Shown here piece after piece: positions 1-64,000 of a DNA stretch of 64,000 nucleotides. A program made the position numbers and the translations under genes. Below the pieces are notes generated by a model. That model was given only the letters and a program-made list of their open reading frames with translations, did not search any database and was not told the origin of the DNA. The stretch spans positions 2,914,001 to 2,978,000 of the forward strand of contig BCKC01000006.1 of assembly GCA_001600455.1 (NCBI GenBank), read 5' to 3'. Positions within the stretch are counted from its first letter, which is position 1. Each line of letters opens with the position of its first letter. The stretch is from Endocalyx cinctus. Lineage: Eukaryota; Ascomycota; Sordariomycetes; Amphisphaeriales; Apiosporaceae.

Positions 1-1834
1 CAAGCTCTAGGCCCTGACGAAAACGGAGCAAAGGCATCGTATATAGCTTTCGACGACCCAGGTGCACCCGGTTCCTGAACGGGATCTAGCCATCTTTCTG
101 GTCGGTATGCGAAGGGTTCTGGAAAGTATGCCTGTCTCATACCTCATTATTAATAATGCTACGTCTAAAAATACGCAAGGATGATACTGCTGAGTGCCAT
201 TCTTCTTGGACTTAAAATCCGTTGTATGTCAGAAACAAGATGGCATTACTGTAATACGTACCTCGTTATGGTGCAGGGCATACGGGTTTACACCCACATA
301 AGTACCTTTTGGTATCACATGTCCATCAACCACGAACGGACGTTTCCCTTCCTCTTCCGCGGATAACTCTCTCCAAAGCGTGGTAGGTGCCGGCGGGGAG
401 AGTCTCATGTTCTCGTCAATACACGCCCGTAGATACCTGCAGCCCGCAAGCTTACTTCCCCCTATTTCTTTCCCTGTCCGAAAAGTGGAGCGAATCTCTC
501 GAGCTAGCTTCTTATAACAATCCGAATTTCGTGCTACGTAAAACAATGTTGCTGCCGTGGCCGTACCTGTTGTGTCACCTCCTATAGAACTGTTAGATCA
601 CTCTTCTGAAGTAGATAATAAGCGCACAGACTATCTAAAATATTATCTAACCTGCGATTATGAAAGATATAGCCTCCATCCAGAGGTCTTGACGACGAAG
701 GTCTTTGGTATCTCCCGTCTTGAGAGCGTCGGCGACAAAGGAGTACAAGTCATGCTTCGCGTGAGTTTCCTCCGCCGCTCGGCTCTTCACCATGACTTCA
801 ATCAGTCGGAGAACCTTAAATAATGTCCTATCAAGTAATAGATTAAGGGGTATATATGTTTAATTGTATATGTGAAAAAGCATATATTCAATTAGGTGTT
901 ATCTCCATACAAATTTTCACCAGGTATTTACAGTATGTTGTTTTGGAATAATATATCTCCGGTATCTAATCTGATAATATGCAGTCCGTATTTCGGTATC
1001 GTCGGAATTTGAAAATAAATATTCGTAAGCTTGTTCGATAGGCCCATACTATCTGACATGAAACGGTTCTGTTCCTCTGTCTGTGTCCGGAGTTCATAGC
1101 CGAAGGAGAGATGTCCGACGACATCCATCCCAAGATAGTTACACGGTCTTTTCATGTCTATGGCATCTTCGCGGTGACCTGCTATCTGCGCGATAAAAGT
1201 GTCGATCTCTTCTATCATCTTTGGCTCGAAGGTCCTCATGGAGCGTTCATTAAGGACAGGGCCAACAAGCTTTCTTTTTTTCGCGGTGCATTTCGTTGTT
1301 TAATGCATTAAAAATATTAAATAGCCGAAGATCTGGCTGGTTCATCCGATACACAACCGGCTTCGTGACTCTTTCGTCATTATATATGTCTTCATATGTT
1401 AGAAATTGAGTAATCTATGATGAAGTATCAGAGCGATTACCTTTCAAGGCCGAAGAAGTATTAAAGACTAGCTTGTTGGGGCCTTGTCTAATAACCGGGC
1501 CTGTAGATAATTGAAAGGTTAGTATTCACTAGTCCTGCCAATAAGTAGATACGATTTACCATATCTGAGATGATCTTCATGGGCACGCCAATGAGAATTC
1601 CGTCTCAGAGCGAAATATGCGCCGTAAAAATGCGTGAATCGAGCGATGAAGGGCCCTGGATATTGGCGCAAGGGATGGAAGAAAAACTCGTAGGTCAGAA
1701 TCCAGATGATCTTGTGATCCCATCAGCATCTTAACATGGCACGAATTAACTAGAGGAATCCTCACATAACTGCCAAGGACATAGAGTCCGTATGTGGAAA
1801 GTAGTTCCCAAAAACCTGAGATTTCGGTCTGCAT
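1..1834 (-). CDS. Cytochrome P450, 3'-truncated by window start, with a homopolymer frameshift
   Basis: Fungal microsomal P450 (haem monooxygenase of the ER membrane). From the ATG at 1834 a hydrophobic anchor joins across an approx. 55-nt intron to HPLRQYPGP, the usual proline hinge; a 59-nt intron (1501-1559) joins LRYG to PVIRQGPNKL. Further on are the I-helix AGGDTT (split by an intron near 590-650), the K-helix ENMR at about 420, AYRPERW, and the haem loop FSSGPRA, which runs into base 1, so the C-terminus is outside the window. About six introns keep frame. One defect: around 1275-1281 (seven T on +) the frame changes by one base between NNEMHR and KLVGPVLNERS, and no intron can absorb it. 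It is either a pseudogene, a recent mutation or a homopolymer read error. The substrate is unknown. It lies in tandem with the next P450. Confidence 0.85.
1275..1281. other. Seven-base homopolymer at a P450 frameshift
   Basis: A run of seven T (A on the coding strand) sits exactly where the first P450 changes frame. Both flanks are well conserved P450 sequence in different frames, and one base fewer would make the frames agree. I see no GT..AG pair between the two frames. Confidence 0.7.
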
Positions 1835-2583
1835 CTCGTAATAGCAGGTTATCAAAGCCACGAACTTGTGATAAAAATCCGAGGAGTTGTTATATTCTAT
1901 CAGCTAATTATGTATAAGAATACACCACCTAAAAGCTGAATTGAAGCTTATAAATAATCAGTCTCGAATCGGATACGGTTTCTCAGTCTTATATAATAAT
2001 ATACGTAAAGATTATACAGCACATAGTGACTATGGCTTGGTATGGTATTATAATACCATACCGCCTGTTTCTGAGATAAATAGCCGACATAATACATTTC
2101 AGATTGGAAGACTCATATTATTATTAACGCGCATATTACCATTTTCCACTCTGGTATGATCCTAACATATTATGAAAGGTTATAAACAGGTACTATTTCC
2201 GTGCCATTTTCCAGAGGTGTGATAATAATTTAATTAATTCGATCGCAATCACATACCAGATACTTGCACAGCCGGCACTTGGAACATCACGCGATGCATC
2301 GTGACAGTAACATTTTACGTCGTAGCACCACCAAATTTCCCCAGCATACTCAGCAACCTGCATCTTATCCAGTGGCCAACTGACTGGGCGTAGATACGGC
2401 TAAATTGCTGCCCAAAGATTACTCGGCTATCGGATCTCGTTGGAGCTTCGGTTCGGGAATAATCGGTATAATACGATATAATACAACTAATTACCGGTAA
2501 CGACCGTATCACGTAAGATTTCCAAGCAACCCATCTGCATTAGCGCGTTTTGCGTGCCACTCTTCCTCCTTCCCTCCGCCGTC
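1835..2583. other. Intergenic, AT-rich
   Basis: Spacer between the two tandem P450 genes, holding the promoter of the first and the 3' end of the second. It contains palindromic AT stretches near 2038-2062. No open frame here looks coding. Confidence 0.6.
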
Positions 2584-4565
2584 TCAAATCCTCTCGATCG
2601 AGATATTCATATGCGCCGCTCTCAGCGTGAAGCTCGGGTTCTCGAACGCGAAGGGTCTCTCGAGCTCGACGAAGCGGAAGCGCGAGACGAGCTCGACCAC
2701 GATCGTCTTGAACTCGCAGTAGGCGAAGGAGCGGCCGATGCAGATGCGCGGGCCGTTCGAGAAGGACGAGAACGCCCACGGCGATTGCGCCTCGGCCGAG
2801 AGCGCGTCCCACCGGTCCGGGTCGAACTCGTCCACGGTCGGACCCCAGATGCGCGGGTCCATCAGCGTCACGTGCGGGACGACGTCGAAGACGGCGCCCT
2901 TGGGGATGGGGACGCCGCAGACTGAGGTCGCGCATTCGGCTTGTCTGTACGTTGTTGATGCTATTTTGGACGATAATTAGTTAATATAAACATAATCAGT
3001 ATCATATTGGGTTACCCCTTTTGTGGGGAGATGTGGGGCCGACACTTTGAGGAATATTGTTTTCTTACCAGGAGAGTAACGTCGCAATGTCTCTAGGACA
3101 AATTTATGTAAATATGGCAAAGATTCAATTTGTGCATATGGAATCTTAGTAGGGTGTTTATCTCCCGAGGCTGCAAATAATTCTTCACGGAGCTTATCCT
3201 GAATATCGTGCTGGTTGGCCAATTCGTAGCAGGCCCAGGTGAGACCATTAGCTACGGTATCGTGACCAGCCACCAGCATTTGTAGACACTATTTGAAAAA
3301 AAGTCGGATTAGTTACGAATTTTGTTTCTTATTATGAAGATTACAATTTCCTGGAACATGTACAAATAAGAGTTTTCTTGTGTACTTACATCGCCAACCA
3401 TTTGCGTCTCGCTAAAGTCTCCATAGTCACCTACCAAGCTCTGCTCGATGATGAAGCCCAGTATGTCGGTATGGTTACCGCTGATGAACTTTCCAGAACT
3501 CATATCAGCCTGTAATTTCTTCTTCTTGGTACGGATCAGCTCTACCAGAACAGCTTGAATCCAGGTGGTGGCGCGTATAAAGTTCCGATTAGCCTTGATA
3601 GGCAGCCACCGCACGGGTAAATAGCCGCTCATGAATAAAAGTAGCTGACCAAGTTTGCCTGGTGTGAAGATATCGTGATAGGCCTGGCGGAAAGAATAGT
3701 CTCCGTTGGCTGAGCTTTTGGTGTTCTTCCCGCTGCTTTGGAAGCTGGTTGATTTGAGACTCGCAAGCTCAACGCCAAGTACGACGGCCCCTATGATGTC
3801 CAGAGCCCCCTTGGTAAAAGTATCACTCAGGTCAAGCACAGCTCGGTGACCGTTTGTCCCGGCTTCGATGGCGCGGTCAAAGAGAGAAGTCAAGTCCTTC
3901 GCCTTGTCTTGGAACACGGGTTCCAATTGGCGGATATTATGAAGCGCGAATACTGGGTTAAGCACTGTTCGACGGGTTAACGAAATCGTAGCCTTTTACA
4001 GTTCCTTGATAGATATAACTCGTACTTTTTCTGTGAGTCTTGTGGGCGTCAAATTCCATAGTGGCAAGGCCATAACCGAGCAAGAGCTGAGTTATGCGTA
4101 AGAACATATCAGTCTTACGAAAATCATAGCAATGTGTCTGCAATACGTCTTTGAACGCGGCCATATGATTAGGCACGAGTATCTCGGTATTTACGAAGCC
4201 TAGGTAGCGGACGACCGGTGCATCGGGAAATTCTCTGTTCCACTCGATGTACTTGGTCGTCGGCATTTCAGCCTGGGTTATCTTGAAGAATTGGCCAAAG
4301 AGCCAATGTCCATCCTAGAGATTGGATGTGAGTCCTTCGGTTGAATACTAATTTGTGAAGACTGTCATTCACTTACTTGCGGACCTGGCAAATGGCGCAG
4401 CGGCGAGAAGAACCTGTGGTAAAGAAATATCCGATAAATCTTCACAGCTAAATACTGAGTAAAACAGAACCCCGCAGCCAGAACTGTGATTTCCCAGTCA
4501 GTTAGCAACGACTTCAGGGCCAACGCCTCCACAAAAGAAAGGCCGACACAAGCGACTAGATCCAT
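2584..4565 (-). CDS. Cytochrome P450 (complete, five exons)
   Basis: Complete P450 of about 542 aa. Exons, read on the minus strand: 4565-4377, 4314-4026, 3964-3390, 3288-3069, 2939-2584; all phases agree. Residues about 12-50 are hydrophobic (ER anchor), followed by the hinge RHLPGPQ. The middle carries MLNPVFALHNIRQLEPVF, typical of CYP4/CYP5-like fungal P450s. The I-helix is AGHDT (about 3255), the K-helix ETLRR (about 3085), followed by FDPDRW and the haem loop FSNGPRICIG with its ligand Cys, ending at SIERI. The last exon starts from acceptor CAAG at 2940. That exon is much richer in G+C than the other four. The substrate cannot be told from sequence. The adjacent P450 suggests joint work in one oxidative pathway, but no backbone synthase is in the window. 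Confidence 0.9.
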
Positions 4566-5515
4566 AATCGATTATATCAATCCTCAGTATTATCTTGTCC
4601 CTAAAGAAATTGCAAGGTAGTACAAATATGCTTAGATAGTAATATGGATATATGTAGGTCGTCAACTACCCCAGAACTAATCTGTTGGTTTTCTGTATCG
4701 AACCGAGTTATTTCATAAAATTGATTGAAAAAATGTGAAAAAAGTCAAATATCTATATGAAACACTAGGAAGCTCCCTAAACAGCGAGGTTAGATAACGG
4801 ATAAGAACGATGGAACGGTATCAAGGATTTGGTAAGGATAGCCTCCCCAGCCCACGGGTAGGAGGTGACGTGTATGCCAAACTACTCCAGGGGAGATAAC
4901 GTCTAGATACACAAAGATGCACCAGCACTATATTGGAAAGCTTTCAATTCGCCGATCGGTCCATCGATTCCCCGCAGTCACAAGCCCCGTCACAATATCA
5001 GCACGAGTGGCGTCGAAAAAAGCTCGCGCACAATACCACCAAAACTTACCTGCTTCACTGCCCATTCTTTTATAGATAATAGTACGATATGTGTATGACA
5101 CTTATACCTTTAGAAAGAGAAAGAAACGAGAGAACAATAAAACGTTCTCGTTTGTTTTTTTATTTTTTTCATGATTTTTCTAAATTTGGAAATATAAAAT
5201 GAAGATTTTGACCTTGGCTTCTCACGGGAGGGATTAGCGCGGAAATAACCGTACCATGTCGACATGTACGTTTATAATACGGATATACGATAAATACTTA
5301 ATTATATCAAGAGATTTTAAAAAAAGAAACAAGTTTCATAATTATCTCGTCTTTCTCTTTTTTGACCGCTCCCAGCTACCATCAACGAAGATTAGTTATT
5401 TAATATCTACTCTATATTTTTCGTTAGATTTTTTACTCCTTGAACATGAGTACATGTTTGAGTAACCACGCCAAATACACACCATTGACGAATTAGCCGT
5501 CTTGGCTTATGCGCT
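4566..5515. other. Intergenic, AT-rich
   Basis: Upstream region of the second P450, then low-complexity AT-rich DNA with A/T runs near 5155-5170. Nothing coding is recognisable. Confidence 0.55.
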
Positions 5516-6106
5516 CCCACCGATCCCTACTCTTCACGGAGTTGCACTCTCCATAATGGCGATTTCTATCATCCTCTCAGTCTCTGATTTGATTCCACTC
5601 AACATAAGTCGAGTTTATATTCGAGCTTAATCGTTGTCCAATAAGGCGGAAAGGATACGAGACTGGGATGACACCATAGCGGTTCTCTGATTGGCGGATC
5701 TACCATTGCTGTACAGGGAATATGCTAGAGAGAGAGAGACAAGGAGATTTCCTAGATGATGAATCTTATCGCAGCTCCTATTTGTACTAGAATGTACTTT
5801 CAGCACTATGGGTGCGTTCTACGGCGTAGGCAAGATCGACTCTGAGCTAGGCAAGCAGTCTATTTATTTTCGTTCACATTGACTAACATCTACATTTTTG
5901 CTTGATTAATGCGCCTGTCCAAGCAAACCAAGCTCACATGGCTGCTATACGTTATGCTCGCCGGTTGCGTCTTCATCTCCATCGTGACTATGTACATGTC
6001 TTTCAACTGTACGCTGGTGGCCGCCAGCTGGGGTCCATTACTCGGAAGCTGTAGAGAAAATCAGAGCGACCTCCTTTCTCCGAGGCTCGGTTTTCCCTGG
6101 GAGTAG
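5516..6106 (+). pseudogene. Relic of a rhodopsin/PTH11-like seven-helix membrane protein
   Basis: A series of short frames broken by stops keeps the feel of the fungal rhodopsin-domain (SAT4/PTH11-like) family. Around 5540-5690 a helix-like stretch is followed by SRVYIRA, a stop, and RIRDWDDTIAVL, which resembles the family's first loop (RLYxR..GWDD). At 5909-6106 there is an open stretch MRLSKQTKLTWLLYVMLAGC with a further helix. No single frame spans the whole, and no intron set repairs the stops. RIP-type mutation in an AT-rich region would explain this. The assignment rests on pattern alone. Confidence 0.4.
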
Positions 6107-6438
6107 ATCGTCATGGACTTGACTTGCGCCGCTTTTCCTTTCTTCGCCATGAATAATTTGTAAATGCGACGACTTATAGACAAATGCTCTCATCGTTGTA
6201 ATTGGGTTGGGTATACTTGCTAGAATTCTGGCTAGGTATACTAAGTATGGATTACCTGGACTATCCTAAGTAATAAGCAGCTTATGTTGGCTATATTCTG
6301 CGGAGTTTTCTCGGATATTATTAGATGTCGTAGGGCTTAGCTTTTGTACATAGTAGGATGCTATTATTGCAGGGTAATTAGTCAGTTAAAAGTAGAGGCT
6401 ATCACTGCGTACATGTAAACGTGAAGGGCATATTTCGC
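6107..6438. other. Intergenic
   Basis: Spacer between the membrane-protein relic and the 3' end of the HET gene. Nothing recognised. Confidence 0.5.
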
Positions 6439-8601
6439 CTAGATAAGATTAAACTTTTCATCTGGAAAATCTTGAAACCAATCTGTGTCATCCTCCACTG
6501 TGCTTGCAAAATTGAAGCATCCGATCCTCCTGAATTTTCCAGAACGTTCTTCAGGTCTAAGTATTAAACCTTTGTAGGTCCAGATTGTACCACCGTAAGC
6601 AATAGCAAAGAGCATAGTAACGCCAATTCCTGAGTCGGTTGCGCCAGCTGAGTAATCGTAGTACCCCAAACACTCACGTGTATGAAACCCTTCTAACCCC
6701 TTTCCCTTCACCGAAAATGTCAGTTTTACATTTTCACCCTCGTCTCCCACAAACGGAGTTAGTGATGCGGAAATAAGCTTTGCACAACCGCTGATACTAC
6801 CCGAAATTAGGGTACCATAAGGATTTGATGGGTCAGTTAGTTCGATAGTCACTTCTTTAATACTCATTGCACTTTCATCGGGCGAGGCCGTGAGGAATTT
6901 AACCGGCCTCTTCGCAGAGAACCATGACCATGAGGGTGAGCCAAGTTCGATTGGCTGTGACTCTTGGGGATTTAGTACTATCCATAGTAACCCCTGAACC
7001 AGGAAAGGCTCCCAAAAACCAGCAACGTAGCGCTGCTTGAGTGCCTGGCCGCAAATCTTCGCAAGGCCTGAAACTCCATGGACTCTGTCCTCTTGTAGCG
7101 TCAAGCTTCTATCTGTGAAGAGCTGGACGAGCTGAGTCCAGCACTTTATAATTTCGTTCGGGTCTACTGCAAAGCCTCGGCGGATATGCTCTCCTGGTCG
7201 AATCATTGTTTCGATCTGCCTAACCATAGATCGACAATTATTGAGGTCTCCCGCCGGTTCATCCTCGATACCCCTTTTCCAACTGTTCGAGAGGCAGTAT
7301 CCAATTTCCATGCCATTACACTTGAAGAGTACTTGTCTAGTGCCAAAAGTCAGAACTCTTCTCGACAGCATGATTTCCTGTAAGCACCAGCCGCGTTTAT
7401 CGAGCGGCTCGGGATCATAACCTTCTGCCGTCATAAGTATAATACTGCTAAGTGTCCCTCCCGAATGACAGTACGAGAGCTTGAAAATCTCTCTAGTGAA
7501 ATCATTCGATTGGAAATCACCGAGAAACCCCTCGACAACAGCCGTTGCTCTAGATGCCGAAATCGTGAGGACCGCGCTACCATATATATCCGGCATCTTG
7601 GTAATTTCTTCGAGTTTGTCGTCCTTGTCATCTTGAACTATGCAGAAGGCATCTACCCAGAGAAAGCGCCACGGAAGCTTTCGGCAAACCGTTATGGCGT
7701 CCTGAAGAGTCTTGGGTAGCGACAACCACGGAATCCCTGAACGCCAGCGATCGACAAAATCCTTAGTGGACCTCATAACTTGTTCGCCACCCCAGCAGTA
7801 GCTTAAGGCGACATACGGCTCGGGGACCATGCCGGAAGTATCACACAGTCGTATAACTTCTGCTCCGTTTTCTTGACGAACTTCTATCAATCTCTTCGGC
7901 ATGAAATTTATATGTCTGGAGGAGCAGATTAGATGTTCATAATCTGCGTTTTCGCATTCCTGAATTGCCTCTCTAAGAGCAAATATCATGCGATCAGACA
8001 AGACTTTTCGGGATAGGAATTCGGATCTGATAAGACTTCCATCGATATTGTTCCCTGGACATTCATCGGTATTAGTAGTCAGCGATGTAACATTATAATG
8101 TCAAGAACATAATCAAGACTCACTAGATTCAACCCAATCGAGGGTATACGGCTCGAACTTGCAGAGTAAACGCCCATCGGCTGCTGAACAGATACCGAAG
8201 CAGTTTGAAGGCAAAGAGATATCGGCAGAGGCTTTATAGATAGCTAAGTCTTCTAGGTACGTGGTGATTTGAATGAGACAGAGTCTGCCCGAAGAGAATG
8301 CGGAACCAAACATATGTATGAGACCGTCAAGATTTTGAACACCGGGGTACCGAACAAGTCCAGTTTGCTCAAATTCCCGGACTATTTCCCACTCAATTCG
8401 CCATTTATCTTTGCATAACCATTGGAAGAAGAGGCATTCGGTTGATGTTCCAATATCAAGGATATCACCCACCACGCAAGGAAGGTCGATGACGCCGTGG
8501 TCTCTTGGGGATCCTGGCAGAGAACGTATATTTTTCTTATCTATTACAAGAGCCTGGCAATGCTCGCACGAGTGAGGATGAAGCCTCAGTTGTTCGTCCA
8601 T
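6439..8601 (-). CDS. HET-domain protein (heterokaryon incompatibility type)
   Basis: Two exons, 8601-8124 and 8054-6439, give about 697 aa; the 69-nt intron keeps frame. The N-terminus has SCEHCQALVID, a Cys pair often seen ahead of HET domains. The HET domain itself begins about residue 240 with EPYVALSYCWGG, followed by LPKTLQDAITVCRKL, FLWVDAFCIVQDD and MPDIYGSAVLTISAS, which are the three conserved blocks of the family. KRGWCLQEIMLSRR is the usual late block. The long C-terminal part has no recognised domain. Proteins with this domain trigger cell death when hyphae of different genotype fuse, or act in related self/non-self reactions, but most genomic copies have no proven role. Confidence 0.92.
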
Positions 8602-10789
8602 GCCGTAATAACGTTGGCGTCATCTGGGTGCTGCGGATATGCTGCGAGAAGCGGAGGGTATTTGAATCGGTTTCCTCGATATCGTGCGTGTCTAAGATGT
8701 CATTATGTGAATCAAAAAGATGCAAATGGAGCAATGAAGAGAGGCCAATTAAATTTCTCTTTTTGTGGGCAGGTAATTGTTTCTCGGACCCCCCAGAAGT
8801 ATGGGCAGTATAGTGTGGTGGCAATCTAATTATTGGCTTCAGGTCTTTAAGAGAAGAGGGGCAGAGGAGAAAATTCATTATAAGGCTGTGAATTACATTT
8901 TCAGCTATTTCTACTGGGCCAATTTTGCGCCTCTGCACTGTAAGCTTGGAGATTTATTAAATGCTGAGAAGCGAAGCAATCCTCCACTATTTCTGGGTTG
9001 CTTATGGCACAACTGGGGACAGGGGGTAACCGATTTGCCACTATATTATTAGGTACACGGGTGGGTCGAAATAAATATCTAAGTCTTATCCGGCGAAAGG
9101 AAAACTCCATATTAACGTCCTCTTCGTTCCCTACCCCCATTATCAATGAGATGGTCATTCGGGGAACATCTTACAAATAATTACTGCTGCCACTCGCTCG
9201 CATTAACTGGACTTTTATTCAGTATCAACTAATTAGTCAAAGAAATATGTAAGCTTCCTGTGCTCAATCTTGTCGACTTGAAAGTAGCACTCTTCGCAGG
9301 TCCTAACATGGAAATGCACTATTAAGATGCCAGAATGAAGCAGTATAATGGTCTGAAATAGTCACGCTTGTCATGGCTCGAATAAATATATATGTTTAAC
9401 TCATCAGTTTTAATTACTGAAATTTCATGATTGGGGCCCTATTACATTTGGATATAAGCTACGGTAATTAAGTCAAAAATTTCTCAGATTAGAATAAAGT
9501 CTCAGCTGACAGAGAGTTCATATTTGACAACTTGCATATCACTGAATGTTATCACTAGACGAAACAAATGGTGATATTAATAGTTTTGAGGTTATAAGGC
9601 AAAGGGTCGTTAACGCCTAAGCTAGGAGTTAACACATTCAAGAATTGGCTCCTATTTACGTAACTAGACCAAATAGAAAAAAGAAGGAGTAGTTGTTGAT
9701 ATTCCAAGGAAGAAATCATCGAATGTGTACGTGTGCCTTTTTCGATCAGGTCATTTACATATCAAGGAAAGTGAAAGAAGAAAAAAGAGACATTAAGGAT
9801 GGGTCTAATCTGAAACTCGATTTATTCAGTAGCCTCTGTTCACGATGCCTTACTATGCCGTTTAGGCATGCAGGTATTTCTAATTTTACTATTTGTTCTA
9901 AGTGTCAGTTGCTAGTTTTTTTTTTTTTTTTTTTTTTTTTCAAAATAAAAATAAAATAAAATAATAATCTGTATATACACTCCACCATCATCTAGGATAG
10001 TCATACTAGTTTTAATAAAGAGTCATATATACATTAGTGACTTCCTCTTTTTGAGAAAAAGAAAACGAGAATGGATAACGTCGTACCCACTCAATGAGTA
10101 GAATTCTACAACAAATTCTGTTTCTGGTGTAATTAGGTAGAGAAAGTGGCAAAATATTTGACTACCATTCTTTTCCGGAAGATAGTCAATAAACAAACAG
10201 TGAATTAAGGTTGGCAATCAATAAATGGAATCACGTCCTAGTCTTCCGCGGTTGTCAGTTATGGGAAAACTTCTATTTCTGTAGGTCAAATGACTTCAAA
10301 AAGATACATTCACCTGCGGGGACAACCGCAATTCCTAGTTTATGATTGAATGAGTAGTACTGTGATTACTCAAGTAGGTACCTAACACAATGTAAATAAT
10401 CATCAAGCAAAGGTAGTTAATCAAATCTGGTATGTACTTAATAGGAATCATCCCATCCCTAACGTGGGTCAACATGAGTTAATGGCATAATACCAGAAAA
10501 AAAAAAAAAAAAAACTGATTAGTACATTCTAATTATTGTACACTGCAATGGAATAATACAATGGCGATTAAGGTTAATCACTGCGAACAATGGATTTAAT
10601 AGAATGCACCTGTATGGATAGTCTGGAAATTTTGTATAAATACATCCAAATCTCCCCTAGAACTCGAATCACTTTTCCTCTTTTCCTTTCTCAAACTAAT
10701 AAATAATCACCAACATATAACTATATCTTTCTATCCATCACATCAACTTCTACCTACCTCAAGTTTTCTACCTGCTGAGCAAAGCGAAA
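8602..10789. other. Long gene-free AT-rich stretch
   Basis: About 2.2 kb between the HET gene and the first CGH-family gene. It contains a T run at about 9917-9940, A runs at about 10498-10514, and the promoter of the following gene. Small frames at 8497-9180 have no domain and overlap on both strands; I do not call them. Confidence 0.5.
10635..10642 (+). promoter_or_regulatory. Candidate TATA box
   Basis: TATAAATA lies about 150 nt upstream of the ATG at 10790, with a pyrimidine-rich tract (CTTTTCCTCTTTTCC) between them, the usual layout of a well expressed fungal gene. Confidence 0.5.
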
Positions 10790-11694
10790 ATGTGCAACGA
10801 CATCCAGAAGGTAACCTACTCCCAATGCGGACACATGTACCGCTACTGGTGGGGTCACTCTCGCGTATGCTTGTTCTTCCCTCATCGCTCCGATGAGTTT
10901 CACATCGCGATCCAGTTCGATAAACTGCTGGACGACACTTGCCCCCAGTGCAAAGTGACTGCCCAAGCTAAGGAAGCGGGCCTGAAATTTTCCAAGGCAG
11001 AGCTCACCGCTTACATCAACAAGCGATGCAGTCGAGAAGTTTACGAGCAGTCCGAAGCTACTCGTCGCATGGCCTTGGCTACCAAGAGTCAGGTTGGCCT
11101 TCAAGACGAGAAGACCGTTGCTGGTTTGACCGAAAAGGTCAAACAGCAGATTGTGTACTACACCAATCAATTCAAGAATGATGGACGCAAGTACCTTATT
11201 CTTGAAGCCATGCTCAACCTCCCGGCTCAGTTCAACCAGGAGTACCTCACCAAGTTTCTGGGATCCCACTACGACAAGCGCAAGGGAACCAAGTACATCC
11301 GCCCGAGCCTTGAGCCTCTCATCTCCCTGGCCCATCGCAACCATCTTGAGAGAGCCTTCCGAGAGGGTTATGCTCTACGAACTCCCATGCCCTACGAGGC
11401 TCCCAAGGCCGTCGCTGGACCTTCCAAGGGCAACGACGGAGACAAGAAGCAAGCTACTGAGGTTGCTGGAACTCAGAAGAAGGCCGGTGTTCCTGCCCAT
11501 GCTGCCCCGACTGCCCCGACTGCCCCGGCTGCCGAGACTACCCAAGCTGACCCGTTTTCTACGGCTTTGAGTATTCGTGTAAGTGTTTAACCATATTCTG
11601 AAGTCTGATCGAAGGGATTTCCTTCCAAGCTAAGATTCCAAAGCTAATGAACTGTTTTCTTGAAATATAGTCTCGACCCAACCCCGGAAAGTAG
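10790..11694 (+). CDS. Hypothetical CGHxYRYWWG/CPQC protein, paralogue 1
   Basis: Exon 10790-11578 plus a tiny last exon 11671-11694 (donor GTAAGT, acceptor ATATAG) gives 270 aa. No known domain name comes to mind. The N-terminus has CGHMYRYWWG (about residues 13-22) and TCPQCK (about 52-57); two Cys, one His and a further CxxC could bind zinc. The middle is charged and helical (SEATRRMALATKSQ). The C-terminus is low-complexity Ala/Pro/Thr/Lys (APTAPTAPAAE). There is no signal peptide or membrane segment. It is clearly homologous to the gene at 13278, sharing IQK-x-T, CGHxYRYWWG, CLFF, CPQC, EATRR and HLER-x-REG. The function is unknown. Confidence 0.85.
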
Positions 11695-13277
11695 TGCAGG
11701 CTCACGTACCCATGTCGCCGGTGAGAAGTGAAGAGCTCCGACACACAACCAACTTCTTCATTCTTACCAGCCATGGCCTGCAATAGTGTATCTATAATTA
11801 GCTCACTATCCAAATTTACATACACGTCGATAACCTCCCACCACGCTTAGTATATTGCATAGTATGGAGCCTATTCGGAAATAGGCTTCCATGCAACGAG
11901 CAAGTACATGAAACCAGGTAACACCAAAATACTACCTGTACTCTAGTCACGAAAGTCATAAGTTGGTACATCGGAGGAGTCTTTATTGCAATCCTGACAA
12001 GAGGGATTAATGCAATAGAGTGGAATGAGAAATGTGCTGACTCTTCGAGTACATTCTAGATAGTCAATAAAATGCTTTAAAACCCCTTTTTTTTTGCCTT
12101 TGCTCCTGTAATGAGTGTTTGTCCAACATGTAGAAAAGGTATAGTAACTAATATTCTTTCCTATGATCAATATCTTTGCTTCAATGAACTGAAAAAGATT
12201 GATGATCAACAAATTAGGATAGTTTGCTATAGAAGATGTGACTCTTATGTGCAAAGGCTTCAAGCTCCTTCTACTTACCATTTTAGTAATTAGATCACTT
12301 GAGCATATAAAGAAGCTGTACAGTACTTCCCCATTTCATTTCTACCAGGCAGATGGGTTATGACTTGATTCTTTTTTCCTGACGCTTAGCTTACTACTAC
12401 ATGAGGTCAGTATAGATCAATATCACTGCTATCAGACGTAGAATAAATGCAAAAGAATTACATGTCACGATAAAAATTATGCTTTGATATTTCAGCTTGT
12501 AAACCTGCCTTCAATATATCTTCTAGTATAACTATGCACTGATTTCGGGTGCCTAACTTCTTACATGAGAATTGACCTAATTATCGTTGTGTTAAACGAA
12601 ATCAGGGTGTTCTACAATACTTGAGCAAAATGACCCAATGTATCAGTTATAAATTGCATGAAGTCATACCTAGTGGCATGGCTCTTACTTGTGTCTACTA
12701 CCCATATCATTTCAAGGCTTCAATTAACTATTTGAATGGAATAATCATTGATTGAGGCACTAAATCTCCAACTGCTTTGTACATGGTCGGAAATATTCCA
12801 TACTGTTCCATATTGGTATCAAATTCACTTGGGTACAAACTGCCTAACTGGAAAGTTAATTAAATAATAGGTTGTTATTACCCCTTCTAGCCCCATTGTT
12901 AATGGACAATGAATTGAATGTACTAATCAGTACCACTTGCAGTCCAACATTGGATGACTCGTCGCGAGTGAATGCATTGTGGGTAGGTAATATTAAAATC
13001 TACATTGTTCTAGTGATTTGCATTGTTCTCTTCGCACAATCACAATAGTACCAAATACCATAAATATATCCTGAATTCCCAGACCGAGATTCATTTTACA
13101 TTTCCTTCTTCATCACAATCAACTTTCAGATCAGTATCGACAGTGACTCAACTAATATAAGCCAACCAACTGAAAACTCAATACACTAATCACAAACACT
13201 AAATACATAACCACCCTACTCCTATCGATTCTACCAGTCCTCAATTATAATTCTTGTCCACTTCTCTAGACGATAAA
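11695..13277. other. Intergenic between tandem paralogues
   Basis: AT-rich spacer, with the 3' UTR of paralogue 1 and the promoter of paralogue 2 (a CATAAATA motif near 13059). The frame at 12111-12293 has a Cys pair but no wider support. Confidence 0.5.
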
Positions 13278-14141
13278 ATGTGTCAGGAAATCCAGAAAGC
13301 CACCTTCACTCGCTGCGGTCATGTCTACCGCTACTGGTGGGGACCAGCTCGATTTTGCCTATTTTTCCGTCACAAGGTCCAAGACTTCCATATCACTCAC
13401 GAGTGGGAAGTACTTGAAGACAAGGTCTGCCCCCAGTGCGAAGCTGTCCAGGGCCTCAAGGACCAGGGTGGGGCAAATATTTCCAAGCGACAGATGCGGG
13501 AGCATATCAACAAGGAGTGTGCCCTTTCTCTCTATCACGAACGCGAAGCCACCCGCCGTGCGAACCTGGCAATTCAAAGCCAGCAGAACGTGGATGCCGC
13601 CGCCATCGAAGCTCTGAACAAGAAAGTCAAGGAGCAGCTTGTCTTCTACTTGGGCAAGGTCAAGGATGATCGCGGCAAGCTGAAGCTCTTCGAAACCCTT
13701 CTCAGCCTCCCCGAGGTCTTGGACATCCAGACGCTCGTCAAGTTCTTCGGATCTCGCTACAACGGCAATCGTGATGGCAGAGTCAGATTCAACCGACCCG
13801 GACTTCAGCCCCTTCTTGACCGTGCTCGTCGCGCTCACCTCGAGCGGGTTTTGAGAGAAGGTCTCGACATGGAGAAGCCCATGGAGTACGAGCAATCCAA
13901 GGTACCGACCGCTGAGACGAAGGAAGCTGGAGAAAAGTCTGTCACTACCAACAGTACCAAGACTACTGCTCCCAGCAAGGCTGCTGTCCCTGGTAATACC
14001 ACCATGCCCGGCAATACCATCGTCCCTGCCAATACCACCGACCCTGCCAGTACCACCGTCCATGGCAAGACCGGCAAGCCTGCTAAGACTGGCAAGACTG
14101 CTAAGGCTCGGGATGCTCCCTCTGGTACTCAGAAACATTAG
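13278..14141 (+). CDS. Hypothetical CGHxYRYWWG/CPQC protein, paralogue 2
   Basis: About 287 aa from the ATG at 13278, chosen because it aligns with the start of paralogue 1 (MCQEIQK against MCNDIQK); the frame extends upstream only to a TTG. It has CGHVYRYWWG (about residues 13-22), CPQCE (about 53), EREATRRANLA, and HLERVLREG, as in paralogue 1. The tail is a degenerate repeat of PGNTT-like units followed by GKTGKPAKTGKTAK, so it is longer and more repetitive than its sister. A consensus intron (14154-14280) starts 12 nt after the stop, so the intron that falls inside the coding region of paralogue 1 is in the 3' UTR here. The function is unknown. Confidence 0.85.
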   Translation: MCQEIQKATFTRCGHVYRYWWGPARFCLFFRHKVQDFHITHEWEVLEDKVCPQCEAVQGLKDQGGANISKRQMREHINKECALSLYHEREATRRANLAIQSQQNVDAAAIEALNKKVKEQLVFYLGKVKDDRGKLKLFETLLSLPEVLDIQTLVKFFGSRYNGNRDGRVRFNRPGLQPLLDRARRAHLERVLREGLDMEKPMEYEQSKVPTAETKEAGEKSVTTNSTKTTAPSKAAVPGNTTMPGNTIVPANTTDPASTTVHGKTGKPAKTGKTAKARDAPSGTQKH

Positions 14142-14153
14142 ATCTGAGAACCG

Positions 14154-14280
14154 GTAAGTTTTTTTCTCGAGTTATTTTCTACAATACATTATACTTCCAC
14201 TCCCAATTAAATATATACCTATACACTTCATCATATCTTACTTGTGACTACTTTTATACTAATAATCGCACGGGTTTTAG
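14154..14280 (+). other. Probable 3' UTR intron
   Basis: GTAAGT at 14154 and TTTTAG at 14280 bound a 127-nt segment just past the stop of paralogue 2. The position matches the last intron of paralogue 1. Confidence 0.5.
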
Positions 14281-15371
14281 AAGACACCACCTTCATGACT
14301 GAGATATCGAATAAATATGACCGGGACGACGCTCTTAGAGGACTTTACCTTCACCGCAATTACCTCCGAAATCCACCATAACGACTCGACTTACTGATAC
14401 GGAGAAGAACAATTTGAAGTGGAAGGTTCGCTAGTCACTGGCACGAATAAGGCGGGGGTTTGATCAAACAGTTTTAGAACAATATTGTGGTTGCCTACCT
14501 AAGGCAAGACAAAAACTAGAATTCTGACAAATGAAGGTGGTGGTGAATTTTCATACATAAATTTGTCTTTTCTTTATTAGATTAAACCAATAAAATGAAA
14601 TAAATCTACATGATAGTTAGATAAATAGGCACTTACGAGATGATAATTTCTGTGACTTGTATGAGTGAATAGCTATGTCGCTTGACGCAGCTAACACCGA
14701 AGCTCTGGTGAAAGTTGAGGCAATGAATTAATATACTGTTATAAAGATTAGGTGCGGTATTAAACATCTACAAATTATCAATGTGTCCTTGTCAGGTTGG
14801 CTGGTTGCTTCTTGTAAGTTATGTTGCTTCAACCCTAACGTTCTAACCGTTGTTGTCGTTGTAGCGATCGATGACATAATCAAAAGAAAACATCCATGTC
14901 AACCAAGATCTCAAAACATGTGGTGGGGCTACACAGTAGTAATGTGGAGATACGGTTAATCGCGGTTAGATCCGGTACCCCACATGATCCCTGTCTTGTC
15001 CAGCTTAAACCGAGCATTGCGAGTTTCCCCAACTTCTCCATGTGCGGAAAGATGAGGCGACATTGTGAACCGGTACAGCGGAATTAGAAGGGAGTCTTCT
15101 TGTGATTCAAACTCGGCTGGCCTGGGTATTACTGATGTAAAATCGAATATACTTTCTTTACCGAAAGCTTTCGGTTACAGGGATTACGTATTAAGTATAT
15201 CTCCCTTTGTTACGCGTGATATTGACCTCACATGCAATGGCTTCTTCTTTCCTCCATCTTCTTCAAAAAACCAGACTTTAGGGAGAGGATTGACAAGAAC
15301 AGCACTATCAATTACCCTTAAATTTCATGCCTAAAAACTGGTAGAATCAAGCATTTATTCGATTGATCAAA
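14281..15371. other. Intergenic
   Basis: The 3' UTR of paralogue 2 and the upstream region of the homogentisate dioxygenase gene. The short frames at 14896-15334 have no recognisable content. Confidence 0.5.
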
Positions 15372-16825
15372 ATGCCAGTCACTCAATTTGAATTTTCCGA
15401 GAAGTATAAATATCACAATGGCTTCGGGTCATACATAGAGTACGTAATACATGCCAACTAATACGAGAATAACATTTAATCATTCCTCTTTTTAGAACAG
15501 AAGCCGTAAGCGGTGCTTTGCCCATCGCCCAAAACTCTCCTCAGAAGCCTCCGTATGGTCTGTATGCAGAAAAGCTGTCCGGTACCGCCTTCACCGCACC
15601 CCGACACGAAAACCAACAATCCTGGCTATATCGAGTTCTCCCCTCATGCGCCCATCCACCATTTTCGTCGACTTCCGACGGCCCCTTCAAATCGGAGAAA
15701 CCCACCGACCCTGCGAGACTCGAATATATACCCAACCAATTGAGATGGGACCCCTTCGATCATGATCAAGAGACGGATTTTGTGTCTGGTATGCATCTGG
15801 TAGCGGGTGCCGGGGACCCGACTTTGAAACAAGGTATCGGCATGTACGTATTTGCTGCCGGGAAATCCATGAATGAAAACTCGGCATTCTACTCGGCCGA
15901 CGGAGATATCCTCATCGTCGCACAGAGCGGGGTCCTGGACATCAGAACCGAACTCGGATGGCTTCTGGTTCGACCAATGGAAATCTGCGTGATACCACGT
16001 GGTATCAAGTATCAAGTCCATCTACCATCGGGCCCCGTAAGAGGATATGCCCTGGAGCTGTATCAAGGCCACTTTACCTTACCCGAGCTAGGACCGATTG
16101 GATCGAATTGTCTTGCCAATGCTCGCGATTTCCAAGCCCCCGTCGCTTGCTTCAGCGAAGATTACGGTACAACGGCTTCTGAAGGCTCTAACATCTACAG
16201 CGTGACCGTCAAATTCAACAACTCGCTGTTTGAGACCAAGCAACCCCATACACCCTTCGATGTCGTTGCGTGGCACGGGAACTATTACCCTTATAAGTAC
16301 GACCTAGGTCGATTCAACACCATCGGATCGATTTCGTACGACCACCCGGATCCCTCAATCTTCACCGTCCTTTCCGCTCTATCAGACCACCCCGGAACCG
16401 CGATCGCGGACTTCGTTATTTTCCCACCTCGATGGCTGGTGGCCGAAGACACTTTCCGACCCCCATGGTATCATCGCAACACCATGTCAGAGTTCATGGG
16501 TCTCATAGCGGGAGAATACGACGCGAAGAAAGGGGGTAAAGGTGGTTTTATGCCCGGCGGTGCAAGCTTACACAACGTCATGAGCGGCCATGGCCCGGAC
16601 GCCAAGAGTTTCGAAGGCGCCAGCAACGCCGAGTTAAAACCTATGCTCGTCGGCAAGGGAAGCTGTGCGTTTATGTTCGAAAGCTGTCTCATGGTGGGCG
16701 TGACGGAGTGGGGCCTCAAAAATTGTAGGAAAGTACAGGAGGGCTATAGCGATGAGAGCTGGGGCGGTGTCCAAGTCCACTGGCAGAAACCAGATGGGGT
16801 GACACTCAACAGCCATCTTCTTTGA
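15372..16825 (+). CDS. hmgA: Homogentisate 1,2-dioxygenase
   Basis: Opens the aromatic ring of homogentisate to maleylacetoacetate in cytosolic tyrosine/phenylalanine breakdown. Exons 15372-15439 and 15496-16825 give 465 aa, a normal length for the family. The first exon encodes the start through FGSYI and the split Glu codon continues as TEAVSGALP, as in other HGO enzymes. Other family marks are [18 protein letters not shown] near the N-terminus, and [14 protein letters not shown] and MSGHGPD near the C-terminus. By family knowledge His349, Glu355 and His388 (my count) are the iron ligands, all present. Its usual cluster partners (fumarylacetoacetase, maleylacetoacetate isomerase) are not nearby. 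The neighbour on the opposite strand is a flavin monooxygenase, with 206 bp between the two stops. Confidence 0.97.
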
Positions 16826-17031
16826 TTGAAAATTGTATGATGAGGTACGACTAAGTTATGTAGGTAGAACATTCCAAAACACGACAGCAGGCTAAGAATC
16901 TCATGGTGAGATAACTAATTATGTGGTATCTAAATTGGAGGGAGATTGTCTATATCTACCTAAGTAGAGAATAATATTAACACATTCATAAAGAATAAAT
17001 CATAACACTTTTGACCACCATTCTTTTTCAT

Positions 17032-18369
17032 CTACCTGTGCTCTTCAAGATTCAGTTCTGGATACTCAGGAAGCTCCAAGCCCCCCTTACTCTCCGGCAT
17101 TAACCGGTTAATCAAATCGTAGATTCTCGACACCTCGAAGAACTTCAAAACCGCCAACATGATCGTGATAACCCACTGACTCTTCGGGTAAAGAAGCCCC
17201 GGTGCCCCAGGAGGAAGTTTTTGCGCTTCATCTATAAACGGTCGCATCGTCCTGTCATACGAATCCAACGCAGTGATCACATCCATACTCGAATTCTTTC
17301 CTTTCGTCTCGTCCTTATTCGCCTTCTCTGCGTATCGTGCAATCTCACCCGCAAGGATATACGCACCCATCAAAGCGAGCGTCGTACCCATCCCCGTAAT
17401 AGGCGAAGGCGTATAACCAGCATCGCCCAGCAACGCCACACGCCCTTTATTAATCTTGGGAATCTTGATTTGAGCTATTTCTTGAGCGTAGAAGTCGTCG
17501 CATTCCATTAATCCGCGCTTTACTAAGTCTTCGGTCCGGTCCCATTCAACACCCTCGAAGGCGGCGGCCCAGAGCCGTTTCTGCTCCTCGACCGATTCGG
17601 AAGAAGATGCTTTGAGACTTGCGATATCAACATCGGACATGGTCCCTAGGTAGACTTGGCCCATCGCTTTCCGAGTCCCGACGATGCGTCGGTTGGGTGC
17701 TATGTGAACTTTCGCCAGGGTGTCTTCGTCTTTCGAAGACGACGACGTATTTTCTTTGGTGGTGTAAAAGGCGACCCAGAGGTTCAGACCCCGCCACGCC
17801 TCCTCGTTGGCCTTGTCGCCGAAAAGCATCCGTCGCGTACGAGAGGACTGCCCATCGGCGCCGACGACGAGGTCGTACCGCTCCTTCTCGCCGTCCGAAA
17901 ACGTCACCTCGACCCCTCCTCCTCCACCTCCTGTTTCTCCGTCTTCGACCTGGACCATCTCCTCCACCGTCTTCCCGAACTCGTACTTGACCCCGGGAAG
18001 CGCTCTGCTGGCGTCGTAAAATACGTCCACGAGATCCCCCCGCATGATCTCGAACTCGCTGGAGAAGGCCTGCTGCCCCTGACCCGAGAGGTTCTGGCCG
18101 AACACGGCCCGCGTCTTTCCGCGGGAATCGACGAAGGCTAGACCGGATTCGGGCTGGCACCGGGCCCGGATCACGTCTTCGAGCCCGAGTTTACGGATGA
18201 TGGAGATGCCTTGGGCTCGCACGTCGATCTGTAGGCCGTTCCGACGTATGGTCGGAGATCGCTCGACTACGGTTATGTGGAAGGATGAAGCCGAGGAAGA
18301 TCGCTGCAGGAGGAGGGCGAGAGCCGGGCTGGCTACGCCGGCGCCTATGGTGAGGATTTTGAGGGGCAT
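17032..18369 (-). CDS. FAD-dependent monooxygenase (PF01494 type)
   Basis: Single-exon gene of 445 aa. Residues 1-35 form a Rossmann fold (ILTIGAGVASPALALLLQ, then an acidic VVER). DLVVGADGQSSRTRR (about 170-185) is the conserved DG motif, and RVALLGDAGYTPSPITGMG (about 310) is the GD motif that touches FAD and NAD(P)H. The C-terminus has a hydrophobic stretch (WVITIMLAVLKFF). It resembles fungal TetX/salicylate hydroxylase-like aromatic hydroxylases. A poly-Gly stretch (GGGGGG) at about 155 and a Ser-rich loop are low-complexity insertions. It has no introns and is G+C-rich. The substrate is unknown; its place next to homogentisate dioxygenase hints at aromatic catabolism. Confidence 0.92.
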   Translation of the reverse strand: MPLKILTIGAGVASPALALLLQRSSSASSFHITVVERSPTIRRNGLQIDVRAQGISIIRKLGLEDVIRARCQPESGLAFVDSRGKTRAVFGQNLSGQGQQAFSSEFEIMRGDLVDVFYDASRALPGVKYEFGKTVEEMVQVEDGETGGGGGGVEVTFSDGEKERYDLVVGADGQSSRTRRMLFGDKANEEAWRGLNLWVAFYTTKENTSSSSKDEDTLAKVHIAPNRRIVGTRKAMGQVYLGTMSDVDIASLKASSSESVEEQKRLWAAAFEGVEWDRTEDLVKRGLMECDDFYAQEIAQIKIPKINKGRVALLGDAGYTPSPITGMGTTLALMGAYILAGEIARYAEKANKDETKGKNSSMDVITALDSYDRTMRPFIDEAQKLPPGAPGLLYPKSQWVITIMLAVLKFFEVSRIYDLINRLMPESKGGLELPEYPELNLEEHR

Positions 18370-19478
18370 GGTTATTGATCTATGGCTACTTTGACCTTTT
18401 TTTACTTAATGGTTAGGAGGGAAGCGTGGATGATAGTTTCACGATGCGATTAGTCTGAATGATTTAATTATTTATATTATTACCAAGATGTCTCATTTTC
18501 CAGACTTTTCACTTAGGATAGAATTATAGTCCGAGATGCGAGGTAAGCAGAGGGAAGATTTAACCGCTGATATTAATTACACGTAATTATAACGAATGTT
18601 GATGGCATATCGGTATACGATTACTACATACTATGTATAATAGAGAGGAAATAAAACTGGAAATAGACGACGTCAACACTATAAACGGTACCAAGCTGAA
18701 AAGTGATGATTTCACTTTTTTTCGTTTTGGGGGGAGGATGCCTTGCGATTCGTTCCCCGATCCTTGCACCAAGACCGGGATTGCTAGATCATGACTCGGC
18801 CAGCTCGGCATGCGGGCTACTGTGGTGTCCGAAGGACTGCAAAGCTCAATTAAAATCATATAGAATATATATATCGCTGCTGTATACATATGAGGAGCTC
18901 GCATCGCAATATAACTATATAGTATTTCCAGTAATCGTATTGATGTAAAGTGTCTCGATACGCTTATTTGCGTCGCCGAGCAGCTCAGGTTTAACTCCGA
19001 TTGTTCAACGTATACCAAGCGGTACTTGACGTTAGCAAGTACTTATAGTGCTTACGCTCCCTATAACCTCGCTAGTTCCAGGTACTTAGAGGCGATGCGA
19101 AGCCCCTATTATTACATATACAGTGGGGACACAAAAGTAACTGAACAGATGCAAATTTGCTGAGTATAACAAAACTCGTTATGCTTTCTCTTCTCTTCTA
19201 TTCTGTTCTTCTCTTTTTCAACAATCCATATATGTATAAGAGAAAAAGTAAACCTTCGGTATTAATTGCTAGGACGGGATTTTCAAAATAGGGAGCTATC
19301 ATTTTATTCGTATGCAACTGGATACAGCAACCGAGAAGACTTTGACATGATATCAAATTAGCTATTGTGCTGAGCTATCCTCCACGAATTCTAATTCAAA
19401 ACAACCAGGGGTTAGGTTACAGAAGGTGAAGTACTAAAATCAATGTGCCGTAGCAATACAATAAGCATTTCCCCCCAT
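18370..19478. other. Intergenic
   Basis: Promoter side of the FAD monooxygenase and the 3' side of the DAO-type oxidoreductase. No gene recognised; the overlapping frames at 18587-19018 look random. Confidence 0.5.
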
Positions 19479-20938
19479 TTAATGCAAGAAACCATTATAC
19501 TTCTTTTTCAATCTATTCTCTGTAATCCTATATATATCCGGAAACCAAGACTCGAGTTCCTCGTCATCTCGACCTTCAATCATGGCTGTCAATGCGCGCG
19601 CACACATCCAGCAGAGAACCATACCATGGCCTTGAAAGCTGCAAGATACCCAAAGATCCTTCTCTCCAGGCATCTCGCCCACGAATGGCAGTCCGTCCGC
19701 GCCGTAGCCCATGATACCTGTCCATTTATGACGAATTCTTCCCTCCGGATGATCTTCGCCCCAATTATCGCCAAAGTACTTAGGTAGGGTGTTTTCAAGA
19801 AACTTGTCGATCTCATCATTGGAAGTTGTGTCGTCCGTCGTCCCGTGTTCCTCGAGTCCACCCAGGGCAGTCTTAACCAGCCCACCCCCAATAACGATGT
19901 CGCCTTCGAACCTCGAGCCCTTCGGTCTCTGGATCATGTAGTCGAACCCGTCGCTGTATATAAAGCTATATGTCGTAGGTAGATCTGTTTTCGGCATATT
20001 CCGTCCGAGTCGCTGCGCTGTGACGTGACCCCGCAGCGGGACGATGACACCTTGGAATTTCTCTAACAAGCGCGCCGTATACCCGTTCGTAGCCATGACG
20101 ACCCTCTTAGCGACAATAGTTCCCCTCGAAGTTTCGACGAGCCAGCCACCATCGCTATCTGGCCGTCTTGTCAGTTTCGTGACAGGCGTGTTTGTCTGCA
20201 GGTTCAAGCCTTTCTTCAAGCACAACTTCAGGACGCCGACGACGAATTTATAGGCGCTCAAGCTCCCCGCTTCGTACGAAATGCCCCCGTGAACTCCCTC
20301 TCCGCAGTAGAACTTCTCGCGCATTTCCTCGGCCGAGTGAACGCCGTAAACAGACGCGTCGTCGCCCGGCATCGCCTCGCGCATGGCCTCCACCGCCGCT
20401 TTATCCTGCTCGAACTGCGACGCGTCGTACTCGACGTCCACGGTATCGCACTGGCGTCCGTCGCACTCGATTCCGTGTTCGGACGCGAAAGCGTGCACGG
20501 CGCGAATATTGGCAAGCTCGAGACGCGCTACCTTGACCGCCGTTTCGGTGCCGTACACCCGCTGATACTCCGGAAAAGACCGGTACGAGGCCGCTTTCGT
20601 GTGGCCGCCTTGGATCCCAAGAATAAGTTGAGTCGGTTATTTTCACGCATTGACGCGAAAGGACGAGGGAACTTCGGAAGAAACGTACCGTTCCGCCCCG
20701 TAGCTCCGGAGCACGCCTGTCTTGCCTCCAACATGACCACATTCTGGGCTCCGTTACTTAGGAGACTAAACGCCACGGCGGCTCCGGTGATACCGCTCCC
20801 GACGACGACGGTGTCGGCTGACTCGGGGAGTGCGTCGGTCGATCGTAGGTTGGCGATCCCATCGGGTTCGAAGAGCCAGTAGCTCTTGGTCGGGTTCTCT
20901 CTCGGCAAGGTTACCGGGATGGCGGCGCGTTGGTCCAT
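19479..20938 (-). CDS. FAD-dependent oxidoreductase (DAO family)
   Basis: Exons 20938-20689 and 20608-19479 give 459 aa; the 80-nt intron splits a Gly codon in TGRNGG. The start is the ATG of MDQRAAIPV, the first ATG in frame. The FAD Rossmann motif is TVVVGSGITGAAVAF (about residues 47-61), followed by LEARQACSGATGRNGGH, a hallmark of the DAO superfamily (amine, glycine and sarcosine oxidases). Residues LWVSCSFQGHGMVLC near the C-terminus form the second FAD contact. The enzyme probably oxidises a C-N bond of an amine or amino acid with O2. The exact substrate cannot be told. Confidence 0.92.
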
Positions 20939-21967
20939 GATGATTGAAATTAAATGCAAAGACGCGTTCGATATGAGCAGGGGATGTTAAGACGCCTTTG
21001 GTCTTCGTTTGCGTCGTGCTTTCGAGAGCGCTGTGTATGTGACCTTAGGGTTATGGTTATGTCGGACTCCGGTTTTTCGGTAAGACAACGGGATGAGAGA
21101 TACGGGGCCGGTATCGGTAATAACGGATTTGCCAAGCACGGGAGACTCGCATGGAATTACCCTGTTAAGGAAATTATGTTTTGTGGGGAGGGAGACGATA
21201 AAGGAATAGTTCCAATACTCTCTAGTATTCGTATTCTAAAGATTGTTGTCAAAATAAATCCTGTAATAAAAAAACTAGGAATAATCATATGGATGTACTG
21301 GTAATCGAAACCAAAACATCTGTTCCTGCTTGAGAAAATTCACGCAATTCAGAATAGTGCGACGTTCGAAAAACCGATATAGGCGATTATCCACGTTGCA
21401 GCATCCTACGGCGTAAGCTTATGCCGAAGCAGACGATAATTAGTGTCTCGGTCCACTCCATTTATGGAAATTCTTCACAGTGCACGTGACCTCTAACAAT
21501 TGAACTACATCCATGGATTCGTGGGCTCTACGACGACGACGATTTGTATGGTATCACATAGATATAAATCATGCTGGTTAGTCTGTAGATAAGATAATGA
21601 TCTCTAGATCTAATTGTTAGAAAAGATCTTGCATTGCTGTGATTCTAGCCAAAACTATTTAATTTTGGTATGACCATCTGTCGCTATGACTTGTTAAATC
21701 CAAATATAAAAACTATGCAATCTCAGGTATCACCATCTGTCGCCGTGATGTATTAAATCCAAATGTAAAAACAACCACGCCAAATGTAAAAACAACCACG
21801 CCAAATGTAAAAACAACCAAGGTAAGTACAGAGAGAACAGACTTTGTCCAAGAAAAAAAAAAGTCCCAAAATGCACCAACGAAAAATTAACAAAGAACGA
21901 CTTTTTTCTCGTTCTTCCAAACTCCTTAACACCGTATCGCCGCGGGGATTAAATAGCAACTTGACAA
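20939..21967. other. Intergenic with short repeats
   Basis: Upstream of the DAO gene and downstream of the small Cys-rich gene. It holds the repeats listed at 21673-21823. No coding sequence recognised. Confidence 0.5.
21673..21823. repeat. Degenerate 59-nt duplication plus three 21-nt tandem copies
   Basis: ACCATCTGTCGC..TTAAATCCAAAT occurs at 21673 and again at 21732, with a few changes. It is followed by three copies of a 21-nt unit beginning AAATGTAAAAACAACCACGC at 21761, 21782 and 21803. Only the last copy has changed at its end. Confidence 0.85.
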
Positions 21968-22558
21968 CTACCAAGACGACGGACCGCTCGCAGGATCGGG
22001 AGGCACGGCTTGCTGGCTCAACAGAAGCAAGGCCACAGCAGCGTCCATCTCGGCGGAAGTTCTCGAGGCGGTGGCGGTAGTCCTCGCGACCGTGGTGGCG
22101 AGAGCTCTCCTGCGGCTGGCCATCTTCTTGGGCACGACGTCGCGGATCTTCTCCATTATATGCTCGTCGTACTCGATGCCCGGTCTCTCGGCGGTGAAGG
22201 AGCAGGAGCCCTTGACCCTGATGCAGTGCGAGCACTTGATCGAATCGAAGGTGATCGGGTCGATGGCCACGTGGCAGCGTTCGGGGTGCTCCTTGCACCT
22301 TTTGCACGGCTCGGTGGCCCGGGTTCCGATTATGGGATCGTGCAGGGTATCGCCTTTTCGCCGCTCCCGGGCCGACTTCTCGGACGATCTTTTCTGTGCG
22401 CCCTGCGGTTTCTGGGCGGATCTGGCCGAGGTGAAAGGATGCGAAGGAGGTGTCCACCTGTGTCTTGGTAGTTCTGTGCGTCCGTTGGGGAGTTTCTGCT
22501 TTCGGCGGGGAGAAGGCGTTTGAGTCGCCTCGTGTTCTTGGTTACCTTGAGAAGACAT
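21968..22558 (-). CDS. Small Cys-rich hypothetical protein
   Basis: 196 aa from the ATG at 22558 (the longer frame begins at TTG). The first 70 residues are polar, rich in Pro, Arg, Ser and Gln. The core has PCKRCKEHPERC, then KCSHCIRVKGSC, two CxxC-x(6-8)-C units that could hold zinc but are spaced unlike a classic Zn2Cys6 finger. The C-terminus is Ala/Thr-rich. No introns. Proteins with this arrangement are common as lineage-specific hypotheticals in ascomycetes; I cannot assign a role. Confidence 0.65.
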   Translation of the reverse strand: MSSQGNQEHEATQTPSPRRKQKLPNGRTELPRHRWTPPSHPFTSARSAQKPQGAQKRSSEKSARERRKGDTLHDPIIGTRATEPCKRCKEHPERCHVAIDPITFDSIKCSHCIRVKGSCSFTAERPGIEYDEHIMEKIRDVVPKKMASRRRALATTVARTTATASRTSAEMDAAVALLLLSQQAVPPDPASGPSSW

Positions 22559-25324
22559 CGTATATATGTAGTGATACTTTCTGGGAGTTATCAATTGGAA
22601 GTTAAGTGTCGAATTAATAAGAAGGGAATTCAGTAGTAATGGTAGAAATATCGATGAAGAAGTATTGGTATTAATTCAGAGTTTAAAGACTGATGTGACG
22701 ATGTAGAAATTCAATGGATCAAAACTTCGATGGTCCCTTCGAGTCTTTAAATAAGTAGAAAGAATTCGAAAAGAAAAACCCTTTCTCCGAAGAGTAAAAA
22801 TAAAATTCATGGCTTGTTTCGCTAGCTGTGAAAATGGAACTATTTTCAGGCCGGGTATATCGTTATGCGTCCCAGGCCCGGGGGATCAGACTGTCTTTAT
22901 GTAAAGATTTATTTACTTTGCCTGTAGGTAGGTGTTGTGTAAAAGGACGCAATGTTTTAAAGTTTTTTTTTCTTCAAAATAGAGGTACCCGGTCCAGCTT
23001 TAGCGACAGCCTCATGATATAAACACACGGCCAGACTTATTCGCTTGCCCTTATATAGCAACGGAAGGTATAGAAAACCCCAACATAAGAGCGGCAATTT
23101 CTCTAGTACGAAACAGGCCATCTCAGCTGGAAGCCACGACGACTTTTGTTGCACATTTTTTCCCTTGCCAACCTCCTTGGTTTACCAGATGCTGCCCGCT
23201 AATCTACGTATATTCTATCGACTTAGACGAGTGTATCTACCCTAAGACTATATGTACCTAGCTAGGTAGAGAACAACCCTGCAATCGCTGATGAACTCAA
23301 CAATGAGGCATCCAACATAAATAATATGTACTACTTAAACCGTAGCAAAATGATAGAATACATCAACGAATGTAGATAATACAATACAATAATTCATTGC
23401 CATGAATTCATTTACTATTATCACTCCCAATGGCTAATGACATTGCCAGGACTGCTAAATAACTACTAAGAATAATTATAGGAGTGAAGGCTACATCCAT
23501 ATGTCATACTTTGACTGGCATTCCAGACCTCGAGACTATGTAATTAATCTCTGAGACTGGATTCTTGTTGATAGAATAGGCAATTAGTTAAAGTGGAAGC
23601 CACGCTGTCCACATTACCAACCTCTTTTAGGTGGTGTATGTGGTATCCATGGATGTGACATGTTCGTCTGTACACCGGCCGTAACTACTACTTACACTGG
23701 CCCCAATGATTCAAGTTAGTACTGCATGTTATATGAAGCAAGCTGTCATTTTATTTCCCATAGATACAACGCCTTCCCATACAAAAATATACTATCTCGC
23801 TTTGATTATGCAACTAGTCCCTTACGTCCACGGGTATGTAAGAGTAGTACGATACGCTACGTAGCTATATAGCATTAAGCAAGAGTAAAAAGTTTTTTTT
23901 TTTTTTTTTTGACTTTTTTTCTGTTAAATTATTTCAAAAAGTTCCATGTTCTAGTTCCTATACAAATTGGATGGGAAGTAGAACAGACATGTTGTTTCTG
24001 CTCTATTTCGCTGACCTGTACTATATACAAGTACTTAAACATGTCACTATTGTCGGGTATATGAGACCGGTTTAATGGTATAAGTAACATATGTACCTAG
24101 GTATGGTATCAGAAACCTTTGAATTATCTAAGTGAAAAACGCGGTTTTGTATGGGAAATAGGGGCCGGTAGGGGGTGGCCGATAGGTTGGTTAGAGGCAT
24201 TAGTAGAATCACTCCTATTTTCCTACTTTTTCAACATTATCAATACATCAACTCCCCTTTGGGGGTGTGCCCAATTTCATCACTATTTTCAATTGCAATA
24301 TTCAACAAACCGAGGTTCTGGTACAAGGGTAGCACGTGACTGGAAGTATTATCCATCTAGCCCTGGAGATGGATGCTGCTTAGTACCTACAGAGTGCTGT
24401 TTTTACCTATTTACTTCAATGTTAAGTACCTAAGTAGTTATTACTTACTTAGTCAAACAATGTACGAAGTACCTGCTGCTTCATTCGGCTCTTAATCTCA
24501 ACATTTTCTACTTCGCGAGCTCTGATTTAGTCTCAGGGACATTAGACTGGGGCATGGAGCTAGCAGCGTGGCTTTGGCTAATGCTTCTCGCTTTGACAGT
24601 CGTCAGGCCGGCTCATATGAACTTTGTGTTCTTACCGGATTGGATTCAGTTGAGGTGGATGACTGTGGCATTGTGGCGGTGCTAGTTGATGACGCAGAGA
24701 GATAACTAACACAGAGTCTAAAAAAATATACTTAATTCTCGAGGGGTCTATATTTAGTTAGTTAGTTTAGCTTTTATCAACAAGTTTTATACAGTACCCC
24801 GATTTGCAGAATTGTCTGCTTTGTTCCTGTTCACTATGTACTAGGTAGGTAGGTTGATAGAGGGGTACGAATATAAGGTTTATTGGAAGGCACCAGTTGG
24901 ATGGGGAGTACTTGAGGTCATAGGCCCATATAATACAATCACCACCGTCCATCGGAACATAAATATACTGTATATTAAGACAGAGTTACTTAATGGTACA
25001 CGCTATTAACCTGCTACTATGCATTGGAATGTTAGTAGGGGAGTACCTAATAAGCTCATAATATACTATAAGGAAAGCACAATCGTCCTACGGGACAAAT
25101 ATTAATAAAGTTCACTTGTTCCAATCGGTCAAAACAAACTTAAACAATGTCCACGGTAATAAACCTGGGGTTGTCATTAGTTCAGGGCAAAAGTTTATCC
25201 AAGGCTACTATTAATGAGCATTACAAATTCGAATATATCTACGGAGTAGGGACTTGCGTAATAGTAGATTACACAGTAAACTATGGTACATAAGACCTTG
25301 TAAGCTTGTACGCCTTTGAGCGCC

Positions 25325-25349
25325 CTTTCGACCTTTCGACCTTTCGACA
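25325..25349. repeat. Three tandem copies of an 8-nt unit
   Basis: CTTTCGAC is repeated three times head to tail in the long spacer. No function is apparent. Confidence 0.7.
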
Positions 25350-26101
25350 CCGCCAAGACACTATACTACTTTTAGACAATTTTGGTGTGCACGAGCCAGG
25401 TACATAGAGCCTGGAAATGCACGGGCTATTTGGATAGTTGATTGAACCTCATTTTGCTTAGAAACAGTTTATATCTACGGTAAGAAAAGAAACAGAGTTT
25501 TATTGGTAGGATATTTGCTGTTTCTTGTTAAGTTTATTTTCTACGTTTTTATTCTTATTTTTCGTAAGTACATATCCAGCTCTCCCCTCTAGCTGTCTAG
25601 ATGGTCCGCAACTAAATTTACGTACTTATCGCGGTTTATAAATCTCCCGCATCAGACCCTAGCTGCCTAGTTGGCGCCAGGGGCCCCCGCATTTCAATTT
25701 CAATACTCCTACAAACCAGTTGATTAGCAAGCTACAAACATCCATGAATCCTTCAAGTTTTCCACTCTATCACGAACAGTGTAGAGCGCTCATTAATAGA
25801 CCCGATCGATATATAAGCCAATCACTAATACAAGCTAACAATTATGCTAGGTATTAAAAGTGAAATTTGCTGATCTGCTACTTCTCAATAAGAGTCATCC
25901 ATGCCACTATCGTCTTCCCCCCGGTCGGTCAGTAAGGTTATATACCAATATTCACTTCAAACCCACATTAGAGCTCCGTCAGTGTAATCCGCAATGACAC
26001 ATTATTATATGATGAGTAATAGCCATGCAGAATGCCATAGAAGACTCGTCATGGCGTGCCAAGCAACAAAATTTTAGGTCCATGCTGTATCGACGAGGGC
26101 G

Positions 26102-26109
26102 TATATAAG
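26102..26109 (+). promoter_or_regulatory. Candidate TATA box
   Basis: TATATAAG about 120 nt upstream of the ATG at 26227. The frame upstream of that ATG is open but lacks protein-like content, which supports this as promoter/leader. Confidence 0.45.
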
Positions 26110-26226
26110 GAGTACGTATCTCCTCCACGAAGAAAAGTTAGCTGCGACAAGAGAAGATTGTTCAAGATATCCCGTCCATTCTTGCGTTTCCCATTTATAA
26201 GCCTAGACACAGATATATACACAGCT

Positions 26227-27377
26227 ATGCATCTCAAGAATCGCGTTCTTGCCGTCGCTCCCCTCATAGGTCTAGTGACATCCCTCACTCCGTTTGACCA
26301 ATGGGAACATGGCCGCGTAGCGCTGCAGGACGTCAGCATTCACTTCCGGTACGCCGGTTCTGGGCCACCTTTACTCCTCGTACACGGTAACCCGCAGTTC
26401 AGCTTAACCTGGCAATTCGTCGGTCCCATACTCGCCCAGAACTACACCGTCATCGCGCCGGATAACCGAGGTGCGGGAGACTCCAGCATACCGCCCTCCA
26501 TATACACCTCCGGGTCCGAGTACGACGCCGCGACCTCGGCCTCGGACCTCAAAGGTCTCCTGGATTTCCTCAACATATCGTCGACGTACGTCTTCTCCCA
26601 CGACAAGGGCGTCGGCATATCCAGCGCGCTCGCGCTGCAAAACCCGGGCTTGGTCAAGCGGCTCGGAGTCGCCGAGTACGTCCTGCCGGGGTTCGGTTAC
26701 GAAGGAGCGGCGACGCCGGAGCCGTTTTGGGACCTGTACCAGAATCCGCAGCTCGCGCTGTTCTCCATCCCGGACCTGGCCGAGTTCCTGATCGCGGGCA
26801 GGGAGAAGGAGTTCCTGCTGTGGTACTTCTACCACGGCAGCTACTCGGGCGTCGCGTCTTTTTCGGAGGATACCGTCAATAGATACGCGTCTAGCGTAGC
26901 GAAGCCGGGATTCTTAAGAGCTATGTTCGGCCCTTTCTCGGCGGCCGCGATTAACGCCGATAATCAGTTTTTCACGGCCGCGCTGAACGCGAGTAAGCTC
27001 GATATACCGGTCTTGGGCATGGGTGGGGAGGCGAGCTTCGGCCTGCCGGATGTGCTCCAGAGTGTTTTCGAGCCGCTCGCGGATAATCTCGAGATAGATA
27101 TTATACCTAATGCGGGGCACTGGGTTGGTAAGTTTTTTTCTCTTTTTTTTCTTAAACTGTTAATATGGTAGTACCTTACTAATCAAACTTTTCGCCCTTA
27201 GCCGATGAGAACCCGACCTACGTCGCAAATCGAGTCCTACAGTTCTTGAGCGAGGACGATTCGCCGTTACCGGCGGCTCCGGATCTAACAAAATCTTTCA
27301 AGGACAAAGTGACTCTTAAAGTAGGGTATTATGGCACTTATAGGAATGCCGCTTTGGGTGGTTATGTACCCTCGTGA
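26227..27377 (+). CDS. Secreted alpha/beta hydrolase, epoxide hydrolase/haloalkane dehalogenase type
   Basis: Exons 26227-27127 and 27202-27377 give 358 aa. The ATG at 26227 puts a signal-peptide-like segment first (positive HLKNR, then LAVAPLIGLVTSL). The fold marks are LLLVHGNPQ (residues 50-57, HGNP oxyanion motif), APDNRGAGDSS, and the nucleophile elbow FSHDKG with Asp126, as in epoxide hydrolases and dehalogenases rather than Ser esterases. The catalytic His is in NAGHW (about 297), immediately before the intron. A cap region lies between. Most relatives are intracellular, so a leader peptide is notable. The substrate may be an epoxide or haloalkane; it cannot be fixed from sequence. Confidence 0.9.
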
Positions 27378-28362
27378 TATTCCTATCTTTATGTAGATAA
27401 CATAATTTTTAAGCAGCGAGGTTTAAATAATTTCATACCGGGAAAGAAAAATGAAATGATGTGGTGAATATAGTCTCCTCTCCGAAGTCAGCTTCCCGAG
27501 GATGATAATATCGAGATTTCCAAAAAGGTTTAGGGAAGAATTCCAGCCACATCTTACCACCAGCCACTCTGCCACTTCGGCGTGAGTCACGATAATACGG
27601 CGTAATTTTAGTAAGGTATTATGCTGTATCCATGAATGTAATAAAATAACCGTCTCCGAGTTATGTAACACGTAACACTATATGGGACCAGTAGGATCGA
27701 CCGCTCCTATCGGACTGATTGGACGTATGTAGATCAGTACAATTGCTGACGTTCGATGGTCCAAATTCAATTGTTTTTCTTATGTAACGTAAGCAAATAA
27801 TGTTAAGCTAGTGTTCCAGTAGATCCAATAATATGTGATAACCGCGACGATCATGATAATTGTGGGAAGATAACCATACTTAAGCTGAAGAAAAGTACTG
27901 TGTTTTCATAAACCAAGCTTTGGAGTTTAACTCAGGCTTTTAAGTTATAGATATATTCAGTCTGTCAATTATACGTAAATATCGAGGTATTTTCATGAAT
28001 AGTAGAGGCTGATACTATTTATTATCTACGATGCCGACAGAATCACCAGTGGGCTGTGTGTTCTAGTGTATTAGCCTGTCGTGGCATCTAAATATAGCAC
28101 TTGGCAAAATCAAATGTGAGGTAATATTCTTATTTAAGCACGAGTCATTTCCATATTTGGATCGTGGGGAGTAGTATGATCAACCTATCTGCCTGTAAGA
28201 TGAGTTTGTATCCGTCTTGGATATAAAAGGAGTCGTCTACCTGTCTACGTCAATTACACCATGCTTTTGAAAATTTTCAGCTCTCGTATGCTGAAGTATT
28301 TATTTTTCATATAATTATAACACCAACTAAACCAAATATCTGAGGCAAACATCTCATTATCA
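27378..28362. other. Intergenic
   Basis: The 3' region of the hydrolase and the promoter of the aldo-keto reductase. Nothing else recognised. Confidence 0.5.
28222..28229 (+). promoter_or_regulatory. Candidate TATA box
   Basis: TATAAAAG about 140 nt upstream of the aldo-keto reductase ATG. Confidence 0.5.
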
Positions 28363-29443
28363 ATGGCGGGTATCGAGATTCTCTACGGCGGCGGTTCGGT
28401 GAATAGCCAATTCGCGTTTTTCGATCCAGCTGGTCTTCCAAAGTTCGTCGATGAACTAGAGGCTTTAGGGGTTACGTCTATCGATACTGGATTCATATAT
28501 GGCGATTCGGAAGAACTACTTGGGAACGCGAAAGCTGCTACGCGATTCGCTATTCACACCAAGGGACCCGGCGGCTTTCTTCCCGGCACCAATAACAAAA
28601 GTGGCGTGGTTGGATATGGACACGAGAGTCTGAAGAGGCTACATGTTCAATCAGTATGTCTGTTAGATGGATATATGCAAGATATCAGTTGCGAGAATGC
28701 TTCTTCAATCAGCCTATACTAATTGCTTATCAATGTAGGTTGATACGTACTACCTCCATTCTCCTGACAGATATAGCGATTTGAAAGAAACTCTGGAGGG
28801 GATAAATGAGCTACACAAGGCAGGTGCGTTCCGCCGTTTCGGGCTGTCAAACCACCGCGCCGAGGACGTGGAAGAAGTGATGCGCGTTGCCAAGGAGAAC
28901 GGGTATGTGCTACCTACGGTCTATCAAGGGCCTTACTCGGCCGTCACGCGTCGCATGGAAACAGAACTGCTTCCTATATTACGCAAGCACGGTATTAGCT
29001 TCATCGGCTACAGCACTTTGGCAGCGGGGTTCTTAACGAAGACGTCCGAGATGCTAAGAGCAGGAGGAAAAGGGCGATGGGATCAGAACACTCCTATAGG
29101 CGTCATGTATCACAATCTGTACGGGAAGCCATCTATGCTAGACGCCCTCGACGCTTGGAACGCCATTGCCGAAGCTGAAGGCGTAAAAGGAGCCGAGCTG
29201 GCGTACCGGTGGATCGTGCATAGTTCGGCCCTACGTGCGGACAAATCAGACGGTCTGATTCTTGGTGGGAAAACGATTGAGAGTATGAAAGAAGTGATGG
29301 GATACATCAAAAAGGGGCCGCTGAGACCGGAAATAGTGGCCAAGATAAATGATCTTTGGGACGGTATAAAGGATGATACGCATTTGGACAATTTCAATGA
29401 TTATATGGATGCTGGTGTTCCGAAGCCGGATGGAAAGAAATAG
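28363..29443 (+). CDS. Aldo-keto reductase (AKR7-like)
   Basis: Exons 28363-28653 and 28739-29443 give 331 aa, normal for the family. It reduces aldehydes or ketones with NADPH in the cytosol. The tetrad is visible: Asp41 in SIDTGFIYG, Tyr46, Lys67 in AIHTKGPGG, and His103 in YYLHSPD, which lies just after the intron. FRRFGLSNHRAEDV and GYSTLAAGFL match the barrel strands of the AKR7/aflatoxin-aldehyde reductase branch. The N-terminus (GIEILYGGGSVN) is the usual first strand. The substrate is unknown; no toxin pathway gene is next to it. Confidence 0.95.
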
Positions 29444-31040
29444 AGAAGACAATTGAACAGAAGTTATCTCAATTCGGTTCAATGTAAAAAATGATATCGT
29501 AACCCTTTTTATTCTGCCTATCTTCATTGATGTGCCACCTTCGAAAGACACAATGTATCACGTGACTCGGTAAACAGCATTTGAGATAACGGGGGCGGAT
29601 GAGTACTACGTAACATGATAGGGCTAGCACATAACAGTACATTGTAGAGAAATCAAGGGTATAGAATATGAACTCGTAAGTAATATGTTTCAATAGAGAT
29701 CGAAAATTTAGAATTTCCCTTTGTGAATCGTTGCATCTCTAAGCAGGCTGACGCGAAGAGGTACCATCGTGTATTAGTGAGAAATATACACCGATAGCAA
29801 GATGGGTAGGTTTGAATTAGTACATCTATCGGTTAATATTGTTAGTTCTATCCATCGATATGATTGTTGTCCACATGGATGATTACAATGTAGCTGGTTA
29901 ATCGTACATAATGGCGAGGTTGGTAGAGAAGGGCGAGAGAAAAAAAAAAAAAGAAAAGAAGTTAAGAGTATGAATCGAACCCAGGTCTAGAAGGTACAAG
30001 CTAATTACATCTATCGTGATTTTGAAAATCATAACCCCTTGACCAAAGATGCGAAATAAAGCTATCGCAATCAGGCAAGTACCAGGTACAAGCTGTACGG
30101 ACCGGGAAGAAGAATACATGAGAAACAAAAGACTCCAAACACCAAAGTAAAGACAGTTAGCACTTCGAGAAATAGACATATACAACTGGAAATTATATGA
30201 AAAATTTGATGAATATGAGAAAATAAAAGAAAGGATATATCAAAATGACAAAAAAGTCCAGAACGCGGTGACTTCTTAACCAGCGCCTGTCGAAAAACCC
30301 TCTTGCAGATTTTTCTAGGTGTCTAGTCCCTGGTCATTAACCATCTCTGACAGTCGGGAATCTTCCGTCATCCACGTCTCCGGTACTTCCAGTTCCACCT
30401 TGGAAAAACCACCGCTTATTTTAAGTTATAACCCTTCCAACTTCCGGGGAATGATTGTTTGCCAGTTGTCACCACCCCATCAGGTGAACACATCGCGTGC
30501 TAATCATACCGAAATGACAATTAAAGTTTTGACTTTTACAGCTGTATTTCTATTGATGATGCTATTGATATGATGCTATCGATATGTGGTATTTATTGTA
30601 CTTGCCTAACACTTGCGATCCTTCCACACCACCTTTATTTTGAAGTGTTATCCAACGACCTGCCTAATACTTCTGATGGCGATCACCCTTTGGCTTACTA
30701 AAAACCTTCTGGCTAATTTCTCATGACCGGTATTCCCTACTCTATTATTCAATGATTTTTTTCTACTCGATACATGTCGTCTACATCTGGCTCATCAACT
30801 GCTAGAATATTATCCATTGTTACTGGCTACTTGGAAGGCATCATCACGCGACTTGGACTGTGTATTGACCAATGTACCAACATTTGTCCGCTGAGACTAT
30901 CTACATTCAGTTCCTGGTGTCTCCTTGTTATCACATTGTAAAAAAATTTAACATAAATTGATGCTGAAAATTGTTAGATGATTTTAATCTAATAATCCGT
31001 GCATCTATCAATTATATCAAGATAACTTAGTTTTTTGACA
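29444..31040. other. Intergenic with a tRNA-like relic
   Basis: About 1.6 kb between the aldo-keto reductase and the 3' end of the rhodanese gene. Apart from the tRNA-like segment at 29965-30050 and an A run at 29940-29952, I see nothing. Confidence 0.5.
29965..30050 (-). pseudogene. Decayed tRNA-like element
   Basis: On the minus strand TTTGGTCAAGGGGTTATGAT resembles a pol III A box/D-arm, and CCTGGGTTCGATTC further on matches a B box/T-loop. A T-rich terminator-like run follows. The T stem and acceptor stem no longer pair, so it is not a working tRNA. Confidence 0.35.
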
Positions 31041-32678
31041 TCAATCGAGTCGGCGCTTTAAGGCGTACATTTCATTTTCGTTAATATCGCGCACGACATG
31101 AAAGCATGCGATACCATCGTTTGCGACCTGCGCTACGAGCCCATATTCCCACTCAAGATACCCCTGCATAGCCTCGCGCGCATTCTCGGTTCCTTCGTAC
31201 GGGCGCTTATACACATCAATAGGGTCCGACAACCACCTACATTCTGTCTCCAGAGCACCCAAGCCAGCCGCTTGCCAAGCTTTAGTGCCTCCGCTCAGAT
31301 ATACGACTTGTCGCGAAGAGCCAGACGAGACCGCATCCCGCGCATCATCCAGATTACTAGCGGCCACTCCGCCATCGGGCGAGGTGAGCACGATAGGACC
31401 AACGCCGGGCACGGATCGAAGATCGCGAGCCAGCTCTGGCCCGGAGGTAAACCAAGCGCCGGGGATATGGCCTTTGCGATACACCGGGCTGCGGGCAAGG
31501 TCGACGATAGTCGCATCGGCGAGCTTGGCTAGATCTGTGACTTCTATGGCACCGGAGCTTGAGAGAGGCTGCCAAGACGGCGTTTCGGCTCGACGAATGA
31601 CTTCGGGCGGCGCGGAACCATTTTCTAAGACGTGAACGTCCCATCCAAGTTGGACTAGCCAGCTGGCCGTCATCAACGCCCTCACCCCGTCCGTGTCGTA
31701 CAAGACCAAGCGAGCTCCCCTTATGCCCACCCATTCGTCGGTGGCTTGAACCAGCTGACCACCAGGTGCGGATTGGAATCCTTCTGGGTGACCCTCGGCG
31801 TATTCGCTCGGGTCTCTCACATCCAGCAAGTAAAGGGTTCTGTCTTGAGACTCTTCGCCAAATTTCTTTAGCTGCTCGCTGTTGATAGTAGACACGCCGA
31901 CGTGTTCGGCCCATTTTCGAGCATATTCTTGCGACTTTTCCAGTGCTTCTTCCGACGGCTGCCCGACCTTCTGCACTGCGCCTTTATCTAGCTTCAGACC
32001 ATCTAGTGTCCATCCGATGGTACCGTTTCTGAGTGCAACGACCTTGTTCGGAATCGCCGAATTGACAAGTGTCTGAGTGCCGATGATGCTTCGCGTGCGA
32101 CCGGCGCAGTGAACGATAACAGTAGTATCAGGGTCAGGTGCCGCCTCGAAGAGCCGGTACAAGAGCTCGCCACCGGGACAGCTCTGTCCTCTCGGAAGGC
32201 TCATCGTGTGGTACTCTTCATATCGCCTGGCATCCAAAACCACCACGTTCTTATCGTTCTCTAGGAGACTACTGACCTCTCGGGCAGGTAAGGACGGCGT
32301 GTGGCGAATGGCCTCGACCAGTTCGCCGAATGCCTTGGAGGGCACGTTGACGTCTCGGAAAACCTCACCGTATCGCGCGTAGGTTGATAATCCGCCTTCG
32401 AGGATGTAGACGTCGGGATACCCCAGGGCTAGTACCCGAGCCGCGGCGCGTTCGGCGTAGCCTTCCCCGTCATCGTAAACCACTATCGGCACCGACAATC
32501 GCGGGACTAACGCCGGTAACTTGACTTCGATTTCGGATACGGGCACCGTCACGGCGAAAAAGGGGTGCGCATCTGAATATGGACCTTCCTCCCGGACGTC
32601 AAGTAGTGCGATCTCGGTCCGATTTACCCAGTACCGGCGCAACTCTTGCGCAGTCATGGATTTGATCATGGTTTTCAT
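31041..32678 (-). CDS. Four-domain rhodanese-like protein
   Basis: Single exon, about 545 aa from the ATG at 32678 (the frame reaches a TTG 12 nt upstream). Four tandem rhodanese folds are visible from repeats of LLDVRE/VLDARR/LLDVRDPSEY/IVDLAR and gain-of-strand motifs such as YILEGG, VHVLENG and VVYLSGG. Only domain 2 keeps a catalytic Cys (about 191) in VHCAGRTRS; in domain 1 (VYDDGEG), domain 3 (LYDTDGV) and domain 4 (LTSPDGG) it is replaced. Rhodaneses move sulfane sulfur from thiosulfate or persulfides to an acceptor. The inactive domains may be structural. It faces away from the methyltransferase gene, sharing a promoter region of about 760 bp. Confidence 0.9.
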   Translation of the reverse strand: MKTMIKSMTAQELRRYWVNRTEIALLDVREEGPYSDAHPFFAVTVPVSEIEVKLPALVPRLSVPIVVYDDGEGYAERAAARVLALGYPDVYILEGGLSTYARYGEVFRDVNVPSKAFGELVEAIRHTPSLPAREVSSLLENDKNVVVLDARRYEEYHTMSLPRGQSCPGGELLYRLFEAAPDPDTTVIVHCAGRTRSIIGTQTLVNSAIPNKVVALRNGTIGWTLDGLKLDKGAVQKVGQPSEEALEKSQEYARKWAEHVGVSTINSEQLKKFGEESQDRTLYLLDVRDPSEYAEGHPEGFQSAPGGQLVQATDEWVGIRGARLVLYDTDGVRALMTASWLVQLGWDVHVLENGSAPPEVIRRAETPSWQPLSSSGAIEVTDLAKLADATIVDLARSPVYRKGHIPGAWFTSGPELARDLRSVPGVGPIVLTSPDGGVAASNLDDARDAVSSGSSRQVVYLSGGTKAWQAAGLGALETECRWLSDPIDVYKRPYEGTENAREAMQGYLEWEYGLVAQVANDGIACFHVVRDINENEMYALKRRLD

Positions 32679-33434
32679 CTTGGTAATCAATCCTGGTGCG
32701 AGATATCAAGCTGTTGCAGTGCGTCAATGCAGGGACGGAGCTCCCTACGTTATGCTGCTCGATTAGGGGGCGTTGAAATACTACGTGCAATTGGCGGGGT
32801 CGAGCGAAGTAGGTATAGCGTTTTAGTAAGTATACAATAACGGAGTGTTTTGGTATACGACAATCGGAAACACTCCGAGAATGTGGCTTTAATTGCCTAT
32901 TGGTGTGCATTTGAGTGGAATCGCTGCAAGGGAGTGGGTCTCTCTAGCACGACATCATATCACGCCAATTTGGAGAGCATCTCCACAATCCGTTTCCGAA
33001 TTGGAGCTTGAGCAACCTGAGCTTTATGGTGGACCCTTGATAAGGGGTAGCTTGAGCCCACTCTGAGCCAGTTTGGAGCCAGCGTGAGCCGTGCTCTGCC
33101 CACGATATGGGTTAAGACATATGACTTTCAGAGTTTACAGGATTGGATTCACCGTTTCGTTTGAATGGATGCATTAAGAGTGTATTCTGGCACCAACAAA
33201 TCACATGATCTTACTCCTTTTCCAAGGCTATTATTAATGTCCCCGGGTGCCGGCTCCTATACCCCGCTTTTATTATCCTTGAACCAAAGCTTGCTTATTG
33301 GTATATATAGTACATACAGTTAAGAACAAGTGAGACAAATTAAAACTTTTAAGTTGCTGAGATTGACTACTTAGAGTCCTGTGAATAATTACTTCACCTC
33401 ACACATCACACAAGGTCGAAAAGTCAGGAATAAA
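32679..33434. promoter_or_regulatory. Divergent intergenic region
   Basis: Region between the rhodanese gene (leftward) and the methyltransferase gene (rightward). A TATATATAG sequence near 33301-33309 could serve the methyltransferase. Near 33009-33090 runs a stretch with repeated GAGCC and TTGGAGC(C) words. Confidence 0.45.
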
Positions 33435-34305
33435 ATGAACGACCCTCAGCCAGCAAGCGGAAAGATTTTGGCTGCGAAAGAGAATTCGGCTTTATATCTG
33501 GATGAGATTCCCCCTGAAATAGAAACTGCCCGCCGTTTACTTATTCAATACACTGGTATCGCAGTTGAGGATGTTGATGCGCACATCCATAAAATAGTGA
33601 GCTAGTTCTTTCGAGTGGTATATAATTGAGCATACTCACTGAATTTTTCTAATCGAGTAGCGCGACAAAGCATGGGATGTTTTCCCATACGGTGCTATAG
33701 GCTCGTTTAGGTTTCTAGACATGGACACGACTCTCCAAAACCCACTATTTCCTGCTGTTATAGATCGCCTTAAGCGTCCAGGGTGCTCCGAGTCATTTCT
33801 AGACGTGGGATGCTGCCTTGGCCACGTTATTCGATATCTATCCATCGAAGGCGTTCCGAGTGCGCGTCTATACGGGACCGATCTGCAACCTCAGTTTCTG
33901 GACCTCGGTTATGACCTGTTCCAGGACCGAGAAAAGCCAAGAGCTACGTTTATCGCAGCGGACATGCTCAGGGATGATGATCAGAAACTGGACGAGCTTG
34001 TGGGTAAGGTCGATATCATTCATGCTTCAGCGTTCTTCCATCTATTCGAGCGTGAAGGCCAAGTAAAGGCTGCGAAACGAATGGTCAAGCTCTTGACGCC
34101 TGGTAACCCGAATGCTATGATATTCGGACATCATGGAGGTTCAAAGATCTCAGGATGGGAGAAGTACGTACTCAATGAAGAATCTTGGGGTCATATGTGG
34201 GATGAGGTCGGAGAGGCTACAGAGACAGCTTGGAGAACAGAGACAAGTGTGGAAAGCGATGATAAAGATATCAAGGTCAGATTTGCGGTATATCGTGTCG
34301 TTTAG
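33435..34305 (+). CDS. SAM-dependent methyltransferase, AusD-like
   Basis: Exons 33435-33596 and 33661-34305 give 268 aa. The donor is GTGAGC and the acceptor GAGTAG. The ATG at 33435 precedes NDPQPASGKI. Family marks: YLDEIPPEIE, RDKAWDVFPYGAIGSFRFLD, then motif I FLDVGCCLGH (about residues 100-109), YGTDLQPQFLDLGYDLF, and IIHASAFFHLFE. This layout is that of the methyltransferases found in fungal meroterpenoid clusters (AusD, Trt5 type) and other specialised pathways, where they methylate a carboxyl or hydroxyl group. No polyketide synthase or terpene cyclase is in this window, so the substrate is open. It opens the candidate metabolite block that runs to about 48 kb. Confidence 0.9.
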
Positions 34306-34635
34306 TTGTATTTCTTGTCGACAACTCGTTCTCAAGGTTTTAAGGAGCTGTTACATCCAGTTGAAATATGTTAGGTTCTTCAAAAACTACTTCACAGAGA
34401 TTAATTGATCTCGTTATCACCAAGCAAGCTCCATATTATACATAACGGGTTATTTGAGAGAAACTATGTCCAATCTCGGCTTTCAAGAAAAGTGGGGCTA
34501 AAAGGAGAGCGTGCCTTATAAGGGAAAAAAGTCCTACAAGGAGAAAAAGAGCTGTCTGGCATGACCCCGAAAGTCACTAGAATAAATAGCGATAGCCAAA
34601 AAAAAAAAAAAAAAAAAAAAAAAAGCAGCGGGTGA
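34306..34635. other. Short intergenic region with poly-A
   Basis: Convergent spacer between the methyltransferase and the first UstYa gene. It holds a run of 27 A at 34598-34624. Confidence 0.55.
34598..34624. repeat. Poly-A run of 27
   Basis: Uninterrupted A homopolymer in an intergenic spacer; its length may be unreliable in assembly. Confidence 0.9.
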
Positions 34636-35494
34636 TCAATTATCCATATACTCTATATAAGCATTCTCATCCGTCCATTTCTTGAGCTCGTCGAAGTTAC
34701 GACACTCGTGCAGCGCGCCATGGCCACCTAGAGTCGGGTCTGCCAGACACTGTAGGGCTTGTCGTAGCGCATCAAGACAATGAGGAATATGACTCCAAGG
34801 ATCAAGCTGCTCTTTTTCGTAGTGAAACTGATAAAGGCTTGTTCGAATAACAGCCTGGAAATGTTTTTAGCTTTCAATTATTATTATTACAAGTGAGACT
34901 ATCTCATAATGGGTGACTTACGAGACAGTGAAGCTGATGATACATTGCAACAACATATATGGCTTTTCCATCCGGAGCGTAGCCTTGGGTGAGCTGAATA
35001 TTGTTGTCTATAGCCCATTGGGGATCTACTTTGACCGCACCTCCGCCTCCTAGACAATCGATACTTGTTAGAAATCTAAAGAATTGTATATGATTTTCTT
35101 GCAAAGGAGTAGCCGTTTGTCTTACGAGGAAAAAGATCATTCCATAATGGATTCTGCTCGCTTAAATTTCCCGTTGAATACGGTGTGCTGAATAAGTAGG
35201 GAGAAAGCAAAGGAAAGTCCTTTACAGCTAGAAGTGGAACAGAGACAAGTCAGCGACTGAAACGAGCGGAGGCATGTTTCAACAATAGTTACCATGATCG
35301 TTCTTTTCGTGACGGTAAACACCGAACCAGACGGCATTGCTAATCAACAAGCCAGTTAGGCATAATGCCCACGCGGCCGTTGACCACCGCTGCCACCTAG
35401 TGCTTCTACGATAGGTTTGAAATAAACCATCATCGGTGCTAGTATCATCGGAAGATCTCCGCAAGGGCTCGTATGAAATCTCTTTAGAAGCCAT
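34636..35494 (-). CDS. UstYa-family (DUF3328) protein A
   Basis: Four exons (35494-35293, 35227-35126, 35049-34922, 34854-34636) give about 216 aa. One membrane segment at about residues 37-60 (AAWALCLTGLLISNAVWFG) follows a polar N-terminus. The family's two HxxHC motifs are intact: HQLHC (139-143) and HIPHC (166-170), the latter followed by DALRQALQC. UstYa-type proteins catalyse oxidative cyclisation or other oxidations in fungal ribosomal-peptide pathways such as ustiloxin, and some in other pathways. It lies between the AusD-like methyltransferase and the EamA transporter. Its membrane anchor would place it in the secretory pathway. Confidence 0.92.
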
Positions 35495-36412
35495 CTTCTA
35501 CTGATGTGTTGAAGGTGGAGTGTGAGAATCGGTCAATTTGATAAGAAAACTTTCTTGGAAGGGAGTTTAAGTTGAACTGAGTTAAGTTGAGAGTTTTCAT
35601 TCAAGTTCGGTTCTATATCATGATAAAATGAAGGGAAGAACTTTGAACAGGAACATCGTATAAAATGAAAGGGGGGAGTCTGGGGATACCTATCGATTGA
35701 CCTCTGTCACCACCTAGGCCTCGAAGAAGCGGGACATATCGAGAGTATTACGCCGAAGCATGTTCTTCCTTGTTATGGGAACATATTATAGCGTCGTTGG
35801 TACGTGAATAATCATCCTGTGTCGGTAAGCCGACCTACATGCATAGGAATCCCATAGATCTAGTGAGTAGGGTTTCATTGCATGAAGAGTAGTACGATGA
35901 GGCGTCTTACACCCCCCTGTCGGTACGTCCTACATTCCACTAGTGCCGAACCTCGAAGAGTCTTCTTATCTGTACAACTTCATGCTATGTGAAGCACTTG
36001 CTTATTAATACCCCCTCCTATATCGGAATTCAAGGGCGTGCTGGGCAGTGACTTAGTAAGTGGTAGGGTAATGAGGACCGGTGTAGAAGACATCAACCAA
36101 CCAGCACAGGAAAGGGAATCTAGCACTTGCCAAAATTTCTATTTCCCACGTCGGGAGTACTAATGATTTTTCTTTTTCGTATTAGATAAAAATAGCAAAG
36201 TAACGAAGTTATTAACTACTCAAAATCAAAATTAAAACTCAGACGTCAGAGTGTTTCTCATACCCGTAGCTGTTTACTGTCAGCGATTATCTGGAATGGT
36301 TAATGATGGCTAATCTATCTAGTTTAAGACAGTGGAATTTAAATTTGTTCTACTTTATGGATTACAATTTTAAAGGATACCTGACTAGGTTTTTGACTGG
36401 TTCATTCCTTGG
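35495..36412. other. Intergenic
   Basis: Upstream of UstYa A and downstream of the EamA gene. No small precursor-like frame with a signal peptide or KR repeats is visible. Confidence 0.45.
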
Positions 36413-37632
36413 CTAATTAGTGAGGGGTTCCATTTGAACTACTCCTTCTTCGCTAGCGATCTGATTCTTTCGATCACTATCTAAATCTCCACCCCTAGCA
36501 AGAGTGACAAGAAACAGACTTCCAATAATAACTGCCGTGCCTAGAAGAGCCCATCCCGTAGGTGTGATGTGGAAGAAAGCACGATCTATCACAAGCACCC
36601 ATATTATCTGTGTATAGATCATGAGTGTAGCAGCTGAGGAAGAGTCCTTTGATATTCCAATTGTGAAAAGATATTCCTGCAATTATTCTCAGCCCGTAAT
36701 CTTTTTAAAGAGGAATCCAAATTTTTAAATTTCGTATACTGACCATTGCGAAGCCGCAGATACCTATAAATACTAGGCATACCCATATCACGAGACTCCC
36801 CGGCCATGTTATCTTGGGTATCATGCTAAGAGCAATTCTGCTCGTAAACACTACGCCCCATGCAAATACATTCACACTCGTTAACGGATGAGCAAGTGTA
36901 CTCATGCGACGGATGGACATCAATGCAACCTTGGGGGGGACTATGTCAGTCATTCGATATTAATGAACTAAGGAGAAAATATAGGAATGAAAAAATATAA
37001 TACTTACCAAACCTCCGCATGCTCCAAATAGGCCAAATACCAAGCCCTTTATATGTTCATTCACACTTACGGAGGTATCAGAACCACCATCATCTATGTG
37101 AAATATGTCCCTAGGCTGGGCCACAAGTGTAACTCCTGCAAAAGCACCTGCAGCGCCGACGCAGTCCACCCATTGAATCGTACTGAGTGACAAATATCTC
37201 GCGAGGACTAGTGATCCCAAAGGGCTTAGAAAACTTAAAGCTGTTGCTTCGCTGAGTGTTAAGTATATCATGGAGACTTTTTTTTAAGCAGATAAGTAGG
37301 TGATAAATTAACTATTTATTCATGTTCTCGAAATGGCATGCCAACTTACAGAAAAAGCCCGTAGCGCTACAAATCCCACCAACTGCCCTCAGAAAAATGA
37401 AGCTCCTAACTCCTGGATCTCCGAAAAGTGCCGAGGACGTCGAGGTTTCAGTACGTGAAAGAAATAACGTACACCCAAGTCCCGTAACTAGCATCCTAAC
37501 ATGCAAGATCATGAACGGATGAACGAGCTCGGGACTCGTTTCGCAGAATTTGGCCGCCGCGTTCATGGTAGCAGCGAGAATTTGCGATGCTATGACCCAT
37601 AGAGATGGATAGTGATTTTTAAGTGAGTGCAT
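36413..37632 (-). CDS. EamA/DMT-superfamily membrane transporter
   Basis: Four exons with three introns (about 37278-37340, 36930-37010, 36680-36740). The start is the ATG at 37632 (MHSLKNHYPSLW); the longer frame begins at TTG. Several hydrophobic helices occur in each exon, for example FIFLRAVGGICSATGFF, TALSFLSPLGSLVLARYL, GLVFGLFGACGGL and GWALLGTAVIIGSLFLV, giving about ten helices in the two-repeat EamA layout. Fungal members (SLC35G-like) sit in internal or plasma membranes and move unknown small molecules. Its place between two UstYa genes makes export of a pathway product or intermediate possible; that is inference. Confidence 0.85.
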
Positions 37633-39308
37633 GGTGTTTAAACTTCTGGCCGTTATTATTCGTAAAGCTCTGTGCAACAATATTGCTGATAAATTGGAAT
37701 TAGAAGAGAGTTACTATATTTAATGTGACTGAAGTTAAGTGTAGATATAGAGAAGTGTTTATCCATAACGGCGAGTCGAACCCCTTCAGGTAGACGAAAG
37801 CGGGCTCAAATAGAAGTCTGTTGGATGAGCTTACAGATCAAGACGGGATGATAGAAGCAATATTGTCCTTATCAGGTCCTTTGAGGAACATATTGGGCAA
37901 AATCTCGAAATTAAGAATCTGGGGGATCGAAAAGACCCTGTATAGTAGTCTCGTGTCAAACCGATGACTTTCGAACTTCAACGACATGGCAAGCGTGCGA
38001 TATCGGTTCAAACCAGTTATGCCATCACACAGTTCGGGTTACAGAAAAAAGCGCAACATAACATCGAGCTCGGCAAATTTAGACTACTGTGTGAGGGTTG
38101 GTTCTGGACAACTTTTTGATGATGTGCCTCAAGACAAGGTCTGGTCATAACTAACGACTAATTGGTAAGTCTATAATATCGTTAGACTACTAATATAAGT
38201 TAGCGTGAAGTAATCCTAGAGCAGAGGGGGTGTCATTAAAAAGTATACATCTCGTTAATAATGGAAACCCTGGAACCTATGAAAGCTTTTCGATAAGCTT
38301 TTCTATAAAAAAAGAAAAGCTTATACGAACCCGAAAAAGAAGTAAGATAATATCCGGGCACACCACCACCTACTCCTTACGCTATCCGCATGAATACGCA
38401 TTATTTCCTAACGTCAGCAATGCGGTACGTCTGATATACTTTGAACCCCTGCCAAATCGGGACCGAACCGAGAAAAACCCTTCCCCCGCCGCAGTAGGAC
38501 AATCTTCTAATTATTTTAACATCATTGTCACAATATTGGGGTAGAAAGGGCGAAATTGAAGTAGGTGGTTTGATATTAGAGAGATAACTCGTATTAAGTT
38601 CAATTCCTAAAATGCCAAGTGGTCTTCCTTATATTTATTGGCTGATAGCTTCGTTCAAGGATAGTGCGTAAAGACCGCCTTGGCAACTCATGTGCAGATC
38701 TTGGATATACCATCGTTACGGGTTCTGCGGGTGAAAGAAAGATGCCCTGGTCAAGTACTTGTGGGTCGCGCTAAGTAGGATTTTCCCCAGGGTATTATTC
38801 TCCGCGCTTTTATAGAGCTGGGAAAACGTATGTTAATACGGAGTACGGAGTACAAAGTGGTAGATTTCTGAATAGGTTGCATGGGAGATAACCCTGGCTT
38901 GGCTTAGGTACAGCTCCCCGGTACCACTTTTACCTCTCCTACCATAGTATCACTGGCGAGATGTGATCAGATCAAGTTGTATCAAGTGCAAACAAGAGTT
39001 CTTATCATCATTGAAATGTATACGCCCCTTGACAAGGCGAGCAGAAATCGTAAGCTTTCTTAGTGTTCCATATCTATTCATTAAAACTGAATTAGTCTCG
39101 GCTAGAGGTCATTTAGTTACTTGTCCGCACTCTTGCTTGTTCTGTCTCATACCACTGCTAAGTAAAGAGGAACAAAAAAGGAAAAAAAGAGGCTTCGAAC
39201 AAGACTATGGTTTCAATAATGGTAAGATATCATAATCATACCGATTTTCTAACGCGATGGTATTAAGAAGATGTGAATATACAGCAGCTCCGTACAAAGT
39301 ACGCGATT
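37633..39308. other. Intergenic with tRNA-like relics
   Basis: About 1.7 kb between the EamA gene and the prolyl hydroxylase gene, both reading away from it. It contains tRNA-like segments at 37763-37843 and near 37976-38036. No coding sequence is recognised; the frame at 38230-38544 has no domain. Confidence 0.5.
37763..37843 (-). pseudogene. Decayed tRNA-like element, possibly tRNA-Arg(TCT) with intron
   Basis: Minus strand carries GGGGTTCGACTC (T-loop/B box) near 37772-37784 and an anticodon-arm-like CAGACTTCTA with an apparent intron before TCTACCTGAAGG. The T stem pairs only in part and the 5' acceptor strand is not found. A dead tRNA copy is the simplest reading. Confidence 0.3.
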
Positions 39309-40247
39309 ATGCTCTTGCCAGTGAGCATGATCTTATTAAGCGTATTGCGCCTTGGACAATTCTTGTCCAAGCACGACGTCACACTTGACAGCATCTTAAA
39401 CCAGATCCTTTCTGGAAGGCTGCCTTTCAATATTCTCGTCAAAGAGCAATACGACACCACCTCTTATAGCTGTGACCAAAACTACACAATTGAGCTTCTT
39501 TCAATTGACCCACTGGTGATATATATCAACAACTTCATACGTGACGAAGAGATAGATCATATTCTAGCCCTAGGGTAAGCAATCTTCCTTTTCTGGGACT
39601 AATAACATATTTCCCATTCAACTAACGCGGAGTCTTTCAGAAAGGACATTTTTAGCACTTCCCTTGTGTTCGCAGGGTCTGATGGCTTCAATCAAGTCTT
39701 GAATCGGACTATGCGCAGCTCAGAAACCGCATTTCTCCCAAAGGATGATATAGTATGCCAATGCCTTACGAAAAGAATGCAATCCCTGCTCGGCAACGTC
39801 AAGCACTCCGAGGTCGAGGCCCTACAGATGGTCAAGTACGCAACCGGCGGCGATCATTTCAGGTCCCACACAGACTGGTTCGACATGCCAAAGCTCGACT
39901 TTCCAATCCCAGGTTCAGAGGACAAATCACCTAAGCCTAGCAATCGCCTGGGTAGCATATTCGCTTACCTCGAGGATGATTGCGAGCGTGGCGAGACCTA
40001 CTTCCCACATCTGCCGAGCGTACTCGAGTCGGCGGATGGTAGCAAGTTTGCGCTCGCGGCGGGAGACACCGGATTGCTCGTCAAACCTCGACGAGGTAAT
40101 GCCATTTTCTGGAATAACCTACATCCAAACGGAACAGGAGACGAGAGAACGTCCCACGCGGGCCTTCCAGTGGAGTCGGGCTTAAAAATTGGTCTCAACA
40201 TTTGGAGTAGATACTTTTTGGATGAAGTTATGGTTGGCGGAGACTAA
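39309..40247 (+). CDS. Prolyl 4-hydroxylase-type 2OG-Fe(II) dioxygenase
   Basis: Exons 39309-39574 and 39641-40247 give 290 aa. The longer frame starts at GTG; the first in-frame ATG is at 39309, so residues 1-15 (LLPVSMILLSVLRL) are a signal anchor. The catalytic core: SHTDWF with iron ligands His165 and Asp167, RGETYFPHL, KPRRGNAIFWNNL, distal His261 in TSHAG, and Lys271 for 2-oxoglutarate. This is the P4Hc domain. Such enzymes hydroxylate prolyl or other residues of peptides in the secretory pathway. Its position among three HxxHC proteins and a Pro-rich secreted peptide gene makes a peptide substrate an attractive guess. Confidence 0.93.
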
Positions 40248-40567
40248 GAGATAAACACTTTATTGCAGCTTAAATTTTTGATGTTTACATCATTTCTCAC
40301 CGTAGACTTTTTCGTGTGTCAGCGCTGTTTTGCCTAGTTTGATATTTCCTTTTCTCTCTTTCTCTCTCTCTCTCTCTTTTTTTTTTTTTTTTTGAAGGAA
40401 AGAAAATACGAGAATAGAAAGGCTATTAAGTAGTTAGGTAGTGAAATGAATTGAATTAAACTTCAATTACCACTGAACTTAAAATTTCTTTTCCTTTTTT
40501 CCGTTCAAAGCTAATCTACGTGATATTTGAAAATAAACACTCTCAAAAAGTTATTTGAAGATCTCTT
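40248..40567. other. Convergent intergenic region with CT/T microsatellite
   Basis: Spacer between the stops of the prolyl hydroxylase and UstYa B. It has a (CT)n tract followed by a T run at about 40350-40393. Confidence 0.6.
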
Positions 40568-41634
40568 TCAGTCTACAATGAGGAGACTGGCATTACGCCA
40601 GCTTTCAATATTCTCAAACTGTGTACGGTGTGAAGTTGCCCAAGCATGAATCCTTTCAAAGTTCCTACAAGTATGAGGAGTATCCGTATTCAGTATCACT
40701 CTAGATCCATCCAGCTTCCACTCCATCGGGGTCAAGTCTGCATGACATTGGAGTGACTGTCGTATGTGGTTTACGCAGTGACCTGGTTCAATTAGCGGTA
40801 TATTCATAAAAACATTAGCACTTCAGTGATACTAACCGATATGGTCATCTCTTGATGGATCATTTGGTCTATGAAAAACTCCCACGTAGTACTCGGGATA
40901 TAAGGCTTGACGGAGTCGGTTCTATTCGATTCTTAGTGTCAGTCTTAGTGTCTTCGAGACTATTTTACATCACAGAAAATCTCACCAGGCAGTGAAGTGA
41001 ATGGTAAACATCCAGACCACTGAAATATAAACCTGATTCTGGCCATTGAAACGTCGACTCCCCAAGGTCAACTTCCGACCGATCAAAGTCAAGATTCAAC
41101 CCTATAAAAATATTAGCAGGGACATGGCATTTTCATCAACTTTCTATACTCGCCTCCTAGAAGTTTTTCCCAAGCTTTATCGGTCGCCGGCCCAGGGGGG
41201 CCAACATATTCATGTCCTTTTTGTTCGATGAATAAGGTGCCGTCGCTATCTAACTTGACGCCGCCTGAGAAGCTCTGAACTACCAACTCAATTTCATTCC
41301 TAGCAGGTTCTAAGAGGATAAATCGTCAGTTAATCTATACCAGGGGCTTTCACGGCATCTTTTTTGTTGTTACTCCGTTGCCCCCAACTAGTGCACTGTA
41401 AAGTCTTTTATATATATACATACCGAGATCTGTGGCAAATCCGAGTTTGTAGGATGCCGTATCGATAGAATATTGATGATGTGTCAAATAAAACAGGCTC
41501 AAAAATACGAAAAAAATGTTAAATGAGATAGAAATTATGGAGAGCATTGGATGAATCTTCCAACTTCTCTTATGTTGTTGTGGTGTATATTCTGTCGTTT
41601 CCAACAAGCCTTCTTCCTCCTCACCTGAGCTCAT
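40568..41634 (-). CDS. UstYa-family (DUF3328) protein B
   Basis: Five exons (41634-41424, 41309-41154, 41101-40986, 40921-40837, 40782-40568) give 260 aa. A membrane segment (MLSIISISFNIFFVFLSLFYL) is at about residues 30-50. Both HxxHC motifs are present: HSLHC (156-160) and HIGHC (188-192), the latter assembled across intron 4 and followed by VNHIRQSLQC. The region between carries EYVGPPGPATDKAWEKLLGG, typical of the family. Frame is kept across intron 2 only if it is a GC-AG intron (GCGAGT donor at 41153, acceptor TATAG at 41102, branch-like GCTAAT). The role is as for protein A: membrane-bound oxidase/cyclase of a specialised, probably peptide, pathway. Confidence 0.9.
41102..41153 (-). 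other. Candidate GC-AG intron of UstYa B
   Basis: 52 nt starting GCGAGT and ending TATAG. No GT donor in this stretch restores the frame, while the GC donor gives LLGG-LNLDFD in frame. Confidence 0.65.
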
Positions 41635-42533
41635 GCTGACTTGAGAAGAAACTCGGAAAATCTTCTATCTTAAGAAAGAGCTGATTAAGCAGGACGTATA
41701 CAAAGCAGTTTGGTGACAGGAGCTCTAGATATAATAGTAGGTCTACCAAGAAGTTGTCAAAGTGGGACGGATGATTTGAACATCAGGAAACTCTGCATGA
41801 GAAGTCACACTTTCATCTAAGATTCAAAATGTCCCATGACTACGCGAGACTTAAGTAGATACCATCCAAATCTTGTCAGCGCATCATCTACTATGCACTG
41901 CGCTGACGAAGCCCTGTACGTAGTCAGGCAAGATGCTTTCCATCTGTACCACTATACCGGATGAGATAAATTAATTAATTACAGGGATTTAATCTTTAAC
42001 TCGACGTCTGGCGTCAGCTTATAAGATAAGACGATCAACTTACATAATTCTATTCCGATATAGTATTGTTATTTTGATACAGGTAAAAAACGAATCCGTT
42101 ATTACCTGTTTAGTTATAACGGTTTATCTAGTCTCCACTCCTTTCTGAGATATTTTGATTGATAATCCACCTTACTTTAGATCATATTTACTTGGTTTCC
42201 CTTTTCCAATGCACAAGCTGCTAAGTCCTATCAGTTCCCGGGCAGGTTATCCTTACAGAAAATATACCGCGTTAAGTTTCCTAATTCGTATGGTTGTTAT
42301 CTACTGTTGAAGTCCTATTTTATTTTTACTTTATCCTATGATCCCGAAGTTTGGAAACTAAGCCCCGGTCATCCAAGAATTAGACACCCGAGAGAGTTAA
42401 ATCGGATAATTAACTTACTTGATTGTATCTCGTAAACTCTTGGTCTTTGGAAAAAACAAGATCAATCCCTTAAGTGATTACCTCCTCATCTGTTGGAAAT
42501 TTAGTATAGCACTCTTCAAATACTACAATCAAT
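41635..42533. promoter_or_regulatory. Divergent intergenic region
   Basis: About 900 bp between UstYa B (leftward) and the HxxHC protein at 42534 (rightward), likely carrying both promoters. I see no clear TATA box or Zn2Cys6 site beyond scattered CGG words. Confidence 0.4.
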
Positions 42534-43250
42534 ATGGAATACGACGACAAAATTCAAGAAGCAGAAGATATTGAGTCTGGTCACGATGTGACGGAAAGCT
42601 TCTTACAGCATGATACCGCTCTACCAATCGCGCCGAAACCACAAAGGCGCCTTTTATGGCTGCTGATTTTTGAAAATATCATTTTTGCTTTTTCCTTCCT
42701 TCTATTGTGGATGGTCTTCATCCCACCACGGACGAATCTCAACTACCAAGCCCTCACCGCGGACAACAAAATCTATCCGTCGGGGCCACTATCGTGGTCA
42801 CAGCGATTTGAAGCCTTGCCATGCGGTACAACGCCGGAAGAGGCACGAGAGAGAGGGTGCGAGTTCGACATGTTAGTCACTGCTTGGCTTCCTCCAAGAT
42901 GTATTGATCGCGAGCTCGTCGATGAGTTCATGGAGGTGGGCCAGTGGGAGTTCTACTCAAAACTCCACGCCGAGGACGAAGACAAATGGGATACCTATGA
43001 CCCGAACTTCATAGGTTCAGTCAACCATACCATCTGGACTACGAGACGATGGCACGCTACTCATTGTCTATATATGTTTAAGAAATTGACTCGCGCCCTG
43101 GTGAATGGCTGGACCACGGATGCTGAAGCTGTGTCAGAACCACACATGGAGCATTGCATGAAAGTTTTCATGGATGAAGTTTTGTTCGGCCCTAATCTTG
43201 ATCAGGACGAGATACAAACTTACTTGGAAATAATTTATCCGCCCTGTTAA
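42534..43250 (+). CDS. UstYa-related protein C with two HxxHC motifs
   Basis: Single exon, 238 aa. The N-terminus is acidic, a membrane segment spans about residues 40-62 (WLLIFENIIFAFSFLLLWMVF), and two HxxHC motifs occur at HATHC (174-178) and HMEHC (204-208), the arrangement of the UstYa family. The middle block, ALPCGTTPEEARERGCEFD and TAWLPPRCIDRELVDEF, is Cys-rich and defines a separate subfamily without the EYxG block of proteins A and B. It probably sits in the secretory membrane facing the lumen. Whether it is an active oxidase is unknown. Confidence 0.8.
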   Translation: MEYDDKIQEAEDIESGHDVTESFLQHDTALPIAPKPQRRLLWLLIFENIIFAFSFLLLWMVFIPPRTNLNYQALTADNKIYPSGPLSWSQRFEALPCGTTPEEARERGCEFDMLVTAWLPPRCIDRELVDEFMEVGQWEFYSKLHAEDEDKWDTYDPNFIGSVNHTIWTTRRWHATHCLYMFKKLTRALVNGWTTDAEAVSEPHMEHCMKVFMDEVLFGPNLDQDEIQTYLEIIYPPC

Positions 43251-43851
43251 TGCTTAGTCGTGTGAGGAGATATTCAGCGGCGTATGTAGAGCCTAAGTTG
43301 GGGCTTTGTTGGACTCGCATATTACATTTTTAGTTAACTTAGCACATTGTGATATCCATGCAAAGCAATGCAAAGCAAGCTTAAATAATTGTCACTTATC
43401 GTACCCGGTTATAGTGATGGTAAATTGAGCAGAAATATTGACAATAACTAAGTACTCGCGTCATAATCATTTGCTGTTCTAAGAGAGTAGACACATCACT
43501 GTGAGACGGTAGTTAGACAAATTTCAATGATAGCCCCCTTTAACCCGCGTATTAATTACATGAAGACATAGCTTTCTACATCTACAGCTTGCTATCTTGC
43601 ACTAGCTTACCTGTAGCCTGGGATAGATTATCCTCGGTATCCTGCCATATACGGGAGACAGCGGGTATCAAGAACTTTGAGTAAGTTATCTGGCCTTCTC
43701 ATCATGGATCGCCGGCAACCGATCAAGCCGAAACATGCAGTACATGACTGACCTTTACGACTTTCGTACTCGATCACATCAAGCGGATTATCTAAGCCAC
43801 CTTTACACTAGATCATGCCAGGGGGTGTATTAAGTGCACCCCATAGATGTA

Positions 43852-43991
43852 TACCCCACAGGTACCTGGTAGCCCTGGTTCTTATTATAGACTTTATTAG
43901 AACTGGGTGGCGTGGGCTTACGTGAGTTTACCCCACAGATGCCTACCAGATGGTTCTTATAAGCATTACCGACTATTGTGGGCTTACGTGA
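43852..43991. repeat. Imperfect direct duplication
   Basis: TACCCCACAG...TGGTTCTTAT...GTGGGCTTACGTGA occurs twice, at about 43852-43925 and 43929-43991. The spacing between the shared words differs by about 11 nt. Confidence 0.75.
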
Positions 43992-43995
43992 ACAG

Positions 43996-44021
43996 GACTT
44001 TACGTGTAACCCATAAAGTCC
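43996..44021. repeat. Inverted repeat (8-bp stem)
   Basis: GGACTTTA and TAAAGTCC flank an 11-nt loop directly after the duplication. Together with the G/C-end inverted words at 43820-43841 this could be the remains of a small MITE-like element. Confidence 0.6.
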
Positions 44022-44763
44022 GTTCATCGGGTCTAGCCCCTATATGTCGATAAGAAAATTTAATATGATTGAAAGCGAACCCGACTTCCTGCACTTTTCG
44101 ATGTAGGTTGATTACATAGTTGACTTTCAACTACATTAATAATCATGGACTTACTAGGAGCAAGATACTATTTTCTTTTTCTTCTCCTTTCCTAAACAAG
44201 ACACAAAAATCGAGTTATCCCCCCCCTGCTACCCCCGTTCCCCTGTCCCACCGGTCTAATGATCTAAAGGGCGTTACGGTATGACCGCTCATCTATATCG
44301 ATTTTCTGTACCGACGACGTATTAAAGGGTATATGGCGCGTTGAAGAACGCGAAGGCAAGGGTATACAAACACTAGACCCGGAAGCGGTCAGGCATTACA
44401 TGTGCTTCCAGTAATGACAATTGGGTGGTTACTTTGTCGACCCTTGCACATCCACCTCATCACGTCCAGAGTGAGATATTTTCTGCCTAGTTGGATAGCC
44501 TTTCAATAATATGGCCGAAGGATTCTAGTTTACCTGAAACCTGCAGCACGGAAGCACGAAGATGTCGATCAAGAAGACACAGGGGCGTTGATTATCAAGC
44601 AAAGCAAGCAGGATGCGATTCCTTTATCCCATCCGGTGAACTTTCAGTTCAAGATTTACAGTTATGAGCAGATCGAATGTGATAACGAACATGTAATCCG
44701 ATTCAAGGAGGTTGAAATCCGTACTAATTAAGTACAGAGCCCGATAATCGCTGGACTGAAAAG

Positions 44764-44770
44764 TATAAAG
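44764..44770 (+). promoter_or_regulatory. Candidate TATA box of the micro-exon gene
   Basis: TATAAAG about 130 nt upstream of the ATG at 44899, followed by a pyrimidine-rich CTCTCGCCTTTC stretch. Confidence 0.45.
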
Positions 44771-44898
44771 CCACTCTCGCCTTTCAAAAAACTAAGAGAC
44801 ATATCAGATCATATTTCAAGGCATTCAGTCATTCGGAATAATTAATCGTAACTATTTTCAAGAATTGTCTCATATTCCAAGCACCAACCATCAACACC

Positions 44899-45732
44899 AT
44901 GCAGTTCCAATCTTTTACGATCTTTTTCCTGGCAACTCTTGCCACGGCGGCCGTTATCGCCCCAGTCCCCGACGGATGCGCTTCAGGCGATGGTACTATC
45001 GTCCAAAGAGTTGCTGTCCCTATTGATGCTAGAGTATGACTTCCTATCTATGAGCCACTCGTTTATCTCAGGAATCTAGGCTAACCTTATCAATGATAGA
45101 ACCCTTCCGTGAGCCATACTTCGCACTCAGTAAAATAAAAATAACTACGTTACAGTTTACTAACATACATAATTTACCTACGAATTAGCCAGTAAGTATC
45201 ACTTCGTATACATACATTGCAGCGTATTTAATAAGAACCAATGCTAATTTGATATCCAACTATAGCAAGTGAGTGATTCTTGCTTTAGAACATCCCTATC
45301 TCACAAGAAGTTACTAACAAGCTTGAATTGAAGGGCGTGAGTCGTCCCATAGCTCAGTTAACAAGATGACCAATTAGCTACTAATACAGATACGCTAATA
45401 CTATTAATGATAGCCGGTAAGTCGATTTCATCTTTTCTTGGAATGATTAATAACTCTATGGACCGGGAAATACTGACATTTACTTAGAGCGTAAGTAAAA
45501 CCTTTGGAAAGATAATACATGAACTACTTAATGCAGAATAGCTACTAATAGAGTTACGTCGAGCCAGTGCGTGAGTAGTAGCCAGAATATTCATTGAAAT
45601 GCTACGAATAGCAGTACTGATTTTGATTCTAGCCTGTTACCGGAGGTCCTGTTCCCCAGGTGCCCGTGAGTACCTCTTTCTGTATTTTTTTTTATCCTCA
45701 CGCTTACACAGGTGTTTCAGGACGTGGAATAG
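44899..45732 (+). CDS. Secreted peptide encoded by serial 3-nt micro-exons
   Basis: Predicted exons: 44899-45033, 45100-45108, six 3-nt exons at 45189, 45266, 45334, 45414, 45488 and 45568, then 45633-45665 and 45712-45732; 71 aa. Exon 1 encodes a clear signal peptide (MQFQSFTIFFLATLATAAV) and a short mature start containing one Cys. The micro-exons encode NPS, then P, Q, G, P, S and C one codon each, then a Pro/Gly/Val-rich segment and VFQDVE before TAG. Each internal exon sits tightly between an AG and a GTAAGT or GTGAG(T/C); every exon length is a multiple of three; the nine introns are 46-80 nt and most have CTAAC/CTAAT/CTGAC-like branch sites. No homologue comes to mind. Alternatives: an abandoned gene, or a gene ending at the TGA of exon 1. 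Confidence 0.6.
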
Positions 45733-46912
45733 AAGAAAGGATATCGTGGAGTTCTAGATTCAGGGTCCATAAACACGCGTTGGTTGTCTACATGGAGAGA
45801 ATAGTCTTGGCCGGGTTTTTATCCTCTAGTTAAGGTTTCCCTAGCCCTGGTGCAAATGCAAAGGCTTTATGGCAATTGAATTTTTATCTTTGAAGAGTGT
45901 GAATCGTAGAGTAGAAGAGAGTTTCTTGCTTAATGTGCTCTCGTGGAGTATCCTAGAATTTTGTAACACCGTTATTAGCGATAACTTGATGTTAAAAGGG
46001 AAATTAAAGCTTGTGGGTTGACTATGACACGCTCCTTAGTAGTTGAATCCATAGATGGATGTTAAAATGCTGGACGTGACAGTATAGCTTACCTGGTTAA
46101 CTAAAATAAATGGAGGAGATATTTTTACGGAATTACATGAGAGGCCAAGGAACGAAGAAAAAGGTGAACTCAATGCGCTCTCCTTATTAATATTTAAGTG
46201 TTGCTCTAATTTTTCGAAGCAATATGACGACCTTGAGGCACAACTTACATTCGACTACCTTGGACAGAGGAATATCCGCAAAATAAAGCGTAATCACAAT
46301 TTCTCTCGAGAGTGAATGAGTTTCTGGTTTTAACTCGCACCTAAAGCCAGCTTTTTACATACATAAAAACTTGGTGCGCTATTCAATACCCCTTTAACTG
46401 CCGACTTGGCACCGTTCTGGAGAGCATAGTTTAAAACGGTTTAGTGTCCTAACGGCGTTAAGTCCGCCTAGTATGTCAGTATGTGTACAGAGTATATGTG
46501 GGCACCTAGAGGCCGCTGTCGGTGGGTCATAATAGCCCTGAGATGCGAAGCCTATAGGGCCTAACGGACTGCTAACTATCTGCCTAACCTGCTAACGTAC
46601 ATCGATTATAGGTACTGATTATACTGATACTAACAGATAAGTTCCAGCAAATCACAGAGGCTCATGCTTGTGTGGAAGCAACTTTTCCGTGTGCTTTTTT
46701 GAGGTCGGGACATTCCATACAACTCCACGTTTGTGATCATGGGTCGATGACGACCTTCTCACAAATTCCAATATTCAATTAGCAATCTTGAATTCAAGTC
46801 CCGAGCGCGATATAAATATTTGATATGCAAATTAAATCTTGGCGACATATCTGATTTAAATTATCCCTGTGTGTATTCATTTCAACAGATTGATTTTCCT
46901 AAAGCGCTTGCC
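45733..46912. other. Intergenic
   Basis: Between the micro-exon gene and the AflR-type regulator. No gene recognised. TATAAATA at 46811-46818 probably serves the regulator. Confidence 0.5.
46811..46818 (+). promoter_or_regulatory. Candidate TATA box
   Basis: TATAAATA about 100 nt upstream of the regulator's ATG at 46913. Confidence 0.5.
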
Positions 46913-48187
46913 ATGACCTCGGCGCGTCAGAGGAGACAATCATGTGAAGCGTGTCGTGAGTTTTTTTTCCACTGTCATAATCCTTATACTGGTCATTATC
47001 CCTAACATTCAAATGGACACTCGTTTCTAGGTACGAGAAAACTGAAATGCTCTGGTGAGAAGACAGGCTGCTCGCGATGCGCCGCCCGGCGTGTCACCTG
47101 CGAATTCCGGGAAAAAGGAATACCCGGAAGACCGCCAAAACGGCATCATACGGACGAAGGGCAGCCGCCGCCACGGCGACAGAGAGAAGATACCCTACAA
47201 ACACTACGAAACGACCAGTCGCGTAATGAAACTGTATTACCTAGAATAGATCCCAAGGTTCACTCAAAGCGCGACGCCACGGGAGCTACCTTCAATGTTG
47301 GCTCGCCGACAGCGTCGTACAATTCCTCCAGCAGTGCCCAGACCCTTCCCTATGAAACTCTTAGTGCTTGTGAGACCGATAGCGCACGGCCTGCTTATAG
47401 CGACTCCGGGTTATTTACCTTCGACTTTAACTCCTATGATGAGCTAACTTCGTTGCCACTCGACTTCTTCGGACCCTGCCTCAACAGCAGTGCTCATGGT
47501 CGAAATGCGCTTGTGTCGCCGGCTGATACGTCTGAAACACCGGGTAATACCGGGTCGCAGAAATGCAGCTGTGCCGACGAAGTGTTCCAAGTAAGCTGGT
47601 CCTTAAAGCGTAATCCTACATCTCATAGCTTCTTACGGACCTTAAGAACTGGCATCCATCTCATACAGAAGTTACTGGCATGCCATATCTGCTACGACGT
47701 GACCAAACCTCCCCGTTTGACTCTTCCTAACGTCCTACTTCTTGGTCGGCTTGCACTTGAGATCACATCTGGCTATCATAAATACCTAGCGTGGCTCAAG
47801 GAAACATGTAGTGCTCTCACCGAGAGAAACGAAACCGAAAACGTATTTCTCATGCCCGGTATGGAATCTAACCCAAGCTTGGACATCAATATCAGCATCG
47901 GCGGAGAGAGACTTTACGACCTAATCACTCACGGTCTCCGAAACGACGCTGAGCGTCTTGCGGCCCTGGGGAAGCAGTTCGAATCAAGGCAGCGCAATCG
48001 CCACCTCATTGGTCATGAAACATGCCCAGATCCCGAAGGTAGATGCTGGAAAGAGGGATACGGCGCCAATCCGGACCCATCGGATGTATGTCCTCAAAGC
48101 GCCGCGGCTCAGACCCTAACACCATGCTATCGCATCGTTGATGAAGTTCGGGCAAAATTCAAAAATATCATGGACGCTTTATCATAA
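46913..48187 (+). CDS. Zn2Cys6 transcription factor, AflR-type
   Basis: Exons 46913-46955 and 47031-48187 give 399 aa. The 75-nt intron splits the Arg codon inside the zinc cluster, a common position. The binuclear cluster is C-x2-C-x6-C-x6-C-x2-C-x6-C at residues 11-38 (SCEACRTRKLKC, then GCSRCAARRVTC), followed by a basic linker GRPPKRHH. The C-terminal half (CHICYDVTKPPRLTLPNVLL, then LLGRLALEI) matches the AflR regulatory domain found in pathway-specific regulators. It therefore most likely controls a nearby specialised-metabolite cluster, with the genes at 33-45 kb as natural targets; that is inference from position. Confidence 0.92.
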
Positions 48188-48461
48188 TGCAATATAATCG
48201 AACACCGAAGGGCGTTATAATCATGCTCAGCCTGAAAGAGACGGACTTAAAATGCTCTAGCTTTACAATGGCTCCCGAAAACTGGAGAGCGCATGATTTT
48301 CTTTCCTATGTATCTTCTATGTACGGTGATACACGGAATCACGAACTATAAATGGGATGAAAGTTTACCGAAGGCTATATTGTATAAATGAATCATTATT
48401 TACTACTAAAGTTTTATACGACTCCAATAAGGCTCGCAGTGAGTACTTATCCCGCGGGCTC

Positions 48462-50261
48462 CTACTTCTCCCCAGGGGTATGACAACTCGTTGATCCATT
48501 TGCACCGTTAGTTCCGTTTGTAGAACACGTCTTGTTGGTTGAACCATCTGAACATGGTGAAGGCCCAAATCTGCAGAAACACGACGAAGTGATCTGGACA
48601 TCTGCTTCGGCGTTAGCCAGTACAAGTTGGCGCCGAATAATGTTGGCCTCGGCATCGCGACCTAGGCGCGTCAAGCACTCATGGTAACCGTGCAACGCCC
48701 ATACGTTATTAGGATGCTGATGCGATCGCTTCGGCGTAGGCGAGAGACCAAGGTCCTCGGCGTAAGCGAGCGCGGCTTGCTCAACGTGGCCTTGCTCCAG
48801 CGACAGCGCGGCGTAAGCATGCCGAGCCGGCACCATCCAGCCCCAAGGTTCCGCGAACGGGATTTCGTCCTCGAGCTGCACCGCGTCCCGAAGCCTGGCG
48901 AAGGCCGTTTCGTGGTTGCCGCGCCGGTACTCGATCTCGCCGTCGAGCATGGCGTCGGCTACTTTTAGTATATCGGTGATCTTGTTGGGGAAATCAAGTC
49001 GCGTCGGAGGCACCAGCTTAGCGGCTTCCTTGTATAACGCGTGCTCTTCGTCGGCCAGGTCCACCTCGCCCGTTGCGGCATGCGCGATCGCCTTGCCGTA
49101 GTGTCGCATGACGTTGGTCACGCAGTATAGGTGCTTATCGGGAAGCGGCGCCAGCTGTTTGAGGGCGTCCCACATTCCGAAACGGACGTATACGTGCACC
49201 CGCACCGCCTTGAAGAACTCCATCCAGTCGGCCAGCGCGGGCACCTCTACGCGAAGGATCTCCTCCGTGACGGTAGCCTCCATACGGTCCGTCGCGCTCA
49301 GCGCCGCTTTTGATTTCCCTCCCAGCATGGCGGCGTATATGAGCGAATGGTAGTCGTGTAGTCTGTAATAGCTGTAGAAGGTCAGACCGCCGTGTCGCTC
49401 AAAGTACTTGTCGTCGGCAATCGTCGCTTTGAGGTTATACTCGACCGCTCGACGGTAATCGCCGACCAGGACGTCGATGTGCGCGGGCATGTGGTACGTG
49501 TGCCCCGTGTCCGGCACCTGGTCGCGGATCATGTCCGCCGCGGGTAAGGCGGCCTCGGGCGTGGCGGACATCTCCATCAGGTGGATATACATATGCGCTA
49601 CGCCCGGGTGCTTCTCGATGCCCGGGATTTTCAGGGTCCGCTCGAGCAGCGCCTTGACTTCGAAAACGGGCGTGGCGGGGATCGGCTGGCCGTCGGCGGT
49701 GTTGTACATCTTGCGCGGCGCCACGTTCATCAGCGCGTCGGCGACGAGCGTGACGATATCGAAGTCCCGATCTTGCTTGCCGTGCTGCTCGTACACTTTC
49801 CTCATAGCGTCGGCGTACGCTCTGTCGCATGCCGCGAGGTCGCGCTCGGTGTCGTCGTCCGGGTACCGCTTCACCAGAGCCTCGATGAGCGCGCGCTCCC
49901 ATTCGGACGCATTTCCCGCTCGTTTCAGAGCGGCTTGAGACCAGATATGGGTCCGGCGGATCGCGTTTCTGCGATCTTTATCGTCGAACAGCCTCCACGT
50001 CTTGTTATAATTAGGCCCCGCGCAGAAAGACACGCCCCAATATGCCAACGCGAACTTGTCGTCGTGCGCGATTGCTTGCTTATAACAGGATATGGCCTCG
50101 TCGTGATTGAAGCAGTACGTCCATATCAGAGCGCGGTTAAACCATACCTGCGCTTCCGGGTTTTCCGTGCTAGCGGAGCGGCCGAAGGCCCCGAGGTTAT
50201 AGTAGTAGCCTTCGCTCGGGGCGCGTTTGATCGTGTCTGTTGGGGAGTCGACGGTAGTCAT
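48462..50261 (-). CDS. TPR-repeat protein
   Basis: Single exon; 599 aa from the ATG at 50261 (the open frame extends upstream to a TTG at 50354). TPR-like helix pairs include NRALIWTYCFNHDEAISCYK and RRAVEYNLKATIADDKYFER. The block HPGVAHMYIHLMEM and GHTYHMPAHIDVLVGDYRRA is characteristic of a TPR subfamily shared by bacteria and fungi. No enzyme domain is seen. The gene is intronless and much richer in G+C than its surroundings, and the last 35 residues are a Cys/Asn/Thr/Gly low-complexity tail. The function is unknown; TPR proteins usually bind partner proteins. Confidence 0.88.
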   Translation of the reverse strand: MTTVDSPTDTIKRAPSEGYYYNLGAFGRSASTENPEAQVWFNRALIWTYCFNHDEAISCYKQAIAHDDKFALAYWGVSFCAGPNYNKTWRLFDDKDRRNAIRRTHIWSQAALKRAGNASEWERALIEALVKRYPDDDTERDLAACDRAYADAMRKVYEQHGKQDRDFDIVTLVADALMNVAPRKMYNTADGQPIPATPVFEVKALLERTLKIPGIEKHPGVAHMYIHLMEMSATPEAALPAADMIRDQVPDTGHTYHMPAHIDVLVGDYRRAVEYNLKATIADDKYFERHGGLTFYSYYRLHDYHSLIYAAMLGGKSKAALSATDRMEATVTEEILRVEVPALADWMEFFKAVRVHVYVRFGMWDALKQLAPLPDKHLYCVTNVMRHYGKAIAHAATGEVDLADEEHALYKEAAKLVPPTRLDFPNKITDILKVADAMLDGEIEYRRGNHETAFARLRDAVQLEDEIPFAEPWGWMVPARHAYAALSLEQGHVEQAALAYAEDLGLSPTPKRSHQHPNNVWALHGYHECLTRLGRDAEANIIRRQLVLANAEADVQITSSCFCRFGPSPCSDGSTNKTCSTNGTNGANGSTSCHTPGEK

Positions 50262-50998
50262 GGTGCTTTTTGTGTTGGAGATATATCCATCCGGGGCCGA
50301 AGTTACACCTGCTCCGTCTGTTCTGGTTTGTCCAAAGGTGTTACATTTTAGCAATACTGTTATTACGGTCTAGTCCCGACGCAAGCCGCCGATATCGGTG
50401 ACGGGCCGTGATCAGCTGCCGCTCTCACGTGAGAGTTAGACTCGGAGGATTTCGCCAGACGTGGAGAGAATGAGCTAATCCTCCGAGATCATACAGCTAC
50501 GTTCTTATTCGGTGACGATGACCCGCAGCGGATAGTTTTTCTTGCGTGCATACATGCTGTGAGACATGCCCCCCGCATCTCATCAACGTAGATCGTGCAG
50601 GGTCAACGCCTCCAACTCATTGTCATTCTGAGCCATGCCCACACTAGTTCATGCCCTTGTGTAGTCAACAGAGTAAACTACGCCTAAATAAAGAGCTAGG
50701 GGCATATGCTGCAGTACGAACTCTACATTGGTTTTATGATATGTTACAGTCATCACGTTACGATCAATATGTGGGCCCACAATTTCCAGCATTGAATGCT
50801 CATAGTATCACAGTCAAGTGGTAATTATTGAAAGCTTGGGAATGATCTTAGAGATGATATGTATTTGCTAGCTATTCATATACACCGCAATATGGGCGAT
50901 TCATTCGATAACGCTTTATATACTGTATGACACAATTCTAACCCTAGTGAAAACGATCTTCCCAAGCCTACACGTATTTTAGACATTCTCTCTATACG
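50262..50998. other. Intergenic
   Basis: Upstream of the TPR gene and downstream of the MFS gene. Nothing recognised. Confidence 0.5.
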
Positions 50999-53146
50999 TT
51001 AGAGATGAACCAGTCTTTTTACATTTCCTCGGATGCCTGAAATATGCTCCACATCATGATCGGATACATCGTCTAGAACCACTTGATCGTTCTTCCGAGC
51101 AATACGTCGGGCTAGCTTATGTTTTCGCGTGTCACTCTCCGTCTGGTGAGTTACCCACCATGTAACGAGATTGGTGATTCCAGCAAGTGCAACTAAACCC
51201 ATGGCGAGTCCGAACGGTAGTTGATACCGTGGTGCGTACTTGTCCTGGAACATCTGCGGACTAACAGCATCTCCTACTTGACCATAACTGTTGACGAATG
51301 CGACCGCGAAAGCAGATCCCGTGGCTCCGCTGAGGGTTTGGGATCGCCAGGGCCACATAACGCTGAGCAAGAATAAGAATTAGCCGGCTTCATCGTGGAA
51401 AAGAGAGCATTAACTTACGGGAACCACGCGGTACCAAACGCATTCCCTATCATCGTCGCGAGATACACGGCAATATCACTGGGGTATACTACGAGAACCG
51501 AGTATGACGCGATGACAACGACATTGCAAAATGTGGGGAAAAGTGGGATCGGGATTCTCGCTGTGTTTGATGCGTAGCCGACGAGGCAGATGACAATCAT
51601 GGTCAGAACGAAGACCGGTATGTTAAGAATTTGCGCGGTAGCAGCATTACTATGAGAATCGAACCGAGTTAGCACAGTGCCATCGATCAGAGAAAAAGAA
51701 AAGGGGAGTGCTGGTGAAAGGATACCTGAATCCGAGATTGGCGAATATAGTTGGTTGAAAAAATGTAACACCGCTTTTCCCACTCGTCATAAAGGCCCAA
51801 CTAAGCGTGAAAAGCCAAAGCCTCTTATCGCGAAGGGTCGTGAGTACTTCCTTGAACACAAAGTTCTTTTCTGCAGACCGCGGGGAATTTCGAGGTAAGC
51901 GAGCTTGAAGGAACGCTTTCTCGGTTGGTGATAACCACTTTGTATTTCCTGGAACTATAAGGTTGATAAATTTACGCGTGTCAGCTTTCATGGCCAATGT
52001 GAGATGATAGAAGTGACGGGGGTTTACGTACAATCCGGTAGAGTGAAGAATATTAGAATAGCCACAGCGACAGTGAAAGCGCCTTCTATTATGAACAGCC
52101 TGTATCCATATCAAGATCAGACGTATGGACGAGATATAATTATAGACAGATGCTACTTACCATTGCCATCCAGACAAATTAGAGGCTCCAGAAGCTCCGT
52201 CTAAGGCGTAAGCTAGGAGACCGCCTATGATTCCTGATAGGTTGCCTAAGCCATCTTGAAGTGTGTTAGCTATACTAATTTAGGAAAGAGACATGGGGTT
52301 AGTAAAATGGCCTGCTTACAGATCCAAACTAGTCTGACTGCTATTTCATCTGGGCGGTACCAGTACGTAAGTTGAACTATAATTCCTGGGAACATTCCCG
52401 CTTCAAACTGAATAGATAGATTAGAAACCACTCCTTTCGCTTGACTTTTGATAAAAACTGGAAATCAGCATTCGCGCTGACTTACTAATCCGAGGAGAAA
52501 ACGAATAGTGTAGAGGCCTCCCTTATTGGATACAGCTGCTGTAGAAGCGGTAACAATGCCCCTATATACACGTATCAGCTTTGGTCCTAAACAGGATTTA
52601 TCGACGACGGAAACTTACCAAGTAGCCATAATCCTAGATTGCCAGCGAGAAGGTCGAATCTTCTTCAACAGCAAGTTTGACGGAATCTCAGCCACAATAT
52701 ATGGTACCTGCGGTGATCTGATGAGTTTTCGAATTTTCTGGAACGAGGTATCCGTAGTTACATACAGTATAGATTACCGTAATCAAGCTGAACTCATCAG
52801 AAGTGATGTTAAGCTCTGTGAGGATGTTGCGGTCTGTTCCCTTGTTCATAATGCGCGCGTTGGCAGCATTGCTCTCGTCGAGCTTCTTGATAAGATAAAG
52901 TACACATAACAGTGAGATTAGACGCCAATCGACTTTTCGAATGAGCTTTCGTTCCTGTTCTGCTGTCAGCGCAGTGAGAGCTGCCTCGCGAGCTGATGAA
53001 TCTTCTACGAGCAAGTCGATATTGTCGATCTCGGTTGCTTTTCCAGAACGTTTCGCGGTTCTGAAGTCAGTAGCTTTTGAAGACTCCCCTGCAGCAGCCT
53101 CCGAGGCCGATATCACGTTCTGGTTGTCCGAGTTATCTTCAGCCAT
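50999..53146 (-). CDS. MFS transporter, Dal5/allantoate permease type
   Basis: Multi-exon gene (about nine exons) from the ATG at 53146 (MAEDNSDNQ; the longer frame begins at TTG) to the stop at 50999. A polar N-terminus precedes RKVDWRLISLLCVLYLI, the first helix of the anion:cation symporter family. After short introns come VAEIPSNLLLKKIRPSRW, RFLLGL-FEAGMFPGII, LTYWYRPDE, SGWQW-LFIIEGAFTV and SWAFMTSGKSGVTFFQP, all typical of Dal5/Tna1-type carriers. The C-terminus ends in a charged cytosolic tail. Family members import allantoate, nicotinate, vitamins or other organic anions at the plasma membrane. It diverges from the TauD-like dioxygenase gene, which suggests uptake of that enzyme's substrate. 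Confidence 0.9.
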
Positions 53147-54009
53147 GACAGCAAGCGAAGCCCTCTGTGTATGTTGTATCGTCAATTGAGAGTTTGGCGA
53201 TGAGAGTAGAGGTGTCTTGTGCCGTCTACAGAGAAGTGTAGTTATGGGGTATTAGCCCGTATCACTTATAGGTATTGATAATTTCCATAATACTACTCTT
53301 TGTCCAAAAGGTATCAATACCCGGGAACTATCAAGAAACAAACCAGGATATTATGTAGCACGTAACTATCCATGAACATGACGAAAATCAATGTGAGTAT
53401 TGGCTCAAGTGGATATAATATGAAGGTCAAGATGCCGTGAAGCAGTCGTTTCCATAATCCAATCCCTGTGTGATAGCAGAAGATCTCGAACCCACGTGGA
53501 AGACAAAACTATCCGAGGTCAAATTTCTCCAAATGGCTATACTCTGGCATATTCATCAATACGCCGACGTACCTATACTTTCTCTCAGCGAGAGCATAAG
53601 GTGCTTTAACACGGATTCCGATGTACTTGGACGTATTAAGTGACTAAGATGGAGGGGAAGTTTTGGAGATGCTGAAGTAATACTTATCAATGGCGTACTC
53701 AATGCTTCCGATGGCGTCATTCAGCACAGTGCATTATTGAATAAAAACAATGAAAACACCGGATCCGATGAATTTCCCCGCAGCTACATGCGTCGTATCG
53801 GAGGAATCGCCGTTGTTTACCTAGGAACATATTGTTTGAGAGCGCAAAAGGTAGCAGTATAAGTTACAATCGTTCCGTCCAAGTACACTCTTTAGGAAAA
53901 GTTGGCCGGACTTGCGATAAGTGTAGAGTCATACTCTATTCTAACATATATTTTCTAGGTAAAGAACTTCTCCAAAAGAGACCTAACCTGGACGGCGTTA
54001 TCATCAGCT
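53147..54009. promoter_or_regulatory. Divergent promoter region of the MFS and TauD genes
   Basis: 863 bp between two genes transcribed away from each other. It holds no coding frame of its own that I trust. Confidence 0.5.
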
Positions 54010-55477
54010 ATGGCTACCATTACCGAAACAGCTACCGCTACTGAGCCGGTCACGTGGGTGACTCCAGCGGCCCGGCCACCTCCCGGCCAGCCAGATATCG
54101 ATTATGCCCCTGACTATGATAAATGGCAAGCTCGTGCGGCCCGTCGGCGAGCTGCAGGCAATTTGCCCACTGCCGTTCCCGAAGGCTTTCCTGAGCAACT
54201 TACTGGTGATATGGTCTGGGAAGGGGAGACGCTAGCACAAACTTACAACTGGACGTATGAACTCAGTCCCGAACAGCTAGCCGAGATTGACGAGGCATTA
54301 TCTCACTTCAAATGTAAATTTTCCTATTGGTGTCCTCTCCCGTCTTCTCTTGGTTCATAATACTAATGCTGTCGGACTAGCCCTTGGACTCTCCTATAGC
54401 CACATCAAGGCCGACACCTTCCCGTTACCTAACCTTCACTCGGAGCTCCGGCGTCTTTCTAACGAGCTCCATAATGGCCACGGCTTTTTTGTAATCCGCG
54501 GTATAAAAGTAGACGAGCACAGCCGGGAAGACAACATTATAATCTACCTTGGACTCTCCGCCCATATCGCGGCCCAGCGCGGTCGGCAAGACCATAAGTT
54601 CAATGGCAAACCTGCAGATGTTGTCCTGGCGCATATTAAAGACTTAAGCCATTCCGACTCGAATGGCATTATTGGTAGTCCGGCGTACACTACGGATAAG
54701 CAAGTTTTCCACACCGACTCTGGAGATATCGTTTCTCTGTTTGCCCTCGAAACATCTCATTCGGGCGGTGCGAGCAAATTAGCTAGCACCTGGAGAGTCT
54801 ATAACGAGATTGCGAAAACCCGACCCGATCTAATCCACACTCTCACTCAGCCATGGGACATGGAAGTGTACGTTATATTATGCGAGTTCTTGAATTATTG
54901 ATCTGGCGCACTAATTTTGGTTTAGGTTTGAGAAAGCGCCAAAACAGTGGACCGAAAGACCACTTATGTACCTTCTACCCGCTACCGCGAAAGCTCCCGA
55001 GAGAATCTCTTTGCAGTACGGACGACGTTATTTCGTGGGATTCGGCGCTTTACCACGTAGCGAAAATATCCCCCCTATCACGGAAGCACAGGCCGAGGCT
55101 CTGGACACGCTTCATTTCACCGGCGAGAAATTCTGCGTTAATACCGAATTCCAGAAAGGAGACATACAATACGTAAACAACTTGAGCTTGTTCCATGCTC
55201 GTGATGGATTTGTCGATAAAGGCGACAAGCAGTAAGTGATTCTCCGAATTGTCATTATGTAATTATATATAATCCTGGTGAAAGTCTCACGGCACTAATG
55301 TCAAATCCGAACAGACGGCACCTCCTCCGCCTCTGGTTGAGGGACCCGGAAAATGCGTGGCCCACGCCAAGTTACTTGGCGCCGAGATGGGCTCAGATTT
55401 ATGAAGGTATTACGCCGGAATCAGAGGTTTTCCCGGTCGAGCCGTTTGTCCGTAGCGCCGGAAACAAGGGTCGATAG
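54010..55477 (+). CDS. TauD/TfdA-family 2OG-Fe(II) dioxygenase
   Basis: Exons 54010-54313, 54381-54867, 54926-55231 and 55315-55477 total 1260 nt, 419 aa, with all three introns in consistent phase. The N-terminus is Ala/Pro-rich. The catalytic set is visible: HTDSGD with His212 and Asp214, distal His354 in SLFHARDGF, and Arg residues in RHLLRLWLRD for 2-oxoglutarate. PENAWPTPSYLAPRW and the C-terminal VEPFV are usual in fungal TauD-like proteins. The family hydroxylates sulfonates, phenoxyacetates or similar acids next to the leaving group; many fungal members have no known substrate. It shares a promoter region with the MFS carrier. Confidence 0.93.
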
Positions 55478-56048
55478 ATGTCAGTCGATACTAGCGCAGG
55501 CCAAAGTCGTTGGCTTCCCACATCGTTATCGCACCCGTCATTATTGTTTAGTTGGGTCGTATAAGGGTTAACTTACTATTTCGGCGAATTCTGTAATTAA
55601 TTATATTCTCATACTTATTCCATAATTAGGCATTATAATTATGTATTGTATTTAATACTACGTTATCGCTACGCTACCTAGTGGATTGAACTAAGGTACG
55701 TATCGGTGACCAAGAAAAGAAATAAATTGGTGGAATATACCTGAAGTGCTTACTTGAGACCCGCCAGAACAAAGTTTCACTATAGTCGGACTCATATAGG
55801 GGAGTCTACAGTATATCGCGACATTGCTAACCCAAGTTACACATTTGAAGCTAGAAAGTTAACTGAGGCATGGAATCACGAAAAATAGGCGAATTACGAT
55901 TATGAAGCGTATATCTCCAAATAATTATATCTTGAATTGACTATTAAGAGATGATATAGCATCGGCAGAAAACGATGAGAAAAGAGAGTAAAAAATTGAG
56001 AATAAAAAAAACAAAAAAAAAGTAAGAAAAGACAAAAAGAGAAAGTCT
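55478..56048. other. Intergenic
   Basis: AT-rich spacer between the dioxygenase and the tRNA gene; poly-A/T tracts near 56005-56035 include the likely pol III terminator of the tRNA. Confidence 0.5.
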
Positions 56049-56119
56049 TGCATTAGCCGCGAATCGAACGCGGGGCCCATCGATGGCAACGATGGATTTT
56101 ACCACTAAACCACTAATGC
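56049..56119 (-). tRNA. tRNA-Gly(GCC)
   Basis: 71 nt. The acceptor strands GCATTAG and CTAATGC pair over seven bases, with discriminator A at 56049. The anticodon stem CATCG/CGATG encloses TTGCCAT, giving anticodon GCC. The T stem CCGCG/CGCGG encloses TTCGATT. The D-arm has the A-box-like TGGTTTAGTGG. T-rich runs follow on the minus strand as a pol III terminator. No intron. Confidence 0.95.
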
Positions 56120-56473
56120 TTGCTTCTGGATGGGGAAATTCTTGGCCTATTGGGTCCTATCACGACTACGGAATAGTAAGACATCATCAAATTTGGACCC
56201 ATACATGACAAAGACTGGAATTTTACAGTGAAACGCTAAATTACCTATCGTGCACAAAGTGGAGGCCAATAATTAACTACTTAGCGCAGCTTCAATTTTC
56301 TCGATAAGAATCGGTACCATATCGTAGATAAAGTCTTCACTTTGTTAACCATGATGATAATCATATTCCAATCACCCGCTACACAAAAATATCCCTTAGA
56401 TATTTCATGTTCAAGCTTCTAAACCTCCAATTCAGTCCACTTTCAGGCAGAGATAGAAAGAAAAGGCAATCCC
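56120..56473. other. Intergenic
   Basis: Between the tRNA and the 3' end of the small secreted-protein gene. Nothing recognised. Confidence 0.5.
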
Positions 56474-57271
56474 TTAGACAGCTCCCAACAGGCCGAGACC
56501 CACCGCCTTCAGAAGCTCGTTGACGATGGCCGTCACAGCGAAGAGTAGGCCCGCAACGACCAAGTCGAGACACTTGAGAAGATCGACTAGCGCTAGGACG
56601 AGAGGCGTGACGTAGATCAAGATGCATCCTATTTTTCGATTCATTAGCACTATTATTCCTATTTCTTCTCGGATTGATGGAGGGAAATTTGCGGAAAGAC
56701 GAGCAAAATTAATTACGCACCAAGACCGAGCTTCCAGATGATGAACTTCACCGTGCACAGCAATTCCCAGATGATAATAGTGATGGTGGTGAAGATGCAG
56801 TTCTTGCCGCAACCGCCGGTTCGGGGCTCGGAGAAGGATCGCTTGCTGAACTTCTTGGTCTCGGCGGTGAGGAGGTCGGTGATGATCGCCATCTGAGGCG
56901 CCATCGACTCTCCGGCCGCCGTGGCTTCCTCTTCTGTAACAGTCTCGGGCGCAGCGTTGACGGTCGCGTCTATATTGTTTTCTTAGGGTCAGTCATTGCT
57001 CATTGATTTTTTTACTTCCATTTTTGAATGTGGTTGCGAAAGAAACAACGAAGAGGGACGGGGAGATTTGGGGATAATAGATAAACGTACTCATGATGGC
57101 GGTCTGCTCTTGGATGTTAGCTAGAAGCGTAGTCAAGCTCGTCTGGAGGTCGTCGAACGTCTCCTCATCCTGGCGCTTCTCGATGGCCTGACCGGCGTGT
57201 GCGATGGGGTTGGCGATGGTACTGGCGATGAAGCCGCCAAGGGCGAACAGTGTGAGGAATGCAGCCTTCAT
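56474..57271 (-). CDS. Small secreted protein with hydrophobic C-terminus
   Basis: Three exons give about 180 aa. Exon 1 encodes a signal peptide (MKAAFLTLFALGGFIAST) and a propeptide ending IEKR, a Kex2-type site, then QDEETFDDLQTSL. Exon 2 (from about 56970) is acidic, EEEATAAGES, then turns hydrophobic with a GGCGKNC motif and IFTTITIIIWELLC. Exon 3 is almost entirely apolar (VLALVDLLKCLDLVVAGLLF). After cleavage the protein may insert in a membrane or wall layer. Introns have donors GTACGT and GTGCGT and keep frame. No known family. CATAAATA (minus strand, about 57390) may be its TATA element. Confidence 0.8.
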
Positions 57272-58892
57272 TTTGGCGAAGGTGGAACGAGCTTGCTAAG
57301 AGGCTAGGTAATGGGGCTTAGGACTGATGATGCTGATGAGGGGTGAGAGACAGAGGAATAGCTCGACTTGACGGCTTACAAGCCTCTATTTATGCTTTTT
57401 CGAGCTGCCCTCTTCTCTCTTCCTCCATCTATTCATCTTAGGCAGATAGCTTCTCGATCCTCAAACTTCACATACTGAATTTTCTTTCTTTTAGATACAC
57501 CAGCGACTTTTCCGATCCTCGTTGCCATCTAATCTACCGCCTGGTATCTGATATCTGATACCTTCCTGTCTCTTCTCTTGAACGTACCTGCGTGCGTGCG
57601 GTCACCGTAACTATGACGTCGATCTTTTAATTAAGAGAGTATTATCTGAATATCGTTTCATTTCAATCCGACTCTGTGGCATGCATAATACCTTCTATTA
57701 TAAGGTATGTCGATCGAGAATATTGGTGTCTACAGACTTAAATCGAATGAGTTAATTAGCTTATCCAGGAACTAGGAGCCGGTCGTTCCATGTTCATCTA
57801 ATCATATTTATAGGCATTCGTACTTCACTAAGAATAATCATGTAGGCGAATGATATTTCCTTGACTTGACTAACGCTCATACACCAACACTAGGACGGGA
57901 TAATAGTACATGCATGATAATATGCAAGTTCTCGTCCGAGAAAATATCACACGGTAGTCACATGAACCTATACATATAGATTACCAAACTCCTTTCCTTG
58001 GTTACCCCTTTATACCCCTGCTATTGAACATAGATGGTATCTAGGCAAGTCAACGTGGAAGATTCTCTTTCAAAGAGGTAATATAGGCGTGTACCTGACG
58101 ATCAATAATATCTAGGTTATTGGAACACGGTAAATATAATGATAAGTACTATTGATCATTTAATTCTCATAAATCTCAACTCTTTTTTTTTTTCGATAAT
58201 TAATAGTTCATGGTCTATTATTGTATCATTACCCCGGAATAGGCCCTAGTCACTTCACGGATTATCTCTATTCATCCGGGTCACTACATCTTATATAACC
58301 GGGAAACAAGTAACTCGGCCGGGTAACGCGCTTGCTTTCGCCAATAATTTTACTTTATCCAGGTCAGCTGAGGTTGCACGGCCGATACTCGTACGACCTG
58401 ATAACCCCTCCCCCTATTTACTCACATGCCGCATAAGCACGATTGATAGTGTCGGCTATCTAGAAAGAGAACCAAAGAGCCGCGAATAATTTATAGAGTT
58501 GCATCGATTGATATTGGATTTTTGCGCGATGACTAATTTATCCAGTCCTTGTTGGTTTGATTCTGTACGATATGGAGAAAACTATATTAAGCACCGATAT
58601 GAAGTACCGTTTATAAATATGGTTAGAACGTGGTTATAGATAGGGTCTACCTAATTAATTGTCATTCGTTTGATGGTTAGGTAATTTACTGCCCGTTTCG
58701 TCACCGTGATCTCGATCCATCTATCTACGTATTTATGTTATCAGAGGAAGATAAAAATAATTTTAATAGTGCAAAGAGCTTAGGGTCTCCTGAAGGAAAA
58801 TCAGTAAAAAAGAAAAAGGCCCTGGTTAGATTATTGGGTTGCCTAATCGAACTTGATTTCTCATCAAAAGTTTTAACAGATACCGAAGGAAG
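57272..58892. other. Intergenic
   Basis: About 1.6 kb with the promoter of the secreted protein. The rest is AT-rich; the short frame at 58735-58938 has no domain. Confidence 0.5.
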
Positions 58893-59205
58893 TCAGTCGT
58901 TAACCCATATCAGATCTGCTCCCCTATTGCGCAAATAATATCTGGTGATTCTGGATTTGCTTTCAAGTGAAGTTGTTGAAAGATACCAAAAGGCAATAAA
59001 TTTTAGGTAATTAGCTATCTTAGCTGACCATAGATGCATGAACCAGCCGGCTGATCCCGAAGAGACTACTCTACCGCCAGGCGAGAACGTTACGGACCCG
59101 ATTATCTCGCTGTTCTTGAGTGTGAGGACTTGCTGCCCCACGTCCGCTTCGGCTGACCAGATCTGAATCGTCTTGTTCTCTGACCCTAAAGCCACTGATT
59201 TGCTA
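58893..59205 (-). pseudogene. WD40-repeat fragment
   Basis: The translation contains SVALGSENKTIQIWSAEADV, then VTFSPGGRVVSSGSAGWFMHLWSA, two consecutive WD40 repeats (GS..TI.IW and FSP.G..V.SGS). The frame stops soon after and neither side continues into further repeats. It is probably the leftover C-terminus of a NACHT/HET-E-like or other WD40 gene; no intact partner is in the window. Confidence 0.6.
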
Positions 59206-59525
59206 TTGTGCTAGAATGCTATAGAATGAACAATTTCGGAAGAGTTCCACTAACTACACCTTACTTGGATAATTGTCTCTAGCTTGACGAGGTTTAAAAC
59301 CACTTATGCGACTGACAAGGATTGAAGAATTTGGAGTGCTTTTTGAATTGATACTATGCAACTAGTATGATTACCGAAAAAAGTCATTACATGAGCATCC
59401 CACGTGTGATATTTCTTTTTTCAACCAAAAACCAAACAGTGACATGTTAGTTAATTGGCATTTTCCCACATAACCACAAACTAGACCTGTGCCGATCTTG
59501 TCCTGGGGTGCATCTCAACCCGTAA
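59206..59525. other. Intergenic
   Basis: Short spacer between the WD40 relic and the EthD gene. Nothing recognised. Confidence 0.5.
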
Positions 59526-59945
59526 TTAATCCCTTTTCGAGACAATAGTCTCTTCGATGATGGACACAATCGCTCGCGACCGATCCAGAAACCTCTCCTC
59601 GTCTTCCCCGATCTTAGCGGCGAAGTCGGGGTTCTGCCACAAGCCGAGAAAATTGTTCATATGAGCGTCGTCTTCGAAAAGAACCTGGACCACGGCGTCG
59701 TAGTCGACGTCCGCTTGGGATCCCATCACGACCGTCGCGGGCGTGGTGGGGTTTCGCGCCGTGTTCTTCTCGTCGGCCTGTCCCGTCTCGGTCCGGTGGA
59801 TGTAGCGTCGCACGTGCGAGACCGGGAAGAGCGGGCCGGCGAGCTCGCGTATGAGCGGCACGTGCTTGTTTTCATAGTGCTCCTTGAAGGCTGCCGGTGT
59901 CATGCCGGGTTTACGATAAAAAATGGCGTGGAGTGATCGAGTCAT
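59526..59945 (-). CDS. EthD-domain protein
   Basis: Single exon, 139 aa. HAIFYRKPGMTPAAFKEHYE and NKHVPLIRELAG form the start of the EthD fold (dimeric alpha-beta barrel), and YDAVVQVLFEDDAHMNNFL and a basic Phe-rich end complete it. The first line, with Lys/Arg-x-Pro-Gly-x-Thr-x-x-x-Phe, is diagnostic. EthD proteins help ether degradation in bacteria; in fungi the fold also serves decarboxylases and cyclases of aromatic polyketide pathways. No such pathway is next to it, so the role is open. Confidence 0.9.
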   Translation of the reverse strand: MTRSLHAIFYRKPGMTPAAFKEHYENKHVPLIRELAGPLFPVSHVRRYIHRTETGQADEKNTARNPTTPATVVMGSQADVDYDAVVQVLFEDDAHMNNFLGLWQNPDFAAKIGEDEERFLDRSRAIVSIIEETIVSKRD

Positions 59946-61047
59946 GGCGAGTGTGTGTATTATTAATAGACAAAATCTGGTTGCCGGAAGTTGATGCGTA
60001 GGTTATATAAGCCTAACTTGGCGTATGGTACTTTATAGTAGTACTTAGATATGAATAAGTGATTAAGAGGATATGAAAAGTAAGGGTTATTACGGTTACT
60101 TTCGTAGCAGGAGTAAAAGTAGAAGTGTTGGAGAAATTGCTGGAATTGATTATCTAGGTGTTAACTACAGCTAAATAAAGCGGTGGTGGCCCAGGCGGTC
60201 CACTCTTTTGATTATTTATATGGTTTGATAAGAGTTTGAACAATGCAGCTTAGGTGAGACGGCAAGGAACAAAAAGTAGAGGTGATGTATATATAATTTA
60301 CACCTCAATGGTGTTGATGATCCATGTAGATATTCTCCACAGGTAGGAGCTTTTCTGAAAATACTTTGTCGTGGATACCTGCTAGCGGCCGCGTACAACG
60401 CTTATAGGATGCGAAATACCGGATCGATCGTTCCAACGCCAACAAGGCAGCAAAGGAGACAATAATCAGCAAGTTGCAGGGATAAACATGATATACCACT
60501 CCATCCTCTCCACCGCCAATAAATATCTGAAAGGACGATCAGAACCCCGCTACCCCGCCTGCCCGCCTGCTCCCACTCTAAAATCCATGCTCGTATAACA
60601 CAGCCAATCCCTGATACGCCGTACATCCGTCGTATGTGGTTAATAATAGATACCTTTGACTTGCACACGTAAGAAAAATGTTCGGAGTATATCTGCTCGG
60701 CCGAAAGCAGTCTAACTCTGCAAGGGGTCAATGACATTGAAGATAGAAGGTGTTCATGATGTACCATGACATCTTGTATGAAAAATTATTAATAACGTTG
60801 ATCTTATTATCACGGGGAAAGTCTACATTCAAAAGGTTTTTGGTATTCAATTATGAACTATTCGAATTACTGGTCAATTACCATTCCAGAAAGGCCGGTA
60901 CGGCTAGTCACGCATACTATATCGCAAAATTAACATGTATTTTTTGTAGTATATACGAACCAAATTATCATAGCTACCAAATTCCACTCTAAATACCTGT
61001 CTAGATGTTAATAATCAAAATGGCAATGCAGGAGTAGCCTAAGGTTG

Positions 61048-61063
61048 GATCAGGGTTAGGGTT
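61048..61063 (+). repeat. Interstitial telomere-like motif
   Basis: AGGGTTAGGGTTAG is about two units of the fungal TTAGGG telomere repeat. Too short to mean a chromosome end or a fusion. Confidence 0.5.
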
Positions 61064-62778
61064 AGCTGGATCGACTAGTACTCAAACGATTTATTGGCTA
61101 CCTACTACGATAGAAGCTCTTCGACTAATTGTCTCTAAACGCTTATACTTGCCCTCCCAGTGGAGCTAGATAGGTAGAGGTCTCCAGCTTGTATAAAGTA
61201 TTCACAGAGCATTCAGATCAAGGTATTAGAGAAATATGTAGAAGGGATTGGTGATACGAAACGCTACCTAAGGAAAGAGGATATTTATATATCTGAGCTA
61301 GATTCGAGACCCAATACCTGGTACGCTATTATAACCTTAGCTCCTGTATACGCGGTCTTCCTCTTAATTATGATACGATTCGAAATTCTTTTTCCCTCTC
61401 TAAGCTGTCTTCGCTTTTCTTTGTGACTCATCTCTGTTCCCTCCTCTATGTCTATTCTATTTCTTGCTCCAGTTTCCTGTCACATCTGATACTTTTCACC
61501 GCTAATTCATTACTAGTTAATAGATTAGTGGTATAGAAGCTATCATCACGGGGAAAATTAAAACATGTGAGATTTTTATAGCGAGTAAGTATGATCATTT
61601 ACGGTAACGGTAAAGTGGCTTACCCATCAATGTAGATACATAGACTAGCCAGAAGCAGTATCATTGCGAGTCCTTTTGTCCTTTTGCGCGAGTAATTAGA
61701 GGAGAAAGGTGGAATAATAAATCACGGCATGATTATTACGCAGCACCGATAGGATAATCGCGTCGATCGTCCTTGTTTACGATATTCGCGTCGAGTAACG
61801 TCTAATGACTTTCTTTCTATGAGAAACTCTCGCGTTTCACTCTACTTATCTCCTTATACATATAAATCCAACACGGTTTGTCGACGACTTTCGACAACGA
61901 CAGCACAAGACAAGTGAACCGAAAGGTATTCTTGATATTCTTACCCCTTTTTGATGCCTCACAGGTCCCACTATCCGGCTTGTAGTCTCCGCGGCTACTC
62001 TTGGTGATCTATATAATAACTTTGGCCCCATTTTAGATGACACCGAGTTTGGTGCTGATAATCGCGACCCTGTTTAGGTCGTAATTCTTCTTGTCGGCAG
62101 TTCTCGCCCTGTTGGTGCTGAGTTTACAATCCCGTTCGGTTGGGTATGAAATTTAAATCAAGAGACTGGAAATATCTACCAAAATTATAGAGCTAGGAGT
62201 TTTCATTAACTTGCAGGTTTGAGAGCAGTCGTGCGAGGCCACAGGTATATGAACTGTGTAATTAGTGGCATTTTACACATGTAGCTGTTGGTAAAAGTTT
62301 ATATGTAGAATTGATCGGTCTTGCGGTTTTCCCATGTACGTGGGGAGTAAATAATTTGCACTTATTACGCAATAGCGAATGAGTATCTTACTGAGTGTTG
62401 TAATTGTAACATCTCTCTATTTACTTTTTTATATAGAGAAAGTAATTATCAAACACTAAAGTACTTAATAGATTGAACATCTTGAGCCCAAGCTCTGGGA
62501 ACATTCACAAAGATAAGACTCAAGGTGACTCATGATTTCTATGCACAGTGATTGGAAAGGATAGATATCTGTAGGAGTAAAAAATATACCAGTCAGTATA
62601 TTTGTCATCACCTTAAATGACTGAGACGGAAAATTGCCCTTCCGTAATACTTACAGATGTAGATGACTGTCTTTATTCTCAATCCAGCGCGTTAAACACC
62701 TAAGTTATGCCTTGGTTATAAATAGAGCATCTGCTACTCCTAAGCGATATCATTTTCTTCTTGAATAAAAAACCAAAA

Positions 62779-62782
62779 NAAN
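62779..62782. other. Ambiguous bases
   Basis: Two N in an A-rich stretch (AAAANAANAATC), next to a second A run. They mark uncertain assembly. Confidence 0.95.
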
Positions 62783-63394
62783 AATCTCAGTTAGGGGCCA
62801 AAAAAAAAAAAAAAAAAAGAAGAAGAAAGGCTTCATAACTTAGGAGTGTATACTAATACTCTGCTTACATCTCATCCTATTACACATATTTCATTCACAA
62901 ACAATAACAAAGGGTTTGGAGAGGCCCTTTAAGAGAATGACGATAGAAGCTGGAATATTCAATATAGCTATATACTTACCTAAGTTTACACAGGCTGTCC
63001 TATTAAATGACTTAACCGACATTAATTTAACCACCCATTAAAAGATAAATTGGAAGCATATACGTGTGATTCTTAGATTTCATATAACTAAAGGTTTATT
63101 TAATAATACCATTGTTCCTGCATTAGTACTGCTCAATACCATTCAGTTGCTTAACATATTGAAGTTTTATAAAATGTATTCTCTGCCTTTGTTTATTAGC
63201 CCCGCCAATTAGTGAATTAAGCATGTATCAAACCAAGTAAATAAAATCATCGCGTCGCGTGTCATACCTTCACGTGTCATACCGTCGTGTGTTGATACAA
63301 TTGAGCCAACCTAGACCGCAATTCTACTTATTTGCGAAATTTGTTCTTTACCTGCACCCAACTCGATGATACCATACCACTACCAGAAGAAACC

Positions 63395-63402
63395 TATAAA
63401 TA
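63395..63402 (+). promoter_or_regulatory. Candidate TATA box
   Basis: TATAAATA about 220 nt upstream of the zinc-finger ATG at 63617. Confidence 0.4.
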
Positions 63403-63616
63403 TATCTAAAGCTGAAGCCGATCCATTTTTCCTCCCCACCCTAGACATAACGAAGACCTTCTGAATTGGATTTATACCGTCCAAATTCCGGTACCACCCC
63501 CCTTGAAAGATTGAAATATCTAATGATAGTTTTGCTAACTTTGTCACTATCAGAATATCAATCTCCTCTACCACCATACATCCACAACTTCTCGAACATA
63601 TCAAGCATTTCCCGAG

Positions 63617-64000
63617 ATGTCTTCATCAGCCGCTTCTACACACCAGGTCCAGCCCAACGGCCAAGGAGAACGTTTTGCCTGTTTCGAATGTGGAAAAGAG
63701 TTCTCCGGAAAAGCCAGTCTTCAACTACACGAAGACTCGGTTCACGTCGGGCTTGTCTGCCACTGGCGAGGGTGTGGTACGACATTGGAAACCCACCAAC
63801 AGCACCATGAACACCTCCGAGACCATAATCGAGAAGCCGCAGCGGCAGCAGGCTTGCGCGGCAATAGGGCGAGAGTCTGTTTTTACGAGCTGGGATGTCG
63901 GGAGCGCTTTAACACTTGGGAAAAGTTGCACCGACATCTTCGATGCCATGCCGTAAAGCAACGTCGTGAAGTGGAGAACGTTGTCGAAAACGCTCTCAGG
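63617..64000 (+). CDS. C2H2 zinc-finger protein, 3'-truncated by window end
   Basis: An open frame starts at the ATG at 63617 (MSSSAASTHQVQPNG) and runs without a stop for 128 codons to the last base. It encodes three C2H2-like fingers: FACFECGKEFSGKASLQLHE with C-x2-C-x12-H-x4-H, then CHWRGCGTTLETHQQHHEHL (C-x4-C), then CFYELGCRERFNTWEKLHRH with C-x5-C and a final CH. Polar Ala-rich linkers separate them. The fingers suggest nucleic-acid binding, probably a transcription factor. The C-terminal part lies beyond the window. Confidence 0.8.
   Translation, partial: MSSSAASTHQVQPNGQGERFACFECGKEFSGKASLQLHEDSVHVGLVCHWRGCGTTLETHQQHHEHLRDHNREAAAAAGLRGNRARVCFYELGCRERFNTWEKLHRHLRCHAVKQRREVENVVENALR

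Follow-up and report, generated by a model that had tools for sequence, protein, structure and literature searches.

Can a fungal gene be put together from a run of exons of one codon each, and what would such a gene make in the company of several UstYa-type genes? The question is raised by a locus on the + strand of a 64,000-nt stretch of Endocalyx cinctus DNA, which was analysed as a whole and is referred to here as the window. An earlier note on this DNA had described a 9-nt exon and six 3-nt exons behind a signal-peptide exon, exon lengths divisible by three, introns of 46-80 nt and a branch-like motif in most introns. The ladder was present exactly at 44899-45732 (+ strand), and all of these features, including every coordinate and codon, were recovered in a model of 10 coding exons. 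Exon 1 (44899-45033, 135 nt; start-codon context AACACCATGC) encodes a signal-peptide-like and leader-like region, MQFQSFTIFFLATLATAAVIAPVPDGCASGDGTIVQRVAVPIDAR, whose last residue is Arg45, the likeness to a signal peptide being that of a crude hydropathy scan only. It is followed by micro-exon 2 (45100-45108, 9 nt; AACCCTTCC, Asn-Pro-Ser; donor GTGAGC) and by six exons of 3 nt: micro-exon 3 (45189-45191; CCA, Pro; donor GTAAGT), 4 (45266-45268; CAA, Gln; donor GTGAGT), 5 (45334-45336; GGC, Gly; donor GTGAGT), 6 (45414-45416; CCG, Pro; donor GTAAGT), 7 (45488-45490; AGC, Ser; donor GTAAGT) and 8 (45568-45570; TGC, Cys; donor GTGAGT). Exon 9 (45633-45665, 33 nt; PVTGGPVPQVP; donor GTGAGT) and the coding part of exon 10 (45712-45732, 21 nt; VFQDVE and stop) complete the model, all on the + strand. 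The joined coding sequence has 216 nt and no internal stop, and its 71-aa peptide reads MQFQSFTIFFLATLATAAVIAPVPDGCASGDGTIVQRVAVPIDAR-NPS-P-Q-G-P-S-C-PVTGGPVPQVP-VFQDVE. All exon lengths are multiples of three, an outcome with P = 0.0005 for the seven short exons at 1/3 each.

The nine introns, from first to last, measured 66, 80, 74, 65, 77, 71, 77, 62 and 46 nt, and all were phase 0. A CTRAY branch-like motif was found in eight of the nine, the remaining one having CTCAC, and the GT[AG][AT]G sites within 45001-45740 (n = 9) were each a donor of the model. When introns were retained singly, a stop came into frame for 7/9, introns 3 and 9 being without one. Introns 2-8 (45109-45632), each located after a 9- or 3-nt micro-exon, all had lengths of 2 modulo 3, a regularity spotted post hoc.

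Donors of the form GTRAGT were present at 7/9 introns of the ladder gene versus 6/19 control introns (one-sided Fisher p = 0.029), and the 3-nt exons taken alone had perfect GTRAGT donors in 6/6 cases versus the same 6/19 (p = 0.005). The 19 control introns were hand-modelled in eight genes of the window: UstYa gene A (n = 3), UstYa gene B (n = 4), a methyltransferase (n = 1), a prolyl-4-hydroxylase-like gene (n = 2) and a transporter (n = 3), as well as an aldo-keto reductase (n = 1), a P450 (n = 4) and a Zn-cluster factor (n = 1) that were read by eye only; one of the four P450 introns lies at an incomplete 5' part, and a fifth, ambiguous one near 4120 was excluded. The contrast narrowed as control genes were added, from 1/10 in the first genes modelled to 6/19 in the eight. 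The ladder was chosen for its good donors, and their quality, which is not independent of that choice, counts as weak evidence; independent evidence comes from the constant 3-nt spacing and from the frame.

The claim that such a series of donors is unlikely to arise by chance was borne out by shuffling. In the window, AG-NNN-GTRAGY occurred eight times on the + strand, six of these inside the ladder and linked at intron distance, and twice on the - strand. Dinucleotide shuffles of 45034-45740 (n = 2000) gave a longest chain of 0 in 1895 cases and of 1 in 105, against an observed chain of six, so that no shuffle of the region linked two such steps and a chance origin was excluded. In shuffles of the whole window (n = 100, both strands) the longest chain was 1 in 98 and 2 in two. 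GTRAGY donors within 45034-45740 numbered eight, with a shuffle mean of 0.72 and a maximum of 5. When the spacer in AG-N(k)-GTRAGT was varied from k = 0 to 12 within the gene, six matches were obtained at k = 3, one each at k = 1, 6 and 7, and none at the other values; elsewhere in the window the 3-nt spacer had four matches on both strands and did not stand out.

The ladder also appeared to be single in its genome. Two successive 3-nt exons with GTRAGT donors were searched for in the 44.76-Mb assembly with three strict patterns, which do not cover weaker donors, other exon lengths or introns above 76 nt after GTAAGT. With GTAAGT as first donor and introns of 46-76 nt, the ladder gene was recovered together with four matches that overlap one another in a single simple repeat of GTAA; with GTGAGT as first donor there were no matches at intron lengths of 46-76 nt and two at 53-83 nt, both in the ladder gene. 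Apart from the simple repeat, these three patterns thus revealed no second ladder. At 30 UstYa loci of the same genome, which has 48 UstYa matches (1.5 kb flanks), the longest chain of 3-nt exons with relaxed donors was 2, as was the longest chain of 3-15 nt exons. The ladder region had no second match anywhere in the genome, and exon 1 had no paralogue there. No homologue of the 71-aa peptide was found among 5.8 billion proteins in a search that requires three shared 5-residue words, a silence that says little, since a gene of this kind may well be overlooked by automatic annotation.

Two ways in which the ladder might have been multiplied were considered. Tandem duplication of an exon-intron unit was rejected, as introns 5 and 7 were the only one of the 36 pairs to stand out in similarity (z = 6.3; the rest z <= 2.6) and only short repeats were seen. 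These were three two-copy repeats among the introns, including one of 18/23 nt between introns 1 and 5, at their 3' ends, and one of 18/20 nt between introns 5 and 7. Membership in an introner or sister-intron family was likewise rejected: the introns were mostly dissimilar and the only genome match of the region was itself, which gives no sign of a recent burst from a single intron family. No RNA family (Rfam) was detected within 44000-46800 at E values up to 1, and the ladder transcript showed no unusual RNA structure (folding z-score 0.26).

How could such a transcript be processed? With only 3 nt between an acceptor and the donor that follows, the footprint of the spliceosome leaves little room for both sites to be bound simultaneously. 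One-intron-at-a-time removal is for this reason the likely route: the ordinary U2 spliceosome would remove the nine short introns by intron definition, and each step would lengthen the exon by one codon and bring its end up against the next GTRAGT donor. Both the splicing and its order are inferred here from the arrangement of sites in the DNA. That fungal splicing can handle even smaller exons is indicated by the 1-nt exon of Fusarium CYP621A, which according to PMC12940212 is backed by 18 public reads. That gene resembles the ladder in being from an ascomycete and in having an extremely small exon between short introns, but as described there it has a single tiny exon in a conserved enzyme motif, whereas the ladder is a run.

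With all exon lengths divisible by three, skipping would keep the frame, and missed steps would yield in-frame variants, a peptide mixture being then a natural by-product or possibly the purpose. If the seven small exons are skippable, 128 combinations and 120 distinct segments are obtained, or 240 if the 33-nt exon can be skipped too. We regard only tentatively, and with more doubt than belief, the idea that the ladder is a built-in peptide library, in which variable skipping would supply up to 120 segments to tolerant UstYa and hydroxylase enzymes. A reading that seems nearly balanced, although it still falls somewhat short of what we would accept, is that the same gene is spliced constitutively to one peptide and that the ladder records passive, repeated intron gain, in a segment that evolves fast, with no useful diversity. 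The perfect GTRAGT donors at all six 3-nt exons would favour full inclusion, the 1-nt exon of Fusarium is reported to be spliced accurately (PMC12940212), and intron propagation by stwintrons is described for Xylariaceae in PMC12403724. On the other side, the codon-sized microexons of truffle NACHT-ANK genes are said in PMC3689799 to be alternatively spliced, and the largely dissimilar introns, with the 5-7 pair as the only exception and no second match in the genome, speak against passive gain.

The surroundings of the ladder gene bear on what its peptide is for. Its start lies 1.65 kb downstream of UstYa-like gene C (42534-43250, + strand), in the same direction. Gene C is a single exon of 238 aa with the motifs HATHC and HMEHC and falls below the Pfam cut-off (PF11807, 17.3 of 25 bits). 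UstYa gene B (40568-41634, - strand; 5 exons; HSLHC and HIGHC) and UstYa gene A (34636-35494, - strand; 4 exons; HQLHC and HIPHC) are above the cut-off, with E values of 4.5e-40 and 1.9e-18, respectively. The same neighbourhood holds a prolyl-4-hydroxylase-like 2OG-Fe(II) oxygenase (39207-40247, + strand; 3 exons), which matched solved prolyl 4-hydroxylases at E = 1e-12, a SAM-dependent methyltransferase (33435-34305, + strand; 2 exons) and an EamA-type transporter (36413-37632, - strand; 4 exons). Apart from gene C, these gene models were made by hand; the second intron modelled for UstYa gene B (41102-41153, - strand) has a GC-AG border with the donor GCGAGT. Farther off in the window, a HET-domain (heterokaryon incompatibility) protein is encoded at 6439-8100 (- strand) and a protein whose single open frame contains four rhodanese-like stretches at 31041-32705 (- strand). 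The neighbouring proteins at 10721-11590 and 13251-14141 (both + strand) have similar starts, MCNDIQKVTYSQCGH and MCQEIQKATFTRCGH, matched no Pfam family at E <= 0.001 and are apparently duplicates.

Assignment of gene C to the UstYa type was based on its HxxHC(x)nHxxHC motif, the His and Cys residues of which were invariant in an alignment of 21 sequences (the query and 20 of 41 hits); 12 of these 21 aligned members matched PF11807 at E <= 0.01. The double HxxHC is given in PMC12435403 as the copper site of DUF3328 enzymes. An AlphaFold model of moderate confidence (mean pLDDT 70.5) placed an N-terminal helix at residues 37-62 and the two HxxHC motifs on two C-terminal helices; the predicted structure had no PDB match at E <= 0.001, and no relatives of gene C were found among viral contigs.

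Database searches with gene C gave 41 hits, the best named ones being from Xylaria sp. FL0064 (81%), Xylaria multiplex (79%) and Nemania sp. FL0031 (78%), and those with gene B gave 74, headed by Ustulina deusta and X. multiplex; an affinity with Xylariaceae is suggested by these homologues. Ten of the 41 gene C hits seem to share a contig with a gene B hit, nine of the ten under the same organism name. Gene numbers were adjacent in four of these cases (X. multiplex g9467/g9468, Nemania 526057/526058, Clarireedia 004193/004192 and Phialemonium 7289/7288), and for the other six a shared contig is only indicated, one of the contigs being of 4.6 Mb. The B-C pair therefore appears to have been kept together in several lineages, which belong to different orders. 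As only 12/21 members match PF11807 yet 10/41 seem to share a contig with a canonical UstYa hit, the gene C subfamily is perhaps undercounted in genome surveys. The E. cinctus genome had 48 UstYa (PF11807) matches above the cut-off, counted exon by exon; several of them lie close together, which suggests many UstYa clusters. Because of this number, closeness to UstYa genes alone is moderate evidence for a functional link.

The peptide itself was examined for the marks of a precursor. Proline accounts for 7 of the 20 residues of NPSPQGPSCPVTGGPVPQVP; the 71 residues include neither KR nor RR, no Lys at all and no Tyr, no core repeat was seen by eye, and no Pfam family was matched at E <= 0.1. 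No tandem-repeat array able to encode a repeat precursor was present within 28-56 kb of the window, and a conventional repeat precursor was accordingly set aside as a candidate for that interval. A crude scan of the same 28-56 kb for small ORFs with signal-like starts listed 21 ATGs, ten of them with A at -3; among these ten, the one at 44899 was the only one between 33.4 and 45.8 kb to avoid overlap with modelled genes. The repeat and small-ORF scans thus offered no better precursor candidate in the cluster.

Taken with the neighbouring genes, these features make it probable, in our judgement, that the ladder gene encodes the precursor peptide of a UstYa-type RiPP cluster and that its micro-exon segment is spliced stepwise. 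Exon 1 would supply the signal peptide and the leader, whose final Arg is a plausible leader/core border; the 9-nt exon and the six 3-nt exons would add N-P-S-P-Q-G-P-S-C, and a proline-rich tail would follow. Once secreted, the proline-rich peptide would be a fitting substrate of the enzymes encoded nearby and may be modified by the prolyl-hydroxylase-like protein and by the three UstYa-type proteins, enzymes of the copper type. Secretion, modification and the RiPP role are inferred, like the skipping considered above. The peptide lacks repeats, dibasic Kex2 sites and tyrosine and so is not a canonical dikaritin precursor; we consider it fairly likely that the gene acts in the manner of a precursor of the UstYa RiPP type, without classing it as a dikaritin. 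The earlier note had guessed at either a RiPP precursor or an effector. The first guess gains from the cluster, with its three UstYa-type genes, prolyl-4-hydroxylase-like oxygenase, methyltransferase and transporter, and the second found no separate support.

That the gene encodes a small secreted effector or signalling peptide which lies near the UstYa genes and is not their substrate seems unlikely to us. The missing marks of classical dikaritins (repeat, Kex2 dibasic site and Tyr) would agree with such a peptide, and with 48 UstYa matches in the genome, counted exon by exon, closeness can arise by chance; against this, the upstream B-C pair seems to have stayed together in other fungi, no better precursor candidate for the cluster came out of the scans, and the proline-rich tail is well matched to the prolyl-hydroxylase-like enzyme. 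A third alternative leaves the codons out of the message altogether: the 599 nt between exons 1 and 9 would be one intron removed by recursive splicing, with the AG-NNN-GT units serving only as aids to its stepwise removal, and the mature mRNA would join 45033 to 45633. Such a join keeps the reading frame open over 62 aa, so that an open frame does not in itself prove inclusion of the codons, and a donor close behind an acceptor resembles a recursive site. Classical recursive sites, however, have no exon between AG and GT, whereas the spacer here is 3 nt six times, 9 nt once and never 0, and the removal of each intron leaves its codon behind, which makes this explanation quite improbable. Hardly credible is a decayed or silent gene with the splice sites as leftovers, which would agree with the failure to find a peptide homologue, since the nine donors, the acceptors and the frame are all intact and random decay would have broken some of them.

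The precursor reading can be set beside several known systems. The belief expressed in the earlier note, that no fungal case of single-codon exons was known, does not hold: codon-sized microexons of truffle NACHT-ANK genes are in print. For the nank genes of Tuber melanosporum, PMC3689799, citing Iotti et al. 2012, reports alternative splicing of tens of codon-sized microexons. As far as this citation goes, they share with the ladder gene a fungal origin and many codon-sized exons per gene, but encode large STAND receptor-type proteins, whereas the ladder gene encodes a probably secreted 71-aa peptide in a UstYa cluster; NACHT and ankyrin domains were absent from that peptide at E <= 0.1. The architecture of the ladder thus has a fungal precedent in another gene class.

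The parallel drawn earlier with the micro-exon genes (MEGs) of schistosomes stood for architecture but not for intron length nor, as far as a search insensitive to short divergent proteins can tell, for kinship. As worded in PMC7653826, a micro-exon gene has at least 7 exons, at least half of them below 70 nt and divisible by three, in a run of at least 4. The ladder gene has 10 exons, 9/10 of them micro and in a run of 9, the last being counted on its coding part (8/10 micro and a run of 8 without it), and so falls within this operational definition. With the MEGs of schistosomes and tapeworms it has in common a probably secreted short peptide, a run of micro-exons divisible by three and exon lengths that would make skipping frame-neutral. 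For flatworm MEGs, PMC10526429 gives introns of 100 to almost 5000 bp and 15 bp for most exons, in contrast to introns of 46-80 nt and six exons of 3 nt in the ladder gene. Unlike the flatworm genes, the ladder gene lies in a biosynthetic cluster, and no sequence relation was found in a search that is insensitive to short divergent proteins.

With the dikaritin precursors (ustiloxin, phomopsin and asperipin) the ladder gene shares a start that is signal-peptide-like by hydropathy and UstYa/DUF3328 neighbours, of which genes A and B were recognized above the Pfam cut-off and gene C by its motif. Those precursors have tandem core repeats, Kex2 dibasic sites and Tyr; the ladder gene is without these and has ten exons. 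A methyltransferase is found in ustiloxin-type clusters, as it is near the ladder gene. UstYa clusters of lichens for which no precursor with conserved repeats could be identified are described in PMC12048977.

Very small exons are described for other genes as well: the 3-bp exon 2 of Ganoderma lucidum gpd (PMC8379801), exons down to 6 bp in P450 genes of Phanerochaete (PMC1184071), a very small exon in Xlr2 of Trichoderma virens (PMC11121469), one among these micro-exons being said to act as a switch, and three consecutive microexons of 3, 18 and 22 bp in human RPS24 (PMC12686416). The three fungal examples, as their sources present them, are small exons of enzyme or regulator genes, whereas the ladder is a run of single codons in a putative peptide precursor. 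The stwintrons of Hypoxylaceae and Xylariaceae are likewise neighbouring short introns removed in consecutive steps (PMC12403724). In the [D1,2] type described there, one intron splits the donor of another, whereas three exonic bases separate acceptor and donor in the ladder; since every micro-exon places 3 or 9 nt between its AG and its donor, an assignment to [D1,2] stwintrons was rejected. In searches of open-licence literature, no fungal gene for a secreted peptide or a RiPP precursor was found to be built in this way.

A RiPP precursor made of micro-exons would be new. If spliced as read here, the gene would offer a compact test case of how the spliceosome copes with an acceptor and a donor 3 nt apart, and would join the micro-exon-gene architecture of parasitic worms and truffle receptor genes to the biosynthesis of ribosomal natural products. 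If, in addition, the ladder serves as a peptide library, one locus would give rise to a family of modified peptides, and such genes might be the missing precursors of UstYa clusters for which none has been found. That the precursors of these clusters can go missing is indicated by PMC12048977, and a survey of Hypoxylaceae and Xylaria hypoxylon, according to PMC8403587, found RiPP clusters only via similarity to known precursors. A gene in ten pieces with single-codon exons would escape gene finders, and the search for chains of AG-NNN-GTRAGT would be a new way to look for the precursors of UstYa clusters.
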